A stretch of DNA of 49,560 bases from Pedobacter sp. GTDB lineage: Bacteria; Bacteroidota; Bacteroidia; Sphingobacteriales; Sphingobacteriaceae. Each line of letters starts with the position of its first letter. Within the stretch, counting starts at the first letter, position 1. The stretch is from NCBI GenBank assembly GCA_014377665.1, contig JACMPF010000139.1:1-49560 (forward strand), given 5' to 3'. Shown piece after piece: positions 1 to 49,560 of this stretch. The translations under genes and the position numbers were made by a program. Below the pieces are notes generated by a model. It ran no database searches. It was given only the letters and a program-made list of their open reading frames with translations, and was not told the origin of the DNA.

Positions 1-30
1 AAAACTCCCGCCAATAACGGGAGTTTTTTT
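1..30. terminator. Bidirectional intrinsic terminator
   Basis: A perfect 10-bp inverted repeat (AAAACTCCCG / CGGGAGTTTT) encloses a 7-base loop and is followed by a T-run on the plus strand. The A-run at its left edge gives a T-run on the minus strand, so it can end both the minus-strand gene at 36-485 and a plus-strand gene left of the window. Confidence 0.85.
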
Positions 31-35
31 ATGGG

Positions 36-485
36 TTAAAATTCGTTACCACAATTAAAGCAATGGTGTGTCTTCTTCGCATTAAATGGATAAATCATTA
101 GTAATATAGAAAAAAGCATAGTGAGTATACTGAAACGATTTTTAGTAGCCTGAACATATCCTACGTGATCAGAGCCGCATTTCGGACAAATTTCGTCTGA
201 CTTCATTTCTTCTGAAATCCTCTCGGAATGGTTATCAAACCCAGCCACCTCATCTGCCAGAGTCACTTGGACGTGCTGGTCATCTAATACCTTCCTTGCC
301 GCCATTACATCATATTCAAACAAATGTAGTTTCACTCCACCAATTGCCTGGTTGTACAAGGGATTAATGGTAGTTGTATTTTCATCTGAAAGGAAACACT
401 GAATTCCACTATCCACCAGCCGCTCCTTGACAATATTCGCCTCTATAGGGTTATAGTAAGTCTCAAAAACAACAATTTTATCCAT
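36..485 (-). CDS. DUF2007 domain protein with C-terminal zinc ribbon
   Basis: This 149-residue protein has an N-terminal DUF2007-type domain (about residues 1-70). It opens with the typical pattern of an 'F..YYNPIEANIVKERL' helix and the 'GGVKLHLFEYDVMAA' strand-helix. Near residue 100 a CPKC pair and, at the C-terminus, a CFNC pair form a likely four-cysteine zinc ribbon, with a hydrophobic stretch between them that may touch the membrane. DUF2007 is often called a putative signal-transducing domain, but no biochemical role is established, so I infer none. The ATG at 485 is clear. It lies 49 bases downstream of the GH1 gene on the same strand, and a strong terminator follows it. Confidence 0.85.
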   Translation of the reverse strand: MDKIVVFETYYNPIEANIVKERLVDSGIQCFLSDENTTTINPLYNQAIGGVKLHLFEYDVMAARKVLDDQHVQVTLADEVAGFDNHSERISEEMKSDEICPKCGSDHVGYVQATKNRFSILTMLFSILLMIYPFNAKKTHHCFNCGNEF

Positions 486-534
486 AAGTATTTTACTGAT
501 ATTCTGAAATATAATAAAAATGGCAGAAAATACG

Positions 535-1848
535 CTATTGCGAAAGAAAGTCCCTGAACCAATATCCGGAATCCTTAATAGTCCGTTCCTGAGTTTTAAA
601 GTCGGTATAAATTAATCCAAACCGCTTATCGAAACCTTCAGCCCACTCGAAGTTATCCATTAATGTCCAGGCCATGTATCCGGTAATTTTTATGCCTTCG
701 TTCTTGACTTTGAGTAAGGCAGTTAGATAGGCCTCAAAGTAGGCAATACGCTCCTGATCGTGAATCCTGCCCTTAGGGGCAACTATATCCTTATAGGCCG
801 CACCATTCTCTGTAATCATCAATTGCTTGATCTTTGGATAGGCGGCAAATTGCTTGATGATATTGTAGAAACTATCTGCGTTAACCTCCCAGCCCATTGC
901 CGTGAATGACTTCTTACGTGATTTAGCTTTTACTTCCCAAGCTTGAAGTACGGGGACAAAAGGACTATATCTAATTGTTAAAGGAAAATAATTCTGCAAT
1001 CCGATATAGTCGAAATCGAAAGTTAAACGTTCTGTATGCCGCCAGGTTGAATGCTTGATAGCAAACTTCTCTAGAAGCTCCCAATCGGCTGTTGGGTATC
1101 CCATCCCTAATACTGGTTCAATAAAGAGCCTGTTTACAAGGCTGTCCATACGTTTTGCGGCGAGGTGATCAGCATCACTCTCCGTAAAAGGAATTATCTC
1201 AGAGCATGAAAACGTTGTACCAATGTTGGCATTGCGCACTTCCGAACGTAAAATTTTACCACCATCTGCTTGTGCAATTGCCGCATGGTGGACAGCAGAA
1301 AAGAAGTTGGTTAAACCCGTCTGACCAGGTGCATGAATGCCAAGCATATAACCTAGGGATGTAAAGCCAAAAGGCTCATTTATCACGATCCAATTCTTTA
1401 CTTTGTCACCATATTCTTGGCCACATAATTCTACAAAACTATTGAAAGCGCCATTTACACTAAAAGATGCCCAGCCACCTTCTTGCTCGAGGGCTTCTGG
1501 TAAATCCCAATGATAAAGCGTAATGTATGGCGTAATACCTAATCTTAAGCACTCATCAATTACTTCGTGATAAAACTTAATCCCTTCCTGATTGATTAGG
1601 CCGGAACCAAACGGCAACAGCCTTGGCCAGGAAATAGAAAAACGGAAAACTTTAAAGTTCAATAGTTTGACAAAAGCAAGATCATCACGAAAACGATGGT
1701 AGAAGTCGCAAGCTTTCCCTGGCTTCTTAGAAAAAGTGTCCCAGATAGAGGGGCCTTTGCCATATTTATCAGGAGCACCTTCAATTTGAGCAGCGGCAAC
1801 CGCTATACCCCATAAAAAATCATCACCAAAATCTGAAGCTTTAATCAT
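535..1848 (-). CDS. GH1 family beta-glucosidase
   Basis: A complete GH1 (beta/alpha)8-barrel of 437 residues, a normal length for the family. The acid/base glutamate is in the INEP motif (E158) and the nucleophile in the ITENG motif (E347). The QIEG substrate-binding start (Q21) and the HWD triad (residues 113-115) are present. There is no signal peptide, so it should act in the cytoplasm on imported beta-linked disaccharides or aryl-glycosides, releasing glucose or a related sugar. The exact sugar cannot be read from sequence. The ATG at 1848 starts directly at the first conserved strand (FLWGIA). It is preceded by an 80-base gap holding no clear promoter and may be co-transcribed with the MutS-like gene upstream. 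Confidence 0.93.
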   Translation of the reverse strand: MIKASDFGDDFLWGIAVAAAQIEGAPDKYGKGPSIWDTFSKKPGKACDFYHRFRDDLAFVKLLNFKVFRFSISWPRLLPFGSGLINQEGIKFYHEVIDECLRLGITPYITLYHWDLPEALEQEGGWASFSVNGAFNSFVELCGQEYGDKVKNWIVINEPFGFTSLGYMLGIHAPGQTGLTNFFSAVHHAAIAQADGGKILRSEVRNANIGTTFSCSEIIPFTESDADHLAAKRMDSLVNRLFIEPVLGMGYPTADWELLEKFAIKHSTWRHTERLTFDFDYIGLQNYFPLTIRYSPFVPVLQAWEVKAKSRKKSFTAMGWEVNADSFYNIIKQFAAYPKIKQLMITENGAAYKDIVAPKGRIHDQERIAYFEAYLTALLKVKNEGIKITGYMAWTLMDNFEWAEGFDKRFGLIYTDFKTQERTIKDSGYWFRDFLSQ

Positions 1849-1928
1849 TCAAAAACCTTTAAGCCGCAATATGAGGTTATCATATTAACATACTGTTAAC
1901 CTTAACTCATTAATTTTGCTAGCGGGAA

Positions 1929-3755
1929 TTAGTTAAGTGCCAACCCTATCTCTTTCAATAACAAGGCAGCATTGAACGTCTTACATGGCCCATGTTTTAA
2001 CTTATAGTCGAAGTTCATTTCCCCCTTAGAAAGCTGGATGTCAAAGTGGTAATTCCTTACTTCATTAGGATGATCACTCTCCATTTCGGAGAGTTGAAGA
2101 TCATGAGTAGCAAACAAAGCAGGTGTACGCTGATTAATTAGCTTTTCTATAAATACCTTTGAGCCAAGATACTTGTCTTTACTGTTCGTTCCTCTAAGCA
2201 TTTCATCAATCAATACAAATGAATATGGATCATTAGCACTAAGGTCTAATATCATTTTTAGCCGGTTCAATTCTGCCTTAAATGTAGATGTTTGATCATT
2301 CAAAGAATCTTTGATCCTCATGTAGGAAACAAGACTAAAAATAGAAAGCGACAATCTTCTTGCACAAACGGGAGCACCTGCAAAGGCAAGTATCATATTG
2401 ATTCCAAGTGTTCGCAAGAAAGTACTTTTGCCTGCCATATTTGAACCTGTTACAATATCCGTAGTAGGTGTACTATTAAGTTGAAAATCATTCAATACAC
2501 GTTGGCATTCAGGAATTAGCGGGTGACCTATCGCTTCGGTTTCGAAATTGAATTCCTGTGTAATCAATGGAAAAATCCAACTCGGCTCGTTATGTGCAAG
2601 TGTGGCAAAAGAAATTAATTCTTCAAAGTGGCTAATTGTTTCCAGCGCAGAGACTAAGCTCAGGGCAGATTTTTTGTGCCATTTATCCAGGCGGATAGCA
2701 CAACGGAAGTCCCATAACAAAAAGCCGCGTAAAAATGGTGCGAGCAAAAAGTTTAAACCAGCATCAAGTGCATCAATAATTTTAGATAGCTTTCTAATTT
2801 CGTCGATCAAAGATAAATTAGTGCCCTCAGTCCCGAACAGCCTATTTATGTAGACACTTTTCCAAGTCACACTTCTAGTCCATGCAACAGTATCTGCCAG
2901 GGAATTACACAGCTCTGCACTTTTACCAAATCCCTTATAAATACCAAAAACACCTTTGCGGTAAACAAATACCAGCGACAAATTAAAAAGGAAATCCAAA
3001 CCAAATATCTGCCATAAAATCCCCCCATAAGCTATGGCAGCGGCTAACAATGCGGCAGCAATGAAAGGTGCAACCTTCGTGTACATCCGGATAAATCTAC
3101 CTTGAATAAAGGTCAACTGTCCAGGCATTTCCTGACTAACTTTGTATTTCAACATTTCCAATTGTTCAGGTTCCTGGTTTTGCAACCCAGCCCTGAAATG
3201 AAATGTCTTATCAATATTCTCTATAAATTCTTTGATGGCTTCTTGTCTTTCAGCTATCTCTGTTGCAGGAGAGGATCGTCCCAAGCGATCCGCGAGAAGC
3301 TTCATCCCTGTTATTGTATTGGACCGGTTAACTAAAGCATAAAGTGACCCTGGTCCATAGATATCAAGATCGGAAGCATATGGATGGAGTTCTGACGTAA
3401 AGTTGTTCCCAGTATCGTAACCTTGCTTACCACTTAGAATAACATTCACTTCGTTTTCGAAAATAAAATGAAGTTTCTTGGCATAGCTAAGTTGTCCCTG
3501 AAGATTTACCTGCTTTTTCACCAGGTATAAAAAGAATATGATTGGAAAAATTAATAACACACCAAGTAACCAATGGAAACCTTCGCTAATGATCAGTGCG
3601 ACAATAAGTATCTCTACAACAAAGGACCCCAATCTAGATAATGACACTTTATTCAGGTTACCCTTAAGCTTTTCAATCTTTATTTCCTGAACTTCAATAT
3701 CCTTATGATATGAAGCTAAAATACTTTCTCTTGTTTTAACCATTATATTTGACAT
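1929..3755 (-). CDS. Membrane-anchored MutS-like ATPase
   Basis: This 608-residue protein carries a MutS-type ABC ATPase at its C-terminus. The Walker A is GSNMAGKST (residues 437-445), a Walker B reads LIDEMLRGTN (515-524), and the switch histidine is in ATHD (549-552). The N-terminal half lacks the mismatch-reading and connector domains of MutS. Instead it has two hydrophobic segments near residues 46-80 and two more near 229-265, so it is predicted to sit in the inner membrane. This architecture is known in Bacteroidota, where it is usually annotated as 'MutS-related ATPase', with no proven function. A role in canonical mismatch repair is unlikely. It diverges from rlmH across an 80-base gap. 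The first ATG (3755) is used; a second is four codons in. Confidence 0.88.
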   Translation of the reverse strand: MSNIMVKTRESILASYHKDIEVQEIKIEKLKGNLNKVSLSRLGSFVVEILIVALIISEGFHWLLGVLLIFPIIFFLYLVKKQVNLQGQLSYAKKLHFIFENEVNVILSGKQGYDTGNNFTSELHPYASDLDIYGPGSLYALVNRSNTITGMKLLADRLGRSSPATEIAERQEAIKEFIENIDKTFHFRAGLQNQEPEQLEMLKYKVSQEMPGQLTFIQGRFIRMYTKVAPFIAAALLAAAIAYGGILWQIFGLDFLFNLSLVFVYRKGVFGIYKGFGKSAELCNSLADTVAWTRSVTWKSVYINRLFGTEGTNLSLIDEIRKLSKIIDALDAGLNFLLAPFLRGFLLWDFRCAIRLDKWHKKSALSLVSALETISHFEELISFATLAHNEPSWIFPLITQEFNFETEAIGHPLIPECQRVLNDFQLNSTPTTDIVTGSNMAGKSTFLRTLGINMILAFAGAPVCARRLSLSIFSLVSYMRIKDSLNDQTSTFKAELNRLKMILDLSANDPYSFVLIDEMLRGTNSKDKYLGSKVFIEKLINQRTPALFATHDLQLSEMESDHPNEVRNYHFDIQLSKGEMNFDYKLKHGPCKTFNAALLLKEIGLALN

Positions 3756-3835
3756 GAAATAATTAAGACATCAGCTTTGCTACCGCACCGTTGATTTGAT
3801 AAAGATAGCGTGATGACCCGTAAAAATTGTAATTG

Positions 3836-4309
3836 ATGAAGATAACTTTACTTGTTGTCGGGAAAACTGAAGATAAATATCTGATAGAGGGGATAGATAA
3901 ATATCTGGGAAGGCTTAAGCATTACATTAACTTTAATATGCTGATCATACCTGACATCAAAAACACTAAAAACCTCACAGAAGCACAACAAAAAGCTAAA
4001 GAAGCAGAACTAATTCTGAAGCAAATAAACAATCCTGACCTTGTGATCCTTATGGATGAACGGGGTAAAAAATACACCTCTGTCCAGTTTTCAGAGTATT
4101 TAAACAAACACATGATTGGAAGTGTTCAGCAGTTGATATTTGTAATTGGTGGCCCCTATGGTTTTGACCAAACAGTTTACGATCGGGCCAACGGTAAAAT
4201 ATCGCTATCAGATATGACGTTCTCTCACCAGATGGTCCGCCTCTTTCTTGCTGAGCAACTCTATCGTGCTTTCAGCATTCTAAAAGGCGAGCCCTATCAC
4301 CATGAATAA
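3836..4309 (+). CDS. rlmH: 23S rRNA (pseudouridine-1915-N3) methyltransferase RlmH
   Basis: RlmH is a SPOUT-fold, SAM-dependent methyltransferase that methylates pseudouridine 1915 in helix 69 of 23S rRNA on the assembled 70S ribosome. The 157-residue length is exact for the family. Visible hallmarks are the N-terminal MKITLLVVGKT, the LDE-like LMDERGK, the SAM-binding knot FVIGGPYGF (about residues 102-110) and the C-terminal LAEQLYRAFSILKGEPYHHE. I chose the ATG at 3836 over a TTG three bases upstream because it gives the standard MKIT start. The gene is first in a short plus-strand pair with the 42-residue peptide at 4357. Confidence 0.96.
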   Translation: MKITLLVVGKTEDKYLIEGIDKYLGRLKHYINFNMLIIPDIKNTKNLTEAQQKAKEAELILKQINNPDLVILMDERGKKYTSVQFSEYLNKHMIGSVQQLIFVIGGPYGFDQTVYDRANGKISLSDMTFSHQMVRLFLAEQLYRAFSILKGEPYHHE

Positions 4310-4356
4310 TTCTATGGAAAACTACCTCATAATTCATCATTAAGTAAAACGAAAAG

Positions 4357-4485
4357 ATGCGTACACCTGCAGATTTTAAAAGAAAATACGAGTTCAAAAG
4401 TAAAAGAAAGGGAGATCGAATGGGCTATATCATAGCCATCGTAATTTCTGCAATCGCACTATTACTCTTTTGGTATTTTGGCTAA
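4357..4485 (+). CDS. Small single-pass membrane protein (42 aa)
   Basis: An ATG at 4357 opens a 42-codon frame. The first half is strongly basic (residues 1-21, with many Lys/Arg), followed by one hydrophobic helix, roughly GYIIAIVISAIALLLFWYF, then stop. The charge pattern predicts an N-in, single-pass inner-membrane peptide. It begins 47 bases after rlmH on the same strand and ends 17 bases before the convergent GH5-like gene, so it probably shares the rlmH transcript. I do not recognise a named family. The basic-then-hydrophobic layout, the rational spacing and the lack of a competing frame argue that it is real, but this rests on sequence form alone. Confidence 0.6.
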   Translation: MRTPADFKRKYEFKSKRKGDRMGYIIAIVISAIALLLFWYFG

Positions 4486-4502
4486 TGAGATAAAACTGTC
4501 AG

Positions 4503-5564
4503 TTACTTCTTCAGGGTTAGTGATTTGATCAGGTCAGTTTCCTCTTTCTTATAGGGGCTCCCATCAGCTCTAAATATCTCATGAAACCAAAGCTTTGGCT
4601 CAGAACCATCTTTTATTGGCTCATCCCAAGCATATTTGGTGTTTGTCTTACCATCAACCAATCCCCAGTTTATCGCAATAATCTTTTGATCCTTCAACAT
4701 CGGTAGTATAGTTTCAAAAGTGCTTCCGTTTCTTCTTGCCATATATTCAGTGCAAATTAGCGGTCTTTTTGAGGCTTTCAATTCATTAATTCGCTTCTGA
4801 TGTATTGGAGCTTTATCATAACTATGATAGGTTATAACATCGCTGTTAGCTATTTGAAAAACATTCAATTCCTTTAAATTGTCATCCCACACACCTGCGG
4901 ATAATGGTTGTAATGGGTTAATCTCCCTGGCCCAACTGAACACCGCCTTGAGTAGAGGCATAGACTTACTTCCATAGCCAGAGTTGCCTGGCTCATTATA
5001 TAGATCCCAGAGAAGAATTCTTTTGTCGTTACCAAAAGTCTTAAGGATATCCTGAACATAAGCTTTTAAATATCCCCACTGATTGGGGTCATCATGAACT
5101 GCCTGAAGCGGGCTTCTTAACCAACCTGAATTGTGAACACCTGGTTTTGGAGCTGGCTGAACGCCTACAGTACCACTAGCGTTCCAACAATCATCAAAGA
5201 AAACCAATAGTGGCTTAATCTTATGTTTCTCTGCTAAGGCTAAAAAAGTATTAATATTCTTCTTGAATCCTGTGGCATCCTGTTTCCAGGCCAGGTCATG
5301 TAAATAAACCCTTAGGGTTTTCAATCCGATTCCTTCTGCCCAACTCAATTCTTTGTCAATAACAGCAGGATCAAACGTAGCTGACTGCCAGAATTCCAGC
5401 TGATTTATTGCATTAGCAGGCGTATAATTTGCGCCTGCCATCCATGGAAGTTTAGCGTACCAGTCGGTGGCTTTTTTTTCTGTCCATTTTACAGTTTGTG
5501 CAGATGCGCTAAAACTGGTAATTAAGATTAGGACGGCAAATAGAAAGCTTTTAGAATTTATCAT
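4503..5564 (-). CDS. Secreted GH5-like (clan GH-A) glycoside hydrolase
   Basis: With the ATG at 5564 the protein is 353 residues and begins with a clean signal peptide ending ASAQ (cleavage near residue 23), so it is periplasmic or secreted. I prefer this ATG to frames extending to 5633, which would bury the signal peptide. It is a TIM barrel with an acid/base glutamate in LYNEPG (E191) and a probable nucleophile in LICTEYMARR (E273), the arrangement of clan GH-A families such as GH5. Relatives are often labelled 1,4-beta-xylanase or cellulase-family hydrolase, but substrate is not decided by these motifs. It is convergent with rlmH and divergent from trhO, so it is a single-gene unit outside any PUL. 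Confidence 0.85.
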   Translation of the reverse strand: MINSKSFLFAVLILITSFSASAQTVKWTEKKATDWYAKLPWMAGANYTPANAINQLEFWQSATFDPAVIDKELSWAEGIGLKTLRVYLHDLAWKQDATGFKKNINTFLALAEKHKIKPLLVFFDDCWNASGTVGVQPAPKPGVHNSGWLRSPLQAVHDDPNQWGYLKAYVQDILKTFGNDKRILLWDLYNEPGNSGYGSKSMPLLKAVFSWAREINPLQPLSAGVWDDNLKELNVFQIANSDVITYHSYDKAPIHQKRINELKASKRPLICTEYMARRNGSTFETILPMLKDQKIIAINWGLVDGKTNTKYAWDEPIKDGSEPKLWFHEIFRADGSPYKKEETDLIKSLTLKK

Positions 5565-5617
5565 ATCAATTTGGTTAATGGAGCCGATGAAGATAATGAT
5601 TTTTAACTGCAATTTCC

Positions 5618-5625
5618 TATCTTTG
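5618..5625 (+). promoter_or_regulatory. Bacteroidota -7 element for trhO
   Basis: TATCTTTG matches the Bacteroidota sigma -7 consensus TAnnTTTG at every fixed base. No convincing TTTG lies at the usual 19-21 base spacing; only an ATG-like match does. Transcription would start about 7 bases downstream, leaving a leader of roughly 30 bases before the trhO ATG at 5665. Confidence 0.55.
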
Positions 5626-5664
5626 CCTTGCATTAAACGCCATTTGCACCGGTATCAATGAATT

Positions 5665-6606
5665 ATGACCTATCAAACTTTACTCTATTACTGCTATAGC
5701 TATATAGCAGACGCAGAACAATTTGCGGCAGATCACCTAGCTTTCTGTAAGTCCTTAAATCTTGTAGGCCGAATTATTGTGGCTGATGAGGGGCTAAATG
5801 GTACGGTTTCCGGTACTAAGGATGCATGTGAAGCTTACATGGCATACATCAAAGCCGATGAACGCTTTAGAAAGACCGACTTTAAAATAGACGACGTTGA
5901 TGCCCCTTCCTTCATCAAAATGCATTGCAGGTACAAATCTGAGATCGTTCATTCCGGCCTCAGAGATCCGAACATCATCGACCCAAATAAACAGACAGGG
6001 AAACACCTAGAGCCTATAGAGTTTCAAAAAATGATAGATCGGGAAGATGTAGTTATCCTGGACGTTCGTTCTAATTATGAGCACAATCTGGGAAGATTTA
6101 AAAATGCTGTTACATTGGACATAGAGAATTTTAGAGAATTTCCTGAAAAGATCAACGAGCTTGCTAAATACAAAGATAAAAAAGTCCTCACCTATTGTAC
6201 AGGTGGTATAAAGTGTGAAAAAGCATCTGCACTATTACTTCACCATGGATTTAGTGATGTTTATCAGTTACACGGGGGCATCATAAAATACGGAAAAGAG
6301 GCAAAAGGAGAAGATTTTGAAGGCAAGTGTTACGTTTTTGATAATCGAATTGCAGTCGACGTGAACAAAGTCAACCCCTCTGTAGTATCTACCTGTTACA
6401 ATTGTGGAAAGATTACACCAAAAATGATCAACTGTGCAAATCCTGAATGCAATGAGCATGTTACCCAGTGTGATGATTGCTGTAATGACCTCGAGGGATG
6501 CTGCTCAATTAGCTGCACAAGCAATCCTAGAAAGCGTCCTTACGATGGAACAGGTTATTATGTGAAGGTTCCGCAGCAAGTAAAAGCACCTGCTACCGGA
6601 TCCTAA
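5665..6606 (+). CDS. trhO: tRNA uridine-34 hydroxylase TrhO (rhodanese family)
   Basis: TrhO uses oxygen to hydroxylate the wobble uridine of certain tRNAs to 5-hydroxyuridine. The 313-residue protein shows the family order: an N-terminal acylphosphatase-like domain (about 1-95), a rhodanese domain (about 115-215) with the active loop YCTGGIKC (C178 catalytic, C184 second), and a cysteine-rich C-terminal tail with repeated C-x2-C pairs that probably binds zinc. It is cytoplasmic and was formerly named YceA. The ATG at 5665 is preceded by a consensus -7 promoter element. The PUL regulator starts only 3 bases after its stop, so the two may share a transcript although their roles are unrelated. 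Confidence 0.94.
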   Translation: MTYQTLLYYCYSYIADAEQFAADHLAFCKSLNLVGRIIVADEGLNGTVSGTKDACEAYMAYIKADERFRKTDFKIDDVDAPSFIKMHCRYKSEIVHSGLRDPNIIDPNKQTGKHLEPIEFQKMIDREDVVILDVRSNYEHNLGRFKNAVTLDIENFREFPEKINELAKYKDKKVLTYCTGGIKCEKASALLLHHGFSDVYQLHGGIIKYGKEAKGEDFEGKCYVFDNRIAVDVNKVNPSVVSTCYNCGKITPKMINCANPECNEHVTQCDDCCNDLEGCCSISCTSNPRKRPYDGTGYYVKVPQQVKAPATGS

Positions 6607-6609
6607 TTC

Positions 6610-9495
6610 ATGAAAAAAATTAGCAAAGCCTATTTCGTTTTTGTAATTATTACAGCACTCGCAAATGCACTACAGGCTCAGGATATTAAAAGTATAGGTG
6701 TTCCATACGTCCAGAATTATTTGAAGGCAGAATACCTTTCCGGAAATCAAAACTGGGCGGTAGCCAAAGATGACAAAGGAGTAATGTATTTTGCTAACGC
6801 TGAAGGCTTGCTAAGTTATGACGGGGGGTATTGGCAGCTAAATAAGATGCCCAATAAGCAAATTGTCCGATCTGTAGCCACAGGTAATGGCAAAGTTTAT
6901 GTAGGTGCTTTCGGCGAATTTGGATTCTGGTCCATAAAAAAAGGCCGGTTCACGTACACCTCACTAACCAGTCTCATTCCGAATCATAAGGGCATAAAAG
7001 ACGAGATCTGGAAGATATATACCGATCGTAGACGGGTTATTTTTCAGTCGTTCTCCAACATCTATATTTTCCAAAATGGGAAGATAGAGGTAATCAGCGG
7101 ACCAGGGATCTATCTATTCATGCACAAGGTAGGCGACCGTCTTTATGTGGAATCTTTAGGTAGAGGATTATTTGAATTAAAAGCAACTAAACTTATCCCT
7201 TTAAATAACACAGGCAACATCAATCCGTCACAAATACTATCTATACTTCCTTATAAAGATGGTAAACTGTTGATTGGAACAAGTAAAGGCGGACTATATG
7301 TTTATGATGGACAGCAATATGCTATATTTAATTCTCCCGCTAATACTTTTTTAAAAACGCATCAACTAAATAACGGAACCCGTTTGCTTAATAAGTATTA
7401 TGCCTACGGCACCATATTAGATGGGATTATCATCATTGATGAATCAGGAAATATTATTCAGCGTATTAATAAGTCTCATGGATTACAAAATAACACAGTA
7501 CTTAGTCTCTTTACTGATAACACTCAGAATCTTTGGGCTGGGTTAGACAATGGGATTGACAGGATAGAATTGAATTCCCCACTTTATTTTTACTTTGACA
7601 AAAGCGGTCAGTTTGGAACAGTTTACTCTAGTATAACGTATGGAAATTACATCTACTTGGGCACAAATCAAGGCCTCTTTTATAGTCCTTGGCCTGCAGG
7701 AAATGGAAGCTCATTCGATTTTAAATTAATCCCTGGATCACAAGGCCAGGTATGGGACCTCACTGTTCTAAATGGACAACTTCTTTGTGGTCACAATGAC
7801 GGAACATTCAGGATAGCGGGAGCAACTTTTGAGAACATATCATCAATAAAAGGGGCTTGGACAACTAAACCTTTATTAAACAACCCCAATTATTTAGTAC
7901 AAGGAAGCTATACTGGATTAGTTATATTCAAGAAGGATGCCTCAGGAAATTGGATATTTTCGCACCAAATTACAGGTTTTACTGAACCGTCTCGACACGT
8001 AGAGCAAGATATTCGGGGCGACATTTGGGTTAGCCATGCCTATAAAGGACTTTACAAAATCAGACTTAGTGCAGATTTAAAGAAAGCGGTAAGTATAAAA
8101 AGTTATACTACCAAAAACGGATTATCTAGCGAATTCAATATCAACATTTTTAATGTGGAGAATAGAATTGTATTCTCTACAGATAAGGGTTTTATGCTTT
8201 ATGACGAAATCAGCGATAAATTCTCTAAGTACGAAAGTCTGAATAAAAAACTTGGTGGATTTTCTACAGCTAATAAAATCATTAATGCAGGATCCGGTAA
8301 GTATTGGTTTATTAATGATGGGAAGGTAGGCATCGCTGACCTTACAGAGGGTGATAAAATTAAGGTGGATTCGAATCGATTCAGCATGCTTGATGGCAGA
8401 ATGGTTCAGTACTATGAGAATATTAGTAAAATAAGCAATAAAATATACCTGATTAGCGTGGACGATGGTTTTGTGATCTACAATGCTGCTGATACTAGAG
8501 CTTATAATTCTGGAAAGCTTCCCGCGGTGTTAATCAGGAGGGTCGCAGATGTAACAGACACCTACAAACTGATCACGGAAAATATTGACAATAAGACTAT
8601 TCCAGAAATATCTTACACTAGAAACAATATAAGGATAGCCTTTGCCCTACCTTATTACAGGAAGTCAAAAATTAGATTTCAATACTACCTTGATGGGTAC
8701 TCGAAACAGTGGTCAGACTGGACGGAGTCTTCTGAGAAAGACTTTACAAACTTAAACGCGGGATCATACATTTTTAAAGTAAGAGCAAAGATCAATGAAG
8801 GTGCTATAACCAGCATTTCTATTTTTAAATTCAAAATTTTGTCTCCTTTCTATGCCTCTGGAATAGCTATAATCCTTTACATAATTGTTATTGCAACCTC
8901 ATTAGTATTATCTAAAAAGCTTTACGATAAGAAATTGCTCACCGACAAGCAAGTACTTAGACGCAAACTAGAACTAGAAAAAGAAGAGTTTATCAAAAAA
9001 GAAGCTGAAGCCACTGAAAAGCAGATCATCAAGTTGCAAACAGAAAAGCTACAAGGAGAACTGGCTGGCAAAAACCGGGAAATTGCAAACTCTGCTATGA
9101 GTCTCGTTTACAAAAATGAATTGTTGCAAAAACTGAGTCAGGAAATGTATAAGCTGAAAGACTCCAGTGGAAAACTACTTGAGGAGGATCAATTAAGGAA
9201 GATTCAGAAAGTTATCGATGAAGGTATGAATGATGAGCGTGATTGGAATCTTTTTGAAAGCAGTTTTAATGAAGCACATGAAAGTTTCTTTAAAAAATTA
9301 AAGGCCAACCACCCTGATTTGGTACCTAATGATTTAAAGCTCTGTGCCTATTTGCACATGAATATGAGCAGCAAGGAAATGGCTTCACTTTTGAATATTT
9401 CCCTAAGAGGAGTCGAAATTCGACGTTACAGGCTTAGGAAAAAGCTTGATGTACCGCATGACAAAAACCTTGTAGAGTTCCTAATGGAGATATAA
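6610..9495 (+). CDS. SusR-like membrane regulator: beta-propeller, Y_Y_Y, HTH
   Basis: A 961-residue membrane-spanning transcription regulator. A signal peptide (1-23, ending LQAQ) is followed by a periplasmic two-propeller sensor made of repeats with W.G...G/GI motifs (to about 640), a triple-tyrosine domain (about 680-745), one transmembrane helix (about 755-775), a long charged coiled coil (780-850) and a C-terminal LuxR-type helix-turn-helix (about 900-961, including SSKEMASLLNISLRGVEIRR). It has no histidine-kinase or receiver domain, so it differs from classical hybrid two-component PUL regulators and resembles one-component SusR-type proteins. It very probably senses an oligosaccharide in the periplasm and activates the susC-to-GH3 operon 243 bases downstream. 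Confidence 0.9.
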   Translation: MKKISKAYFVFVIITALANALQAQDIKSIGVPYVQNYLKAEYLSGNQNWAVAKDDKGVMYFANAEGLLSYDGGYWQLNKMPNKQIVRSVATGNGKVYVGAFGEFGFWSIKKGRFTYTSLTSLIPNHKGIKDEIWKIYTDRRRVIFQSFSNIYIFQNGKIEVISGPGIYLFMHKVGDRLYVESLGRGLFELKATKLIPLNNTGNINPSQILSILPYKDGKLLIGTSKGGLYVYDGQQYAIFNSPANTFLKTHQLNNGTRLLNKYYAYGTILDGIIIIDESGNIIQRINKSHGLQNNTVLSLFTDNTQNLWAGLDNGIDRIELNSPLYFYFDKSGQFGTVYSSITYGNYIYLGTNQGLFYSPWPAGNGSSFDFKLIPGSQGQVWDLTVLNGQLLCGHNDGTFRIAGATFENISSIKGAWTTKPLLNNPNYLVQGSYTGLVIFKKDASGNWIFSHQITGFTEPSRHVEQDIRGDIWVSHAYKGLYKIRLSADLKKAVSIKSYTTKNGLSSEFNINIFNVENRIVFSTDKGFMLYDEISDKFSKYESLNKKLGGFSTANKIINAGSGKYWFINDGKVGIADLTEGDKIKVDSNRFSMLDGRMVQYYENISKISNKIYLISVDDGFVIYNAADTRAYNSGKLPAVLIRRVADVTDTYKLITENIDNKTIPEISYTRNNIRIAFALPYYRKSKIRFQYYLDGYSKQWSDWTESSEKDFTNLNAGSYIFKVRAKINEGAITSISIFKFKILSPFYASGIAIILYIIVIATSLVLSKKLYDKKLLTDKQVLRRKLELEKEEFIKKEAEATEKQIIKLQTEKLQGELAGKNREIANSAMSLVYKNELLQKLSQEMYKLKDSSGKLLEEDQLRKIQKVIDEGMNDERDWNLFESSFNEAHESFFKKLKANHPDLVPNDLKLCAYLHMNMSSKEMASLLNISLRGVEIRRYRLRKKLDVPHDKNLVEFLMEI

Positions 9496-9738
9496 CACTA
9501 CATCATTACCTCTCATAACTCTTTTCAGTCCATCCTTTTTATGTGTATTAAGCTTAGAGACCAGGTAATAATTATATCTGCGTTGCAGCAACTTAAAAAC
9601 CTGTTATTTACCAAACAAGTTGTGTACAATAAACGTTGACTGAGTACCAAATAATCTGCTGATGTATTAATGTTGAGGCAAGTAATTTGTTTTGATAGAT
9701 TCTCAGCAGGACATTTACACTACTAAATATTAAACAGC
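9496..9738 (+). promoter_or_regulatory. Likely control region of the PUL operon
   Basis: This AT-rich gap between the regulator and susC must contain the PUL promoter. I see no full TTTG/TAnnTTTG pair; TAATTTG near 9681 is one base short of the -7 consensus. Two small palindromes, GTTGCAGCAAC (9582-9592) and TTGTGTACAA further downstream, could bind the regulator, but this is only a guess from symmetry. Confidence 0.35.
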
Positions 9739-12700
9739 ATGAAAAAACATTTTACTCGACTAAGTGTTCTTTCTGTTTTTTTGATCCTATGTATGAACAC
9801 AGCTTTTGCACAAACCATCAATGTGCAGGGTACGGTAACTGATGCTGCCGACAACCTTCCCCTTCCGGGAGTTAGTGTAATTCTAAAAGGAACGAAAACA
9901 GGAACACTTGCAGACGCCTCCGGTAAGTACGTTATTAGCGCACCCGCAACTGGCACATTGGTATTCACTTACATTGGATACACGATTCAGGAAATCCCTG
10001 TAAACAATCGAACTGCAATCAATTTATCGCTATCATCTTCTTCGCAAGAGTTAGACGCAGTTGTAGTAGTTGGTTATGGCACACAAAGGAGGAGCGATCT
10101 TACTGGATCAGTAGCATCGGTGAAAGGTGCAGACATCGCACGTCAACCTGTTCAAACACCTACTCAAGCTATTCAGGGTAAAGTTGCAGGTGTTCAGGTA
10201 ATCGCTTCAGGAGAACCGAACTCATTGCCAACCGTAAGACTTCGTGGTACAGGATCTACACTTTCAGGTTCTAATCCACTTTATGTTGTCGATGGAGTTT
10301 TAACTGATGACATCAGAAACATCAACAACGCAGACATTGTTACAATGGATGTGTTAAAGGATGCATCCGCAACAGCTATTTACGGGATGCGTGCCGCAAA
10401 TGGCGTTATAATCATCACAACAAAAAAAGGTGCTAATGGACCCAACAAAATTGCATATGATGCTAACATTGGAGTTCGTCAGGCAACAAATCTGGTAGAT
10501 ATGGCTGGAGCAAATCAGTATACAGGATACCTTAATGAAGCCAATAAATTCTATGGCAGTGGGACAGATTTGATTCCTTCTTCTAGTTTAACTGGAACAA
10601 GCACAGACTGGTATGATGCTATTCTTCGTACCGCATTACAGCAAAACCATAACCTTTCTCTATCTGGTGGAAGTGAGAAAATCAATTACTTCCTGAGTGC
10701 AGGTTTATTAAGCGATGAAGGTATACAGACTGGAAATAAATATGACCGTTTTACCTTAAGATCGAATAATGATTACATTTTAAGCAGTAAACTGAAACTC
10801 TCATCACTAGTATCATATACGAGAGGTGATGCAAGAGGTGCAAATTTTGGAGCATTTAGCGATTCTTATCGTGCAGCGCCAACAGTTGCAGCAAAATCAG
10901 GAGACCTATATGGCAATACTTCCCTGGCCGGTAACGTAGCAAACCCATTGTTAAATATTGATAAAAACTACAATCGGGCAGTAAACAATAGAGTTCAAGG
11001 TAATTTCGCCTTAGAATATAAACCAATTGATGGTTTAACCCTTAAGTCAGCAATGGGAGTTGATCTGGATTATTTGAAATCTACAGGTTATGCTTACCAA
11101 TACCTTAATGATGCCTCCACCTTCTTAGTAGCTGGCGGAAATCAATCCCAACCAAACAGCAGACTATCATTAACTAAAAATGATGCGGCAAGGTGGATTT
11201 GGGATAATACAGCTACCTACACAAAAGCTTTCGATAAGCACAATTTTACAATCTTGGGAGGTGTTACAGCAGAGCAGTTTAAATTCAACAGCTTGGTAGG
11301 TACTGCAAGAGATGTTGCGCCAAATCAAGACCAGTGGTATCTGAGTTCTGGTAGTGGAGGTTCTCAGTCTGTAGGCAACTCGGGTGATAAATATACCCGC
11401 AACTCCTATTTAACTAGACTAAACTATGGTTATGACAATCGCTACTTATTAACCGCAAGTTTCAGGGCAGACGGTACCTCTAAATATGGCGCAGACAATC
11501 GTTGGGGTTATTTTCCATCAGCCGGTGTGGCATGGAATATCTCTAATGAGAGTTTCATGAAGGAACAAACTGTTTTCAATAACTTAAAATTGAGAGGTAG
11601 TTTTGGTCGTGTAGGTAATGATAACATTGCCTCATCACTTTTTTACTCAATTGCCAGACAAAATATCCCATATTATTTTAATGGACAAGTATTTCAAGGT
11701 ATTGCCTTCGATGAAGTTACCGATCCGAACTTAAAGTGGAAATCACTGATGAGTATGATGCAGGTTTAGACTTTGCGCTTCTTGCGAACAGATTAACGGG
11801 TACATTGGATTATTATAGCAAAAAAACGAATAATTCATTGATCTATGTAGGACTTCCAGGTATTCTTGGAGATACCCAATACCTTACAAATGCTGCAAGC
11901 ATTTCAAATAAAGGTATAGAATTCTCACTGGGTTGGGCAGATCAGATCGGAGACGATTGGAAATATGGATTCTCAGGTAATATAGCGCATAACAAAAATC
12001 TTGTTGAAGGTTTAAACGGTGGTCAGCCTCTTGTTGGTGACCTTGTTGGAAACTTTGCAGTCACTAGAACAGATAATGGCCGTCCAATCGGCAGTTACTT
12101 CCTGCTGGAAAATACAGGCGTATTTCAGAACCAAGCTCAAATTGATGCTTCGGCTCAGAAAGATGCTAGAGCTGGTGACTTGATCTATAAAGATATCAGT
12201 GGACCTGCCGGTGTTCCAGATGGTAAAATTGATGACTATGATAGGGCTTATTTCGGTTCCTATCAACCAAAACTTACCTACGGCTTCAATGGAAATGTTG
12301 GTTATAAAGGTTTGGATTTGAATTTTGGCTTTTATGGAACAGCAGGGAGTAAAATCTACAATGGTAAGAAAGCAGCAAGAGGTACAAACCAGTTAACGGA
12401 TAACATAGAGGCCTCAGTTGCAAAAGATCGCTGGACTCCTAACAACCCAAGTTCAACAGTACCGAGAGCTACTGCAGGCGCGCTAAAGGCTTCAACCTAT
12501 TTCTTAGAGAAAGGTGATTTTTTAAGATTGAATAACCTAACACTTGGTTATACGCTTCCAACAGCTATGCTTGCAAAAGCAAAGATCTCTAATCTACGTT
12601 TATATGTAACTGGACAAAACCTTTTCACCTTGACTGGCTATAGTGGTTTTACCCCAGAGATCCTGACTGCCGCTGGTGACAGAGCTAATCTGAATCAAGG

Positions 12701-12764
12701 TGTGGATGTAAATACTTATCCATCTACAAGGACATTTGCTTTTGGGATTAACCTTGGATTTTAA
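9739..12764 (+). pseudogene. susC: SusC/RagA TonB-dependent receptor, broken by a -1 frameshift
   Basis: Read as one gene, this would encode about 1008 residues, the usual SusC size. The first frame (9739-11769) has a signal peptide (1-24), a carboxypeptidase-like beta-sandwich (about 27-105), a TonB-box-like LDAVVVVGYG, the plug and half the barrel. The second frame (to 12764) carries the rest of the barrel and ends in the expected aromatic residue (GINLGF). The break is at GG 11738-11739: after LKW, one added G restores WEITDEYDAGLDF, matching the conserved SusC 'LKWE...GLDF' segment. The intact protein would form the outer-membrane pore under the SusD lid and import beta-1,2-glucan fragments. 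The break may be a true mutation or a base-calling error in a G-run; the otherwise clean frames favour a very recent or artificial event. Confidence 0.9.
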
Positions 12765-12775
12765 TAATAAAAATC

Positions 12776-14320
12776 ATGAAAAAGATATTTAATATAACAA
12801 CACTGGTACTTCTAGTATCAGCATTATTGGTTGTTTCCTGTAAAAGGAGCTTCCTTGATGTCCCTCCACAAGGTGACCTCACCAGAGAGCAGGCTTTAAT
12901 TGATCCTGTTGCTGCAGATAAATTAGTTGGCGGCGTCTATAACGCGCTATACTTACAAGGAACGGTAGGTCTTAAGTTCGCCATAGTTGGTGATGTAACA
13001 TCCGACAACTCAGATAAGGGATCTGTTGATTCAGATCCTGGATTCGATGGAATATTCCTTGATGCATTCAATTATAATCCTAACACAGGAATCTTCAACG
13101 ACCTATGGAACGACAATTACTTCGGTATTTCAAGAGCAAATAAAGCCCTTGGCATTCTGAACTCAAGTACTATTGATGAAACCACAAAAACTCGCTTAAT
13201 CGGTGAGGTTAGATTTATCAGAGCCTTGCTTTATTTCAACTTGGTAAGAGAGTTTGGTGGTGTGATCAAATTGGTTGATACCCCAGATCCAGCTCAAGCT
13301 AATGGTGATGCCTATCAAACTAAATCAACGGCTGCAGAAATCTACCAAGTAATTGTGGACGACCTAAAATTTGGAGCAGATAATCTTCCCATGAAAGCAG
13401 AAGCTGGTGCAGTTGTTGGCCGTGCCACCAAAGGTGCAGCGCAAGGTCTTCTATCCAAAGTTTACCTTTATCAGGAAAACTGGCAAGGTGCCTATGATAT
13501 GTCTCAGGCTGTAATGAATTCTAACAAATATGATTTAGGCGCTAATTACGCTGAAGTATTTAGAGAAGTAGGCGCTAACAATATCGAATCACTTTTCGAA
13601 GTACAGACCGGAAACTTTGCTACGCAAACTACAGGAGGAATTTCCTGTGATGCAATTAGCAAAAACTATAGCAATTTCCAGGGACCAAGAGGAACTTTTG
13701 GTGCACAGACGGTAAACGGAAAAACTTATACTGGGGGTGACTTAGGATTCGGCTTGAATACACCTTCAGCAAACCTTGCGACTGCTTATGCTGCAAGCGA
13801 TGTTAGAAGAGCAGGAACCATTATTTTTACTAGCGAAACAGCGACTACGACACTTTGGGATGGATTTATACTACCAGCAAGACCAGCGGTTGTGAATGAG
13901 CGTTATAACTATAAAGGATATCATAGTCCTTTCTCTGAATCAAACGGCTGTAATGGCATAAACGATAAAGACAACAAGCCCAAGAATATCAGAATATTAC
14001 GCTTTGCAGAAATCCTGCTAATTAATGCAGAAGCTGCTACACATATTGGTCAGGATGCAACTACTCCATTAAGAAGAGTAAGAAGCAGAGCTGGTTTATT
14101 GACGACTTCAGCATCTGTTTCAGATATCTGGAACGAGAGAAGATTAGAGTTGGCAATGGAAGGTGACAGGTTCTTTGATTTAGTTCGTACTAAACAAGCT
14201 AGCGCTGTGATGAACGCGCTAGGCAAACCATTTATCACCGGTAAACATGAGGTATTTCCTATTCCACAACAACAAAGAGATTTGAGTGGTGGAAGACTTC
14301 TTCAGAATCCAAATTATTAA
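12776..14320 (+). CDS. susD: SusD/RagB surface glycan-binding lipoprotein
   Basis: A 514-residue SusD homologue. The N-terminus is a lipoprotein signal with the lipobox ending VVSC (cysteine near 22), placing it on the outer membrane. Typical SusD features follow: the helical TPR-like core with RANKALGIL and RFIRALLYFNLVREFGG, and a C-terminal WNERRLELAMEGDRFFDLVR block that is diagnostic of the RagB/SusD family. It caps the SusC barrel and binds the polysaccharide. It starts 11 bases after susC and is followed 18 bases later by the LamG lipoprotein, so it belongs to the same operon. It is intact even though its partner is frameshifted. Confidence 0.95.
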   Translation: MKKIFNITTLVLLVSALLVVSCKRSFLDVPPQGDLTREQALIDPVAADKLVGGVYNALYLQGTVGLKFAIVGDVTSDNSDKGSVDSDPGFDGIFLDAFNYNPNTGIFNDLWNDNYFGISRANKALGILNSSTIDETTKTRLIGEVRFIRALLYFNLVREFGGVIKLVDTPDPAQANGDAYQTKSTAAEIYQVIVDDLKFGADNLPMKAEAGAVVGRATKGAAQGLLSKVYLYQENWQGAYDMSQAVMNSNKYDLGANYAEVFREVGANNIESLFEVQTGNFATQTTGGISCDAISKNYSNFQGPRGTFGAQTVNGKTYTGGDLGFGLNTPSANLATAYAASDVRRAGTIIFTSETATTTLWDGFILPARPAVVNERYNYKGYHSPFSESNGCNGINDKDNKPKNIRILRFAEILLINAEAATHIGQDATTPLRRVRSRAGLLTTSASVSDIWNERRLELAMEGDRFFDLVRTKQASAVMNALGKPFITGKHEVFPIPQQQRDLSGGRLLQNPNY

Positions 14321-14338
14321 TCTTAAAAGGTAACTACC

Positions 14339-15187
14339 ATGAACACTATAAAAACTGCCTTTGCGGGCCTTTTAGTTGGAGCTGTATTGCTCTCAGCCTG
14401 CACAAAATCAAATGACGATGACGATTTTCCAGCAGGTGACGTACCACCTACTGCTGGTGGATATACTGCTTCTAGTCAGATATCTCCCGCCAACCTCGTC
14501 GCCTTTTATAATTTTAACGGCGATAGCGTACAAGACTCTATCACTAAAGTAAACGGAACAAATGCCGGCATGACTTTTACCACCGGAATAAAAGGTAAAG
14601 CATTAACCGGAAATCCTGATGCAACTAAAAAGGCATATGCAACAGCATCAGCTAGTGCCGCAGTGCAGGCAATGACCCAATACACTTTAAGCTGCTGGGT
14701 TAATACACCTCAGAATGTTGGTGCCACGGGTATAGTTGGCCTTGGTGATACTAAAAACTTTTGGGGAAATATTAATATTTTCTTCGAAAATGGTGGAACC
14801 ACTACACTTGCACGTTTTAAAACTATCTATGGAGACAATGGGGTTACAAGAGACAACAACATTCAAGATGTAGCTAACGGCTTCAACAATTGGGTTCAGT
14901 ACCTGATCACCTACGATGGTGCTGGTAACTTTAAATCTTATGTTAATGGAACACTGGTAAGAACCAATACCGTTTCTGGAATGACTGCTATACGCTTTAC
15001 TAATGTTGGCCCAATCGTTTTCGGTGCATTGCACTTTAAAACTGTACCAAGCAGCACAACAGGCTCACCTGGTGAAGATTGGGCAGGTTACATCCCTGGT
15101 AAAATTGATGAAGTACGAATTTATAATAAAGCACTAACTTCAACAGAGGTCTCTGCCTTATCAATATTAGAAAGACAGGGAAGATAA
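14339..15187 (+). CDS. LamG-domain surface lipoprotein, probable glycan-binding protein
   Basis: The 282-residue product has a lipoprotein signal (lipobox LLSAC, cysteine near 21) followed at once by an acidic run, SNDDDD, resembling the Bacteroidota lipoprotein export signal that sends proteins to the cell surface. From about residue 50 to 275 it is a concanavalin-like LamG/laminin-G fold, recognised by LVAFYNFNGD at the start and GKIDEVRIYNKALTSTEV at the end. No catalytic pair is evident. Position third in the operon, directly after SusD, is where surface glycan-binding proteins are usually encoded, so I infer it helps capture the polysaccharide. Ligand specificity cannot be read from sequence. 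Confidence 0.83.
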   Translation: MNTIKTAFAGLLVGAVLLSACTKSNDDDDFPAGDVPPTAGGYTASSQISPANLVAFYNFNGDSVQDSITKVNGTNAGMTFTTGIKGKALTGNPDATKKAYATASASAAVQAMTQYTLSCWVNTPQNVGATGIVGLGDTKNFWGNINIFFENGGTTTLARFKTIYGDNGVTRDNNIQDVANGFNNWVQYLITYDGAGNFKSYVNGTLVRTNTVSGMTAIRFTNVGPIVFGALHFKTVPSSTTGSPGEDWAGYIPGKIDEVRIYNKALTSTEVSALSILERQGR

Positions 15188-15190
15188 ATT

Positions 15191-16849
15191 ATGATGAGAT
15201 CAAGGTTCTGCATATTCGCCGCTATTTTTCTTTTTCTTGCTTGTAAAAAAGGAGGAACCGACGCACCTGCAGAACCTTCTTCTTTTAAACAAACGGCTGT
15301 CAGCATCAACAATCAAGCAGCAGTTGCCGGGAACTTCAATAACATATCTCTTAATCCCGTATTAAAAATAATTTTTAATACCAGTATTACTTCCGCTAAT
15401 CTAACAAACGCGCTAAGCTTTACTGACCTGGGAACAGCGGGGAGTGTAGCTTTTACAACAAGTATTGAAAATGGGAATACAATCGTTATCCAACCAACCG
15501 CTGCACTATTAGGCTTTAAAATTTATAATGTTATCGTTTCGAAAACATTGAAATCTGCAGCAGGTGGGAGTTTAGAATCAGAAGTATCCATAACCTTCAA
15601 TACAGGTTTTGACAATAGTGATAAGTTTCCACGACTATCAGATGACGAATTACTCAGCAAAGTTCAGCAACAGACCTTTAAATACTTTTACGACTTCGGT
15701 CACCCCGTAAGTGGCATGGCCAGAGAACGGAATACCTCAGGTAACCTGGTTACCTCAGGGGGAACTGGTTTTGGTGTTATGGCATTGGTTACAGGTGTAA
15801 GCCGTAATTTCATTAGCAAAACAGAAGGGTTGGACCGGGTTAAAAAAATAGTTAACTTTTTGAAAACCGCAGAAAGATTCCATGGTGCTTATCCCCACTG
15901 GATAGATGGGACAACCGGTAAAGTTATTCCATTCAGCACCAAAGATGACGGCGGCGACCTGGTAGAAACTTCACTCCTAATTCAAGGTTTGCTTACAGCC
16001 AGACAGTATTTTAATGGCGCATCAGCAGAAGAAACTACTTTACGAAATGACATTAGTCAAATCTATAACACTGTAGAATGGGACTGGTACAGAAGAGATG
16101 GTGGAAGCGTTCTGTATTGGCATTGGAGTCCGAATTACGGCTGGGATGTGAATTTACCGATAAGAGGATGGAATGAAGCATTAATCACCTATGTTCTGGC
16201 GGCCTCTTCAACTACGCACGCGATACCTAAATCAGTTTATGACAATGGATGGGCTCAAAATGGAACTATGAGAAATGGAAACAGCTATTTTGGGACTCAA
16301 CTCTCTTTGGGAGAACCAAGCGGTGGCCCTTTGTTCTTTTCTCATTATTCCTTCTTAGGCATCAATCCGATAGGCCTGACAGATAGTTATGCGAACTACG
16401 AGACACAAACCAAGGCCCATACCCAGATCAATTACAACCATTGTATAGCGAATCCTAAGAATTATTATGGATATAGTGAAAATTGCTGGGGACTAACTGC
16501 CAGCGATATCCAGAATGGCTACACAGCAAGTTCACCCACTAATGATAGGGGGGTGATTGCACCTACCGCCGCTTTATCTTCCATGCCTTATACTCCTGAC
16601 AATTCAATGAAAGCACTCCGCTTTTTTTACTACAAGTTAGGTGATAAACTATTTAAGGAATATGGTTTTATTGATGCTTTCTCGCTTCAAGACCAATGGT
16701 TTGCCAGCTCAACATTGGCAATTGACCAAGGCCCAATACTAATCATGATTGAAAACTACAGGAGCAAACTGCTTTGGAACTTATTCATGAGTACCCCTGA
16801 AGTCAAAACTGGAATGAGGAGCCTTGGCTTTAATAGTCCGAACTTATAA
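15191..16849 (+). CDS. GH144-type (PF10091) endo-beta-1,2-glucanase, Ig-like N-terminus
   Basis: A 552-residue lipoprotein (lipobox LFLAC, C18). Residues about 35-138 form a bacterial Ig-like domain, and 150-552 the (alpha/alpha)6-barrel of the 'glycoamylase' family PF10091. The catalytic half is marked by TFKYFYDFGHPVSGMARER, HWIDGTTGKVIPF, DDGGDLVET (252-260), WHWSPNYGW and AIDQGPILIMIENYRS. Characterised Bacteroidota members of this type are GH144 enzymes acting on beta-1,2-glucan: endo-glucanases and a sophorose-releasing exo-enzyme. The lipid anchor and accessory domain suggest this copy works on the outer surface as the endo-acting enzyme; that split of roles is inference. It starts 3 bases after the LamG gene and is 4 bases from its paralogue. 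Confidence 0.88.
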   Translation: MMRSRFCIFAAIFLFLACKKGGTDAPAEPSSFKQTAVSINNQAAVAGNFNNISLNPVLKIIFNTSITSANLTNALSFTDLGTAGSVAFTTSIENGNTIVIQPTAALLGFKIYNVIVSKTLKSAAGGSLESEVSITFNTGFDNSDKFPRLSDDELLSKVQQQTFKYFYDFGHPVSGMARERNTSGNLVTSGGTGFGVMALVTGVSRNFISKTEGLDRVKKIVNFLKTAERFHGAYPHWIDGTTGKVIPFSTKDDGGDLVETSLLIQGLLTARQYFNGASAEETTLRNDISQIYNTVEWDWYRRDGGSVLYWHWSPNYGWDVNLPIRGWNEALITYVLAASSTTHAIPKSVYDNGWAQNGTMRNGNSYFGTQLSLGEPSGGPLFFSHYSFLGINPIGLTDSYANYETQTKAHTQINYNHCIANPKNYYGYSENCWGLTASDIQNGYTASSPTNDRGVIAPTAALSSMPYTPDNSMKALRFFYYKLGDKLFKEYGFIDAFSLQDQWFASSTLAIDQGPILIMIENYRSKLLWNLFMSTPEVKTGMRSLGFNSPNL

Positions 16850-16853
16850 CATT

Positions 16854-18194
16854 ATGAAAAAAATCCTACTGCTTTTATTAGTAAATTTTTGCACAGGCAG
16901 CTCATTCTCACAAAATAAAAGTGCATCGATAAAGCCGGAGTTAAAGATTCAAAAGAATTTAACTGATGACCAATTGCTGGACCTTGTTCAAAAGCAAACT
17001 TTCCGTTACTTCTGGGATTTCGCACATCCGGTAAGTGGAATGGCGAGAGAACGGAGCAATGTTGCCTTTGACTATGGAACAGAAGTAGTAACAACAGGAG
17101 GTACTGGATTTGGAGTCATGGCAACGATTGTTGCCGCAGAGCGCAAATGGATTGGGAGAGACACAGCTGCAAGATTTTTATTGAAAATGGTCAAATTTCT
17201 TGGTAAGGCAGATGCATATCATGGGGTTTTTCCGCATTGGCTTAATGGAGGAACAGGAAAGATTATACCTTTCAGCCGCAAAGATGATGGAGCAGATTTA
17301 GTAGAATCTTCCTTTTTATTCCAGGGATTATTAACTGTACGTCAGTACTTTAATGCTGACAATCCTGTAGAAAATGACTTAAGAAACCGAATCAATGGCC
17401 TTTGGTCTGACATAGAGTGGGACTGGTTTACCAGAGGTGGAGAAGAAGTATTATACTGGCATTGGAGTCCAAATAATGACTGGGCTATGAATTTCCCTTT
17501 AAGGGGTTACAATGAATGCCTGATCACATATGTGCTTGCCGCATCGGCAACAAGATACCCGGTAACCGCTTCCGTTTACCACAGAGGTTGGGTACAAAGT
17601 AACTTTTTTCTCAATGGCAAAGAATTCTACGGTCATAAATTACCCTTAGGCTTTGACAATGGAGGGCCCTTGTTCTTCTCGCATTACTCGTTCCTTGGAC
17701 TAGATCCAAGGGGATTAAAAGACAGATATGCAGATTATTGGGAGCAAAACAAAAACCACACACTAATCAATCGAGCATACGTTCTTGCCAATCCTAAAAA
17801 ATTCAAAGGCTATGGCGAAAACAGCTGGGGTTTAACTGCAAGTGATAGCTGGGTTGGCTACGCAGCGCATTCGCCTTCAGAAGATCTCGGTGTGATCACC
17901 CCTACTGCTGCGTTGTCGGCATTCCCCTATACTCCTGAGTATTCAATGCAGGCTTTAAAGCATTTTTACTTTGACCTTGGGGATAAATTATGGACTGAAT
18001 ATGGCTTTATTGATGCCTTCAGTGAAGAAAAAAATTGGTATGCAAAATCACATCTCGCCATTGATCAGGGCCCAATCATTGTGATGATAGAAAATTACAG
18101 GACAGGCTTATTGTGGAAATTGTTTATGAGTAGTCCAGAAATTAAAGATGGCCTTAAGAAATTGGGCTTTGAAGATCCAGCCGCTAAAAAATAA
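16854..18194 (+). CDS. GH144-type (PF10091) periplasmic beta-1,2-glucan hydrolase
   Basis: The ATG at 16854 gives 446 residues with a simple signal peptide (ending SSFSQ) and no lipobox, so it is probably soluble in the periplasm. An earlier start inside the previous gene is rejected because it would bury the signal. The catalytic (alpha/alpha)6-barrel is a diverged paralogue of the upstream gene: it shares TFRYFWDFAHPVSGMARER, DDGADLVES, WHWSPNNDW and AIDQGPIIVMIENYR, but lacks the Ig-like domain. By analogy with known GH144 pairs it may trim oligosaccharides to sophorose after import. Exo- versus endo-action cannot be settled from sequence alone. Confidence 0.87.
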   Translation: MKKILLLLLVNFCTGSSFSQNKSASIKPELKIQKNLTDDQLLDLVQKQTFRYFWDFAHPVSGMARERSNVAFDYGTEVVTTGGTGFGVMATIVAAERKWIGRDTAARFLLKMVKFLGKADAYHGVFPHWLNGGTGKIIPFSRKDDGADLVESSFLFQGLLTVRQYFNADNPVENDLRNRINGLWSDIEWDWFTRGGEEVLYWHWSPNNDWAMNFPLRGYNECLITYVLAASATRYPVTASVYHRGWVQSNFFLNGKEFYGHKLPLGFDNGGPLFFSHYSFLGLDPRGLKDRYADYWEQNKNHTLINRAYVLANPKKFKGYGENSWGLTASDSWVGYAAHSPSEDLGVITPTAALSAFPYTPEYSMQALKHFYFDLGDKLWTEYGFIDAFSEEKNWYAKSHLAIDQGPIIVMIENYRTGLLWKLFMSSPEIKDGLKKLGFEDPAAKK

Positions 18195-18219
18195 CTATAT
18201 TAACTCCAAATTTTAAACC

Positions 18220-18876
18220 ATGTCTAAAAACTTAAAATCCCTGATTGTAATGGTATTGATTTCTATGAGTGCTATTGCGCAGAATAAACCTTTTTGGAAT
18301 GAGGTTCACGAATTTCAAAAGAAAGATAGTATTTCGATGCCAGAAAGTAATGGAATCGTTTTTATTGGGAGCTCATCATTAAGGATGTGGACCGATTTGG
18401 AGCAAACTTTCAAAAGTTACAACGCAATAAACAGAGGATTCGGTGGTTCGGAACTGACTAATGCAAATGATTGGATTAAAGAATTAGTACTGGTATATAA
18501 GCCCAGACAAGTAGTAATATATAGCGGAGAAAATGATATTGCTTCCGGCGCCACTGCAGAGCAGACTTATGATCGTTTTTTAACCTTCTTTACTAACCTA
18601 CGCAAGCATCTTCCTAAAGCAAACATCACCTACATTTCAATGAAATTAAGTCCTTCAAGGTCTAAATTCTCAGACGTAGTATTATCTGCAAATGCAAAGA
18701 TTAAGGATTATATCTCTGGGCAAAAGAATACAGGATATATTGACATTGCCTCAAAAATGCTTGACAGCAACGGTGAAAACAGACCTGAACTTTTCCAAGC
18801 TGACATGCTCCATATGAAACCAGCAGGTTACGAAATATGGACTAAAAAAATTACCCCCTATTTAAAAAAGAAATAA
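18220..18876 (+). CDS. SGNH/GDSL-family periplasmic esterase
   Basis: A 218-residue secreted SGNH hydrolase with a signal peptide ending AIAQ. All four blocks are present: block I FIGSSSLRMW (catalytic serine S51), block II glycine in NRGFGGSEL, block III asparagine in YSGENDIASG (N105), and block V aspartate-histidine in DMLHMKPAGY (D195, H198). The family removes acyl groups from sugars and lipids. Sitting between GH144 and GH3 in one operon, it could strip acyl substituents such as succinyl groups from bacterial cyclic or osmoregulated beta-1,2-glucans before GH3 acts. That substrate is inference from context only. Confidence 0.88.
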   Translation: MSKNLKSLIVMVLISMSAIAQNKPFWNEVHEFQKKDSISMPESNGIVFIGSSSLRMWTDLEQTFKSYNAINRGFGGSELTNANDWIKELVLVYKPRQVVIYSGENDIASGATAEQTYDRFLTFFTNLRKHLPKANITYISMKLSPSRSKFSDVVLSANAKIKDYISGQKNTGYIDIASKMLDSNGENRPELFQADMLHMKPAGYEIWTKKITPYLKKK

Positions 18877-18883
18877 CTGAATT

Positions 18884-21181
18884 ATGAAGTATAAATGCAT
18901 TTTAGGCATGGCAATGTTGCTATGCCTGACTGCGCACGCGCAGAAAAAACCACTCCTCAAGCCTGCTAATGAGAAAATGAATAAATTTGTTGACGGCCTC
19001 TTGATAAAGATGACGCTTGATGAAAAGTTAGGACAACTTAACCTCTTGACGGGAGGAGAGGCTACTACAGGTTCAGTTGTAAGTACCGGCGTTGAAGACA
19101 AAATCAGGAAAGGGCAAGTTGGCGGTATCTTTAGCCTCACTACACCAGCAAGAATAAGGAAGGTGCAAGAAATTGCAGTTACCCAAACCCGTTTAAAAAT
19201 TCCTATGATATTTGGTCAGGATGTTATCCATGGCTATAAAACTACTTTTCCAATACCATTGGGAATGTCTTGTACTTGGGATATGGGCCTTATCCAAAAA
19301 ACTGCACGTATTGCAGCTATAGAAGCGAGTGCTGATGGATTAAACTGGACCTTTTCACCTATGGTAGATATTTCCAGAGATCCAAGATGGGGTAGAATTT
19401 CTGAAGGTTCAGGAGAGGATACCTATCTAGGTTCACAAATAGCAAAAGCGATGGTTATGGGCTATCAGGGCGATGATCTTTCAAAAAACAACACCATCAT
19501 GGCTTGTTTAAAGCACTTTGCATTATACGGAGCAGCAGAAGCGGGAAGAGATTACAATACAACAGATATGAGTCTGCATCGTATGTACAATGAATATTTA
19601 CCTCCATACAAAGCGGCGATAGACGCAGGCGCAGGAAGTGTGATGACTTCTTTCAATGACATTAATGGCGTACCCGCTACTGCCAACAAATGGTTAATGA
19701 CAGATCTGCTGAGAAAGCAATGGGGATTTAAAGGCTTTGTAGTTACCGATTATACTGCCGTAAATGAATTAATTGACCATGGATTGGGTGATTTACAGAC
19801 GGTTTCTGCATTGTCAATCAATGCTGGGGTAGATATGGATATGGTTGGGGAAGGATTTCTTACTACATTAAAAAAATCTTTAGAACAAGGTAAAGTCAAG
19901 CTAACGCAAATTGACCAGGCTTGCCGGTTAATATTAGAGGCAAAATACAAACTGGGATTGTTCGAAGATCCTTTTAGATATTGCAATGAAGAACGGGCAA
20001 AAACCGAAATTCTAAAGCCTGAGCATTTGCAACTCGCCCGAGAAGCAGCAGGACAATCATTTGTTTTGCTAAAAAATGAGGGTCAGGTTCTTCCCTTGCG
20101 TAAAACTGGCACAGTCGCTCTGATTGGGCCATTAGCTAATACTGGCACCAATATGCCCGGTACCTGGAGCGTAAATTCAGACCTTGCAAATACGGTTTCT
20201 TTACTTGATGGCATGAAGGCAACATTAGGAAATCAGGTAAAGATCCTTCACAGTTTTGGAGCAAACCTGATGGCTGATGAAGAATATCAAAAAAGAGCAA
20301 CTATGTTTGGTCGTGATATTCCAAGAGATCCACGATCTGAGGAAGACATTATTAAAGAAGCTGTTGACATTGCAAAGAAATCGGATGTAGTAGTTGCCGC
20401 TTTAGGAGAATCATCTGAAATGACTGGCGAAAGCTCGAGCAGAACGAATCTCGACATCCCTGAAACTCAAAAAAGACTTCTTGAGGCATTACTTAAAACG
20501 GGAAAACCCGTAGTACTTGTGTTATTCTCTGGAAGACCTTTGACTTTGAGTTGGGAGGCTCAGAACGTACCGGCAATACTAAACGTCTGGTTTGGCGGAA
20601 CAGAAACTGCTAAAGCAGTTACGGATGTTTTATTTGGCGATGTTAATCCTTCTGGTAAATTGACGACGACCTTCCCTAAAAATGTTGGTCAGATTCCTCT
20701 GTACTATAGCCATAAGAACACTGGCCGACCTTTAGTTGAAGGTCAATGGTTTTCCAAGTTCAAATCGAACTATCTAGATGTAGATAATGATCCGCTATAT
20801 CCATTCGGATATGGTCTGAGCTACACTACTTACGTCTACAGCGATTTAAAGATGAGTAACACAAGCTTTAGTAAAGGAGGTTCAGTTACCGCTTCAATCG
20901 TAGTTAAAAATACCGGATCGAGAGAAGGAAGAGAAATAGTCCAACTTTATGTACAGGATTTGGTAGGTTCTGAAACAAGACCTGTCAAGGAGTTAAAAGG
21001 ATTTCAGAAAATCAGATTGGTTCCCGGAGAGCAGAAAACGGTAACTTTTAAGATCAGTTCAGATGACTTAAGGTTCTATAATGCAGCCTTGAAATATGAT
21101 TCTGAACCCGGCGATTTCAAAATATTTATTGGTGGAAATTCAAAGGATGTGATGGAAAGCTCCTTTAAACTTAAAAACTAG
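18884..21181 (+). CDS. bglX: GH3 family beta-glucosidase (periplasmic)
   Basis: A 765-residue, full-length GH3 enzyme with a signal peptide ending AHAQ. The N-terminal barrel contains the KHF motif (210-212) and the nucleophile aspartate D289 in VVTDY; the usual third residue W is replaced by Y. The second domain holds the acid/base candidate E516 in GESSSRTNLDIP, and a fibronectin-III-like domain closes the protein (from about 660). It hydrolyses terminal beta-glucose from oligosaccharides. As last gene of the PUL it most likely cleaves sophorose and short beta-1,2-glucooligosaccharides to glucose. It starts 7 bases after the SGNH gene. Confidence 0.93.
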   Translation: MKYKCILGMAMLLCLTAHAQKKPLLKPANEKMNKFVDGLLIKMTLDEKLGQLNLLTGGEATTGSVVSTGVEDKIRKGQVGGIFSLTTPARIRKVQEIAVTQTRLKIPMIFGQDVIHGYKTTFPIPLGMSCTWDMGLIQKTARIAAIEASADGLNWTFSPMVDISRDPRWGRISEGSGEDTYLGSQIAKAMVMGYQGDDLSKNNTIMACLKHFALYGAAEAGRDYNTTDMSLHRMYNEYLPPYKAAIDAGAGSVMTSFNDINGVPATANKWLMTDLLRKQWGFKGFVVTDYTAVNELIDHGLGDLQTVSALSINAGVDMDMVGEGFLTTLKKSLEQGKVKLTQIDQACRLILEAKYKLGLFEDPFRYCNEERAKTEILKPEHLQLAREAAGQSFVLLKNEGQVLPLRKTGTVALIGPLANTGTNMPGTWSVNSDLANTVSLLDGMKATLGNQVKILHSFGANLMADEEYQKRATMFGRDIPRDPRSEEDIIKEAVDIAKKSDVVVAALGESSEMTGESSSRTNLDIPETQKRLLEALLKTGKPVVLVLFSGRPLTLSWEAQNVPAILNVWFGGTETAKAVTDVLFGDVNPSGKLTTTFPKNVGQIPLYYSHKNTGRPLVEGQWFSKFKSNYLDVDNDPLYPFGYGLSYTTYVYSDLKMSNTSFSKGGSVTASIVVKNTGSREGREIVQLYVQDLVGSETRPVKELKGFQKIRLVPGEQKTVTFKISSDDLRFYNAALKYDSEPGDFKIFIGGNSKDVMESSFKLKN

Positions 21182-21190
21182 ATTTTGATA

Positions 21191-21223
21191 TGGCTGTTGG
21201 ATATGAGTGACGTTCAACAGCCA
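21191..21223. terminator. Hairpin between convergent GH3 and yebC genes
   Basis: TGGCTGTTG and CAACAGCCA form a perfect 9-bp stem with a 15-base loop in the 53-base gap between two convergent genes. There is no good T-run on either side, so it is only a possible terminator; it could also act as an RNA end protector. Confidence 0.45.
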
Positions 21224-21234
21224 AATCACCTTCT

Positions 21235-21960
21235 TTACTCAGCCATATTGTGGTAAACGGCCTGAACATCGTCATCCTCTTCCAATTTATCAATTAATTT
21301 AAAGACGTCAACAGCTTGTTCTTCTGTAATAGGCATAGTAGAAAGTGAGATTCTTTCCAATTTTGCACTTTTCATTTCAACACCAAGTTCTTCTAAAGCC
21401 TTTTGCATTTTTCCAAAATCTTCGAAAGCTGTTTGAACTACCGAGATATCTGTTCCGTCTTCGTCAGCTTCCAAATACAATTCTTCAAGACCGGCATCGA
21501 TCAGTTCAAATTCTAATTCTTCCAGGTCTTTTTCTCCAGGGAGAAACCTAAAGATCGATTTTCGATTAAAAATAAAATCCAGTGATCCGGTTTTACCTAG
21601 CGCACCGCCTGTCTTATTGAAATAACTGCGTACGTTCGCTACCGTTCTGTTTGTATTATCGGTAGCTGTTTCAATAAGGATAGCTACACCATGCGAGGCA
21701 TAACCCTCGTAAACATGCTCTTCGTAACCGTTTTCATCCTTATTAGATGCACGTTTGATGGCCGCATCTACAGTATGCTTTGGCATATTAACAGCCTTTG
21801 AATTTTGAATGGCCGTACGCAGGCGGGAATTAGTGTCAGGGCTAGGTCCTCCATCTTTAACGGCCATGACAATCTCTTTACCTATCCTTGTAAACTGAAC
21901 CGCCATTTTGGCCCAGCGCTTAAATTTACGTTCTTTTCTGAATTCGAATGCTCTTCCCAT
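21235..21960 (-). CDS. YebC/PmpR family regulator or translation factor
   Basis: A 241-residue YebC-family protein, complete and typical. It begins MGRAFEFRKERKFKRWAKMA, a common variant of the family's 'GHSKW' opening, followed by GGPSPDTNSRLRTAIQNSKAVNMP and the conserved YEGYASHGVAILIE. Members have been described as DNA-binding regulators and, more recently, as factors relieving ribosome stalling at proline-rich sites. The sequence does not say which applies here. It is cytoplasmic and forms a single-gene unit on the minus strand, convergent with the PUL. Confidence 0.93.
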   Translation of the reverse strand: MGRAFEFRKERKFKRWAKMAVQFTRIGKEIVMAVKDGGPSPDTNSRLRTAIQNSKAVNMPKHTVDAAIKRASNKDENGYEEHVYEGYASHGVAILIETATDNTNRTVANVRSYFNKTGGALGKTGSLDFIFNRKSIFRFLPGEKDLEELEFELIDAGLEELYLEADEDGTDISVVQTAFEDFGKMQKALEELGVEMKSAKLERISLSTMPITEEQAVDVFKLIDKLEEDDDVQAVYHNMAE

Positions 21961-22063
21961 GTTTGCTTATATTTTGGTCCATGTCTTGTGGTTTACAAGT
22001 TACGGACGATTTTTATCATTTATTACGAGGCCCTGAATAAATTCAGAATAACACTATCATGCC

Positions 22064-23008
22064 TTATTTTTGCAGGTTTTTAAACATATCTGCTGTCATT
22101 TGTGTCAGGTCAAATTCCGGCTTCCAACCCCAGTCACTTCTCGCGAGGCTATCATCAATCGATTTCGGCCAGCTGTTGGCGATCAGTTGCCTTGGATCGT
22201 TGTCTGTATAGGTCAATCTAAAGTCAGTTATATGCTTCCTAATTTCTACGGCAAGAATTTCTGGTGTAAAACTTACACCTGTGAAATTATAACTGGAACG
22301 CATTGAAATTCTATTTGCCGGCGCATTCATCAGTTCAATGGTTCCGCGGATGGCGTCATCCATATACATCATTGGTAATTCTGTACCTGCATTCAAAAAC
22401 GAAGCATAACTACCCCTTTTTAAGGCCTCATGAAATATATGAATGGCATAATCTGTAGTTCCGCCGCCTGGAGCAGCTTTCCAACTGATCAATCCCGGAT
22501 AACGAATGCTTCTAACATCAAGACCAAACTTTTGGTGGTAGTATTCGCACCAGCGCTCGCCCGCTAATTTGCTAATTCCATAAACCGTATTTGGATCCAT
22601 CACACAAAACTGGGGCGTATTGTCCTTAGGCGAATTCGGGCCGAAAACAGCAATCGAACTCGGCCAATATACTTTAGCAGTTCTATAAGTTATAGCCAGA
22701 TCCAGGATATTCAGCAAGCCATTCATATTTAAATCCCAGGCCAATTTTGGATTTTGCTCACCCGTAGCAGAAAGCAATGCTGCTAAAAGGTATACATGTG
22801 TTGGTTTGTACTTTTTAAAAATACTGTTTAGCGTCTCTTTTTCAAGAACATTGACGAATTCAAAGGGGCCTGAATTTTTGATATCATAATCCGGTCTTCT
22901 GATATCACAAGCAATCACATTATCTTCTCCGTAGGTTTTACGTAAAGCACTTACCAGTTCTGTCCCAATTTGCCCATTCGAACCAAGTACAATTATCTTT
23001 TCAGCCAT
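22064..23008 (-). CDS. SDR-type L-threonine 3-dehydrogenase / NAD-dependent epimerase
   Basis: An extended short-chain dehydrogenase of 314 residues. The NAD-binding GSNGQIG (9-15) sits at the start and the catalytic Y143-x3-K147 in VYGISK. The surrounding WPSSIAVFGP, PNTVYGISKLAGERWCEYYH and SIRYPGLISW closely fit the UDP-galactose-4-epimerase-like L-threonine dehydrogenases of Bacteroidota, which convert threonine to 2-amino-3-ketobutyrate. I call this the best guess; a nucleotide-sugar epimerase is the alternative. The ATG at 23008 is chosen over an upstream frame because it begins at the first strand and has a good promoter 18 bases upstream. Confidence 0.83.
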   Translation of the reverse strand: MAEKIIVLGSNGQIGTELVSALRKTYGEDNVIACDIRRPDYDIKNSGPFEFVNVLEKETLNSIFKKYKPTHVYLLAALLSATGEQNPKLAWDLNMNGLLNILDLAITYRTAKVYWPSSIAVFGPNSPKDNTPQFCVMDPNTVYGISKLAGERWCEYYHQKFGLDVRSIRYPGLISWKAAPGGGTTDYAIHIFHEALKRGSYASFLNAGTELPMMYMDDAIRGTIELMNAPANRISMRSSYNFTGVSFTPEILAVEIRKHITDFRLTYTDNDPRQLIANSWPKSIDDSLARSDWGWKPEFDLTQMTADMFKNLQK

Positions 23009-23025
23009 GTTTTTTATTGATGCGG

Positions 23026-23057
23026 CAAAGTTATAAAAATGCCACAAACACCCCCAA
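23026..23057 (-). promoter_or_regulatory. Bacteroidota promoter of the threonine dehydrogenase gene
   Basis: On the minus strand, TTG (23057-23055) and TAACTTTG (23033-23026) are spaced by 21 bases, matching the TTTG/TAnnTTTG consensus. Transcription would begin about 12 bases before the ATG at 23008. Confidence 0.65.
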
Positions 23058-23376
23058 GTCGGCAACAATTTATTTGGTATGTAGAAAACATTTGAAAAAC
23101 AAAATTAGTTTACAAGTAAAACACATTTCAGTACAGAGATATTTTGAAAGCAGTTTGTTACAAGCTGATAAGGTCAAAAGCCAACCAAAGCTATTTAAAG
23201 GACGATAGCATGGCGGATTCGCGATCAGACCATTTCCTTTCTTGGCAAACCCCGCCTTCTACTGAGCCTTTTCGCCTTGCTGAATTCCTTTCAATATCTC
23301 AACGACGAAAGTCAGCCTTGGTCAAAGTCCCGGCAATAAATTACACCTGAAAGGTTGTTTTCTATGGCCCCATTTC

Positions 23377-23416
23377 TGCTCCTGAGCACTAAATAAATTG
23401 AGTTCGATCAGGAGCA
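23377..23416. repeat. Inverted repeat, 9-bp arms
   Basis: TGCTCCTGA (23377-23385) and TCAGGAGCA (23408-23416) are perfect inverted repeats separated by 22 bases. There is no T-run, so it is not a standard terminator. It could be a protein-binding site, an RNA hairpin or a relic of a mobile-element end. Confidence 0.5.
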
Positions 23417-23663
23417 CGATTGTCATTGCGAATACTTTCAATTTAAATACCTAAGTCTCAGGCTGAGGTTCGTATTCAGGGTGATGCGTTTGTTTCAGTT
23501 CGATCTGTGGATACTCCTGACAACTGCGTTACCGCCTTCAGGGCATTAAAAACGCCCCTAAGTAACAAAAACATAATAATTTTACCTAAATTGTGTATTT
23601 AGAACACTAACTATTTATTTTTTCTTAATATTACAAAACGAAAGATATTTAGCACACAACTAA

Positions 23664-23771
23664 GTTAACGAAGCCACCAAATATGAACTGCCAGATCCAG
23701 AACATTTCTGTCTTGAATTACCTCAATTTAATGATTTTGAAGAGGCTGTATTGGTTGGTTTCAAACAATGA
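23664..23771 (+). pseudogene. Possible gene remnant without start codon
   Basis: The frame running from just after a TAA (23661) to a TGA (23769-23771) encodes about 35 residues with protein-like composition: VNEATKYELPDPEHF, then CLELPQFNDFEEAVLVGFKQ. There is no ATG, GTG or TTG near its beginning. Its stop overlaps an ATG at 23768 in ATGA fashion. It looks like the C-terminal end of a lost gene; I do not recognise the family. Confidence 0.35.
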
Positions 23772-23791
23772 AAATAGGTAACCTTAATTTA

Positions 23792-24952
23792 ATGAAAACG
23801 AGAAAAATTAGAATGGGCATGGTAGGTGGAGGTAAAGATGCATTCATCGGAGCCGTACACCGCATAGCTGCAAACATTGACGGTCAGGTAGAATTCTGCT
23901 GTGGAGCATTGAGTATCAATCCTGAAGTGGCACGCGAATCTGGCGAAATGCTTTTTTTACCTGAAGACAGGATTTACCTTACCTACGAGGAAATGATCGA
24001 GAAGGAAAGTAAACTTCCTGCTGATAAACGCATTGACTTTGTAACTATCGTTACACCAAACTTCGCACATTTTGGCCCAGCTATGATGGCGTTAAACAAT
24101 GGATTCAATGTAGTGATCGAAAAACCAATCGCTCTTTCATTAGATGAGGCAAAACAGTTACAACAAAAGGTAGAGGAAACAGGCTTGCTGTTATGCCTTA
24201 CTCACACTTACTCTGGTTATCCAATGGTAAAACAGGCCAAACAAATGGTTAAGGATGGCGCATTTGGAAAAATAAGAAAGGTGATGGTTGAGTATCCTCA
24301 GGGATGGTTAAGCACACTTACCGAGCGTGAAGGAAATGCTGGTGCTGCATGGAGGACTGATCCAACGAAAAGTGGAAAAAGTGGTTGCATGGGTGATATT
24401 GGAACCCACGCAGCGCAACTTGCAGAATATATATCAGGATTAAAAATCACCAAACTTTGTGCTGATCTTAATATTGTAGTAGAAGGTCGCGGACTAGATG
24501 ATGATGGTAACGTCTTATTAAAGTTCGACAACGGCGCAAGTGGTGTGCTTTCGGCATCGCAAGTGGCAGCGGGAGAAGAAAATGCATTGGCTATAAGAAT
24601 ATATGGTGAAAAAGGCGGTCTTGAATGGCATCAAATGGAGCCAAACACCTTATTGGTAAAATGGCTGACTGAGCCAGCACAGGTTTATCGTGCAGGACAA
24701 GCCTATCTTTCTGATGCTGCGAAACACAATACCCGTGTTCCGGGAGGACATCCTGAAGGATATCTTGAGGCTTTCGCAAACATTTACAGAAACTTCACAT
24801 TGACTTTATCTGCAAAAATACACGGGACAACTCCTACTGATGCGATGTTAGACTTCCCAAGAGTGGAAGATGGTGTGCGGGGTATGACATTTATCGATAG
24901 CGTAGTGGCATCAAGCCAGTCTGACCAAAAATGGTTTGATTTTAATTCTTAA
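23792..24952 (+). CDS. Gfo/Idh/MocA family oxidoreductase (cytoplasmic)
   Basis: A 386-residue NAD(P)-dependent sugar oxidoreductase. The Rossmann start MGMVGGGKDAF and the EKPIALS motif, with its conserved lysine, are clear, as is the C-terminal alpha/beta domain with MGDIGTHAAQL. There is no signal peptide. I use the ATG at 23792 (MKTRKIRMG); an in-frame ATG at 23768 would add eight residues. The family interconverts hydroxyl and keto groups on sugars. At the head of an operon with a DUF1080 protein and exported homologues, it probably handles 3-keto sugars in the cytoplasm, perhaps reducing 3-ketoglucose to glucose. That direction is inference. Confidence 0.9.
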   Translation: MKTRKIRMGMVGGGKDAFIGAVHRIAANIDGQVEFCCGALSINPEVARESGEMLFLPEDRIYLTYEEMIEKESKLPADKRIDFVTIVTPNFAHFGPAMMALNNGFNVVIEKPIALSLDEAKQLQQKVEETGLLLCLTHTYSGYPMVKQAKQMVKDGAFGKIRKVMVEYPQGWLSTLTEREGNAGAAWRTDPTKSGKSGCMGDIGTHAAQLAEYISGLKITKLCADLNIVVEGRGLDDDGNVLLKFDNGASGVLSASQVAAGEENALAIRIYGEKGGLEWHQMEPNTLLVKWLTEPAQVYRAGQAYLSDAAKHNTRVPGGHPEGYLEAFANIYRNFTLTLSAKIHGTTPTDAMLDFPRVEDGVRGMTFIDSVVASSQSDQKWFDFNS

Positions 24953-24957
24953 AAAGC

Positions 24958-26013
24958 ATGACAACAATTAAAGGACCAGCGGTATTCTTAGCTCAATTTA
25001 TTGGCGACAAAGCTCCGTTCAATTCATTAGATGCAATCTGCGAGTGGGCAGCCGGATTAGGTTTCAAAGGAATCCAGGTTCCTACTAACGATCCTAGATT
25101 TATTGACCTTCAAAAAGCAGCAGAAAGCAAAACTTATGCTGACGAACTTGTTGGTAAAGTAGGATCTTATGGACTAGAGATCACTGAGCTATCAACACAT
25201 CTACAAGGGCAATTAGTAGCCGTTAATCCTGCTTACGACTTAGCATTTGACGCATTTGCTCCGGATCAATATAAAAATAATCCTAAAGCAAGACAGGAAT
25301 GGGCAGTTCAGCAACTGATGTATGCTGCTAAAGCATCTAAAAACCTCAGTTTAAATGCACATGCAACCTTTAGCGGCTCTTTATTATGGCATATGTTCCA
25401 TCCATGGCCACAACGTCCTGAGGGATTAGTAGATGCAGGCTTTACAGAGCTGGCTAGAAGATGGATGCCGATTCTTAACGAATTTGATAACTGTGGTGTG
25501 GACGTGTGCTATGAAATCCACCCTGGAGAAGATTTGTTTGATGGCATCACTTACGAGATGTTTCTTGAAAAAGTAAACAATCACCCCCGTGCATGTTTGC
25601 TGTATGATCCGTCACATTTTGTGCTACAACAGCTAGATTACATTCAGTACATTGACTTTTACCATGAGCGCATCAAGGCTTTCCATGTAAAAGATTCGGA
25701 GTTCAATCCTACAGGTAAGCAAGGTGCCTTTGGTGGTTACCAAAGCTGGGCAAATCGCGCTGGAAGGTACCGTTCTCCTGGTGATGGACAAGTAGATTTT
25801 GGAACCATATTTAGCAAACTAGCGCAATACGATTTTAAAGGTTGGGCCGTTATGGAGTGGGAATGCTCGATCAAAGACGCACAAGTTGGCGCTGAAGAAG
25901 GGGCGGAGTTTATTAAAAACCATATCATTAAAGTGACTGATAGAGCGTTTGACGATTTCGCAAGCTCCGGTGGTGGCGACGTAGAATTTAACAATAAAAT
26001 TTTAGGTTTATAA
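24958..26013 (+). CDS. TIM-barrel sugar isomerase/epimerase (cytoplasmic)
   Basis: A 351-residue AP-endonuclease-2/xylose-isomerase-like TIM barrel, longer than the usual 280-300. Metal-binding positions appear in CYEIHPGED, LLYDPSHF, FHVKDSEF and VMEWECS. No signal peptide is present, so it acts in the cytoplasm. It starts 5 bases after the Gfo/Idh gene and the two are probably translationally coupled. Related proteins isomerise, epimerise or hydrate keto-sugars. In this cluster it should process a 3-keto-sugar intermediate, but the exact step cannot be read. Confidence 0.88.
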   Translation: MTTIKGPAVFLAQFIGDKAPFNSLDAICEWAAGLGFKGIQVPTNDPRFIDLQKAAESKTYADELVGKVGSYGLEITELSTHLQGQLVAVNPAYDLAFDAFAPDQYKNNPKARQEWAVQQLMYAAKASKNLSLNAHATFSGSLLWHMFHPWPQRPEGLVDAGFTELARRWMPILNEFDNCGVDVCYEIHPGEDLFDGITYEMFLEKVNNHPRACLLYDPSHFVLQQLDYIQYIDFYHERIKAFHVKDSEFNPTGKQGAFGGYQSWANRAGRYRSPGDGQVDFGTIFSKLAQYDFKGWAVMEWECSIKDAQVGAEEGAEFIKNHIIKVTDRAFDDFASSGGGDVEFNNKILGL

Positions 26014-26029
26014 TTAGAAATACACACAA

Positions 26030-26563
26030 ATGAAAACATCCAAACTGTTTGTTTTAGGACTTTTAGCCTTAACATTCACGTCTTGCGCTAGTCCGGAGGA
26101 AAGGGCCGCAAGAAAGAACAATCCATTAGACACTAACAAAACTAATCCAGGGGCAGCTATTAGCGCTAAAACCGTTGACTCGAATCAAACGGACAGCTCT
26201 TCTGCAACCCAAACGGCGGGGCCGGTAGAGACTCCACCGACAGAAACTTCTGCGACACCTGCACCAGCTGCAGAACAAACTGCAAAGGCAGCGACCCCGA
26301 AAGCGGCTATGCCTGGCGAAGCCTTACTAAAGAAATCTGACTGTCTGGCTTGTCACAATGCAAAAGTTAAAATTGTTGGCCCTGCTTATGCAGATGTAGC
26401 GGCAAAATACCCCGCGACTGCTGAGAACATAGATATGTTAGCTAACAAGATCATCGCTGGTGGTTCTGGTGTATGGGGAGAAGTTCCGATGAGTCCACAC
26501 CCTTCCGTTAGTAAAGGTGATGCCAAAGAGATGGTTAAATACATATTATCCTTAAAAAAATAA
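26030..26563 (+). CDS. Lipoprotein c-type cytochrome, single haem
   Basis: A 177-residue lipoprotein (lipobox FTSC, C19) with a Pro/Ala/Thr-rich flexible linker (about 35-95) and a class-I cytochrome c domain. The haem site is CLACH (C105-H109) and the distal ligand is likely M154 in EVPMSPHP. A membrane-tethered periplasmic electron carrier fits the role of accepting electrons from sugar oxidation and passing them to the respiratory chain. Its position between a cytoplasmic isomerase and the exported oxidoreductase supports this, but direct electron transfer from an NAD-dependent enzyme is unproven. Confidence 0.9.
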   Translation: MKTSKLFVLGLLALTFTSCASPEERAARKNNPLDTNKTNPGAAISAKTVDSNQTDSSSATQTAGPVETPPTETSATPAPAAEQTAKAATPKAAMPGEALLKKSDCLACHNAKVKIVGPAYADVAAKYPATAENIDMLANKIIAGGSGVWGEVPMSPHPSVSKGDAKEMVKYILSLKK

Positions 26564-26588
26564 TTTCACAACCCAACCAAATTAAACC

Positions 26589-28010
26589 ATGGAAGAAATA
26601 AAAAAAGACCAGGAAGCTGCTTCAAGACGTAGTTTTCTAAAGACTTCTGCAATTGCAGCATCAGCATTCATGATCGTACCACGTCATGTTCTTGGAGGAA
26701 ATGGATTTTTAGCACCTAGTGATAGGTTAATTGTTGCCGGCGTTGGTGCTGGTGGCAAAGGGGAATCGGACATTGCTATGTTCGCAAAAAGTGGCAAAGC
26801 CGACATTGGTTTCCTTTGTGATGTAGACGAAAGAAGAGCGGCTACTTCTCGTAAAAACTTTCCGAAGGCAAAGTTCTATAAAGACTGGAGAGAAATGTAT
26901 GATAAGGAATCAAAAAACTTTGATGCCGTCTCAGTATCCACTCCGGATCATAACCATGCGATCATCGCTCACCATGCTATGCAGCTAGGCAAACATGTTT
27001 ATGTACAAAAGCCACTTACCCATGATATTTATGAGGCCCGTATGTTGACGGAAGCCGCGAAAAAATATAAAGTGGTTACTCAGATGGGTAACCAAGGAGC
27101 GTCAAATGACGGAACCCGTTTACTTTCTGAATGGTATGATGCAGATTTAATCGGTGATGTTCACACGGTCTACTGTTGGACAAACAGACCTGTTTGGCCT
27201 CAGGGAATTGCATGGCCAACTACAAAAGCTGAAATCCCTAAAGAATTGGACTGGAACCTTTGGTTAGGTACGGCTCCGCAAAAAGATTATGTAGATAAGT
27301 TAGTACCGTTTAACTGGCGCGGATGGTGGGATTACGGAACCGGTGCACTTGGAGATATGGGATGTCACCTAATGGAGGCTCCTTTCAGAGTTTTAGACAT
27401 TCGTTATGCAAAGGATGTACAGGCGAGCGTAGGTTCAGTTTATGTGGATGAATTCAAAAAAGGTGTATTCCCTGAAAGCTGCCCTCCATCAAGTCACATC
27501 ACATTAACTTTCCCTAAGACCGCGAAAACTAAAGGTGATGTTACTATGCACTGGATGGACGGAGGTATACAACCGGAAAGACCTATTGAACTTCTACCGG
27601 ATGAAAAATGGGGTGGTGAAGAAGGAAATGGAACCTTATTTATTGGCACCAAAGGAAAGATGTATGCAAGCACCTATTCTGACGGGGCAACCTTGCTTCC
27701 AAAATCACGCATGAAAGATGCTAAAGCAAAACAGAAATGGGCACGTGTACCTGATGGTTCGAATGGCCATTATAAACAATGGGTGGAAGGATGTATTGCT
27801 GGCTATGGCAAAACCGAACTTAGTTCTTCGTTTGAAACTGCAGGTCCTTTAACTGAAGCCTTGTTAATGGCAAATCTTGCGGTTCGTGGTCACGATCTAA
27901 AAGGTGGTGTTAAAAAGCTACTTTGGGACAATGCAAACATGAGAGTGACAAATTTCGAGGAAGTGAATCAGTATGTTAAGCGTAACTATCGTGAAGGCTG
28001 GACTTTGTAA
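26589..28010 (+). CDS. Tat-exported Gfo/Idh/MocA oxidoreductase
   Basis: A 473-residue Gfo/Idh/MocA enzyme with a twin-arginine signal, SRRSFLKTSAIAASAF (about residues 12-27). The Rossmann region follows (VAGVGAGGKGESD), then the lysine motif VQKPLTHD and the WWDYGTGALGDMGCHLME block common to this exported subfamily. Tat transport moves folded proteins, so the enzyme probably carries its NAD(P) to the periplasm, as in Zymomonas glucose-fructose oxidoreductase. Next to DUF1080, it is the candidate for oxidising C3 of a glycoside. A cytochrome is encoded just upstream. Confidence 0.92.
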   Translation: MEEIKKDQEAASRRSFLKTSAIAASAFMIVPRHVLGGNGFLAPSDRLIVAGVGAGGKGESDIAMFAKSGKADIGFLCDVDERRAATSRKNFPKAKFYKDWREMYDKESKNFDAVSVSTPDHNHAIIAHHAMQLGKHVYVQKPLTHDIYEARMLTEAAKKYKVVTQMGNQGASNDGTRLLSEWYDADLIGDVHTVYCWTNRPVWPQGIAWPTTKAEIPKELDWNLWLGTAPQKDYVDKLVPFNWRGWWDYGTGALGDMGCHLMEAPFRVLDIRYAKDVQASVGSVYVDEFKKGVFPESCPPSSHITLTFPKTAKTKGDVTMHWMDGGIQPERPIELLPDEKWGGEEGNGTLFIGTKGKMYASTYSDGATLLPKSRMKDAKAKQKWARVPDGSNGHYKQWVEGCIAGYGKTELSSSFETAGPLTEALLMANLAVRGHDLKGGVKKLLWDNANMRVTNFEEVNQYVKRNYREGWTL

Positions 28011-28035
28011 CAATTAAATAATTATAAAAACAATA

Positions 28036-28734
28036 ATGAGACAATACATTTTCTCTGCAATGATCGTTGCGTTAACGCTAGGCTGTAGCAGCACCAAAAA
28101 TCAGACTGAGGCTTCGAAGGGTTTTATGAAACTTTTTGACGGAAAAACTACTAAGGGATGGCATACTTACGGACAATCGACGGTAGGTAACCACTGGAAA
28201 GTTCAGGATGGCGCTTTATTTCTTGATGCTAAAACACAGGGTGATGGCGGTGGTGATCTTGTTACCGACAAGGAGTACACCAACTACCATTTAAAACTAG
28301 ACTGGAAAGTTGCTCCTGGTTCAAATAGTGGAATTATCTTCTTCGTGCATGAGGACAAAGCCAAATATGGGGCTACCTACAGTACTGGTTTAGAGATGCA
28401 GGTACTTGATAACGAAGGTCACGACGATGGAAAAATCCAAAAACACAGAGCTGGAGATTTATATGATATCATCAAAAGCAGTTCAGAGCCTGTTAAGCCT
28501 GTTGGAGAATGGAACACCGCTGAGATTATTACAAAAAACGGAAGCCTAGAACTTAGGTTAAATGGCGTTAAAATTGTTACCACTACCCTTTGGGATGCAA
28601 GCTGGGCTACATTACTGAAGCAAAGCAAGTTTGCTGACTGGAACGGATTTGCTACTTACAAAACTGGTAAGATAGCACTTCAAGACCATGGAGGAGACGT
28701 TTGGTATCGTAACGTAATGATCAAAGAACTGTAA
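28036..28734 (+). CDS. DUF1080 lipoprotein, 3-keto-glycoside lyase/hydrolase
   Basis: A 232-residue lipoprotein (lipobox LTLGC, C17) with one DUF1080 (PF06439) concanavalin-like domain. The family marks GFMKLFDGKTTKGWH, GSNSGIIFFVHE, GLEMQVLDNEGH and the C-terminal GKIALQDHGGDVWYRNV are all present. DUF1080 proteins from gut Bacteroides cleave the glycosidic bond of 3-keto-glycosides by elimination/hydration rather than by acid-base hydrolysis. Here it would act in the periplasm on the product of the Tat-exported oxidoreductase encoded just upstream. Confidence 0.92.
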   Translation: MRQYIFSAMIVALTLGCSSTKNQTEASKGFMKLFDGKTTKGWHTYGQSTVGNHWKVQDGALFLDAKTQGDGGGDLVTDKEYTNYHLKLDWKVAPGSNSGIIFFVHEDKAKYGATYSTGLEMQVLDNEGHDDGKIQKHRAGDLYDIIKSSSEPVKPVGEWNTAEIITKNGSLELRLNGVKIVTTTLWDASWATLLKQSKFADWNGFATYKTGKIALQDHGGDVWYRNVMIKEL

Positions 28735-28757
28735 ACAAAAAAGATATAACTAAAAAA

Positions 28758-29999
28758 ATGAATTCGAATAATCGAGTAAAATTATCGATCATGATGTTCC
28801 TGGAGTTTTTTATCTGGGGCTCATGGTTTGTTACTTTAGGAACTTTCCTTGGCAGTAACCTTGGTGCCACTGGTGCGCAGTCTTCTTCAGTATTTTCAAC
28901 GCAGTCCTGGGGGGCTATAATTGCGCCTTTCATCATAGGTCTTATTGCCGATAGATATTTCAATGCAGAGCGAATTCTGGGTGTGCTACACCTCGTTGGA
29001 GCCGTTTTGATGTATCAAATGTACAATGCAACGGAAATCAGCACCTTCTATCCTTATGTTTTAGGCTACATGATTTTATTCATGCCTACATTGGGATTGG
29101 TAAACTCTGTATCCTTTAACCAAATGAAAGATCCTGAAAAAGAGTTTTCGACCATCAGGGTTTTCGGCACAATTGGATGGATTGCGGCAGGTTTGGCTAT
29201 TAGCTACATATTCCACTGGGATACTGCAGAAGCGACCTCTGCCGGGATGCTCAAGAATACTTTCGCCATGGGAGGAATAGTATCAGTAATATTAGGTTTA
29301 TTCAGCTTCATTCTACCAAAAACACCTCCGAAAATTTTTACAGGAGAGAAAGTTAAGATTTCTGAAATACTTGGTCTTGACGCATTGAAACTGTTGAAGG
29401 ATAGGAATTTCGCGATATTCTTTGTGTCTTCCATTCTTATCTGTATCCCATTAGCTTTCTACTACCAAAATGCCCATCCTTTTCTTTCAAACGTAGGTAT
29501 CGATAACCCGACAGGAAAGATGACTATAGGTCAGGTTTCTGAAGTTCTTTTCTTATTGCTATTACCAGTATTTTTTACCCGTTTTGGTTTCAAAAAAACT
29601 ATTTTGATTGGTATGCTTGCATGGGCAGTTCGTTATGCGCTATTTGCATTTGGTAACGCAAGTGATTTGAGTTTTATGTTAATTATCGGTATCGCTTTAC
29701 ACGGCGTGTGTTATGATTTCTTCTTCGTTGCAGGTCAGATTTACACCAATGCTGCGGCAGGTGAGAAATACAAAAGTGCTGCTCAAGGTCTGATCACACT
29801 TGCCACCTATGGTGTTGGAATGCTAATCGGGTTTGAAGTTGCAGGCATGATTACTGATAGCTATAAGTTGGCTGATGGAGGATTTGACTGGAAAATGATC
29901 TGGATTATTCCGGCGGGTATCTCGCTTGCAGTATTTTTACTTTTTGCGCTGTTCTTCTCTAATAAAAAGAAGGTTACTGAAAACTTAGTAAGTGTCTAG
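28758..29999 (+). CDS. MFS transporter, nucleoside/sugar:H+ symporter type
   Basis: A 413-residue, 12-helix major-facilitator protein of the nucleoside:H+ symporter family (PF03825 type), seen from FLEFFIWGSWFVTLGTFL at the start and the GVCYDFFFVAGQIYTN motif in the second half. Bacteroidota members often sit in sugar oxidoreductase clusters, so the cargo here is more likely a keto-sugar or small glycoside than a nucleoside. It would move the periplasmic product to the cytoplasmic enzymes encoded first in the operon. This cargo is inferred from context. Confidence 0.88.
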   Translation: MNSNNRVKLSIMMFLEFFIWGSWFVTLGTFLGSNLGATGAQSSSVFSTQSWGAIIAPFIIGLIADRYFNAERILGVLHLVGAVLMYQMYNATEISTFYPYVLGYMILFMPTLGLVNSVSFNQMKDPEKEFSTIRVFGTIGWIAAGLAISYIFHWDTAEATSAGMLKNTFAMGGIVSVILGLFSFILPKTPPKIFTGEKVKISEILGLDALKLLKDRNFAIFFVSSILICIPLAFYYQNAHPFLSNVGIDNPTGKMTIGQVSEVLFLLLLPVFFTRFGFKKTILIGMLAWAVRYALFAFGNASDLSFMLIIGIALHGVCYDFFFVAGQIYTNAAAGEKYKSAAQGLITLATYGVGMLIGFEVAGMITDSYKLADGGFDWKMIWIIPAGISLAVFLLFALFFSNKKKVTENLVSV

Positions 30000-30025
30000 T
30001 CTTATTAAACTATAAATCGATTATC

Positions 30026-30907
30026 ATGAAATCTGAACTTAGCAGAAGATCTGCACTCAAAAATATTGTTGCAGGAACAGCCGCTTTAGGTGTTTCTGCA
30101 GCACTGCCTGCTTTTGCACTAGCAGAATATAAAAATACCATGCTAAAAGGAAACGTGAATCATTCAGTTTGTCGCTGGTGTTTTGGCAATGTAGACCTAG
30201 ATACACTCTGTGTGGAAGCAAAGAAAATCGGCATCAAAGCGATAGATCTAGTGGGGCCTGGAGACTGGGCAACTTTAAAAAAACATGGATTAGACTCTTC
30301 ATTATGTAACGGTGCTGAACTGGGTATCGACGATGGATGGAATGAAACTAAATTCCATGCAGATTTGATTAAGCGATATACAGAGATGATTCCAAAAGTT
30401 GCTGAAGCAGGTTACAAGCAATTGATATGCTTTAGCGGTGCTAAACGTGGGAAAGACAATGAAACGGGTTGGAAAAACTGTGTCGATGGCCTAAAACAAG
30501 TTCTTCCAGTCGCAGAAAAGCATAATGTTGTGTTGGTGATGGAACTTTTAAACAGCAAAGTAAATCATAAAGATTACCAATGCGATAACACCCCGTGGGG
30601 CGTCGAGTTGTGTAAACGATTGGGTTCAGAAAACTTTAAATTGCTTTATGATATCTACCACATGCAGATTGATGAAGGTAATGTAATCAGCACCATTAAA
30701 AATAACTTCCAATATATTTCCCACTACCACACCGCAGGTGTACCGGGGCGTCATGAGTTAGATGAAAACCAAGAGTTGTTCTATCCTGCAATCATTAAAG
30801 CTATTATTTCAACGGGTTTTAAAGGTTACCTCGCACAGGAATTCCTGCCAAGTAAAAAAGACGTATTTAAATCCCTTAATGATGCAGTGATGATCTGCGA
30901 CGTATAG
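30026..30907 (+). CDS. Tat-exported TIM-barrel protein, hydroxypyruvate-isomerase-like
   Basis: A 293-residue TIM barrel of the sugar-isomerase/AP-endonuclease-2 type with a twin-arginine signal, SRRSALKNIVAGTAALG, ending near AFALA. Motifs resembling hydroxypyruvate isomerase are visible: VNHSVCRWCFG, LVMELLNSKVNHKDYQCD, LLYDIYHMQIDEGN and HTAGVPGRHELDE, containing likely metal ligands Glu, Asp, His. Export makes a true hydroxypyruvate isomerase role unlikely. It more probably hydrates or isomerises the unsaturated keto-sugar released by DUF1080, as TIM-barrel partners in the Bacteroides pathway do. Confidence 0.87.
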   Translation: MKSELSRRSALKNIVAGTAALGVSAALPAFALAEYKNTMLKGNVNHSVCRWCFGNVDLDTLCVEAKKIGIKAIDLVGPGDWATLKKHGLDSSLCNGAELGIDDGWNETKFHADLIKRYTEMIPKVAEAGYKQLICFSGAKRGKDNETGWKNCVDGLKQVLPVAEKHNVVLVMELLNSKVNHKDYQCDNTPWGVELCKRLGSENFKLLYDIYHMQIDEGNVISTIKNNFQYISHYHTAGVPGRHELDENQELFYPAIIKAIISTGFKGYLAQEFLPSKKDVFKSLNDAVMICDV

Positions 30908-30910
30908 CTT

Positions 30911-31786
30911 ATGAATTCAAGAAGAATTTTTATAAAACAGGCAAGTATCGCGGCAGCGGGCGTAGCCATTTTACCAAACTTTTACTGTACTGCTTCAGCT
31001 TCGGCCAATGCAGTTGGACTTCAACTTTACACACTTAGAGAACAATTGCCTAAAGATGTTAAGGGAGTAATTGCTAAAGTTGCTCAGGCAGGGTATAAGA
31101 AAGTTGAAACTTACGGGTATACAGCAGAGAAAGGCTACTGGGGATTGGCTGCCAAAGACTTCAAAGCATTGCTTACGGAAAATGGCCTAACAGCACCTAG
31201 TGGTCACTTCAGCATGGATAGCTATATAAAATCTGGCAGCGTGGAAGAGTTGAAACCACTTATTGAGGGCGCCGCAGCTCTGAGTATGGAATACTTTACC
31301 TGCCCATGGTTGGATCCAACTTTGCGGACAAGTATAGACGACTTCAAAAGACTTGCGGAGCGACTAAATACCGCAGCAGGCATTGCAAAGGCTTCAGGAA
31401 TGAAACTGGCCTATCATAACCACGATTTTGAATTCACAAAGTATGGTGAAGAAACAGGTTATGAGACTTTACTTTCTTCAACTGACAAAGACAATGTGAA
31501 CTTTGAAATGGACCTATACTGGGTAGTTAGATCTGGAAATGATCCAATTGAGCTTTTTAAAAAGCATCCAGGAAGGTTCCCTATGTGGCATGTAAAGGAT
31601 ATGGATAAGATAGATAAAACAATTAACACCGAAGTTGGATCAGGCTCAATTGATTTTAAGAGTATTTATAAGGAGGCAAAAGAGGCGGGATTGGAACATC
31701 TTATTGTAGAACAAGAGAATTTTTCCATAGACCCTTTTGTAAGCATTAAGAAGAGTTTCGATTACGTAGATCACGAGCTTATTTAA
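30911..31786 (+). CDS. Tat-exported sugar phosphate isomerase/epimerase-like protein
   Basis: A 291-residue TIM barrel with a twin-arginine start, SRRIFIKQASIAAAGVAI. A cysteine in NFYCTAS could be a lipidation site, making it a Tat lipoprotein. Ligand positions are seen in LAYHNHDFEF, NFEMDLYWVVRSGND, MWHVKDMD and IVEQENF. The barrel is related to, but clearly different from, the preceding gene, from which it is separated by only 3 bases. It is last in the operon and followed by a strong terminator. It probably performs another step on periplasmic keto-sugars; the specific reaction is unknown. Confidence 0.86.
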   Translation: MNSRRIFIKQASIAAAGVAILPNFYCTASASANAVGLQLYTLREQLPKDVKGVIAKVAQAGYKKVETYGYTAEKGYWGLAAKDFKALLTENGLTAPSGHFSMDSYIKSGSVEELKPLIEGAAALSMEYFTCPWLDPTLRTSIDDFKRLAERLNTAAGIAKASGMKLAYHNHDFEFTKYGEETGYETLLSSTDKDNVNFEMDLYWVVRSGNDPIELFKKHPGRFPMWHVKDMDKIDKTINTEVGSGSIDFKSIYKEAKEAGLEHLIVEQENFSIDPFVSIKKSFDYVDHELI

Positions 31787-31810
31787 GACCTAACTGTGTT
31801 ATAATAGGAG

Positions 31811-31847
31811 AGGGAAGTGGTTTAAAAATAGCCCCTTCCCTTTTTTT
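31811..31847 (+). terminator. Intrinsic terminator of the oxidoreductase operon
   Basis: AGGGAAG (31811-31817) pairs with CTTCCCT (31835-31841), extended by GG/CC across one mismatch, and is followed by seven T residues. It ends the operon that begins at 23792. Confidence 0.85.
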
Positions 31848-31929
31848 ACATAAATAATCCACATATTTGCGGACTTATCAGGCCGTAAAAACATCAATTA
31901 AAAGAGCATAAATAACAAATTAAAAAAAC

Positions 31930-32922
31930 ATGAAAATTGCAGTAGTAGGCGCTACCGGACTGGTAGGCACCGTAATGTTGAAAGTATTAGAAGAGCGTAA
32001 TTTCCCATTAACCGAACTGATCCCTGTAGCATCTGAAAAGAGCGTTGGTAAGGAAATCACATTCAAGGGTAAGAAGTTTGCTGTTGTAAACATGGACACT
32101 GCAATCTCAATGAGACCTGATATAGCGCTATTCTCCGCAGGAGGAAGCACTTCTCTAGAAAATGCGCCACGTTTTGCGGAAGCTGGAACTACAGTAATCG
32201 ACAACTCTTCTGCTTGGAGAATGGACCCCTCAAAAAAATTGATCGTTCCTGAGGTAAATGCTGACACTTTATCAATTGACGACAAGATTATCGCCAACCC
32301 TAACTGTTCAACAATCCAAATGGTGGTCGCTTTGAAACCATTGCATGATAGATACAGGATAAAACGCGTTGTTGTATCAACCTATCAGTCAGTTACTGGA
32401 ACAGGCGTTAAAGCGGTCGAACAGCTTATGAATGAGCGCAAAGGTATCATGGACGGACCAATGGCATACGCATACCCTATAGACTTGAACGTGATTCCCC
32501 AAATTGATGTATTCACCGACAATGGTTATACCAAAGAGGAAATGAAGATGATCCTAGAAACCCGTAAGATTATGGGTGATGAGACTATCAGAGTAACCGC
32601 CACTACGGTTAGAATTCCTGTCATCGGCGGCCACTCAGAGTCTGTGAATATTGAATTTGAAAATGAATTTGATATTGCAGAAGTAAGAGATATCTTGGCT
32701 AAAACTGAAGGACTTATTGTTGTTGATGATCCTGCAAATGCAAAATATCCTATGCCAAAAGACGCGCATGATAAAGATGAGGTGTTTGTAGGCAGGATCA
32801 GACGTGATGAGTCATTACCTAATACTCTAAATATGTGGATAGTCGCAGATAACCTTCGTAAAGGCGCTGCCACAAATGCTGTTCAGATCGCAGAGTACCT
32901 TGTGAGAAAAGAACTGGTTTAG
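31930..32922 (+). CDS. asd: Aspartate-semialdehyde dehydrogenase
   Basis: Asd reduces aspartyl phosphate to aspartate semialdehyde, the branch point to lysine/diaminopimelate, threonine and methionine. The 330-residue protein shows the NADP-binding GATGLVG (7-13), the acyl-enzyme cysteine C126 in NPNCSTIQM, and the conserved GHSESVNIEFE near residue 235. It is cytoplasmic and complete. It lies between two terminators (31811-31847 and 32947-32992), so it is a single-gene unit. A near-match to the -7 element (CATATTTG, about 31871) might be its promoter. Confidence 0.96.
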   Translation: MKIAVVGATGLVGTVMLKVLEERNFPLTELIPVASEKSVGKEITFKGKKFAVVNMDTAISMRPDIALFSAGGSTSLENAPRFAEAGTTVIDNSSAWRMDPSKKLIVPEVNADTLSIDDKIIANPNCSTIQMVVALKPLHDRYRIKRVVVSTYQSVTGTGVKAVEQLMNERKGIMDGPMAYAYPIDLNVIPQIDVFTDNGYTKEEMKMILETRKIMGDETIRVTATTVRIPVIGGHSESVNIEFENEFDIAEVRDILAKTEGLIVVDDPANAKYPMPKDAHDKDEVFVGRIRRDESLPNTLNMWIVADNLRKGAATNAVQIAEYLVRKELV

Positions 32923-32946
32923 TTTATCGAGAATAATACATTGAAC

Positions 32947-32992
32947 GTGATGTAGAAATAACCAGAGCTGTTATTTTTACATCACTTTTTTT
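32947..32992 (+). terminator. Strong intrinsic terminator directly before dacB
   Basis: A 16-pair stem (GTGATGTA-G-AAATAAC against GTTATTT-T-TACATCAC, with one G:U pair) has a 7-base loop and is followed by seven T residues. It ends asd transcription. The T-run finishes only six bases before the dacB ATG. Confidence 0.9.
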
Positions 32993-32998
32993 ATACCT

Positions 32999-34405
32999 AT
33001 GCTTAAAAGATCTATCACCATTATATTAATCCTTGTAGCAGGCATAAGCCATGCACAATCTCCAACACAGAAACTTGAACAAGCTTATAACAATCTTTTG
33101 GCAGACGTTCAAACAAAGTATGCTACCCTTTCGCTATGCATATTGGATGCAAACTCAGGAAAAATCTTATATGCAAGAAATGAGAACCTAGGTGTTTCCA
33201 CAGCCTCGACATTAAAAACAATAATCTCTGCAACAGCGTTCGGGGTATTGGGTAAGGATTTTAGATATCAAACTACGCTGGGCTACAATGGCACCATAAG
33301 TACAGATGGAACACTCAGTGGCAATCTGATTATAATTGGAGGTGGTGACCCTACACTAGGCTCTTGGAGATACCCTAGCACCAAAGAGGTAACAATTCTA
33401 AATTCCTGGGTTCAAGCGATCAAAGGTGCAGGAATTAAGAAGATTGAAGGTAGCGTAATTGGAGATGAAAGCGTTTGGGGCTCACAAACGACCCCTGATG
33501 GCTGGGTATGGCAAGATGTAGGGAATTACTACGGGTCCGGAGCTTCAGGCTTAACCTGGAGAGAGAATCAATTTGACCTGCATCTACATGCTAATGGATC
33601 AGATAATTCAGTATCAGTAATAAAAGCAGTACCTGCGATGCCTTACCTAAAGATTGTTAATGAGCTAAAGGCGGGTACCGAAGGAACAGGCGACAATGTA
33701 TACGCCTATTTACCTGCTTTAAGTAACATCGCGTATTTGAGAGGAACTTGGGGATTGGGAACTCCAAAGTCGGGTATCTCTGCTGCCCTACCGGATCCGG
33801 CTTTTGACGCCGCTTTTCGCTTGCAGGATACACTTCAGCGAATTGGAATAAAGGTTTCCGCAGAACCCACAACAAGCAGAATTCTAGTTGCCGACAAAAA
33901 ACAGGTACCTGTAATCTCACAAAAGTTAACAACGATATCTTCTCCTTCATTAAGCGAAATCATCTATTGGTTCAATAAAAAAAGCGTAAACCTCTATGGC
34001 GAGCATCTGATCAAGACTATTGCCTGGAAAAGCGGCAAAACACCTACAACGAAAAACGGTGCCACAGCAGTGATCAACTATTGGGGGCAAAAAGGAATTG
34101 ATAAAAACGCCTTAAATATATTGGACGGCAGTGGGCTTTCGCCAGGAACAAGAGTGACCACCTATGCAATGGCGAATGTCCTATTTCAGGCGCAAAAAGA
34201 AGACTGGTTTGTCGATTACTACAAGTCGTTCCCTGAAAATAATGGGATGAAATTGAAGAGCGGAACCATTAATGACGTATCTGCGTTCGCGGGTTACTAC
34301 ACTGCTGGCAGTGGCAATAAATACGTTATTGTCATTAATATCAATAACTATTCTGGGTCTGGAATAAATAAAAAGTTGTTTCGCGTTTTAGATGCCCTAA
34401 AATAA
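32999..34405 (+). CDS. dacB: D-alanyl-D-alanine carboxypeptidase/endopeptidase (PBP4 type)
   Basis: A 468-residue class-C low-molecular-mass penicillin-binding protein with a signal peptide ending SHAQ. The three active-site motifs are present: S70-T-L-K73 (SxxK), KKSVNLYGEH (SxN) and LKSGTIND (KSG in place of KTG). The long insert between the first two motifs is typical of PBP4. It trims the terminal D-Ala and cuts DD-crosslinks in periplasmic peptidoglycan. It is followed 20 bases later by a GH20 hexosaminidase, suggesting a wall-turnover operon. The start abuts a terminator, so its promoter is unclear. Confidence 0.93.
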   Translation: MLKRSITIILILVAGISHAQSPTQKLEQAYNNLLADVQTKYATLSLCILDANSGKILYARNENLGVSTASTLKTIISATAFGVLGKDFRYQTTLGYNGTISTDGTLSGNLIIIGGGDPTLGSWRYPSTKEVTILNSWVQAIKGAGIKKIEGSVIGDESVWGSQTTPDGWVWQDVGNYYGSGASGLTWRENQFDLHLHANGSDNSVSVIKAVPAMPYLKIVNELKAGTEGTGDNVYAYLPALSNIAYLRGTWGLGTPKSGISAALPDPAFDAAFRLQDTLQRIGIKVSAEPTTSRILVADKKQVPVISQKLTTISSPSLSEIIYWFNKKSVNLYGEHLIKTIAWKSGKTPTTKNGATAVINYWGQKGIDKNALNILDGSGLSPGTRVTTYAMANVLFQAQKEDWFVDYYKSFPENNGMKLKSGTINDVSAFAGYYTAGSGNKYVIVININNYSGSGINKKLFRVLDALK

Positions 34406-34425
34406 TTTGGTAAATTGCGTAGCTT

Positions 34426-36387
34426 ATGAGAAGATCATCCTTATTACTACTCCTGTTCATATTAACGATTCCAGCTTATAGTCAGACATTAGTTTCTGAT
34501 AATTCCAATGCAGAAATGGTTGGAAAATTCGACCATACTGCAGAAATAGCTATAATTCCTGAACCAGTCTCGCTTGTAAAAACGGAGGGACACTTTGTAC
34601 TCCCTGCCAATGTTGTAATCCACTCAGCGGCAATACCTGAACTTAAACAGGTCGTTTCTTTTTTGCAGGAAAGACTTTCTATACCTACTGGTAGCTTTGT
34701 TTCCAATATCTCTGATATTAAAGGCCCGGCTACAATCAAATTAATCCTTAATGACAAGGTTAATGCAGCAATAGGTAATGAAGGGTATACACTCATCATA
34801 ACGCCCTCTTTGATCACTATAAAAGCAAATAAAGCAGCGGGCTTATTTTATGGTGCTCAGAGCCTGATTCAACTTTTCCCAAAAGAGATCGAAGCAAAGG
34901 AACTGGTAGAAAACGTGGAATGGGCAGCCCCTTGTGTTGAAGTAACCGACTACCCAAGGGTGGGCTGGAGAGGCTTAATGTTCGATTGCGCGCGTCACTT
35001 TTTCACTAAATCCGAGGTGAAACAATATATCAATGCGATGGTGAGGTACAAATACAATTTACTTCATTGGCATTTAACCGATGATGAAGGTTGGAGAATC
35101 GAAATAAAGGGGATGCCAAAATTGACGGAAGTTGGCGCATGGAATGTAAAGAAGGTAGGCGAATTCGGCATCTTCTCAACTCCGGATGCTGATGAACCGC
35201 GCACCTACGGTGGATTTTATACCCAGGAAGATATCAAAGAAATCGTTCAATACGCTAAAGACCGTTTTGTAGACATACTTCCCGAAGTTGACGTCCCAGG
35301 CCACAGTCTGGCAATCATAGCTTCTTACCCTGAATTATCCTGCACTGAGGGAGCTGAAAACTATCGGGTGAGATCTGGTGAGCGTATCATGGACTGGTCG
35401 AAAGGAGCCCCTCCTATTGCACTAATCGACAACACACTCTGCCCGGCAAATGAAAGAGTATACGGTTTTTTAGATACGGTAATCACTCAGGTCGCTCAAC
35501 TGTTCCCATTTGAATACATACACATGGGAGGAGATGAGGCACCGATAAACTTTTGGCAAAAAAGTGATGCGATCAAAGCATTGATGAAAAGTGAAAACCT
35601 TAAAGACATGCATCAGGTTCAGGGTTATTTTGAAAAACGTGTTCAAAAGATAGTAGAGTCGAAAGGTAAAAAGTTCATGGGCTGGGATGAGATCCTAAAT
35701 GGAGACATGCCTCCAAGTGCTGCGGTGATGAGCTGGAGAGGCGTAAAAAATGGAGTCGATGCCAGTAAGAAAAAACATGAGGTGGTGATGAGCCCATCAA
35801 CTTATGCCTACCTGGATTACATGCAGGCAGATCCAATTACTGAACCGAAAGTCTACGCTTCGCTGAGGCTAAGCAAATCCTATGAATTTGACCCTATACC
35901 CTATGGCTCGGACGCTAAATATATCAAGGGTGGTCAGGCCAATCTTTGGACAGAGCAGGTATATAACATCAGACAGGCAGAATATATGACCTGGCCAAGA
36001 GGCTTTGCAATCTCAGAATCTTTATGGTCTCCCCTAGAGAAAAAGAACTGGAAGACGTTTTTCCCTAAAGTTGAACAGCATTTCAAAAGACTGGATATAG
36101 CAGAAACCAAGTATGCTCCGAGTGTTTACGATCCAATATTTAGTGCTAGCAGATCAGCTGATAAGCAATTAATGATTGAGCTGTCTTCAGAGGTTGAAGG
36201 GTTAGATATTTATTACAGTTTCGACAACTCATTCCCTGATCGCTTTTATCCAAAATATACCGAGAAGCTAACGCCCCCGAAAGACGCAATTATGCTTAAA
36301 GTCATTACCTATAAAGGAAAAGATCCGGTTGGCAGAATAATGAACATGCCGATCGAAGAATTGAACAGACGCGCAGGAAGACGGTAA
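34426..36387 (+). CDS. GH20 beta-N-acetylhexosaminidase
   Basis: A 653-residue secreted enzyme (signal peptide ending AYSQ). An N-terminal GH20b-type domain (about 35-175) precedes the catalytic barrel, marked by HWHLTDDEGWRIEIKG and the acid pair D370-E371 in HMGGDEAP. WSPLEKKNW and the C-terminal beta-sandwich follow (about 570-650, a chitobiase-C-like region). The family uses substrate-assisted catalysis to remove terminal GlcNAc or GalNAc from glycans, chitin or peptidoglycan fragments. Its place after dacB suggests wall recycling, but host or fungal glycan use is also possible. Confidence 0.92.
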   Translation: MRRSSLLLLLFILTIPAYSQTLVSDNSNAEMVGKFDHTAEIAIIPEPVSLVKTEGHFVLPANVVIHSAAIPELKQVVSFLQERLSIPTGSFVSNISDIKGPATIKLILNDKVNAAIGNEGYTLIITPSLITIKANKAAGLFYGAQSLIQLFPKEIEAKELVENVEWAAPCVEVTDYPRVGWRGLMFDCARHFFTKSEVKQYINAMVRYKYNLLHWHLTDDEGWRIEIKGMPKLTEVGAWNVKKVGEFGIFSTPDADEPRTYGGFYTQEDIKEIVQYAKDRFVDILPEVDVPGHSLAIIASYPELSCTEGAENYRVRSGERIMDWSKGAPPIALIDNTLCPANERVYGFLDTVITQVAQLFPFEYIHMGGDEAPINFWQKSDAIKALMKSENLKDMHQVQGYFEKRVQKIVESKGKKFMGWDEILNGDMPPSAAVMSWRGVKNGVDASKKKHEVVMSPSTYAYLDYMQADPITEPKVYASLRLSKSYEFDPIPYGSDAKYIKGGQANLWTEQVYNIRQAEYMTWPRGFAISESLWSPLEKKNWKTFFPKVEQHFKRLDIAETKYAPSVYDPIFSASRSADKQLMIELSSEVEGLDIYYSFDNSFPDRFYPKYTEKLTPPKDAIMLKVITYKGKDPVGRIMNMPIEELNRRAGRR

Positions 36388-36388
36388 C

Positions 36389-37198
36389 GTGAGGTACTTT
36401 TTCCACATCGGCTATAATGGACTGCAATACAACGGCTGGCAAAAACAACCTGGGGTGCTTAATGTGCAGGGTGTAATTGAAAAGACCCTAAGCAGCATTC
36501 TTAAAACACAGTTATTTATCAATGGATGTGGCCGCACTGATGCACACGTACATGCAAGCCAATTCTTCTTTCACGTGGATATTGAAAGGGAGTGGGACTT
36601 TGATTTGCTGTTTCGAATCAACAAAGCGCTACCGGTCAATATTGCCGTATTTGATATTATCCCTATGGAAGGACAGCCTCATGCGCGATTCGATGCGGTT
36701 TTTAGATCCTATAACTATTTCCTCCACACCTATAAGGATCCCTTTCTTAATGGACTAAGCTCTTTCTATTTACTAGACCATTTGGATTTCGATAAGATGA
36801 AATTGGCTGCGTCTGTGTTACCTAAGTATAAAGATTTTAAGCCCTTTTGCACTAGTCCGGATAAATATGAGCATACCATATGCAATGTGATGGAAGCTAA
36901 GCTTAGTGTCGATAAAAAAGGCGACAGACTAAGATTTCAAATCTCCTCTAACCGCTTTTTAGGTAAGATGATCAGAATCATCATGGGCCAACTGCTTAAG
37001 ATAGGTAGCGGCACGCTATCGCTGGATGAATTTGAAAGCTACTTGATCCTGCTTAAAACCCCTGCCCTCATCACTCCTGCTCATCCACAGGGGCTTTATC
37101 TTTCCAAAGTCACCTATCCATATTTGAACTTACCGCCAAGAACGGAATTTTCATCTATACTACAAAAGCAGGCTGATGAAACCTGGAAAAACCTATAA
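36389..37198 (+). CDS. truA: tRNA pseudouridine(38-40) synthase TruA
   Basis: TruA isomerises uridines 38-40 in the anticodon arm. The 269-residue protein has the catalytic aspartate D51 in CGRTDAHVHA and the conserved FRSYNYFL and RFLGKMIRIIMGQLL segments. The start codon is GTG at 36389, just after the GH20 stop, and gives the standard MRYFFHIGYNG opening. No ATG is available nearby. It is cytoplasmic, so its link with the flanking exported enzymes is probably only transcriptional. Confidence 0.94.
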   Translation: MRYFFHIGYNGLQYNGWQKQPGVLNVQGVIEKTLSSILKTQLFINGCGRTDAHVHASQFFFHVDIEREWDFDLLFRINKALPVNIAVFDIIPMEGQPHARFDAVFRSYNYFLHTYKDPFLNGLSSFYLLDHLDFDKMKLAASVLPKYKDFKPFCTSPDKYEHTICNVMEAKLSVDKKGDRLRFQISSNRFLGKMIRIIMGQLLKIGSGTLSLDEFESYLILLKTPALITPAHPQGLYLSKVTYPYLNLPPRTEFSSILQKQADETWKNL

Positions 37199-37200
37199 CC

Positions 37201-38907
37201 ATGAAAAAACTGCTAACACTTCTCCTGTTGCTAGGTGCATCAACTGCATTTTCCCAAGATCCAACAACGCGTTACTTCAACCTGACCAGAAAGGTATTCA
37301 ATAAGTCCAACGCTTACCAAACTACCGCATTCGTAGAGCAGAGGTGGCGACTTCCAGGAAATAAGGGCTTCAATGAAAGTATTTACCATGTCGAGGAAAT
37401 TCTTAAGAAAGCGGGATTTGTACTGCAAAAAAAAAATGAAAAGGAAGGGGCACTAACCTACAGATTAGAAAAGCGCCCAATGAAAAAGAATGCCTGGGAT
37501 CCAATTGATGCTAGTCTGACGATAGTGGGGCAAACAAAGCCTTTCCTGGCGTTCCAAACCAATAGAAATATGCTCACGATTGGTTCCTCCTCTACTCCTC
37601 CGGAAGGCCAGACAGCTCAAGTTATATATCTGGATGCTTTGGCAGTTAGTAAAGCGAGTGACCAAGACCTAAAAGGAAAAATCATATTCTCAGAAACAAG
37701 TTCGGCGAGGCTATTTAATGTAGCGATTTCTGCTGGAGCAATCGGCGTTCTGGGATATTCGATGCCGGCTTACACGCAGCCGGAAAAAAATCCAACCTCT
37801 ATTCAGTTTTCAGGTATCAATAATCCTGACGACAAAGGCTGGGCTATTAATTTATCCTACCAAGCCAAACAAACCCTAAAAGAAGCGCTGTTAAAAGGGC
37901 CTGTAAAATTGAGAGTAAATGTCCAGGCTAACTCTTACGCTTCTGAAGAATTGACCATAGTGGCCAACGTAAAAGGATCAGTTGCTCCCGATCAACGCTT
38001 TGTATTTAGTGCTCATGTGCAAGAGCCAGGAGCGAATGATAATGCCACAGGTGTGGGTACGCTTGCCGAAATGGCCAGAGTGACAGCAATGCTCCTGAAA
38101 GACAATAAATTGAAGCCAAAGCGCACAATTACTTTTCTTTGGGGAGACGAAATTGTTTCCACTCAGCGCTACATCAAAGAGGATCAGGAGAGAGCAAAAG
38201 GAATCATTTGGGGCATGAGTTTGGATATGGTGGGCGAGGATACGCAAAAAACAGGCGGGAGTTTCCTGATTGAGAAAATGCCTGATCCTTCGGCTATCTG
38301 GACAAGAGGAGCAGACAAGCACAGTGAATGGGGCGCTGGCGATACAAAAGAAATAGACCTATTTCCTCATTACTATAACGACTTCATCGTGAAAATTTGC
38401 AATGAGCAGGGTAAACATGCAAAGTGGACTGTAAACTACAATCCATTTGAGGGAGGTAGCGACCATACCCCTTTTATTCAAAACAAGATTCCAGGAGTAT
38501 TGATGTGGCATTTTACTGATAAGTTTTACCATACCGACAACGACAGACTAGATAAAGTTTCGGCAACGACCATGCAAAATGTTGGAATCAGCGCCTTAAC
38601 TGCAGCTTATACCTTAGTTAACGCAGATGAAAATACAGCCCTTTTTACTATCAACGAAGTCCGGGATGCGGCCTTAAAGCGCCTAAAGATTGAGTTTAAT
38701 TTAAGTAAGGATGCTGTTGCTTCTGGAAAAATACTCAGCGAAGAAAAGCACATTTTGGAAACTTGGGGCATCTACTATATTGCCGCAGTGTCAACTATAC
38801 AAAACTTACCAGTTACATCAGAAACAACTAAAGTTGAATCCGCAATAAAAGCGGCAGTAAATCTGATCGAGACTGAAACACGAAAGTATTTAGAATATCT
38901 GAAATAG
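37201..38907 (+). CDS. Secreted M28 family metallopeptidase
   Basis: A 568-residue exported peptidase (signal peptide ending AFSQ). A PA-like domain lies around 110-230. The M28 catalytic core has its zinc ligands in SAHVQEPGANDNATG, LWGDEIVST, SLDMVGEDT and GGSDHTPF. Members are aminopeptidases or carboxypeptidases in the periplasm. It starts two bases after truA, so it is the last gene of the dacB operon. Its 3' end overlaps the convergent aroK by 18 bases, and no terminator is visible. Confidence 0.9.
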   Translation: MKKLLTLLLLLGASTAFSQDPTTRYFNLTRKVFNKSNAYQTTAFVEQRWRLPGNKGFNESIYHVEEILKKAGFVLQKKNEKEGALTYRLEKRPMKKNAWDPIDASLTIVGQTKPFLAFQTNRNMLTIGSSSTPPEGQTAQVIYLDALAVSKASDQDLKGKIIFSETSSARLFNVAISAGAIGVLGYSMPAYTQPEKNPTSIQFSGINNPDDKGWAINLSYQAKQTLKEALLKGPVKLRVNVQANSYASEELTIVANVKGSVAPDQRFVFSAHVQEPGANDNATGVGTLAEMARVTAMLLKDNKLKPKRTITFLWGDEIVSTQRYIKEDQERAKGIIWGMSLDMVGEDTQKTGGSFLIEKMPDPSAIWTRGADKHSEWGAGDTKEIDLFPHYYNDFIVKICNEQGKHAKWTVNYNPFEGGSDHTPFIQNKIPGVLMWHFTDKFYHTDNDRLDKVSATTMQNVGISALTAAYTLVNADENTALFTINEVRDAALKRLKIEFNLSKDAVASGKILSEEKHILETWGIYYIAAVSTIQNLPVTSETTKVESAIKAAVNLIETETRKYLEYLK

Positions 38908-39396
38908 TTCATTTCTAACCTGTTCTGGGGTGATATTAATGCCATTCACCGTTAGAAAACTACGCTCATAATAAGGATGCCTTTCTTCAAGCTTTTCTTT
39001 AATAAAAGCAACGAGTTGCTGTTCATCCATACTAGCAATTAGTGGGCGTTTATGCTTTCCGTGTTCCAGGCGTTTCGCAAGGGCGAGCGGTGACAAGTCC
39101 ACATAAATTGTGATTCCACTCCTATTCATAAACTCCATGTTATCAAAAAAGCATGGCGTTCCGCCTCCTGTAGAGACAATGCAGTTAGTTGGGTAATCAA
39201 GCGTATTCAAAGTGCCCTTCTCCAGTATCCTGAAAGCCTCCTCACCATTTACCGAGAAGTAATTGCTTACAGACACACCCGCTGCTTTCTCCAGTTCATA
39301 ATCAAGGTCCATAAAACTATAGCTCATCTTTTGAGCAAGTTTTTTGCCTAAAGTAGTCTTGCCGCAGCCCATAAAACCGATTAAAAATATTCTCAT
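38890..39396 (-). CDS. aroK: Shikimate kinase
   Basis: AroK phosphorylates shikimate at the 3-hydroxyl, a step in aromatic amino-acid synthesis. At 168 residues it is the usual size. Walker A GFMGCGKTT (7-15), the shikimate-binding DLDYELEK, the STGGGTPCF glycine loop and the KRPL lid segment are all visible. It is the final gene of a four-gene minus-strand operon and begins two bases after the ABC permease. Its tail overlaps the end of the convergent M28 gene. Confidence 0.95.
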   Translation of the reverse strand: MRIFLIGFMGCGKTTLGKKLAQKMSYSFMDLDYELEKAAGVSVSNYFSVNGEEAFRILEKGTLNTLDYPTNCIVSTGGGTPCFFDNMEFMNRSGITIYVDLSPLALAKRLEHGKHKRPLIASMDEQQLVAFIKEKLEERHPYYERSFLTVNGINITPEQVRNELFQIF

Positions 39397-39398
39397 AA

Positions 39399-40454
39399 CT
39401 ACGCTAATTTAACTCTCGGATCAACAAAGGCATATAAAATATCTACTAAAATATTAATTACTACAAATACCAGCGCAATGAACAGAATGGATCCCATGAT
39501 AACTGGAAAGTCAGACATTTCCAAAGCGGTAACAGCTGTTCTTCCTAGACCGTTGTAGCCAAAGATATATTCCACAAAGAAAGATCCGGCTAATAAGGAG
39601 GCGAACCAACCAGAGATCGCAGTGATTACGGGGTTCATCGCATTTCTTAAGGCATGCTTGTAAATGATGGAATTGCGGCTCAGCCCTTTCGCTCTCGCTG
39701 TTCTGATATAATCTTGAGCCAACACGTCAAGCATCACGCTACGCGTCAGCTGAACAATAATGGCCAGAGGTCTTAAGCCTAATGTTACCATAGGTAACCA
39801 TAGGTTTTTCCAGGTCATAATTTCTCCTTTGAAAGGATCATAACTGTAAAGACTTCCAGACATACTTAAGCCGGTATAATCGCTCAGTACGAATCCAAAA
39901 AGCCAGGCAATTATAATCCCGGCAAAGAATGAAGGTGCCGAAATTCCAAGAATTGCAAAGGCATTTGCTGCTTTGTCTATCCAGGTGTCCCTATTTACCG
40001 CAGAAACTACTCCAAGAAATACACCGATCAGCGTCGCAAAAATCATCGCAGTTAAGGCGAGGATAAAGGTATTTGGAACTGTTTCTCTCAAGATAGAAGT
40101 CACATCTCTTTTGGTTTGATAAGATCTGCGTAAATAGGGCAACTTTAGTGCAATGACATCACTGCCAAAAGAAAACAATTTTAGATAATGATATTTATCC
40201 CGCGAATCTGCATTATTATCATGTATTCCGATTGGGGAAAGGTCGTTCAAATATAGAAAAAACTGTACGGGCCTTGAACGATCTAAGCCAAACTCCTTCC
40301 TAACTGCCTCCAGAGATTGTACGTCAGACCGTTGCCCCAGTGTCATTCTTGCTGGATCTCCCGGCAAAACGTTGAATAGTAGAAAAACCACAACTATCAC
40401 CCCTGCCATCACAGCGAATCCATATAAGAATTTCTTCAGGGCATAGTGAAGCAT
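39399..40454 (-). CDS. Orphan ABC transporter permease (DppB/OppB type)
   Basis: A 351-residue binding-protein-dependent permease with six predicted helices. The DppB-like start (VVVFLLFNVLPGDPARMTLG), the cytoplasmic coupling loop RTARAKGLSRNSIIYKHALRNAMNP and the C-terminal helices fit peptide/nickel transporters. A soluble insertion of about 90 residues (roughly 40-130) after the first helix is seen in Bacteroidota versions. No partner permease, ATPase or binding protein is nearby, so it must pair with subunits encoded elsewhere. It sits 2 bases from each neighbour. Confidence 0.9.
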   Translation of the reverse strand: MLHYALKKFLYGFAVMAGVIVVVFLLFNVLPGDPARMTLGQRSDVQSLEAVRKEFGLDRSRPVQFFLYLNDLSPIGIHDNNADSRDKYHYLKLFSFGSDVIALKLPYLRRSYQTKRDVTSILRETVPNTFILALTAMIFATLIGVFLGVVSAVNRDTWIDKAANAFAILGISAPSFFAGIIIAWLFGFVLSDYTGLSMSGSLYSYDPFKGEIMTWKNLWLPMVTLGLRPLAIIVQLTRSVMLDVLAQDYIRTARAKGLSRNSIIYKHALRNAMNPVITAISGWFASLLAGSFFVEYIFGYNGLGRTAVTALEMSDFPVIMGSILFIALVFVVINILVDILYAFVDPRVKLA

Positions 40455-40456
40455 CG

Positions 40457-41608
40457 CTATTTTGAGAAATAGGTTTTATAAAGTTCGTCGAACGAAGGCA
40501 CAAGATTATAGTGCCATTTGCCAATGATCTCCCCGTTTTTAAGTAATAATACTCCAGGGTTTGCACGAACCATACTTTTCAATGGAACTGCATCAGCATA
40601 GAAAACTTCCATGAACAACTTCATTCTTTTGCTGAAGGCATCCGCATCCTGGGCAGAATTCGCTGTAAGCATAACGGTTCTTATATTAAATTGTTCGGTT
40701 GCATTTAAAGCCAAAGCATTAAGTTCGGAGATGCCCCTTTCATCTGTATCATTTAAATTCCATGCAACAATAACAAAGTTGTAATACGGATTTTCAGTAA
40801 TTTCTTTAGTATAATCCGTTCCTCCGGCATCTGTAATTTTCAAGTCACGAATTTTCGGCTGGTAACCTGCTTTTATAAGCTTGCTCTCAGGGTCACCGAT
40901 GATTTCCCAATTGTCGTCTTTCCAAATATCCGTTTTCAGGTAGTCCTGATCGCTTAACACCTTCTTCTCACCAGTTTTCTTATTGGTCATGTTGTACATG
41001 ATCTGGTATTCATCCGGAATCGCGCCCATGGGGATGCTCATCATCTGAGGGATATTTGCACCTACTTTATAAGGTAAAAAATCAAGAATAGGAAGTGAAT
41101 TGTAGGTAAACTGTGTAAATAGCAGCGAGAACGCAAATACGGCAGCAAACAAGCTGCTTTGCCAACCCGGATGCGTGGTAACCGGGTTTATCTCTTCCTT
41201 AAATTTAAATAGATAAACGATCATAACCAACAATACTAGGTCTTTTGAGAAGGATTGCCATGGCGTTAAAGGGATCGCATCGCCAAAACATCCGCAGGAC
41301 GTAACTACTTTGAAGAACGCAGATACAAACGTCAAGAAAGTAAAGAAGATAATAACTCCAAGTAGTCCCGCCGTAACTTGCTTACGCCAAAAACCAAACA
41401 ACAGCAATGCACCTAATACAATTTCCAGAATGCAGAGTAACATCGCAATACCTGTAGCATACCCTATAAAAAATGTCATGTGGAATACTTCAAAGTATTC
41501 CTCAAGCTTATAGCCAAAACCAGTGGGATCATTGGCTTTGATCAATCCGGAAAAGATGAACAATATGCCGACAAATATTCTAAAGAAATTTAAGAGTGAT
41601 ATTTTCAT
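40457..41608 (-). CDS. BT_3928 family protein: DoxX-like membrane plus thioredoxin-like domain
   Basis: A 383-residue inner-membrane protein. The N-terminal half has four to five helices of the DoxX/MauE type (LLNFFRIFVGILFIFSGLIK and a conserved CGCFGDAIPL). The C-terminal half (about 225-383) is a thioredoxin-like fold recognised by YNFVIVAWNLNDTDERG and NPGVLLLKNGEIIGKW. It has no CxxC motif, so it is unlikely to be a simple disulfide reductase. The fusion is a known Bacteroidota family without an assigned reaction. It lies 4 bases after DUF1599 in an operon with the permease and aroK. Confidence 0.88.
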   Translation of the reverse strand: MKISLLNFFRIFVGILFIFSGLIKANDPTGFGYKLEEYFEVFHMTFFIGYATGIAMLLCILEIVLGALLLFGFWRKQVTAGLLGVIIFFTFLTFVSAFFKVVTSCGCFGDAIPLTPWQSFSKDLVLLVMIVYLFKFKEEINPVTTHPGWQSSLFAAVFAFSLLFTQFTYNSLPILDFLPYKVGANIPQMMSIPMGAIPDEYQIMYNMTNKKTGEKKVLSDQDYLKTDIWKDDNWEIIGDPESKLIKAGYQPKIRDLKITDAGGTDYTKEITENPYYNFVIVAWNLNDTDERGISELNALALNATEQFNIRTVMLTANSAQDADAFSKRMKLFMEVFYADAVPLKSMVRANPGVLLLKNGEIIGKWHYNLVPSFDELYKTYFSK

Positions 41609-41612
41609 AGTT

Positions 41613-42155
41613 CTATTTTACGCCCAGTTTAATCAATGCAAATACGGCATAATTAAGCATGTCCTGATAATTAGCGCTAACCCCTTCTGACGCCAGCGTA
41701 TGACCAAGGTGATCCTCAATCTGTTTTACCCTCAAGACCTTCATCAAAATGAGATCGGTTAAGGAACTTATTCTCATGTCTCTCCAGGCCTCTCCGTAAT
41801 CGTGGTTCTTGGCGAACATTAATTCTTTTGTTTCAAACACCTTTTTATCGAATAACATTTCCACCCGGTGAACTTCAAGTTCATTGGATTCTGAGGCATC
41901 AAGATCCAGTTGAACCATTGCGATCACGCAGTAGTTGATTATGCCAATATATTCCGAAGTAATGTCTTCTCCAACCTTTGAAACTTTCTTCACTTCCAGC
42001 GTACGAATTCGTTGTGCCTTTATAAAGATCTGATCAGTAATAGAAGCGGGTCTGAGGATGCGCCAGGCAGTACCATAATCACTCGTCTTTTTTACAAAAA
42101 GCGATTTGCAAACCGCTATAACTGAATCGTATTCTTGTGAAGTATTTGTTGCCAA
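41613..42155 (-). CDS. DUF1599 protein with two repeated domains
   Basis: A 180-residue cytoplasmic protein of DUF1599. The same unit occurs twice: KKTSDYGTAWRILRPASITD (about 22-41) and KNHDYGEAWRDMRISSLTD (about 116-134), each followed by a K-x-x-R helix. The function is not established. The start is TTG at 42155: an in-frame TAG lies three codons upstream and no ATG precedes the first repeat. It diverges from folP with only 27 bases between them and is the first gene of the operon to aroK. Confidence 0.85.
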   Translation of the reverse strand: MATNTSQEYDSVIAVCKSLFVKKTSDYGTAWRILRPASITDQIFIKAQRIRTLEVKKVSKVGEDITSEYIGIINYCVIAMVQLDLDASESNELEVHRVEMLFDKKVFETKELMFAKNHDYGEAWRDMRISSLTDLILMKVLRVKQIEDHLGHTLASEGVSANYQDMLNYAVFALIKLGVK

Positions 42156-42162
42156 TTTTATC

Positions 42163-42170
42163 TAAGTTTG
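42163..42170 (+). promoter_or_regulatory. Bacteroidota -7 element for folP
   Basis: TAAGTTTG matches TAnnTTTG exactly and ends 12 bases before the folP ATG (42183). The nearest TTG motifs sit at 14 or 25 bases rather than the ideal 19-21. It overlaps the upstream region of the divergent DUF1599 gene. Confidence 0.55.
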
Positions 42171-42182
42171 CAGCATTAAACA

Positions 42183-43049
42183 ATGGCTAAAGATACATTT
42201 TTATACCGAAAGAGCACACTCAACCTGCAAGGAAAACTAGTAGATCTAGCCATTCCATCGGTCATGGCAATTCTTAATATCACGCCTGATTCCTTCTTTA
42301 AAAGGAGTAGCGTCGTCAGTATTGATGACGCTTTTTTTCGGATCGAAGAATATCTTAATGAGGGTGCAAAGTTCATTGATTTGGGTGCCTATTCTTCCAG
42401 ACCTGGTGCAACCGATATCACCGCCGATGAAGAACTGCAGCGACTCATCCCATTTGTCGAAGCTATAAATAAGAGGTTTCCTGAGGCAGTACTTTCCATT
42501 GACACTTTTCGCGCAAAGGTCGCGAAAACTGCCATTGAAGCTGGCGCACATATAATTAACGACATAAGTGCAGGTAGCCTAGATGAGGAAATGTTTGATA
42601 CCATAGCGGTATTAAATGTTCCCTACATCATAATGCACATGAAAGGCAATCCTCAGAATATGCAGGACTTTGCCCATTACAAAAACATCAGCATCGAGGT
42701 TTCAAATTATTTCAGTGCTAAAATTGCAAAGCTTCGCTCCCTGGGGGTAAAAGACGTCATTATTGACCCCGGTTTCGGGTTTTCAAAAACCATCGATCAT
42801 AATTATGAGCTATTGCAGCACTTAGAAGATCTCCATATTTTCGGTCTCCCTATTCTAGTTGGCGTTTCCCGGAAAGGCATGATCCATAAGTTTCTGAAAA
42901 CAACGGCCACAGCCGCATTGAATGGAACGAGCGTACTGAACACTATAGCCCTGTTAAAAGGCGCTAACATCCTTAGAGTTCATGATGTTCAAGAAGCTAA
43001 GGAATGCATCAATCTCGTCCGAAAGATGCAACAACAGTATTCTGATTAA
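42183..43049 (+). CDS. folP: Dihydropteroate synthase
   Basis: FolP condenses p-aminobenzoate with dihydropterin pyrophosphate in folate synthesis and is the target of sulfonamides. The 288-residue TIM barrel shows MAILNITPDSFF, the FIDLGAYSSRPGA loop, SIDTFRAKVA, IINDISAG, MHMKGNPQNMQ and DPGFGFSKT. All are family signatures, with no missing catalytic residue. It is 17 bases upstream of cdaA and likely co-transcribed with it, a frequent order in Bacteroidota. Confidence 0.96.
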   Translation: MAKDTFLYRKSTLNLQGKLVDLAIPSVMAILNITPDSFFKRSSVVSIDDAFFRIEEYLNEGAKFIDLGAYSSRPGATDITADEELQRLIPFVEAINKRFPEAVLSIDTFRAKVAKTAIEAGAHIINDISAGSLDEEMFDTIAVLNVPYIIMHMKGNPQNMQDFAHYKNISIEVSNYFSAKIAKLRSLGVKDVIIDPGFGFSKTIDHNYELLQHLEDLHIFGLPILVGVSRKGMIHKFLKTTATAALNGTSVLNTIALLKGANILRVHDVQEAKECINLVRKMQQQYSD

Positions 43050-43066
43050 TTTCCTACCTTGCATTA

Positions 43067-43858
43067 ATGAAAAGTTTAGACTTCGATTTTTTAAAGATCA
43101 CGCCAACATCGGTTATAGACATCGTTCTGGTTGCAATCTTAATTTACTACATCTATAGTCTTATCAAGAACACGCTGGCAGTAAATCTCCTGCTGGGTAT
43201 GATTATCATTCTTATCATCAAATTTGCAGTTGATGCGTTACAGATGGAGCTATTATCAACCATCATAAACAAATTTATAAGTGTAGGTCTAATAGCCCTT
43301 ATCGTCATATTTCAACCAGAAATCAGGCGGTTTCTGCTCCTAATTGGAAAGAACACTTTCTTACAAAAAAATAAGGCTTGGTGGGGGTATCTCTTCGGCA
43401 CAAAAGGAATTGAAAGAGATAACTTAGTGCGTATCAAGCCCATAATAGATGCTTGTAAAAGCATGAAGAAATCACGTACAGGAGCATTAATCGTGTTTGT
43501 TAAATTTTATGACGACCAGCTTTTTGCCAATAGCTGCGAAATCATAGAGTCCAAGATCTCTAAAAGATTGTTGGAGAGCATTTTTCAGAAATATAGTCCT
43601 CTGCATGATGGGGCTGTTGTAATCTCAGAAAATAAGATAAAGAGTGCCAGTTGCATCCTTCCGCTAACAGATAATGACCAATTACCTCCGCAGTTTGGCC
43701 TGCGTCACAGGGCAGGTATTGGCGTATCTGAAACAACTGATGCTGTAGCAGTAATTGTGTCTGAAGAAACAGGTGAAATAGCTTATGCCAAGCAAGGAAG
43801 GTTACGAATGAATGTGTCTTTTGGAGAATTGGAGAAACTACTTAATAAAGATTTCTAA
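43067..43858 (+). CDS. cdaA: Diadenylate cyclase CdaA (c-di-AMP synthase)
   Basis: CdaA joins two ATP into the second messenger c-di-AMP, which controls potassium and osmolyte balance and wall homeostasis. The 263-residue protein has three N-terminal helices (about 15-85) and a DAC domain with the catalytic DGA (181-183) and RHR (213-215) motifs. It is an inner-membrane protein with a cytoplasmic active site. The final codon directly abuts the stop of the convergent transglutaminase gene, leaving no terminator space. Confidence 0.95.
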   Translation: MKSLDFDFLKITPTSVIDIVLVAILIYYIYSLIKNTLAVNLLLGMIIILIIKFAVDALQMELLSTIINKFISVGLIALIVIFQPEIRRFLLLIGKNTFLQKNKAWWGYLFGTKGIERDNLVRIKPIIDACKSMKKSRTGALIVFVKFYDDQLFANSCEIIESKISKRLLESIFQKYSPLHDGAVVISENKIKSASCILPLTDNDQLPPQFGLRHRAGIGVSETTDAVAVIVSEETGEIAYAKQGRLRMNVSFGELEKLLNKDF

Positions 43859-44701
43859 TTAGTAATAAACATATCCTTGAGCTAAACTATCCGAATCAAA
43901 AGCTTCGAATTTTTCATCCAAGCAAGATATTGTAACTGCCATGCTCTTAAAGTTCAGGTTACCAAAGCTGCTGGCCAACGCAGTGTCTGTCGCATCGAAG
44001 CTCGTAGCGATCTTCACAAGGCCATTAATAGGCATCAGCTTCGTCGCATCTATAATCACCCAATGTCCTCCAAGGTAAACTTCAAAACAAGCATGGAAAT
44101 CTTGTGGAACCAATCGGTACGCATATCCTGTAAAATATCTTGCAGGAATAGTCATGGCTCTACACAAGGCTACGCCGAGATGCGCAAAATCTCTACAAAC
44201 CCCGATCTGTTCGTTCAGGGTATCATAAGCTGAAGTCTGCGCTGAAGTAACTCCTCCTTTATATTCCACGTTGTCATAAATCCAGTCTCTAATCGCCATC
44301 ACCTTTTCAAAAGTACTTTCAATAGATCCAAATTTATCGAACGCAAATTTATAAAGCTTGTCCGACTCACAATATCTGCTTGGGTTGAGGTAAGACAATA
44401 CCGAAACAGGCATCAAACTAATCTGAACATCGTCTAGTTGTCTGGCAGGAATAGTTTTGATTTGATTTTCTACGACGCCAGAATACGTAAAAACCACTTC
44501 TTGTGCTTGTGGAACTTCCAAAACTTTAAACCTTTTTTCGCCGGAATTAGCATACCATTCGTAGCTTTTTAAAACTATGTTACAATCAAATTTTTCTTCT
44601 AGCACACGCTGTCCCACAGTTTTAAATGGCTGGATATTTAAAATTAAGGTAGATGGAACAGTAGAATCGTATATTAGTTCGGCAAATACCTCAAATTTCA
44701 T
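43859..44701 (-). CDS. Transglutaminase-like cysteine peptidase
   Basis: A 280-residue protein with an N-terminal beta-rich domain (about 1-110) and a transglutaminase-like core. The triad is C169 in GVCRDFAHLG, H203 in DFHACFEV and D218 in VIIDATKL. No signal peptide is seen, so it is cytoplasmic. This family is repeatedly encoded beside Anbu peptidases, and here its ATG overlaps the Anbu stop (ATGA), implying tight co-expression. It may cleave or cross-link peptides or isopeptides; the true substrate is unknown. Confidence 0.9.
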   Translation of the reverse strand: MKFEVFAELIYDSTVPSTLILNIQPFKTVGQRVLEEKFDCNIVLKSYEWYANSGEKRFKVLEVPQAQEVVFTYSGVVENQIKTIPARQLDDVQISLMPVSVLSYLNPSRYCESDKLYKFAFDKFGSIESTFEKVMAIRDWIYDNVEYKGGVTSAQTSAYDTLNEQIGVCRDFAHLGVALCRAMTIPARYFTGYAYRLVPQDFHACFEVYLGGHWVIIDATKLMPINGLVKIATSFDATDTALASSFGNLNFKSMAVTISCLDEKFEAFDSDSLAQGYVYY

Positions 44702-45441
44702 ACGGTATCTTCGTTAGGTATGGGTAATTTACTAAATGCAGTATTCATCCATTCTTCAGAAATATTGTCCAGCGCCTTTTTAAGCTCCTCTGCCCATTGG
44801 TCAGAAATATGCTCCAGGTCTTTTTTGCCATAACGATGTTCAACCATACTGAAAGTATTATTTTGATATAGAGCTACATCGATTGGAAAATCTACATCAT
44901 TTGCGCTGGCTCTAGTAGAATCAAAAGACAAAAACCCGGTTTTTAACGCCAACTGCATACTGGAGTCACTTGTTAATGTTCTGTTTAAAATCGCCTTTCC
45001 ATGACCTGAGTTGCCAATAATAACAAAAGGTGCGCCTTCTCCCAGCTCTACCCAGTTTCCCTCGGGATACAGTAAAAATAACTTGTGCTCCTCATCATCC
45101 TTAAGCTGGCCGCCAATAATAGTATGCAGGTTAAATTTCAACCCACTTTTTTCAAGTTCAGCGCGGTCTTCCTGAGCAACTCGTTTTACCTGTGCGCCAA
45201 AAGCATTAACAGCCTTGTATAATTTGTCATGGGTTTCCCCTTCCTCAAGAAGTTCTTTGAAATATTGTACCGCCTTATCTCTTACAGAACGTAAGCCACT
45301 GGTCATGATAAACAGTGAGTACTTATCACGCTGCTCAATATAAACTTTTTTCTTTTGTGTGGTGTCCGTACCCGAAGTAATTCGAGTATCTGCTATTGCT
45401 ACCAAGCCCTCCTTAACCTTTATCGCTAAACAATATGTCAT
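44698..45441 (-). CDS. Anbu-type proteasome-like Ntn peptidase
   Basis: A 247-residue Ntn hydrolase of the Anbu ('ancestral beta subunit') group. I choose the ATG at 45441 over a TTG two codons earlier because it yields MTYCLAIK, so Met removal leaves Thr1 as nucleophile. Asp17 in IADTR and a lysine cluster about mature residues 29-32 complete the usual proteasome triad. Anbu proteins form large open rings; their protease activity and substrates are poorly defined. It is operonic with the transglutaminase-like gene. The ATP-grasp and alpha-E partners found in other Anbu operons are absent here. Confidence 0.88.
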   Translation of the reverse strand: MTYCLAIKVKEGLVAIADTRITSGTDTTQKKKVYIEQRDKYSLFIMTSGLRSVRDKAVQYFKELLEEGETHDKLYKAVNAFGAQVKRVAQEDRAELEKSGLKFNLHTIIGGQLKDDEEHKLFLLYPEGNWVELGEGAPFVIIGNSGHGKAILNRTLTSDSSMQLALKTGFLSFDSTRASANDVDFPIDVALYQNNTFSMVEHRYGKKDLEHISDQWAEELKKALDNISEEWMNTAFSKLPIPNEDTV

Positions 45442-45444
45442 AGT

Positions 45445-45452
45445 CAAATATA
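45445..45452 (-). promoter_or_regulatory. -7 element very close to the Anbu start
   Basis: On the minus strand TATATTTG matches TAnnTTTG exactly, ending three bases before the chosen ATG. Transcription from it would give a leaderless or nearly leaderless mRNA. No TTG is found at 19-21 bases upstream, so it could be coincidence in AT-rich sequence. Confidence 0.4.
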
Positions 45453-45621
45453 ACTAATCCGACCTAAAAAACTGAGCACTGAAGGTTTTATTTGCGTAGA
45501 ATTTGTGACGGTTTTATCCTAAAAACAACAATTCTCTTATTATGAATTTCCAAGATGACTTATTATTTCATACTTTGTGAGGAATAACTACATTGGAGTC
45601 TCAGGGATAGGACCAGCAATA

Positions 45622-47988
45622 ATGATTTTTAAAACTTTTAATGCCTTATTTTTAACATTCGTCTTGTTTGTTGGCTCCTCATACTCGCAAGTAACGGGAG
45701 CTCAACCGCCAGATGCTGATGGTATTATCGACCTGCGTAACGAATCTTTCGAAAATAATTACGAGATAAAAGGAAGATGGGGATTCTTTTGGAGCATGCT
45801 GGTTGCCCCGGAGGACTCCACTACCAAGGCACAGCAATATGTGCAGTTCCCAAATAGATGGACAAATTATAAATCCTTCGAAAGAAAACTACCTGCGTTT
45901 GGTTATGCCTCCTATAAAGTGACTATTTTGCTTCCTAAAAACAGTGAACAGCTTAGGTTCGCCATGCCAGAAACTTATACTGCATATTCGTTATTTTTCA
46001 ATGGCAAATTAGTTGCAGCTAATGGTAAGGTAAGTACGTCTACAGATCATTTTGTTCCACATTGGCAATATAAAGCAGTTGATATTCCCAAGGATACAGA
46101 AAAACTCGAGATCCTGTTACAGATAGCCAATTTTGTTCATAGTAAAGGTGGCATAAGCAAATCTCCTTCAATAGGCAAAAAAATAAACATAGAATTTCAG
46201 CGCCGTAGTGCCGAAGCCATTGATTACGTGCTCTTCGGTTGTCTCATTATGGGCAGTATGTTTTTTATCAGCCTGTATTTGCTTGGAAACCGCGATAAGG
46301 CAATTTTGATGTTTACTATATACTCTTTGATATATAGCTACCGCATAATTGGTTCAGAGAATTATGTGCTACATACCATTTTCCCGAATCTAAATTGGTT
46401 TTTAACTGCGCGTTTAGAATATATGAGTTTGTTCCTAAGCATCGGCGTCTTTGCGCTTTACACGAAATACCTCTACCCTTTAGACATCAATAAAAATGTC
46501 GTGGAGATTATAAGTATCATATGCTTCACCTTCGCTTTTGCCACATTATGCATTGCACCTATATTTTTCACACAATTGATCAACCCATTTCTAGTCGTGA
46601 TGGTGTTCTGTGTTTTTTATGTGCCTTATGTCTATATTTTGGCATTCATTAACAAGCGCCCGGGAGCTATTTATGCCTTATTGAGCTCGCTTGCATTAAT
46701 GTTTGTATTCCTCCTTACATTACTTCGTTATTGGATGATCATTTCTGACTGGCAGCTAGCGACATTCTTCTGCTATATATTCTTCTTCTTCATGCAGTCG
46801 TTGATTCTGTCTCACCGTGTATCATTTGCCCTAAAGTTGGCGACAACACAAGCAGAGGAAGGTCTGTTAGTGAAAAGTGAGTTTTTGAGCACCATGAGTC
46901 ACGAAATCAGAACACCACTGAACGCAGTAATTGGAATGAGCCACCTACTTTTAAAGGACAATCCGAGAAAGGACCAAATAGAATATCTGGATGTTATGCT
47001 ATTTTCAGCAAACAACCTGTTGTCAATTGTAAATGATATCCTGGACTATACTAAAATCGAAGCCGGAAAAGTTACTTTTGAGCATATTGAAATGGATATC
47101 GCCTCCATTGTCAGAAATATTGTTAGCGGTCTGCAGGGTTCCGCGACAGATAAGGGAATTAGCCTAAACCTTAGTGTGGATGATGCACTGAACAATAAAC
47201 TGCTTGGGGATCCCACCCGAACTACCCAGGTAATTACCAATCTGGTACACAACGCCATCAAGTTTACCCAAAAAGGCCAGGTGCAGGTAGGGATTGAGGT
47301 GGCCAACCAGAATGAAAGAACAGCCACGCTTAATATTTACGTTAAGGATACCGGTATCGGAATCTCGGAAGACAAACAAAAAATCATATTTGAGCGTTTC
47401 ACCCAAGCAGATTCGTCAACCTCAAGAGGTTTTGGAGGCACTGGTTTAGGTTTAGCTATTTCAAAAAAAATCCTGGAATTGCAAAAATCTTCCCTTAAAT
47501 TGATCAGTCAGGAAGGCAGCGGCTCCACATTCTACTTTATTCAGATTTTTGAAAAGAGCACAAAAGAAGTTGGGAGGCAGAATACCGAAGCACTACCCGA
47601 TGAGGTTAATAAACCGCTAACCGGGATTCATATTTTACTTGTTGAAGACAACCTGATGAATGTAATTGTTGCCCAGAAATATCTTGAAAGATGGGGAGCA
47701 ACAATTGATGTGGCACATAATGGACTTGAAGGGCTTAACATGGTTAACCCAAAGATCCACAAACTAGTACTAATCGATTTACACATGCCTATTATGGATG
47801 GCTATGAGGCAACCAGAAATATGCGTTCCAGAGGAATCAATATTCCAATAATAGCACTGACCGCTAATCTTCCTAATGAAATTGCTCAGCAAGTGAAAGA
47901 TGCTGGTATGGATGACTTTGTAGTAAAGCCCTTTCTTCCAGATGAGCTTTACCGAAAAGTACTACATTTCAGCGCAGGAGAAAACTAG
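45622..47988 (+). CDS. Hybrid sensor histidine kinase/response regulator, 7TMR-DISM type
   Basis: With the ATG at 45622 the protein has 788 residues and a signal peptide ending SSYSQ; an upstream GTG would bury it. A periplasmic beta-sandwich sensor (about 25-190) is followed by seven helices (about 195-400), a HisKA domain with the phospho-histidine H427 in MSHEIRTPLN, an ATPase domain with DTGIGI and GGTGLGLAIS, and a receiver with D719 in LIDLHMP. The sensor and seven-helix layout matches 7TMR-DISM receptors that bind small ligands. There is no DNA-binding domain, so a partner phosphotransfer or output protein lies elsewhere. A terminator follows directly. Confidence 0.92.
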   Translation: MIFKTFNALFLTFVLFVGSSYSQVTGAQPPDADGIIDLRNESFENNYEIKGRWGFFWSMLVAPEDSTTKAQQYVQFPNRWTNYKSFERKLPAFGYASYKVTILLPKNSEQLRFAMPETYTAYSLFFNGKLVAANGKVSTSTDHFVPHWQYKAVDIPKDTEKLEILLQIANFVHSKGGISKSPSIGKKINIEFQRRSAEAIDYVLFGCLIMGSMFFISLYLLGNRDKAILMFTIYSLIYSYRIIGSENYVLHTIFPNLNWFLTARLEYMSLFLSIGVFALYTKYLYPLDINKNVVEIISIICFTFAFATLCIAPIFFTQLINPFLVVMVFCVFYVPYVYILAFINKRPGAIYALLSSLALMFVFLLTLLRYWMIISDWQLATFFCYIFFFFMQSLILSHRVSFALKLATTQAEEGLLVKSEFLSTMSHEIRTPLNAVIGMSHLLLKDNPRKDQIEYLDVMLFSANNLLSIVNDILDYTKIEAGKVTFEHIEMDIASIVRNIVSGLQGSATDKGISLNLSVDDALNNKLLGDPTRTTQVITNLVHNAIKFTQKGQVQVGIEVANQNERTATLNIYVKDTGIGISEDKQKIIFERFTQADSSTSRGFGGTGLGLAISKKILELQKSSLKLISQEGSGSTFYFIQIFEKSTKEVGRQNTEALPDEVNKPLTGIHILLVEDNLMNVIVAQKYLERWGATIDVAHNGLEGLNMVNPKIHKLVLIDLHMPIMDGYEATRNMRSRGINIPIIALTANLPNEIAQQVKDAGMDDFVVKPFLPDELYRKVLHFSAGEN

Positions 47989-47990
47989 TG

Positions 47991-48031
47991 CAAAAAAAGG
48001 CCGCTGATACATATTCGTTACAGCGGCCTTT
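47991..48031. terminator. Bidirectional terminator between kinase and bacilliredoxin
   Basis: AAAGGCCGCTG and CAGCGGCCTTT form a perfect 11-bp stem with a 14-base loop. The A-run on the left serves the minus-strand gene and the short T-run on the right serves the kinase gene. Confidence 0.85.
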
Positions 48032-48048
48032 CAGGTTAAAGCATTTTA

Positions 48049-48459
48049 CTAGCAGTACTGATCGAAAGCACCAACTAGACTATCTGCGATCATTTGAGCC
48101 GGGCGACCTTCAATTTGATGACGCTCGATCATGTGAACAAGTTTACCATTTTTAAATAACGCCATTGCGGGTGATGATGGAGGAAAAGGCATCATGTAAC
48201 CTCTTGCTCTATCAACTGCCTCTTTTTCCATACCAGCGAAAACAGTTATTAATTTATCAGGATGTTTATCATTAGCTGCTGCTAGTCTCGCTGCTGGACG
48301 AGCATTAGCCGCCGCACAACCACAAACTGAATTAACAACAACAAGAACGGTTCCTTCAGCAGCAATCGCATTGTCAACATCAGCAGCGGTTTTCATCTCT
48401 TCAAAACCAACTATTGTCAATTCTGCACGCATCGGTTCAACTAAATATTCTGGATACAT
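48049..48459 (-). CDS. BrxA/BrxB family bacilliredoxin
   Basis: A 136-residue thioredoxin-fold protein of the YphP/YqiW group. The CGC active site in NSVCGCAAANARPA and the MPFPPSSPAMALF proline loop are diagnostic. In Firmicutes these proteins remove bacillithiol from oxidised protein cysteines. Many Bacteroidota also make bacillithiol, so the same role is reasonable here. It is cytoplasmic, a single-gene unit with its own near-consensus promoter, and ends at a shared terminator. Confidence 0.93.
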   Translation of the reverse strand: MYPEYLVEPMRAELTIVGFEEMKTAADVDNAIAAEGTVLVVVNSVCGCAAANARPAARLAAANDKHPDKLITVFAGMEKEAVDRARGYMMPFPPSSPAMALFKNGKLVHMIERHQIEGRPAQMIADSLVGAFDQYC

Positions 48460-48492
48460 ATTATTAAATTTTGATTATCTCTTTTGAATGTG

Positions 48493-48523
48493 TAAAGGTA
48501 CAGCCCTAAAGAACAGTATCAAA
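48493..48523 (-). promoter_or_regulatory. Bacteroidota promoter of the bacilliredoxin gene
   Basis: On the minus strand TTTG (48523-48520), a 19-base spacer and TACCTTTA (48500-48493) match TTTG/TAnnTTTG except for the final A. The leader to the ATG at 48459 would be roughly 25-30 bases. Confidence 0.6.
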
Positions 48524-48587
48524 GCATTCTACATGCCCTGATACAGTTTTTACCTTAAAATTACGATGATCAAAGCGTAACAACCTT

Positions 48588-49028
48588 TTACTGGCTCTTC
48601 ATTCCTTCGAGTACTTCTTTCATATGTTGTGGATCCTGCAAAGCAGCAAATCCGAAAAACATTACGATTGCCACTATAAACAGAACATATAGCACACTTA
48701 ATATCAAAGCAATAATGGAGCAAATTCTCCCCGCTTTTGAGTTTTTATAAGAACTCTCGGTATACGCGTCCGGATTGTTTTTGTATAAGGCCAAATCCTT
48801 GTTCCCAAGAACAAGACCGATGATACCCAAAATAAGTCCAGGTACACCATAGCAGCAGCAAGACAATATTGCCAGGATGCCTAAAACCAAAACAGGGGTG
48901 CTATTTGGCAGTGACATTTGCCCAAATTGTCCGTGTGGGGTAACTGGTGGTACTTGCTGTGAAAAGTCCGATGGCTTAGGATTAGGTGTGAATTCTGGTT
49001 CTTGACCAGGCACTTGATTTTCTGACAT
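48588..49028 (-). CDS. CCC-motif membrane protein (DUF4190-like)
   Basis: A 146-residue protein with a Pro/Gln-rich cytoplasmic head (1-45) and two membrane segments. The first contains the triple cysteine in ILSCCCYGVPGLILGIIGLVLG (split by the turn at VPG), and the second is near 105-130. The family is widespread in Bacteroidota but of unknown function. It begins 4 bases after the DUF2752 gene and is almost surely co-transcribed with it. Confidence 0.85.
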   Translation of the reverse strand: MSENQVPGQEPEFTPNPKPSDFSQQVPPVTPHGQFGQMSLPNSTPVLVLGILAILSCCCYGVPGLILGIIGLVLGNKDLALYKNNPDAYTESSYKNSKAGRICSIIALILSVLYVLFIVAIVMFFGFAALQDPQHMKEVLEGMKSQ

Positions 49029-49032
49029 AAGG

Positions 49033-49359
49033 TTAATTTAAATTACGGGTGTATATTTTGTATGAATAGTTAAGTAGAATGATTAGTGCGATAAGCGCGT
49101 AGGCAATTTTGATAAGGAATGCTCCATGTTTAAAATCAAACTTTAGATGAGCAGGAACAAATAGCACCAATGCGATGATTGGCATGGAAGCAGGGTAAAG
49201 CTGGAAAGAATGGTTTAGATCACCTTTGACCAATGCAATAACCGAGCGTTGAAAGCCACAACCTGGACAATCAAGGCCAGTATGGCTCTTGAATGGACAG
49301 GAAAGTAAATGTGCTTCCAGCCAGTTTATTAACCCAAGAAATGTAACGAACAGAGACAT
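49033..49359 (-). CDS. DUF2752 membrane protein
   Basis: With the ATG at 49359 it has 108 residues; a TTG at 49398 would add 13 residues of little hydrophobicity and is less likely. It has a conserved luminal-type motif, CPFKSHTGLDCPGCGFQRS, followed by two or three membrane helices. The paired cysteines (CPGCG) suggest metal binding or a disulfide. DUF2752 has no proven function. It forms a two-gene operon with the CCC-motif protein. Confidence 0.85.
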   Translation of the reverse strand: MSLFVTFLGLINWLEAHLLSCPFKSHTGLDCPGCGFQRSVIALVKGDLNHSFQLYPASMPIIALVLFVPAHLKFDFKHGAFLIKIAYALIALIILLNYSYKIYTRNLN

Positions 49360-49492
49360 GAGGGAACTGCGTATTTTATTCGTTACTAAATTATACAATT
49401 AGTTGACAAATAAAATATCATCTCGAATTTATTATCTTCCACATTATCAGCATGATGCATGAACACCAAAAGATTTACTTTAGCTGCCAACT

Positions 49493-49524
49493 TTTGAAAT
49501 TGGTCAAAGTAATCCCTACTTTTG
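49493..49524 (+). promoter_or_regulatory. Consensus Bacteroidota promoter
   Basis: TTTG (49493-49496), a 20-base spacer and TACTTTTG (49517-49524) match the full Bacteroidota sigma consensus. It should drive the gene starting at 49548. Confidence 0.8.
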
Positions 49525-49547
49525 CCAAACAATTAATCATAAAAAAT

Positions 49548-49560
49548 ATGTCATCAGTAG
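49548..49560 (+). CDS. First codons of a gene cut by the window end
   Basis: ATG TCA TCA GTA opens at 49548, 24 bases after a perfect -7 element and in an A-rich leader typical of Bacteroidota starts. Only four codons are visible (MSSV), so nothing can be said of the product. Confidence 0.6.

Follow-up and report, generated by a model that had tools for sequence, protein, structure and literature searches.

The analysed stretch of DNA (49,560 nucleotides; hereafter the window) is the whole of contig C254 in a 3.0-Mb, 296-contig genome bin that is 80.6% complete, and by protein similarity its closest named relatives are Pedobacter and other Sphingobacteriaceae. The + strand carries a predicted glycan-utilization locus (PUL) at 6610-21181. 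It is flanked upstream by a gene for a TrhO-like tRNA uridine hydroxylase (5665..6606, + strand; NF001133, 279.6 bits, cut-off 170), which recurs beside such loci but lies outside the PUL function, and downstream by another recurring neighbour on the − strand, encoding a YebC/TACO1 protein (21235..21960; PF01709). Between them are encoded, in this order, a regulator (6610..9495; PF07495, PF07494); SusC in two parts, an N-terminal one of 676 aa (9739..11769) and a C-terminal one of 342 aa in another frame (11736..12764); a SusD-type outer-membrane lipoprotein (12776..14320; PF14322, PF07980); a LamG/ConA-like lipoprotein, which is a candidate surface glycan-binding protein (14339..15187; PF13385); GH144a, a lipoprotein with a Big_5 domain followed by a GH144 domain (15191..16849; PF13205; PF10091, E 3.9e-72); GH144b, a secreted GH144 enzyme that has no lipobox and is predicted to be periplasmic (16854..18194; PF10091, E 1e-77); an SGNH hydrolase, a predicted carbohydrate O-acyl esterase (18220..18876; PF13472); and a GH3 beta-glucosidase of the BglX type (18884..21181; NF011678, 948.5 bits, cut-off 666). 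The ORF list bears out the genes, order, strand and coordinates given in the initial annotation, and Pfam and NCBIfam uphold its family calls. With susC and susD adjacent to each other and co-directional with glycan-active genes, the locus is of the Sus type. By computation, the same gene order was found again in many genomes, and both PF10091 matches are far above chance.

The gaps from SusC to GH3 measure 11, 18, 3, 4, 25 and 7 bases, the start of GH144b being set at the ATG at 16854 (an alternative TTG at 16824 would overlap GH144a). The spacing of 3-26 bases reported earlier for the operon is thus found from SusC to GH3 (3-25 bases) and does not extend to the regulator. Because the regulator begins 3 bases past the trhO-like gene and ends 243 bases before susC, we count it as adjoining the operon and not as a demonstrated member of it.

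Several other gene groups of the window lie outside the locus. Upstream, the minus strand encodes a GH1 family protein (535-1848) and a secreted GH5-like protein (4503-5633; Pfam match just below cut-off). A gene run at 23768-31786 encodes proteins of the Gfo/Idh/MocA, xylose-isomerase-like, cytochrome c, 3-keto-disaccharide hydrolase (28036-28734) and nucleoside-symporter/MFS families, and is suggestive of a 3-keto-glycoside pathway. In one of the compared loci, L025 (16871-20428), genes for Gluconate_2-dh3 and a GMC oxidoreductase stand ahead of a Gfo/Idh gene, and another, L127 (408-4158), contains ORFs of similar sizes in the same order. At the corresponding place of the window (23069-23767 being the stretch concerned) the Gfo/Idh gene is retained (88-90% identical), and tblastn found no match in the window for the Gluconate_2-dh3 and GMC oxidoreductase genes of L025.

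The locus had been called complete; as assembled it is incomplete, because susC is split into two frames. The fragments overlap at 11736-11769 and match TIGR04056 at 1-657 and 656-981, the C-terminal one (291.9 bits) staying below the whole-protein cut-off because it is partial. The N-terminal part is homologous up to approximately residue 668, the remainder being out of frame. On the intact SusC of Pedobacter foliorum (L056) the two fragments abut (1-672 and 671-1002), as they do, end to end, on the single SusC of L030, L064 and L127. The locus therefore holds no intact SusC reading frame, possibly through a sequence error; unless the shift is such an error, import via this SusC would fail. 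Among the SusC-like ORFs lying clear of the locus ends in 84 annotated loci (n = 76), 66 reach at least 900 aa, and each of the ten shorter ones starts or stops within 1 kb of the locus end. Orthologous loci that are intact occur, for example, in Pedobacter nyackensis DSM 19625 and P. foliorum LMG 31463. No repeat or slippery run that might serve phase variation or programmed frameshifting was noted at susC on reading the sequence by eye. TIGR04056 has 34 matches in the bin. They include five more full-length SusC genes, all open, and one that the end of contig C38 truncates; the remaining matches are partial. The contrast between the shifted frame and these five open genes would suit a decaying locus, in which a mutation has cost the locus its susC and the other genes are being lost in turn. 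However, the remaining operon genes are open, the GH144 enzymes retain their residues, and the shift is just as likely to come from a single-base error in a draft bin; we regard decay as possible but somewhat doubtful.

Membership of GH144a and GH144b in family GH144 was established computationally, by PF10091 and by catalytic-domain similarity. In phmmer searches both enzymes matched the PDB entries 4gl3, CpSGL (5gzh, 5gzk), 3eu8, 4qt9, BDI_3064 (5z06) and XcSGL (8xul), with E of about 1e-165 and 1e-144 against CpSGL. All of the CpSGL residues D135, D139, E142, E211 and D400 and the clan residues F268 and Y330, for which functional roles are given in PMC12102758, are kept in both. We aligned 226 GH144 domains (220 from the loci and the window, 6 from the PDB), after removal of identical copies, of domains shorter than 330 residues and of five window pieces present a second time. 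Residues D139, E142, E211, F268 and Y330 are invariant in 85/85 rows of clade A, 111/111 of clade B, 15/15 of the CpSGL clade and 11/11 of the BDI-like group, these and the following counts leaving out four clade-less rows (4gl3, 8xul and two 8xul-like). At the position of D135, D is found in 83/85, 111/111, 15/15 and 8/11 rows of the same groups, and at that of D400 in 85/85, 110/111 (one gap), 15/15 and 7/11, with N in four BDI-like rows (BDI_3064, L034, L036 and L084).

For a careful tree we took 62 of the 226 rows, namely every CpSGL-clade and BDI-like row, randomly sampled rows of A and B, and some chosen ones. It supports clade A (99/98), clade B (99/98) and the CpSGL clade (100/100), leaves the BDI-like group unsupported (26/80) and fixes no order among the clades. 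GH144a belongs to clade A and GH144b to clade B, and we know of no characterised enzyme in either. The initial annotation had proposed such a tree as a check and had named a position of both enzymes outside GH144 as counting against it: both lie inside the family, and neither groups with a characterised endo- or exo-enzyme. Since each stands in its own clade without a characterised member, neither is assigned an endo or exo mode, which, like activity, is a matter of prediction here. An apparent closeness of clade A to BDI_3064 in a FastTree phylogeny, considered as an endo/exo clue, was dropped, as it was not kept in the careful tree. The window enzymes share the GH144 domain and key residues with CpSGL, the endo-beta-1,2-glucanase of Chitinophaga pinensis (5GZH, 5GZK), but fall in separate clades, and GH144a has the extra Big_5 domain. 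They share the domain and the E211 equivalent with BDI_3064, the exo-acting GH144 enzyme of Parabacteroides distasonis (5Z06), which has N at the D400 position, whereas both window enzymes have D. The structure model of GH144a has a mean pLDDT of 52. In a viral collection, 85 stretches fitted an alignment-derived pattern, and none of them encodes a GH144 relative.

The GH3 protein has full-length N, C and Fn3 domains (PF00933, PF01915, PF14310), scores above the equivalog cut-off and matches PDB entries 3u48 (E 0), 5xxl (E 0), which we take to be BT_3567, and 4zo6 (E 2e-169). It thus shows full-length homology with BT_3567 (5XXL) and Lin1840 (4ZO6), GH3 enzymes for beta-1,2-glucooligosaccharides, although its top PDB match is JMB19063 (3u48), and its linkage preference is predicted. 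According to PMC12369401, BT_3567 and Lin1840 are associated with beta-1,2-glucan and split sophorose and laminaribiose at comparable rates.

In the SGNH hydrolase, the Ser, Gly, Asn and His of blocks I, II, III and V are invariant in 11 aligned sequences (it was also aligned among 13), and its model (pLDDT 89.5) has its closest folds in BDI_0976, GDSL proteins, sialate O-acetylesterases and PAF acetylhydrolases. OPGs and the cyclic beta-1,2-glucan of Brucella are known to carry O-succinyl groups (PMC9558356), and we infer that the SGNH protein de-esterifies the glucan. The publications that a search on OPGs and SGNH listed, judged by title and the start of the abstract, dealt with acyltransferases or eukaryotic enzymes. 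Against the PDB, the LamG protein had only two hits, both weak (E about 0.002) and both to the lectin-like portion of a toxin chain; we read them as reflecting a generic ConA-like fold.

SusD, LamG and GH144a have lipobox cysteines in their sequences, and plain signal peptides were seen by eye in GH144b, SGNH and GH3. An acidic run follows the lipobox cysteine of LamG; it resembles, without matching, the lipoprotein export signals described in PMC5080379. This distribution fits a cut at the cell surface by GH144a and finishing in the periplasm. By a crude rule applied to rows of which many are cut, lipobox-like N-termini occur in 36/90 rows of clade A, 6/117 of clade B, 9/12 of the CpSGL clade, 0/10 of the BDI-like group and 0/5 others; a surface GH144a is therefore not a demonstrated general trait of clade A.

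Across 136 GH144 loci, the window included, GH144 genes less than 400 bases apart were scored as pairs; some genomes are counted twice, and the counts are biased, as it was GH144b similarity that led to most of the loci. Ninety adjacent pairs were recorded, with A followed by B in 67, A by a CpSGL-clade enzyme in 10, B by B in 7, B by a BDI-like enzyme in 2, a BDI-like enzyme by B in 2 and other combinations in 2. Lone GH144 genes belong to B (34), A (9), the BDI-like group (3) and the CpSGL clade (1). GH144b thus occupies the slot held in other genomes by a CpSGL-type enzyme and, as GH144a precedes either one or the other, the gene set is tied to beta-1,2-glucan. Matches to GH144b are present in 106/151 genomes of the family and 98/296 of the phylum (window bin included). 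This kind of PUL, whose recurrence was established computationally, is real and widespread.

PULs with GH144 have already been named as abundant in Bacteroidetes and assigned to beta-1,2-glucan (Lapebie et al., 2019; PMC6499787). Compared with those described there, the window shares a PUL with GH144 but has SGNH and LamG genes and a split susC, and is without the sulfatase of the marine form. A GH144 PUL of Bacteroides xylanisolvens encodes, according to PMC11739564, a beta-1,2-galactosidase inactive on beta-1,2-glucooligosaccharides; hence not every sugar of a substrate can be read from the presence of GH144 in its PUL. In the window, the GH144 domains with the CpSGL residues, the related GH3 and the position of GH144b in the CpSGL-clade slot together give good support, at the level of sequence, to beta-1,2-glucan as the substrate class, and this part of the initial annotation is very likely right.

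The accessory genes vary among relatives. In the best 80 named loci, many of them cut by contig ends and with genes counted anywhere in the locus, we found SusC in 65, SusD in 67, the regulator in 34, GH3 in 41, LamG in 28, SGNH in 11, trhO in 11 and yebC in 16. In Pedobacter and Mucilaginibacter the locus often lies between trhO and yebC (both flanks in 8 of these loci, at least one in 19). A GH43-CBM32 cluster is represented in 35/84 loci and a GH30 cluster in 9/84 (Pfam was run on a single member per cluster). In a genome of the same family (L125, 12047-18728) a pair of GH144a and a CpSGL-clade enzyme is followed by a GH43-CBM32-like gene and a sulfatase, resembling the marine form noted in PMC6499787. 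Such genes in sister loci hint that some loci see a decorated or mixed substrate. The window PUL might likewise import a polymer of which beta-1,2-glucan is only the backbone or a part, with SGNH (and, in sister loci, GH43, GH30 and sulfatase) acting on the rest. The SGNH gene of the window and of 11 of those 80 loci, the two clusters, the sulfatase of L125 and the succinyl esters reported for OPGs and Brucella cyclic beta-1,2-glucan (PMC9558356) speak for this reading; however, Pfam found no GH43, GH30 or sulfatase in the window operon, and of the 19 loci flanked by trhO or yebC only 4 have SGNH. We consider it rather unlikely and retain beta-1,2-glucan as the preferred substrate.

The initial annotation further presented the glucans of other bacteria as the food, which is not supported as stated. 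The bin itself contains a homologue of cyclic beta-1,2-glucan synthase. On the 7.2-kb contig C291, a coding sequence truncated by the end of the contig specifies 2345 residues or more, with GH94 (527 bits), PF10091 and a GT2-like match below cut-off; we infer that the protein belongs to GT84. The cyclisation domain of this protein can be aligned to TiCGS (8wy1, 382 bits) as well as to two Agrobacterium-type synthase chains, 8rf9 and 8rf0. With the numbering offset set from the two histidines, TiCGS residues E1356, E1400, E1442, H1536 and H1537, whose roles are described in PMC10834661, are conserved. MdoG/OpgG had no match in the 80.6% complete bin. The locus could accordingly recycle or remodel the bacterium's own cyclic beta-1,2-glucan, made by this synthase homologue, a reading favoured by its GT2-like, PF10091 and GH94 parts, by the TiCGS-aligned residues and by the missing MdoG/OpgG match. 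Against it, the homologue occurs in only 6/151 family genomes (window bin included), compared with 106/151 for GH144b, so that the PUL does not need the synthase; the SusC/SusD architecture points to outside substrates; and C291, a draft-bin contig that differs slightly in composition (GC 0.417 versus 0.403; distance 0.199, compared with 0.185 or less for window pieces), could be foreign. Recycling of an own glucan is, in our judgement, highly improbable, and a substrate from outside is preferred.

The SusC/SusD pair has a different affiliation from the rest of the locus. It groups with that of Ferruginibacter (L030; 63%) and then with those of P. foliorum and L041, L064 and L093 (Chitinophagales or Chitinophagaceae), and separately from the pair found in the majority of Pedobacter loci; those of L065 and L091, also Pedobacter, sit elsewhere on long branches. 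Constraining the window pair into a clade with eight Pedobacter-type or same-genus rows was rejected (AU p 1e-20), and the same constraint for the P. foliorum pair gave p 3e-4; the test used 28 of 61 rows, L065 and L091 left out, and the groups were named after the tree had been seen. The regulator, GH144b, GH3 and GH144a have their closest relatives among Pedobacter or same-genus rows (best identity 67, 84, 81 and 71%, respectively), and for trhO and yebC the identity to Pedobacter loci is as high as 88 and 95%; LamG (best identity 42%) has no supported set. On these sequence comparisons, SusC/SusD (9739-14320) belongs to a lineage mainly of Chitinophagaceae, while the regulator, enzymes and flanks are Pedobacter-like. 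Both transfer and old differential loss are possible origins of the mismatch. It is conceivable, if unlikely, that the periplasmic SGNH strips O-acyl groups (e.g. succinyl) before GH144b and GH3 act, the locus being a PUL variant for decorated osmoregulated glucans of other Gram-negatives, and that the exchanged SusC/SusD fits another form of the polymer (cyclic, linear or substituted).

Control also differs among the loci. The regulator of the window has a propeller repeat, a Y_Y_Y domain, one transmembrane stretch recognized by eye and, presumably, a C-terminal HTH, where NF053779 matches weakly and far below cut-off. Pfam reports only Reg_prop and Y_Y_Y, and no histidine kinase or receiver domain, so the protein does not qualify as an HTCS. 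In L030 (379-5655) and L101 (2963-8180) the genes at the head of the PUL encode instead an ECF sigma factor, FecR and a SusC that matches STN (above cut-off in L030, just below it in L101). SusC of the window and of P. foliorum gave no STN match, and a Y_Y_Y regulator takes that slot; one enzyme set is thus found under two control schemes.

Taken together, the locus is very probably a PUL for beta-1,2-glucan in a Pedobacter-like member of the Sphingobacteriaceae. At the surface, the LamG lipoprotein and SusD would bind beta-1,2-glucan and lipoprotein GH144a would cut it, and SusC/SusD would import the pieces. In the periplasm GH144b would cut them further, SGNH would take off O-acyl substituents, and GH3 would act on sophorose and short chains to free glucose. 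The Y_Y_Y-type regulator would sense a product and switch the operon on from the 243-base gap before susC.

To what is in print on such PULs, this analysis adds the mismatch in lineage between SusC/SusD and the regulator, enzymes and flanks; it suggests that the transporter can be swapped as a pair without a change in the enzymes, the regulator or the chromosomal place. The split gene indicates that calls of a complete PUL should include a check of the susC frame. The locus also directs attention to two widespread, uncharacterised GH144 clades, and their fixed tandem order beside CpSGL-type enzymes makes an assay of both worthwhile. In many Gram-negative bacteria beta-1,2-glucans serve as symbiosis and virulence factors, and these interactions could be shaped by Bacteroidota that feed on such polymers.
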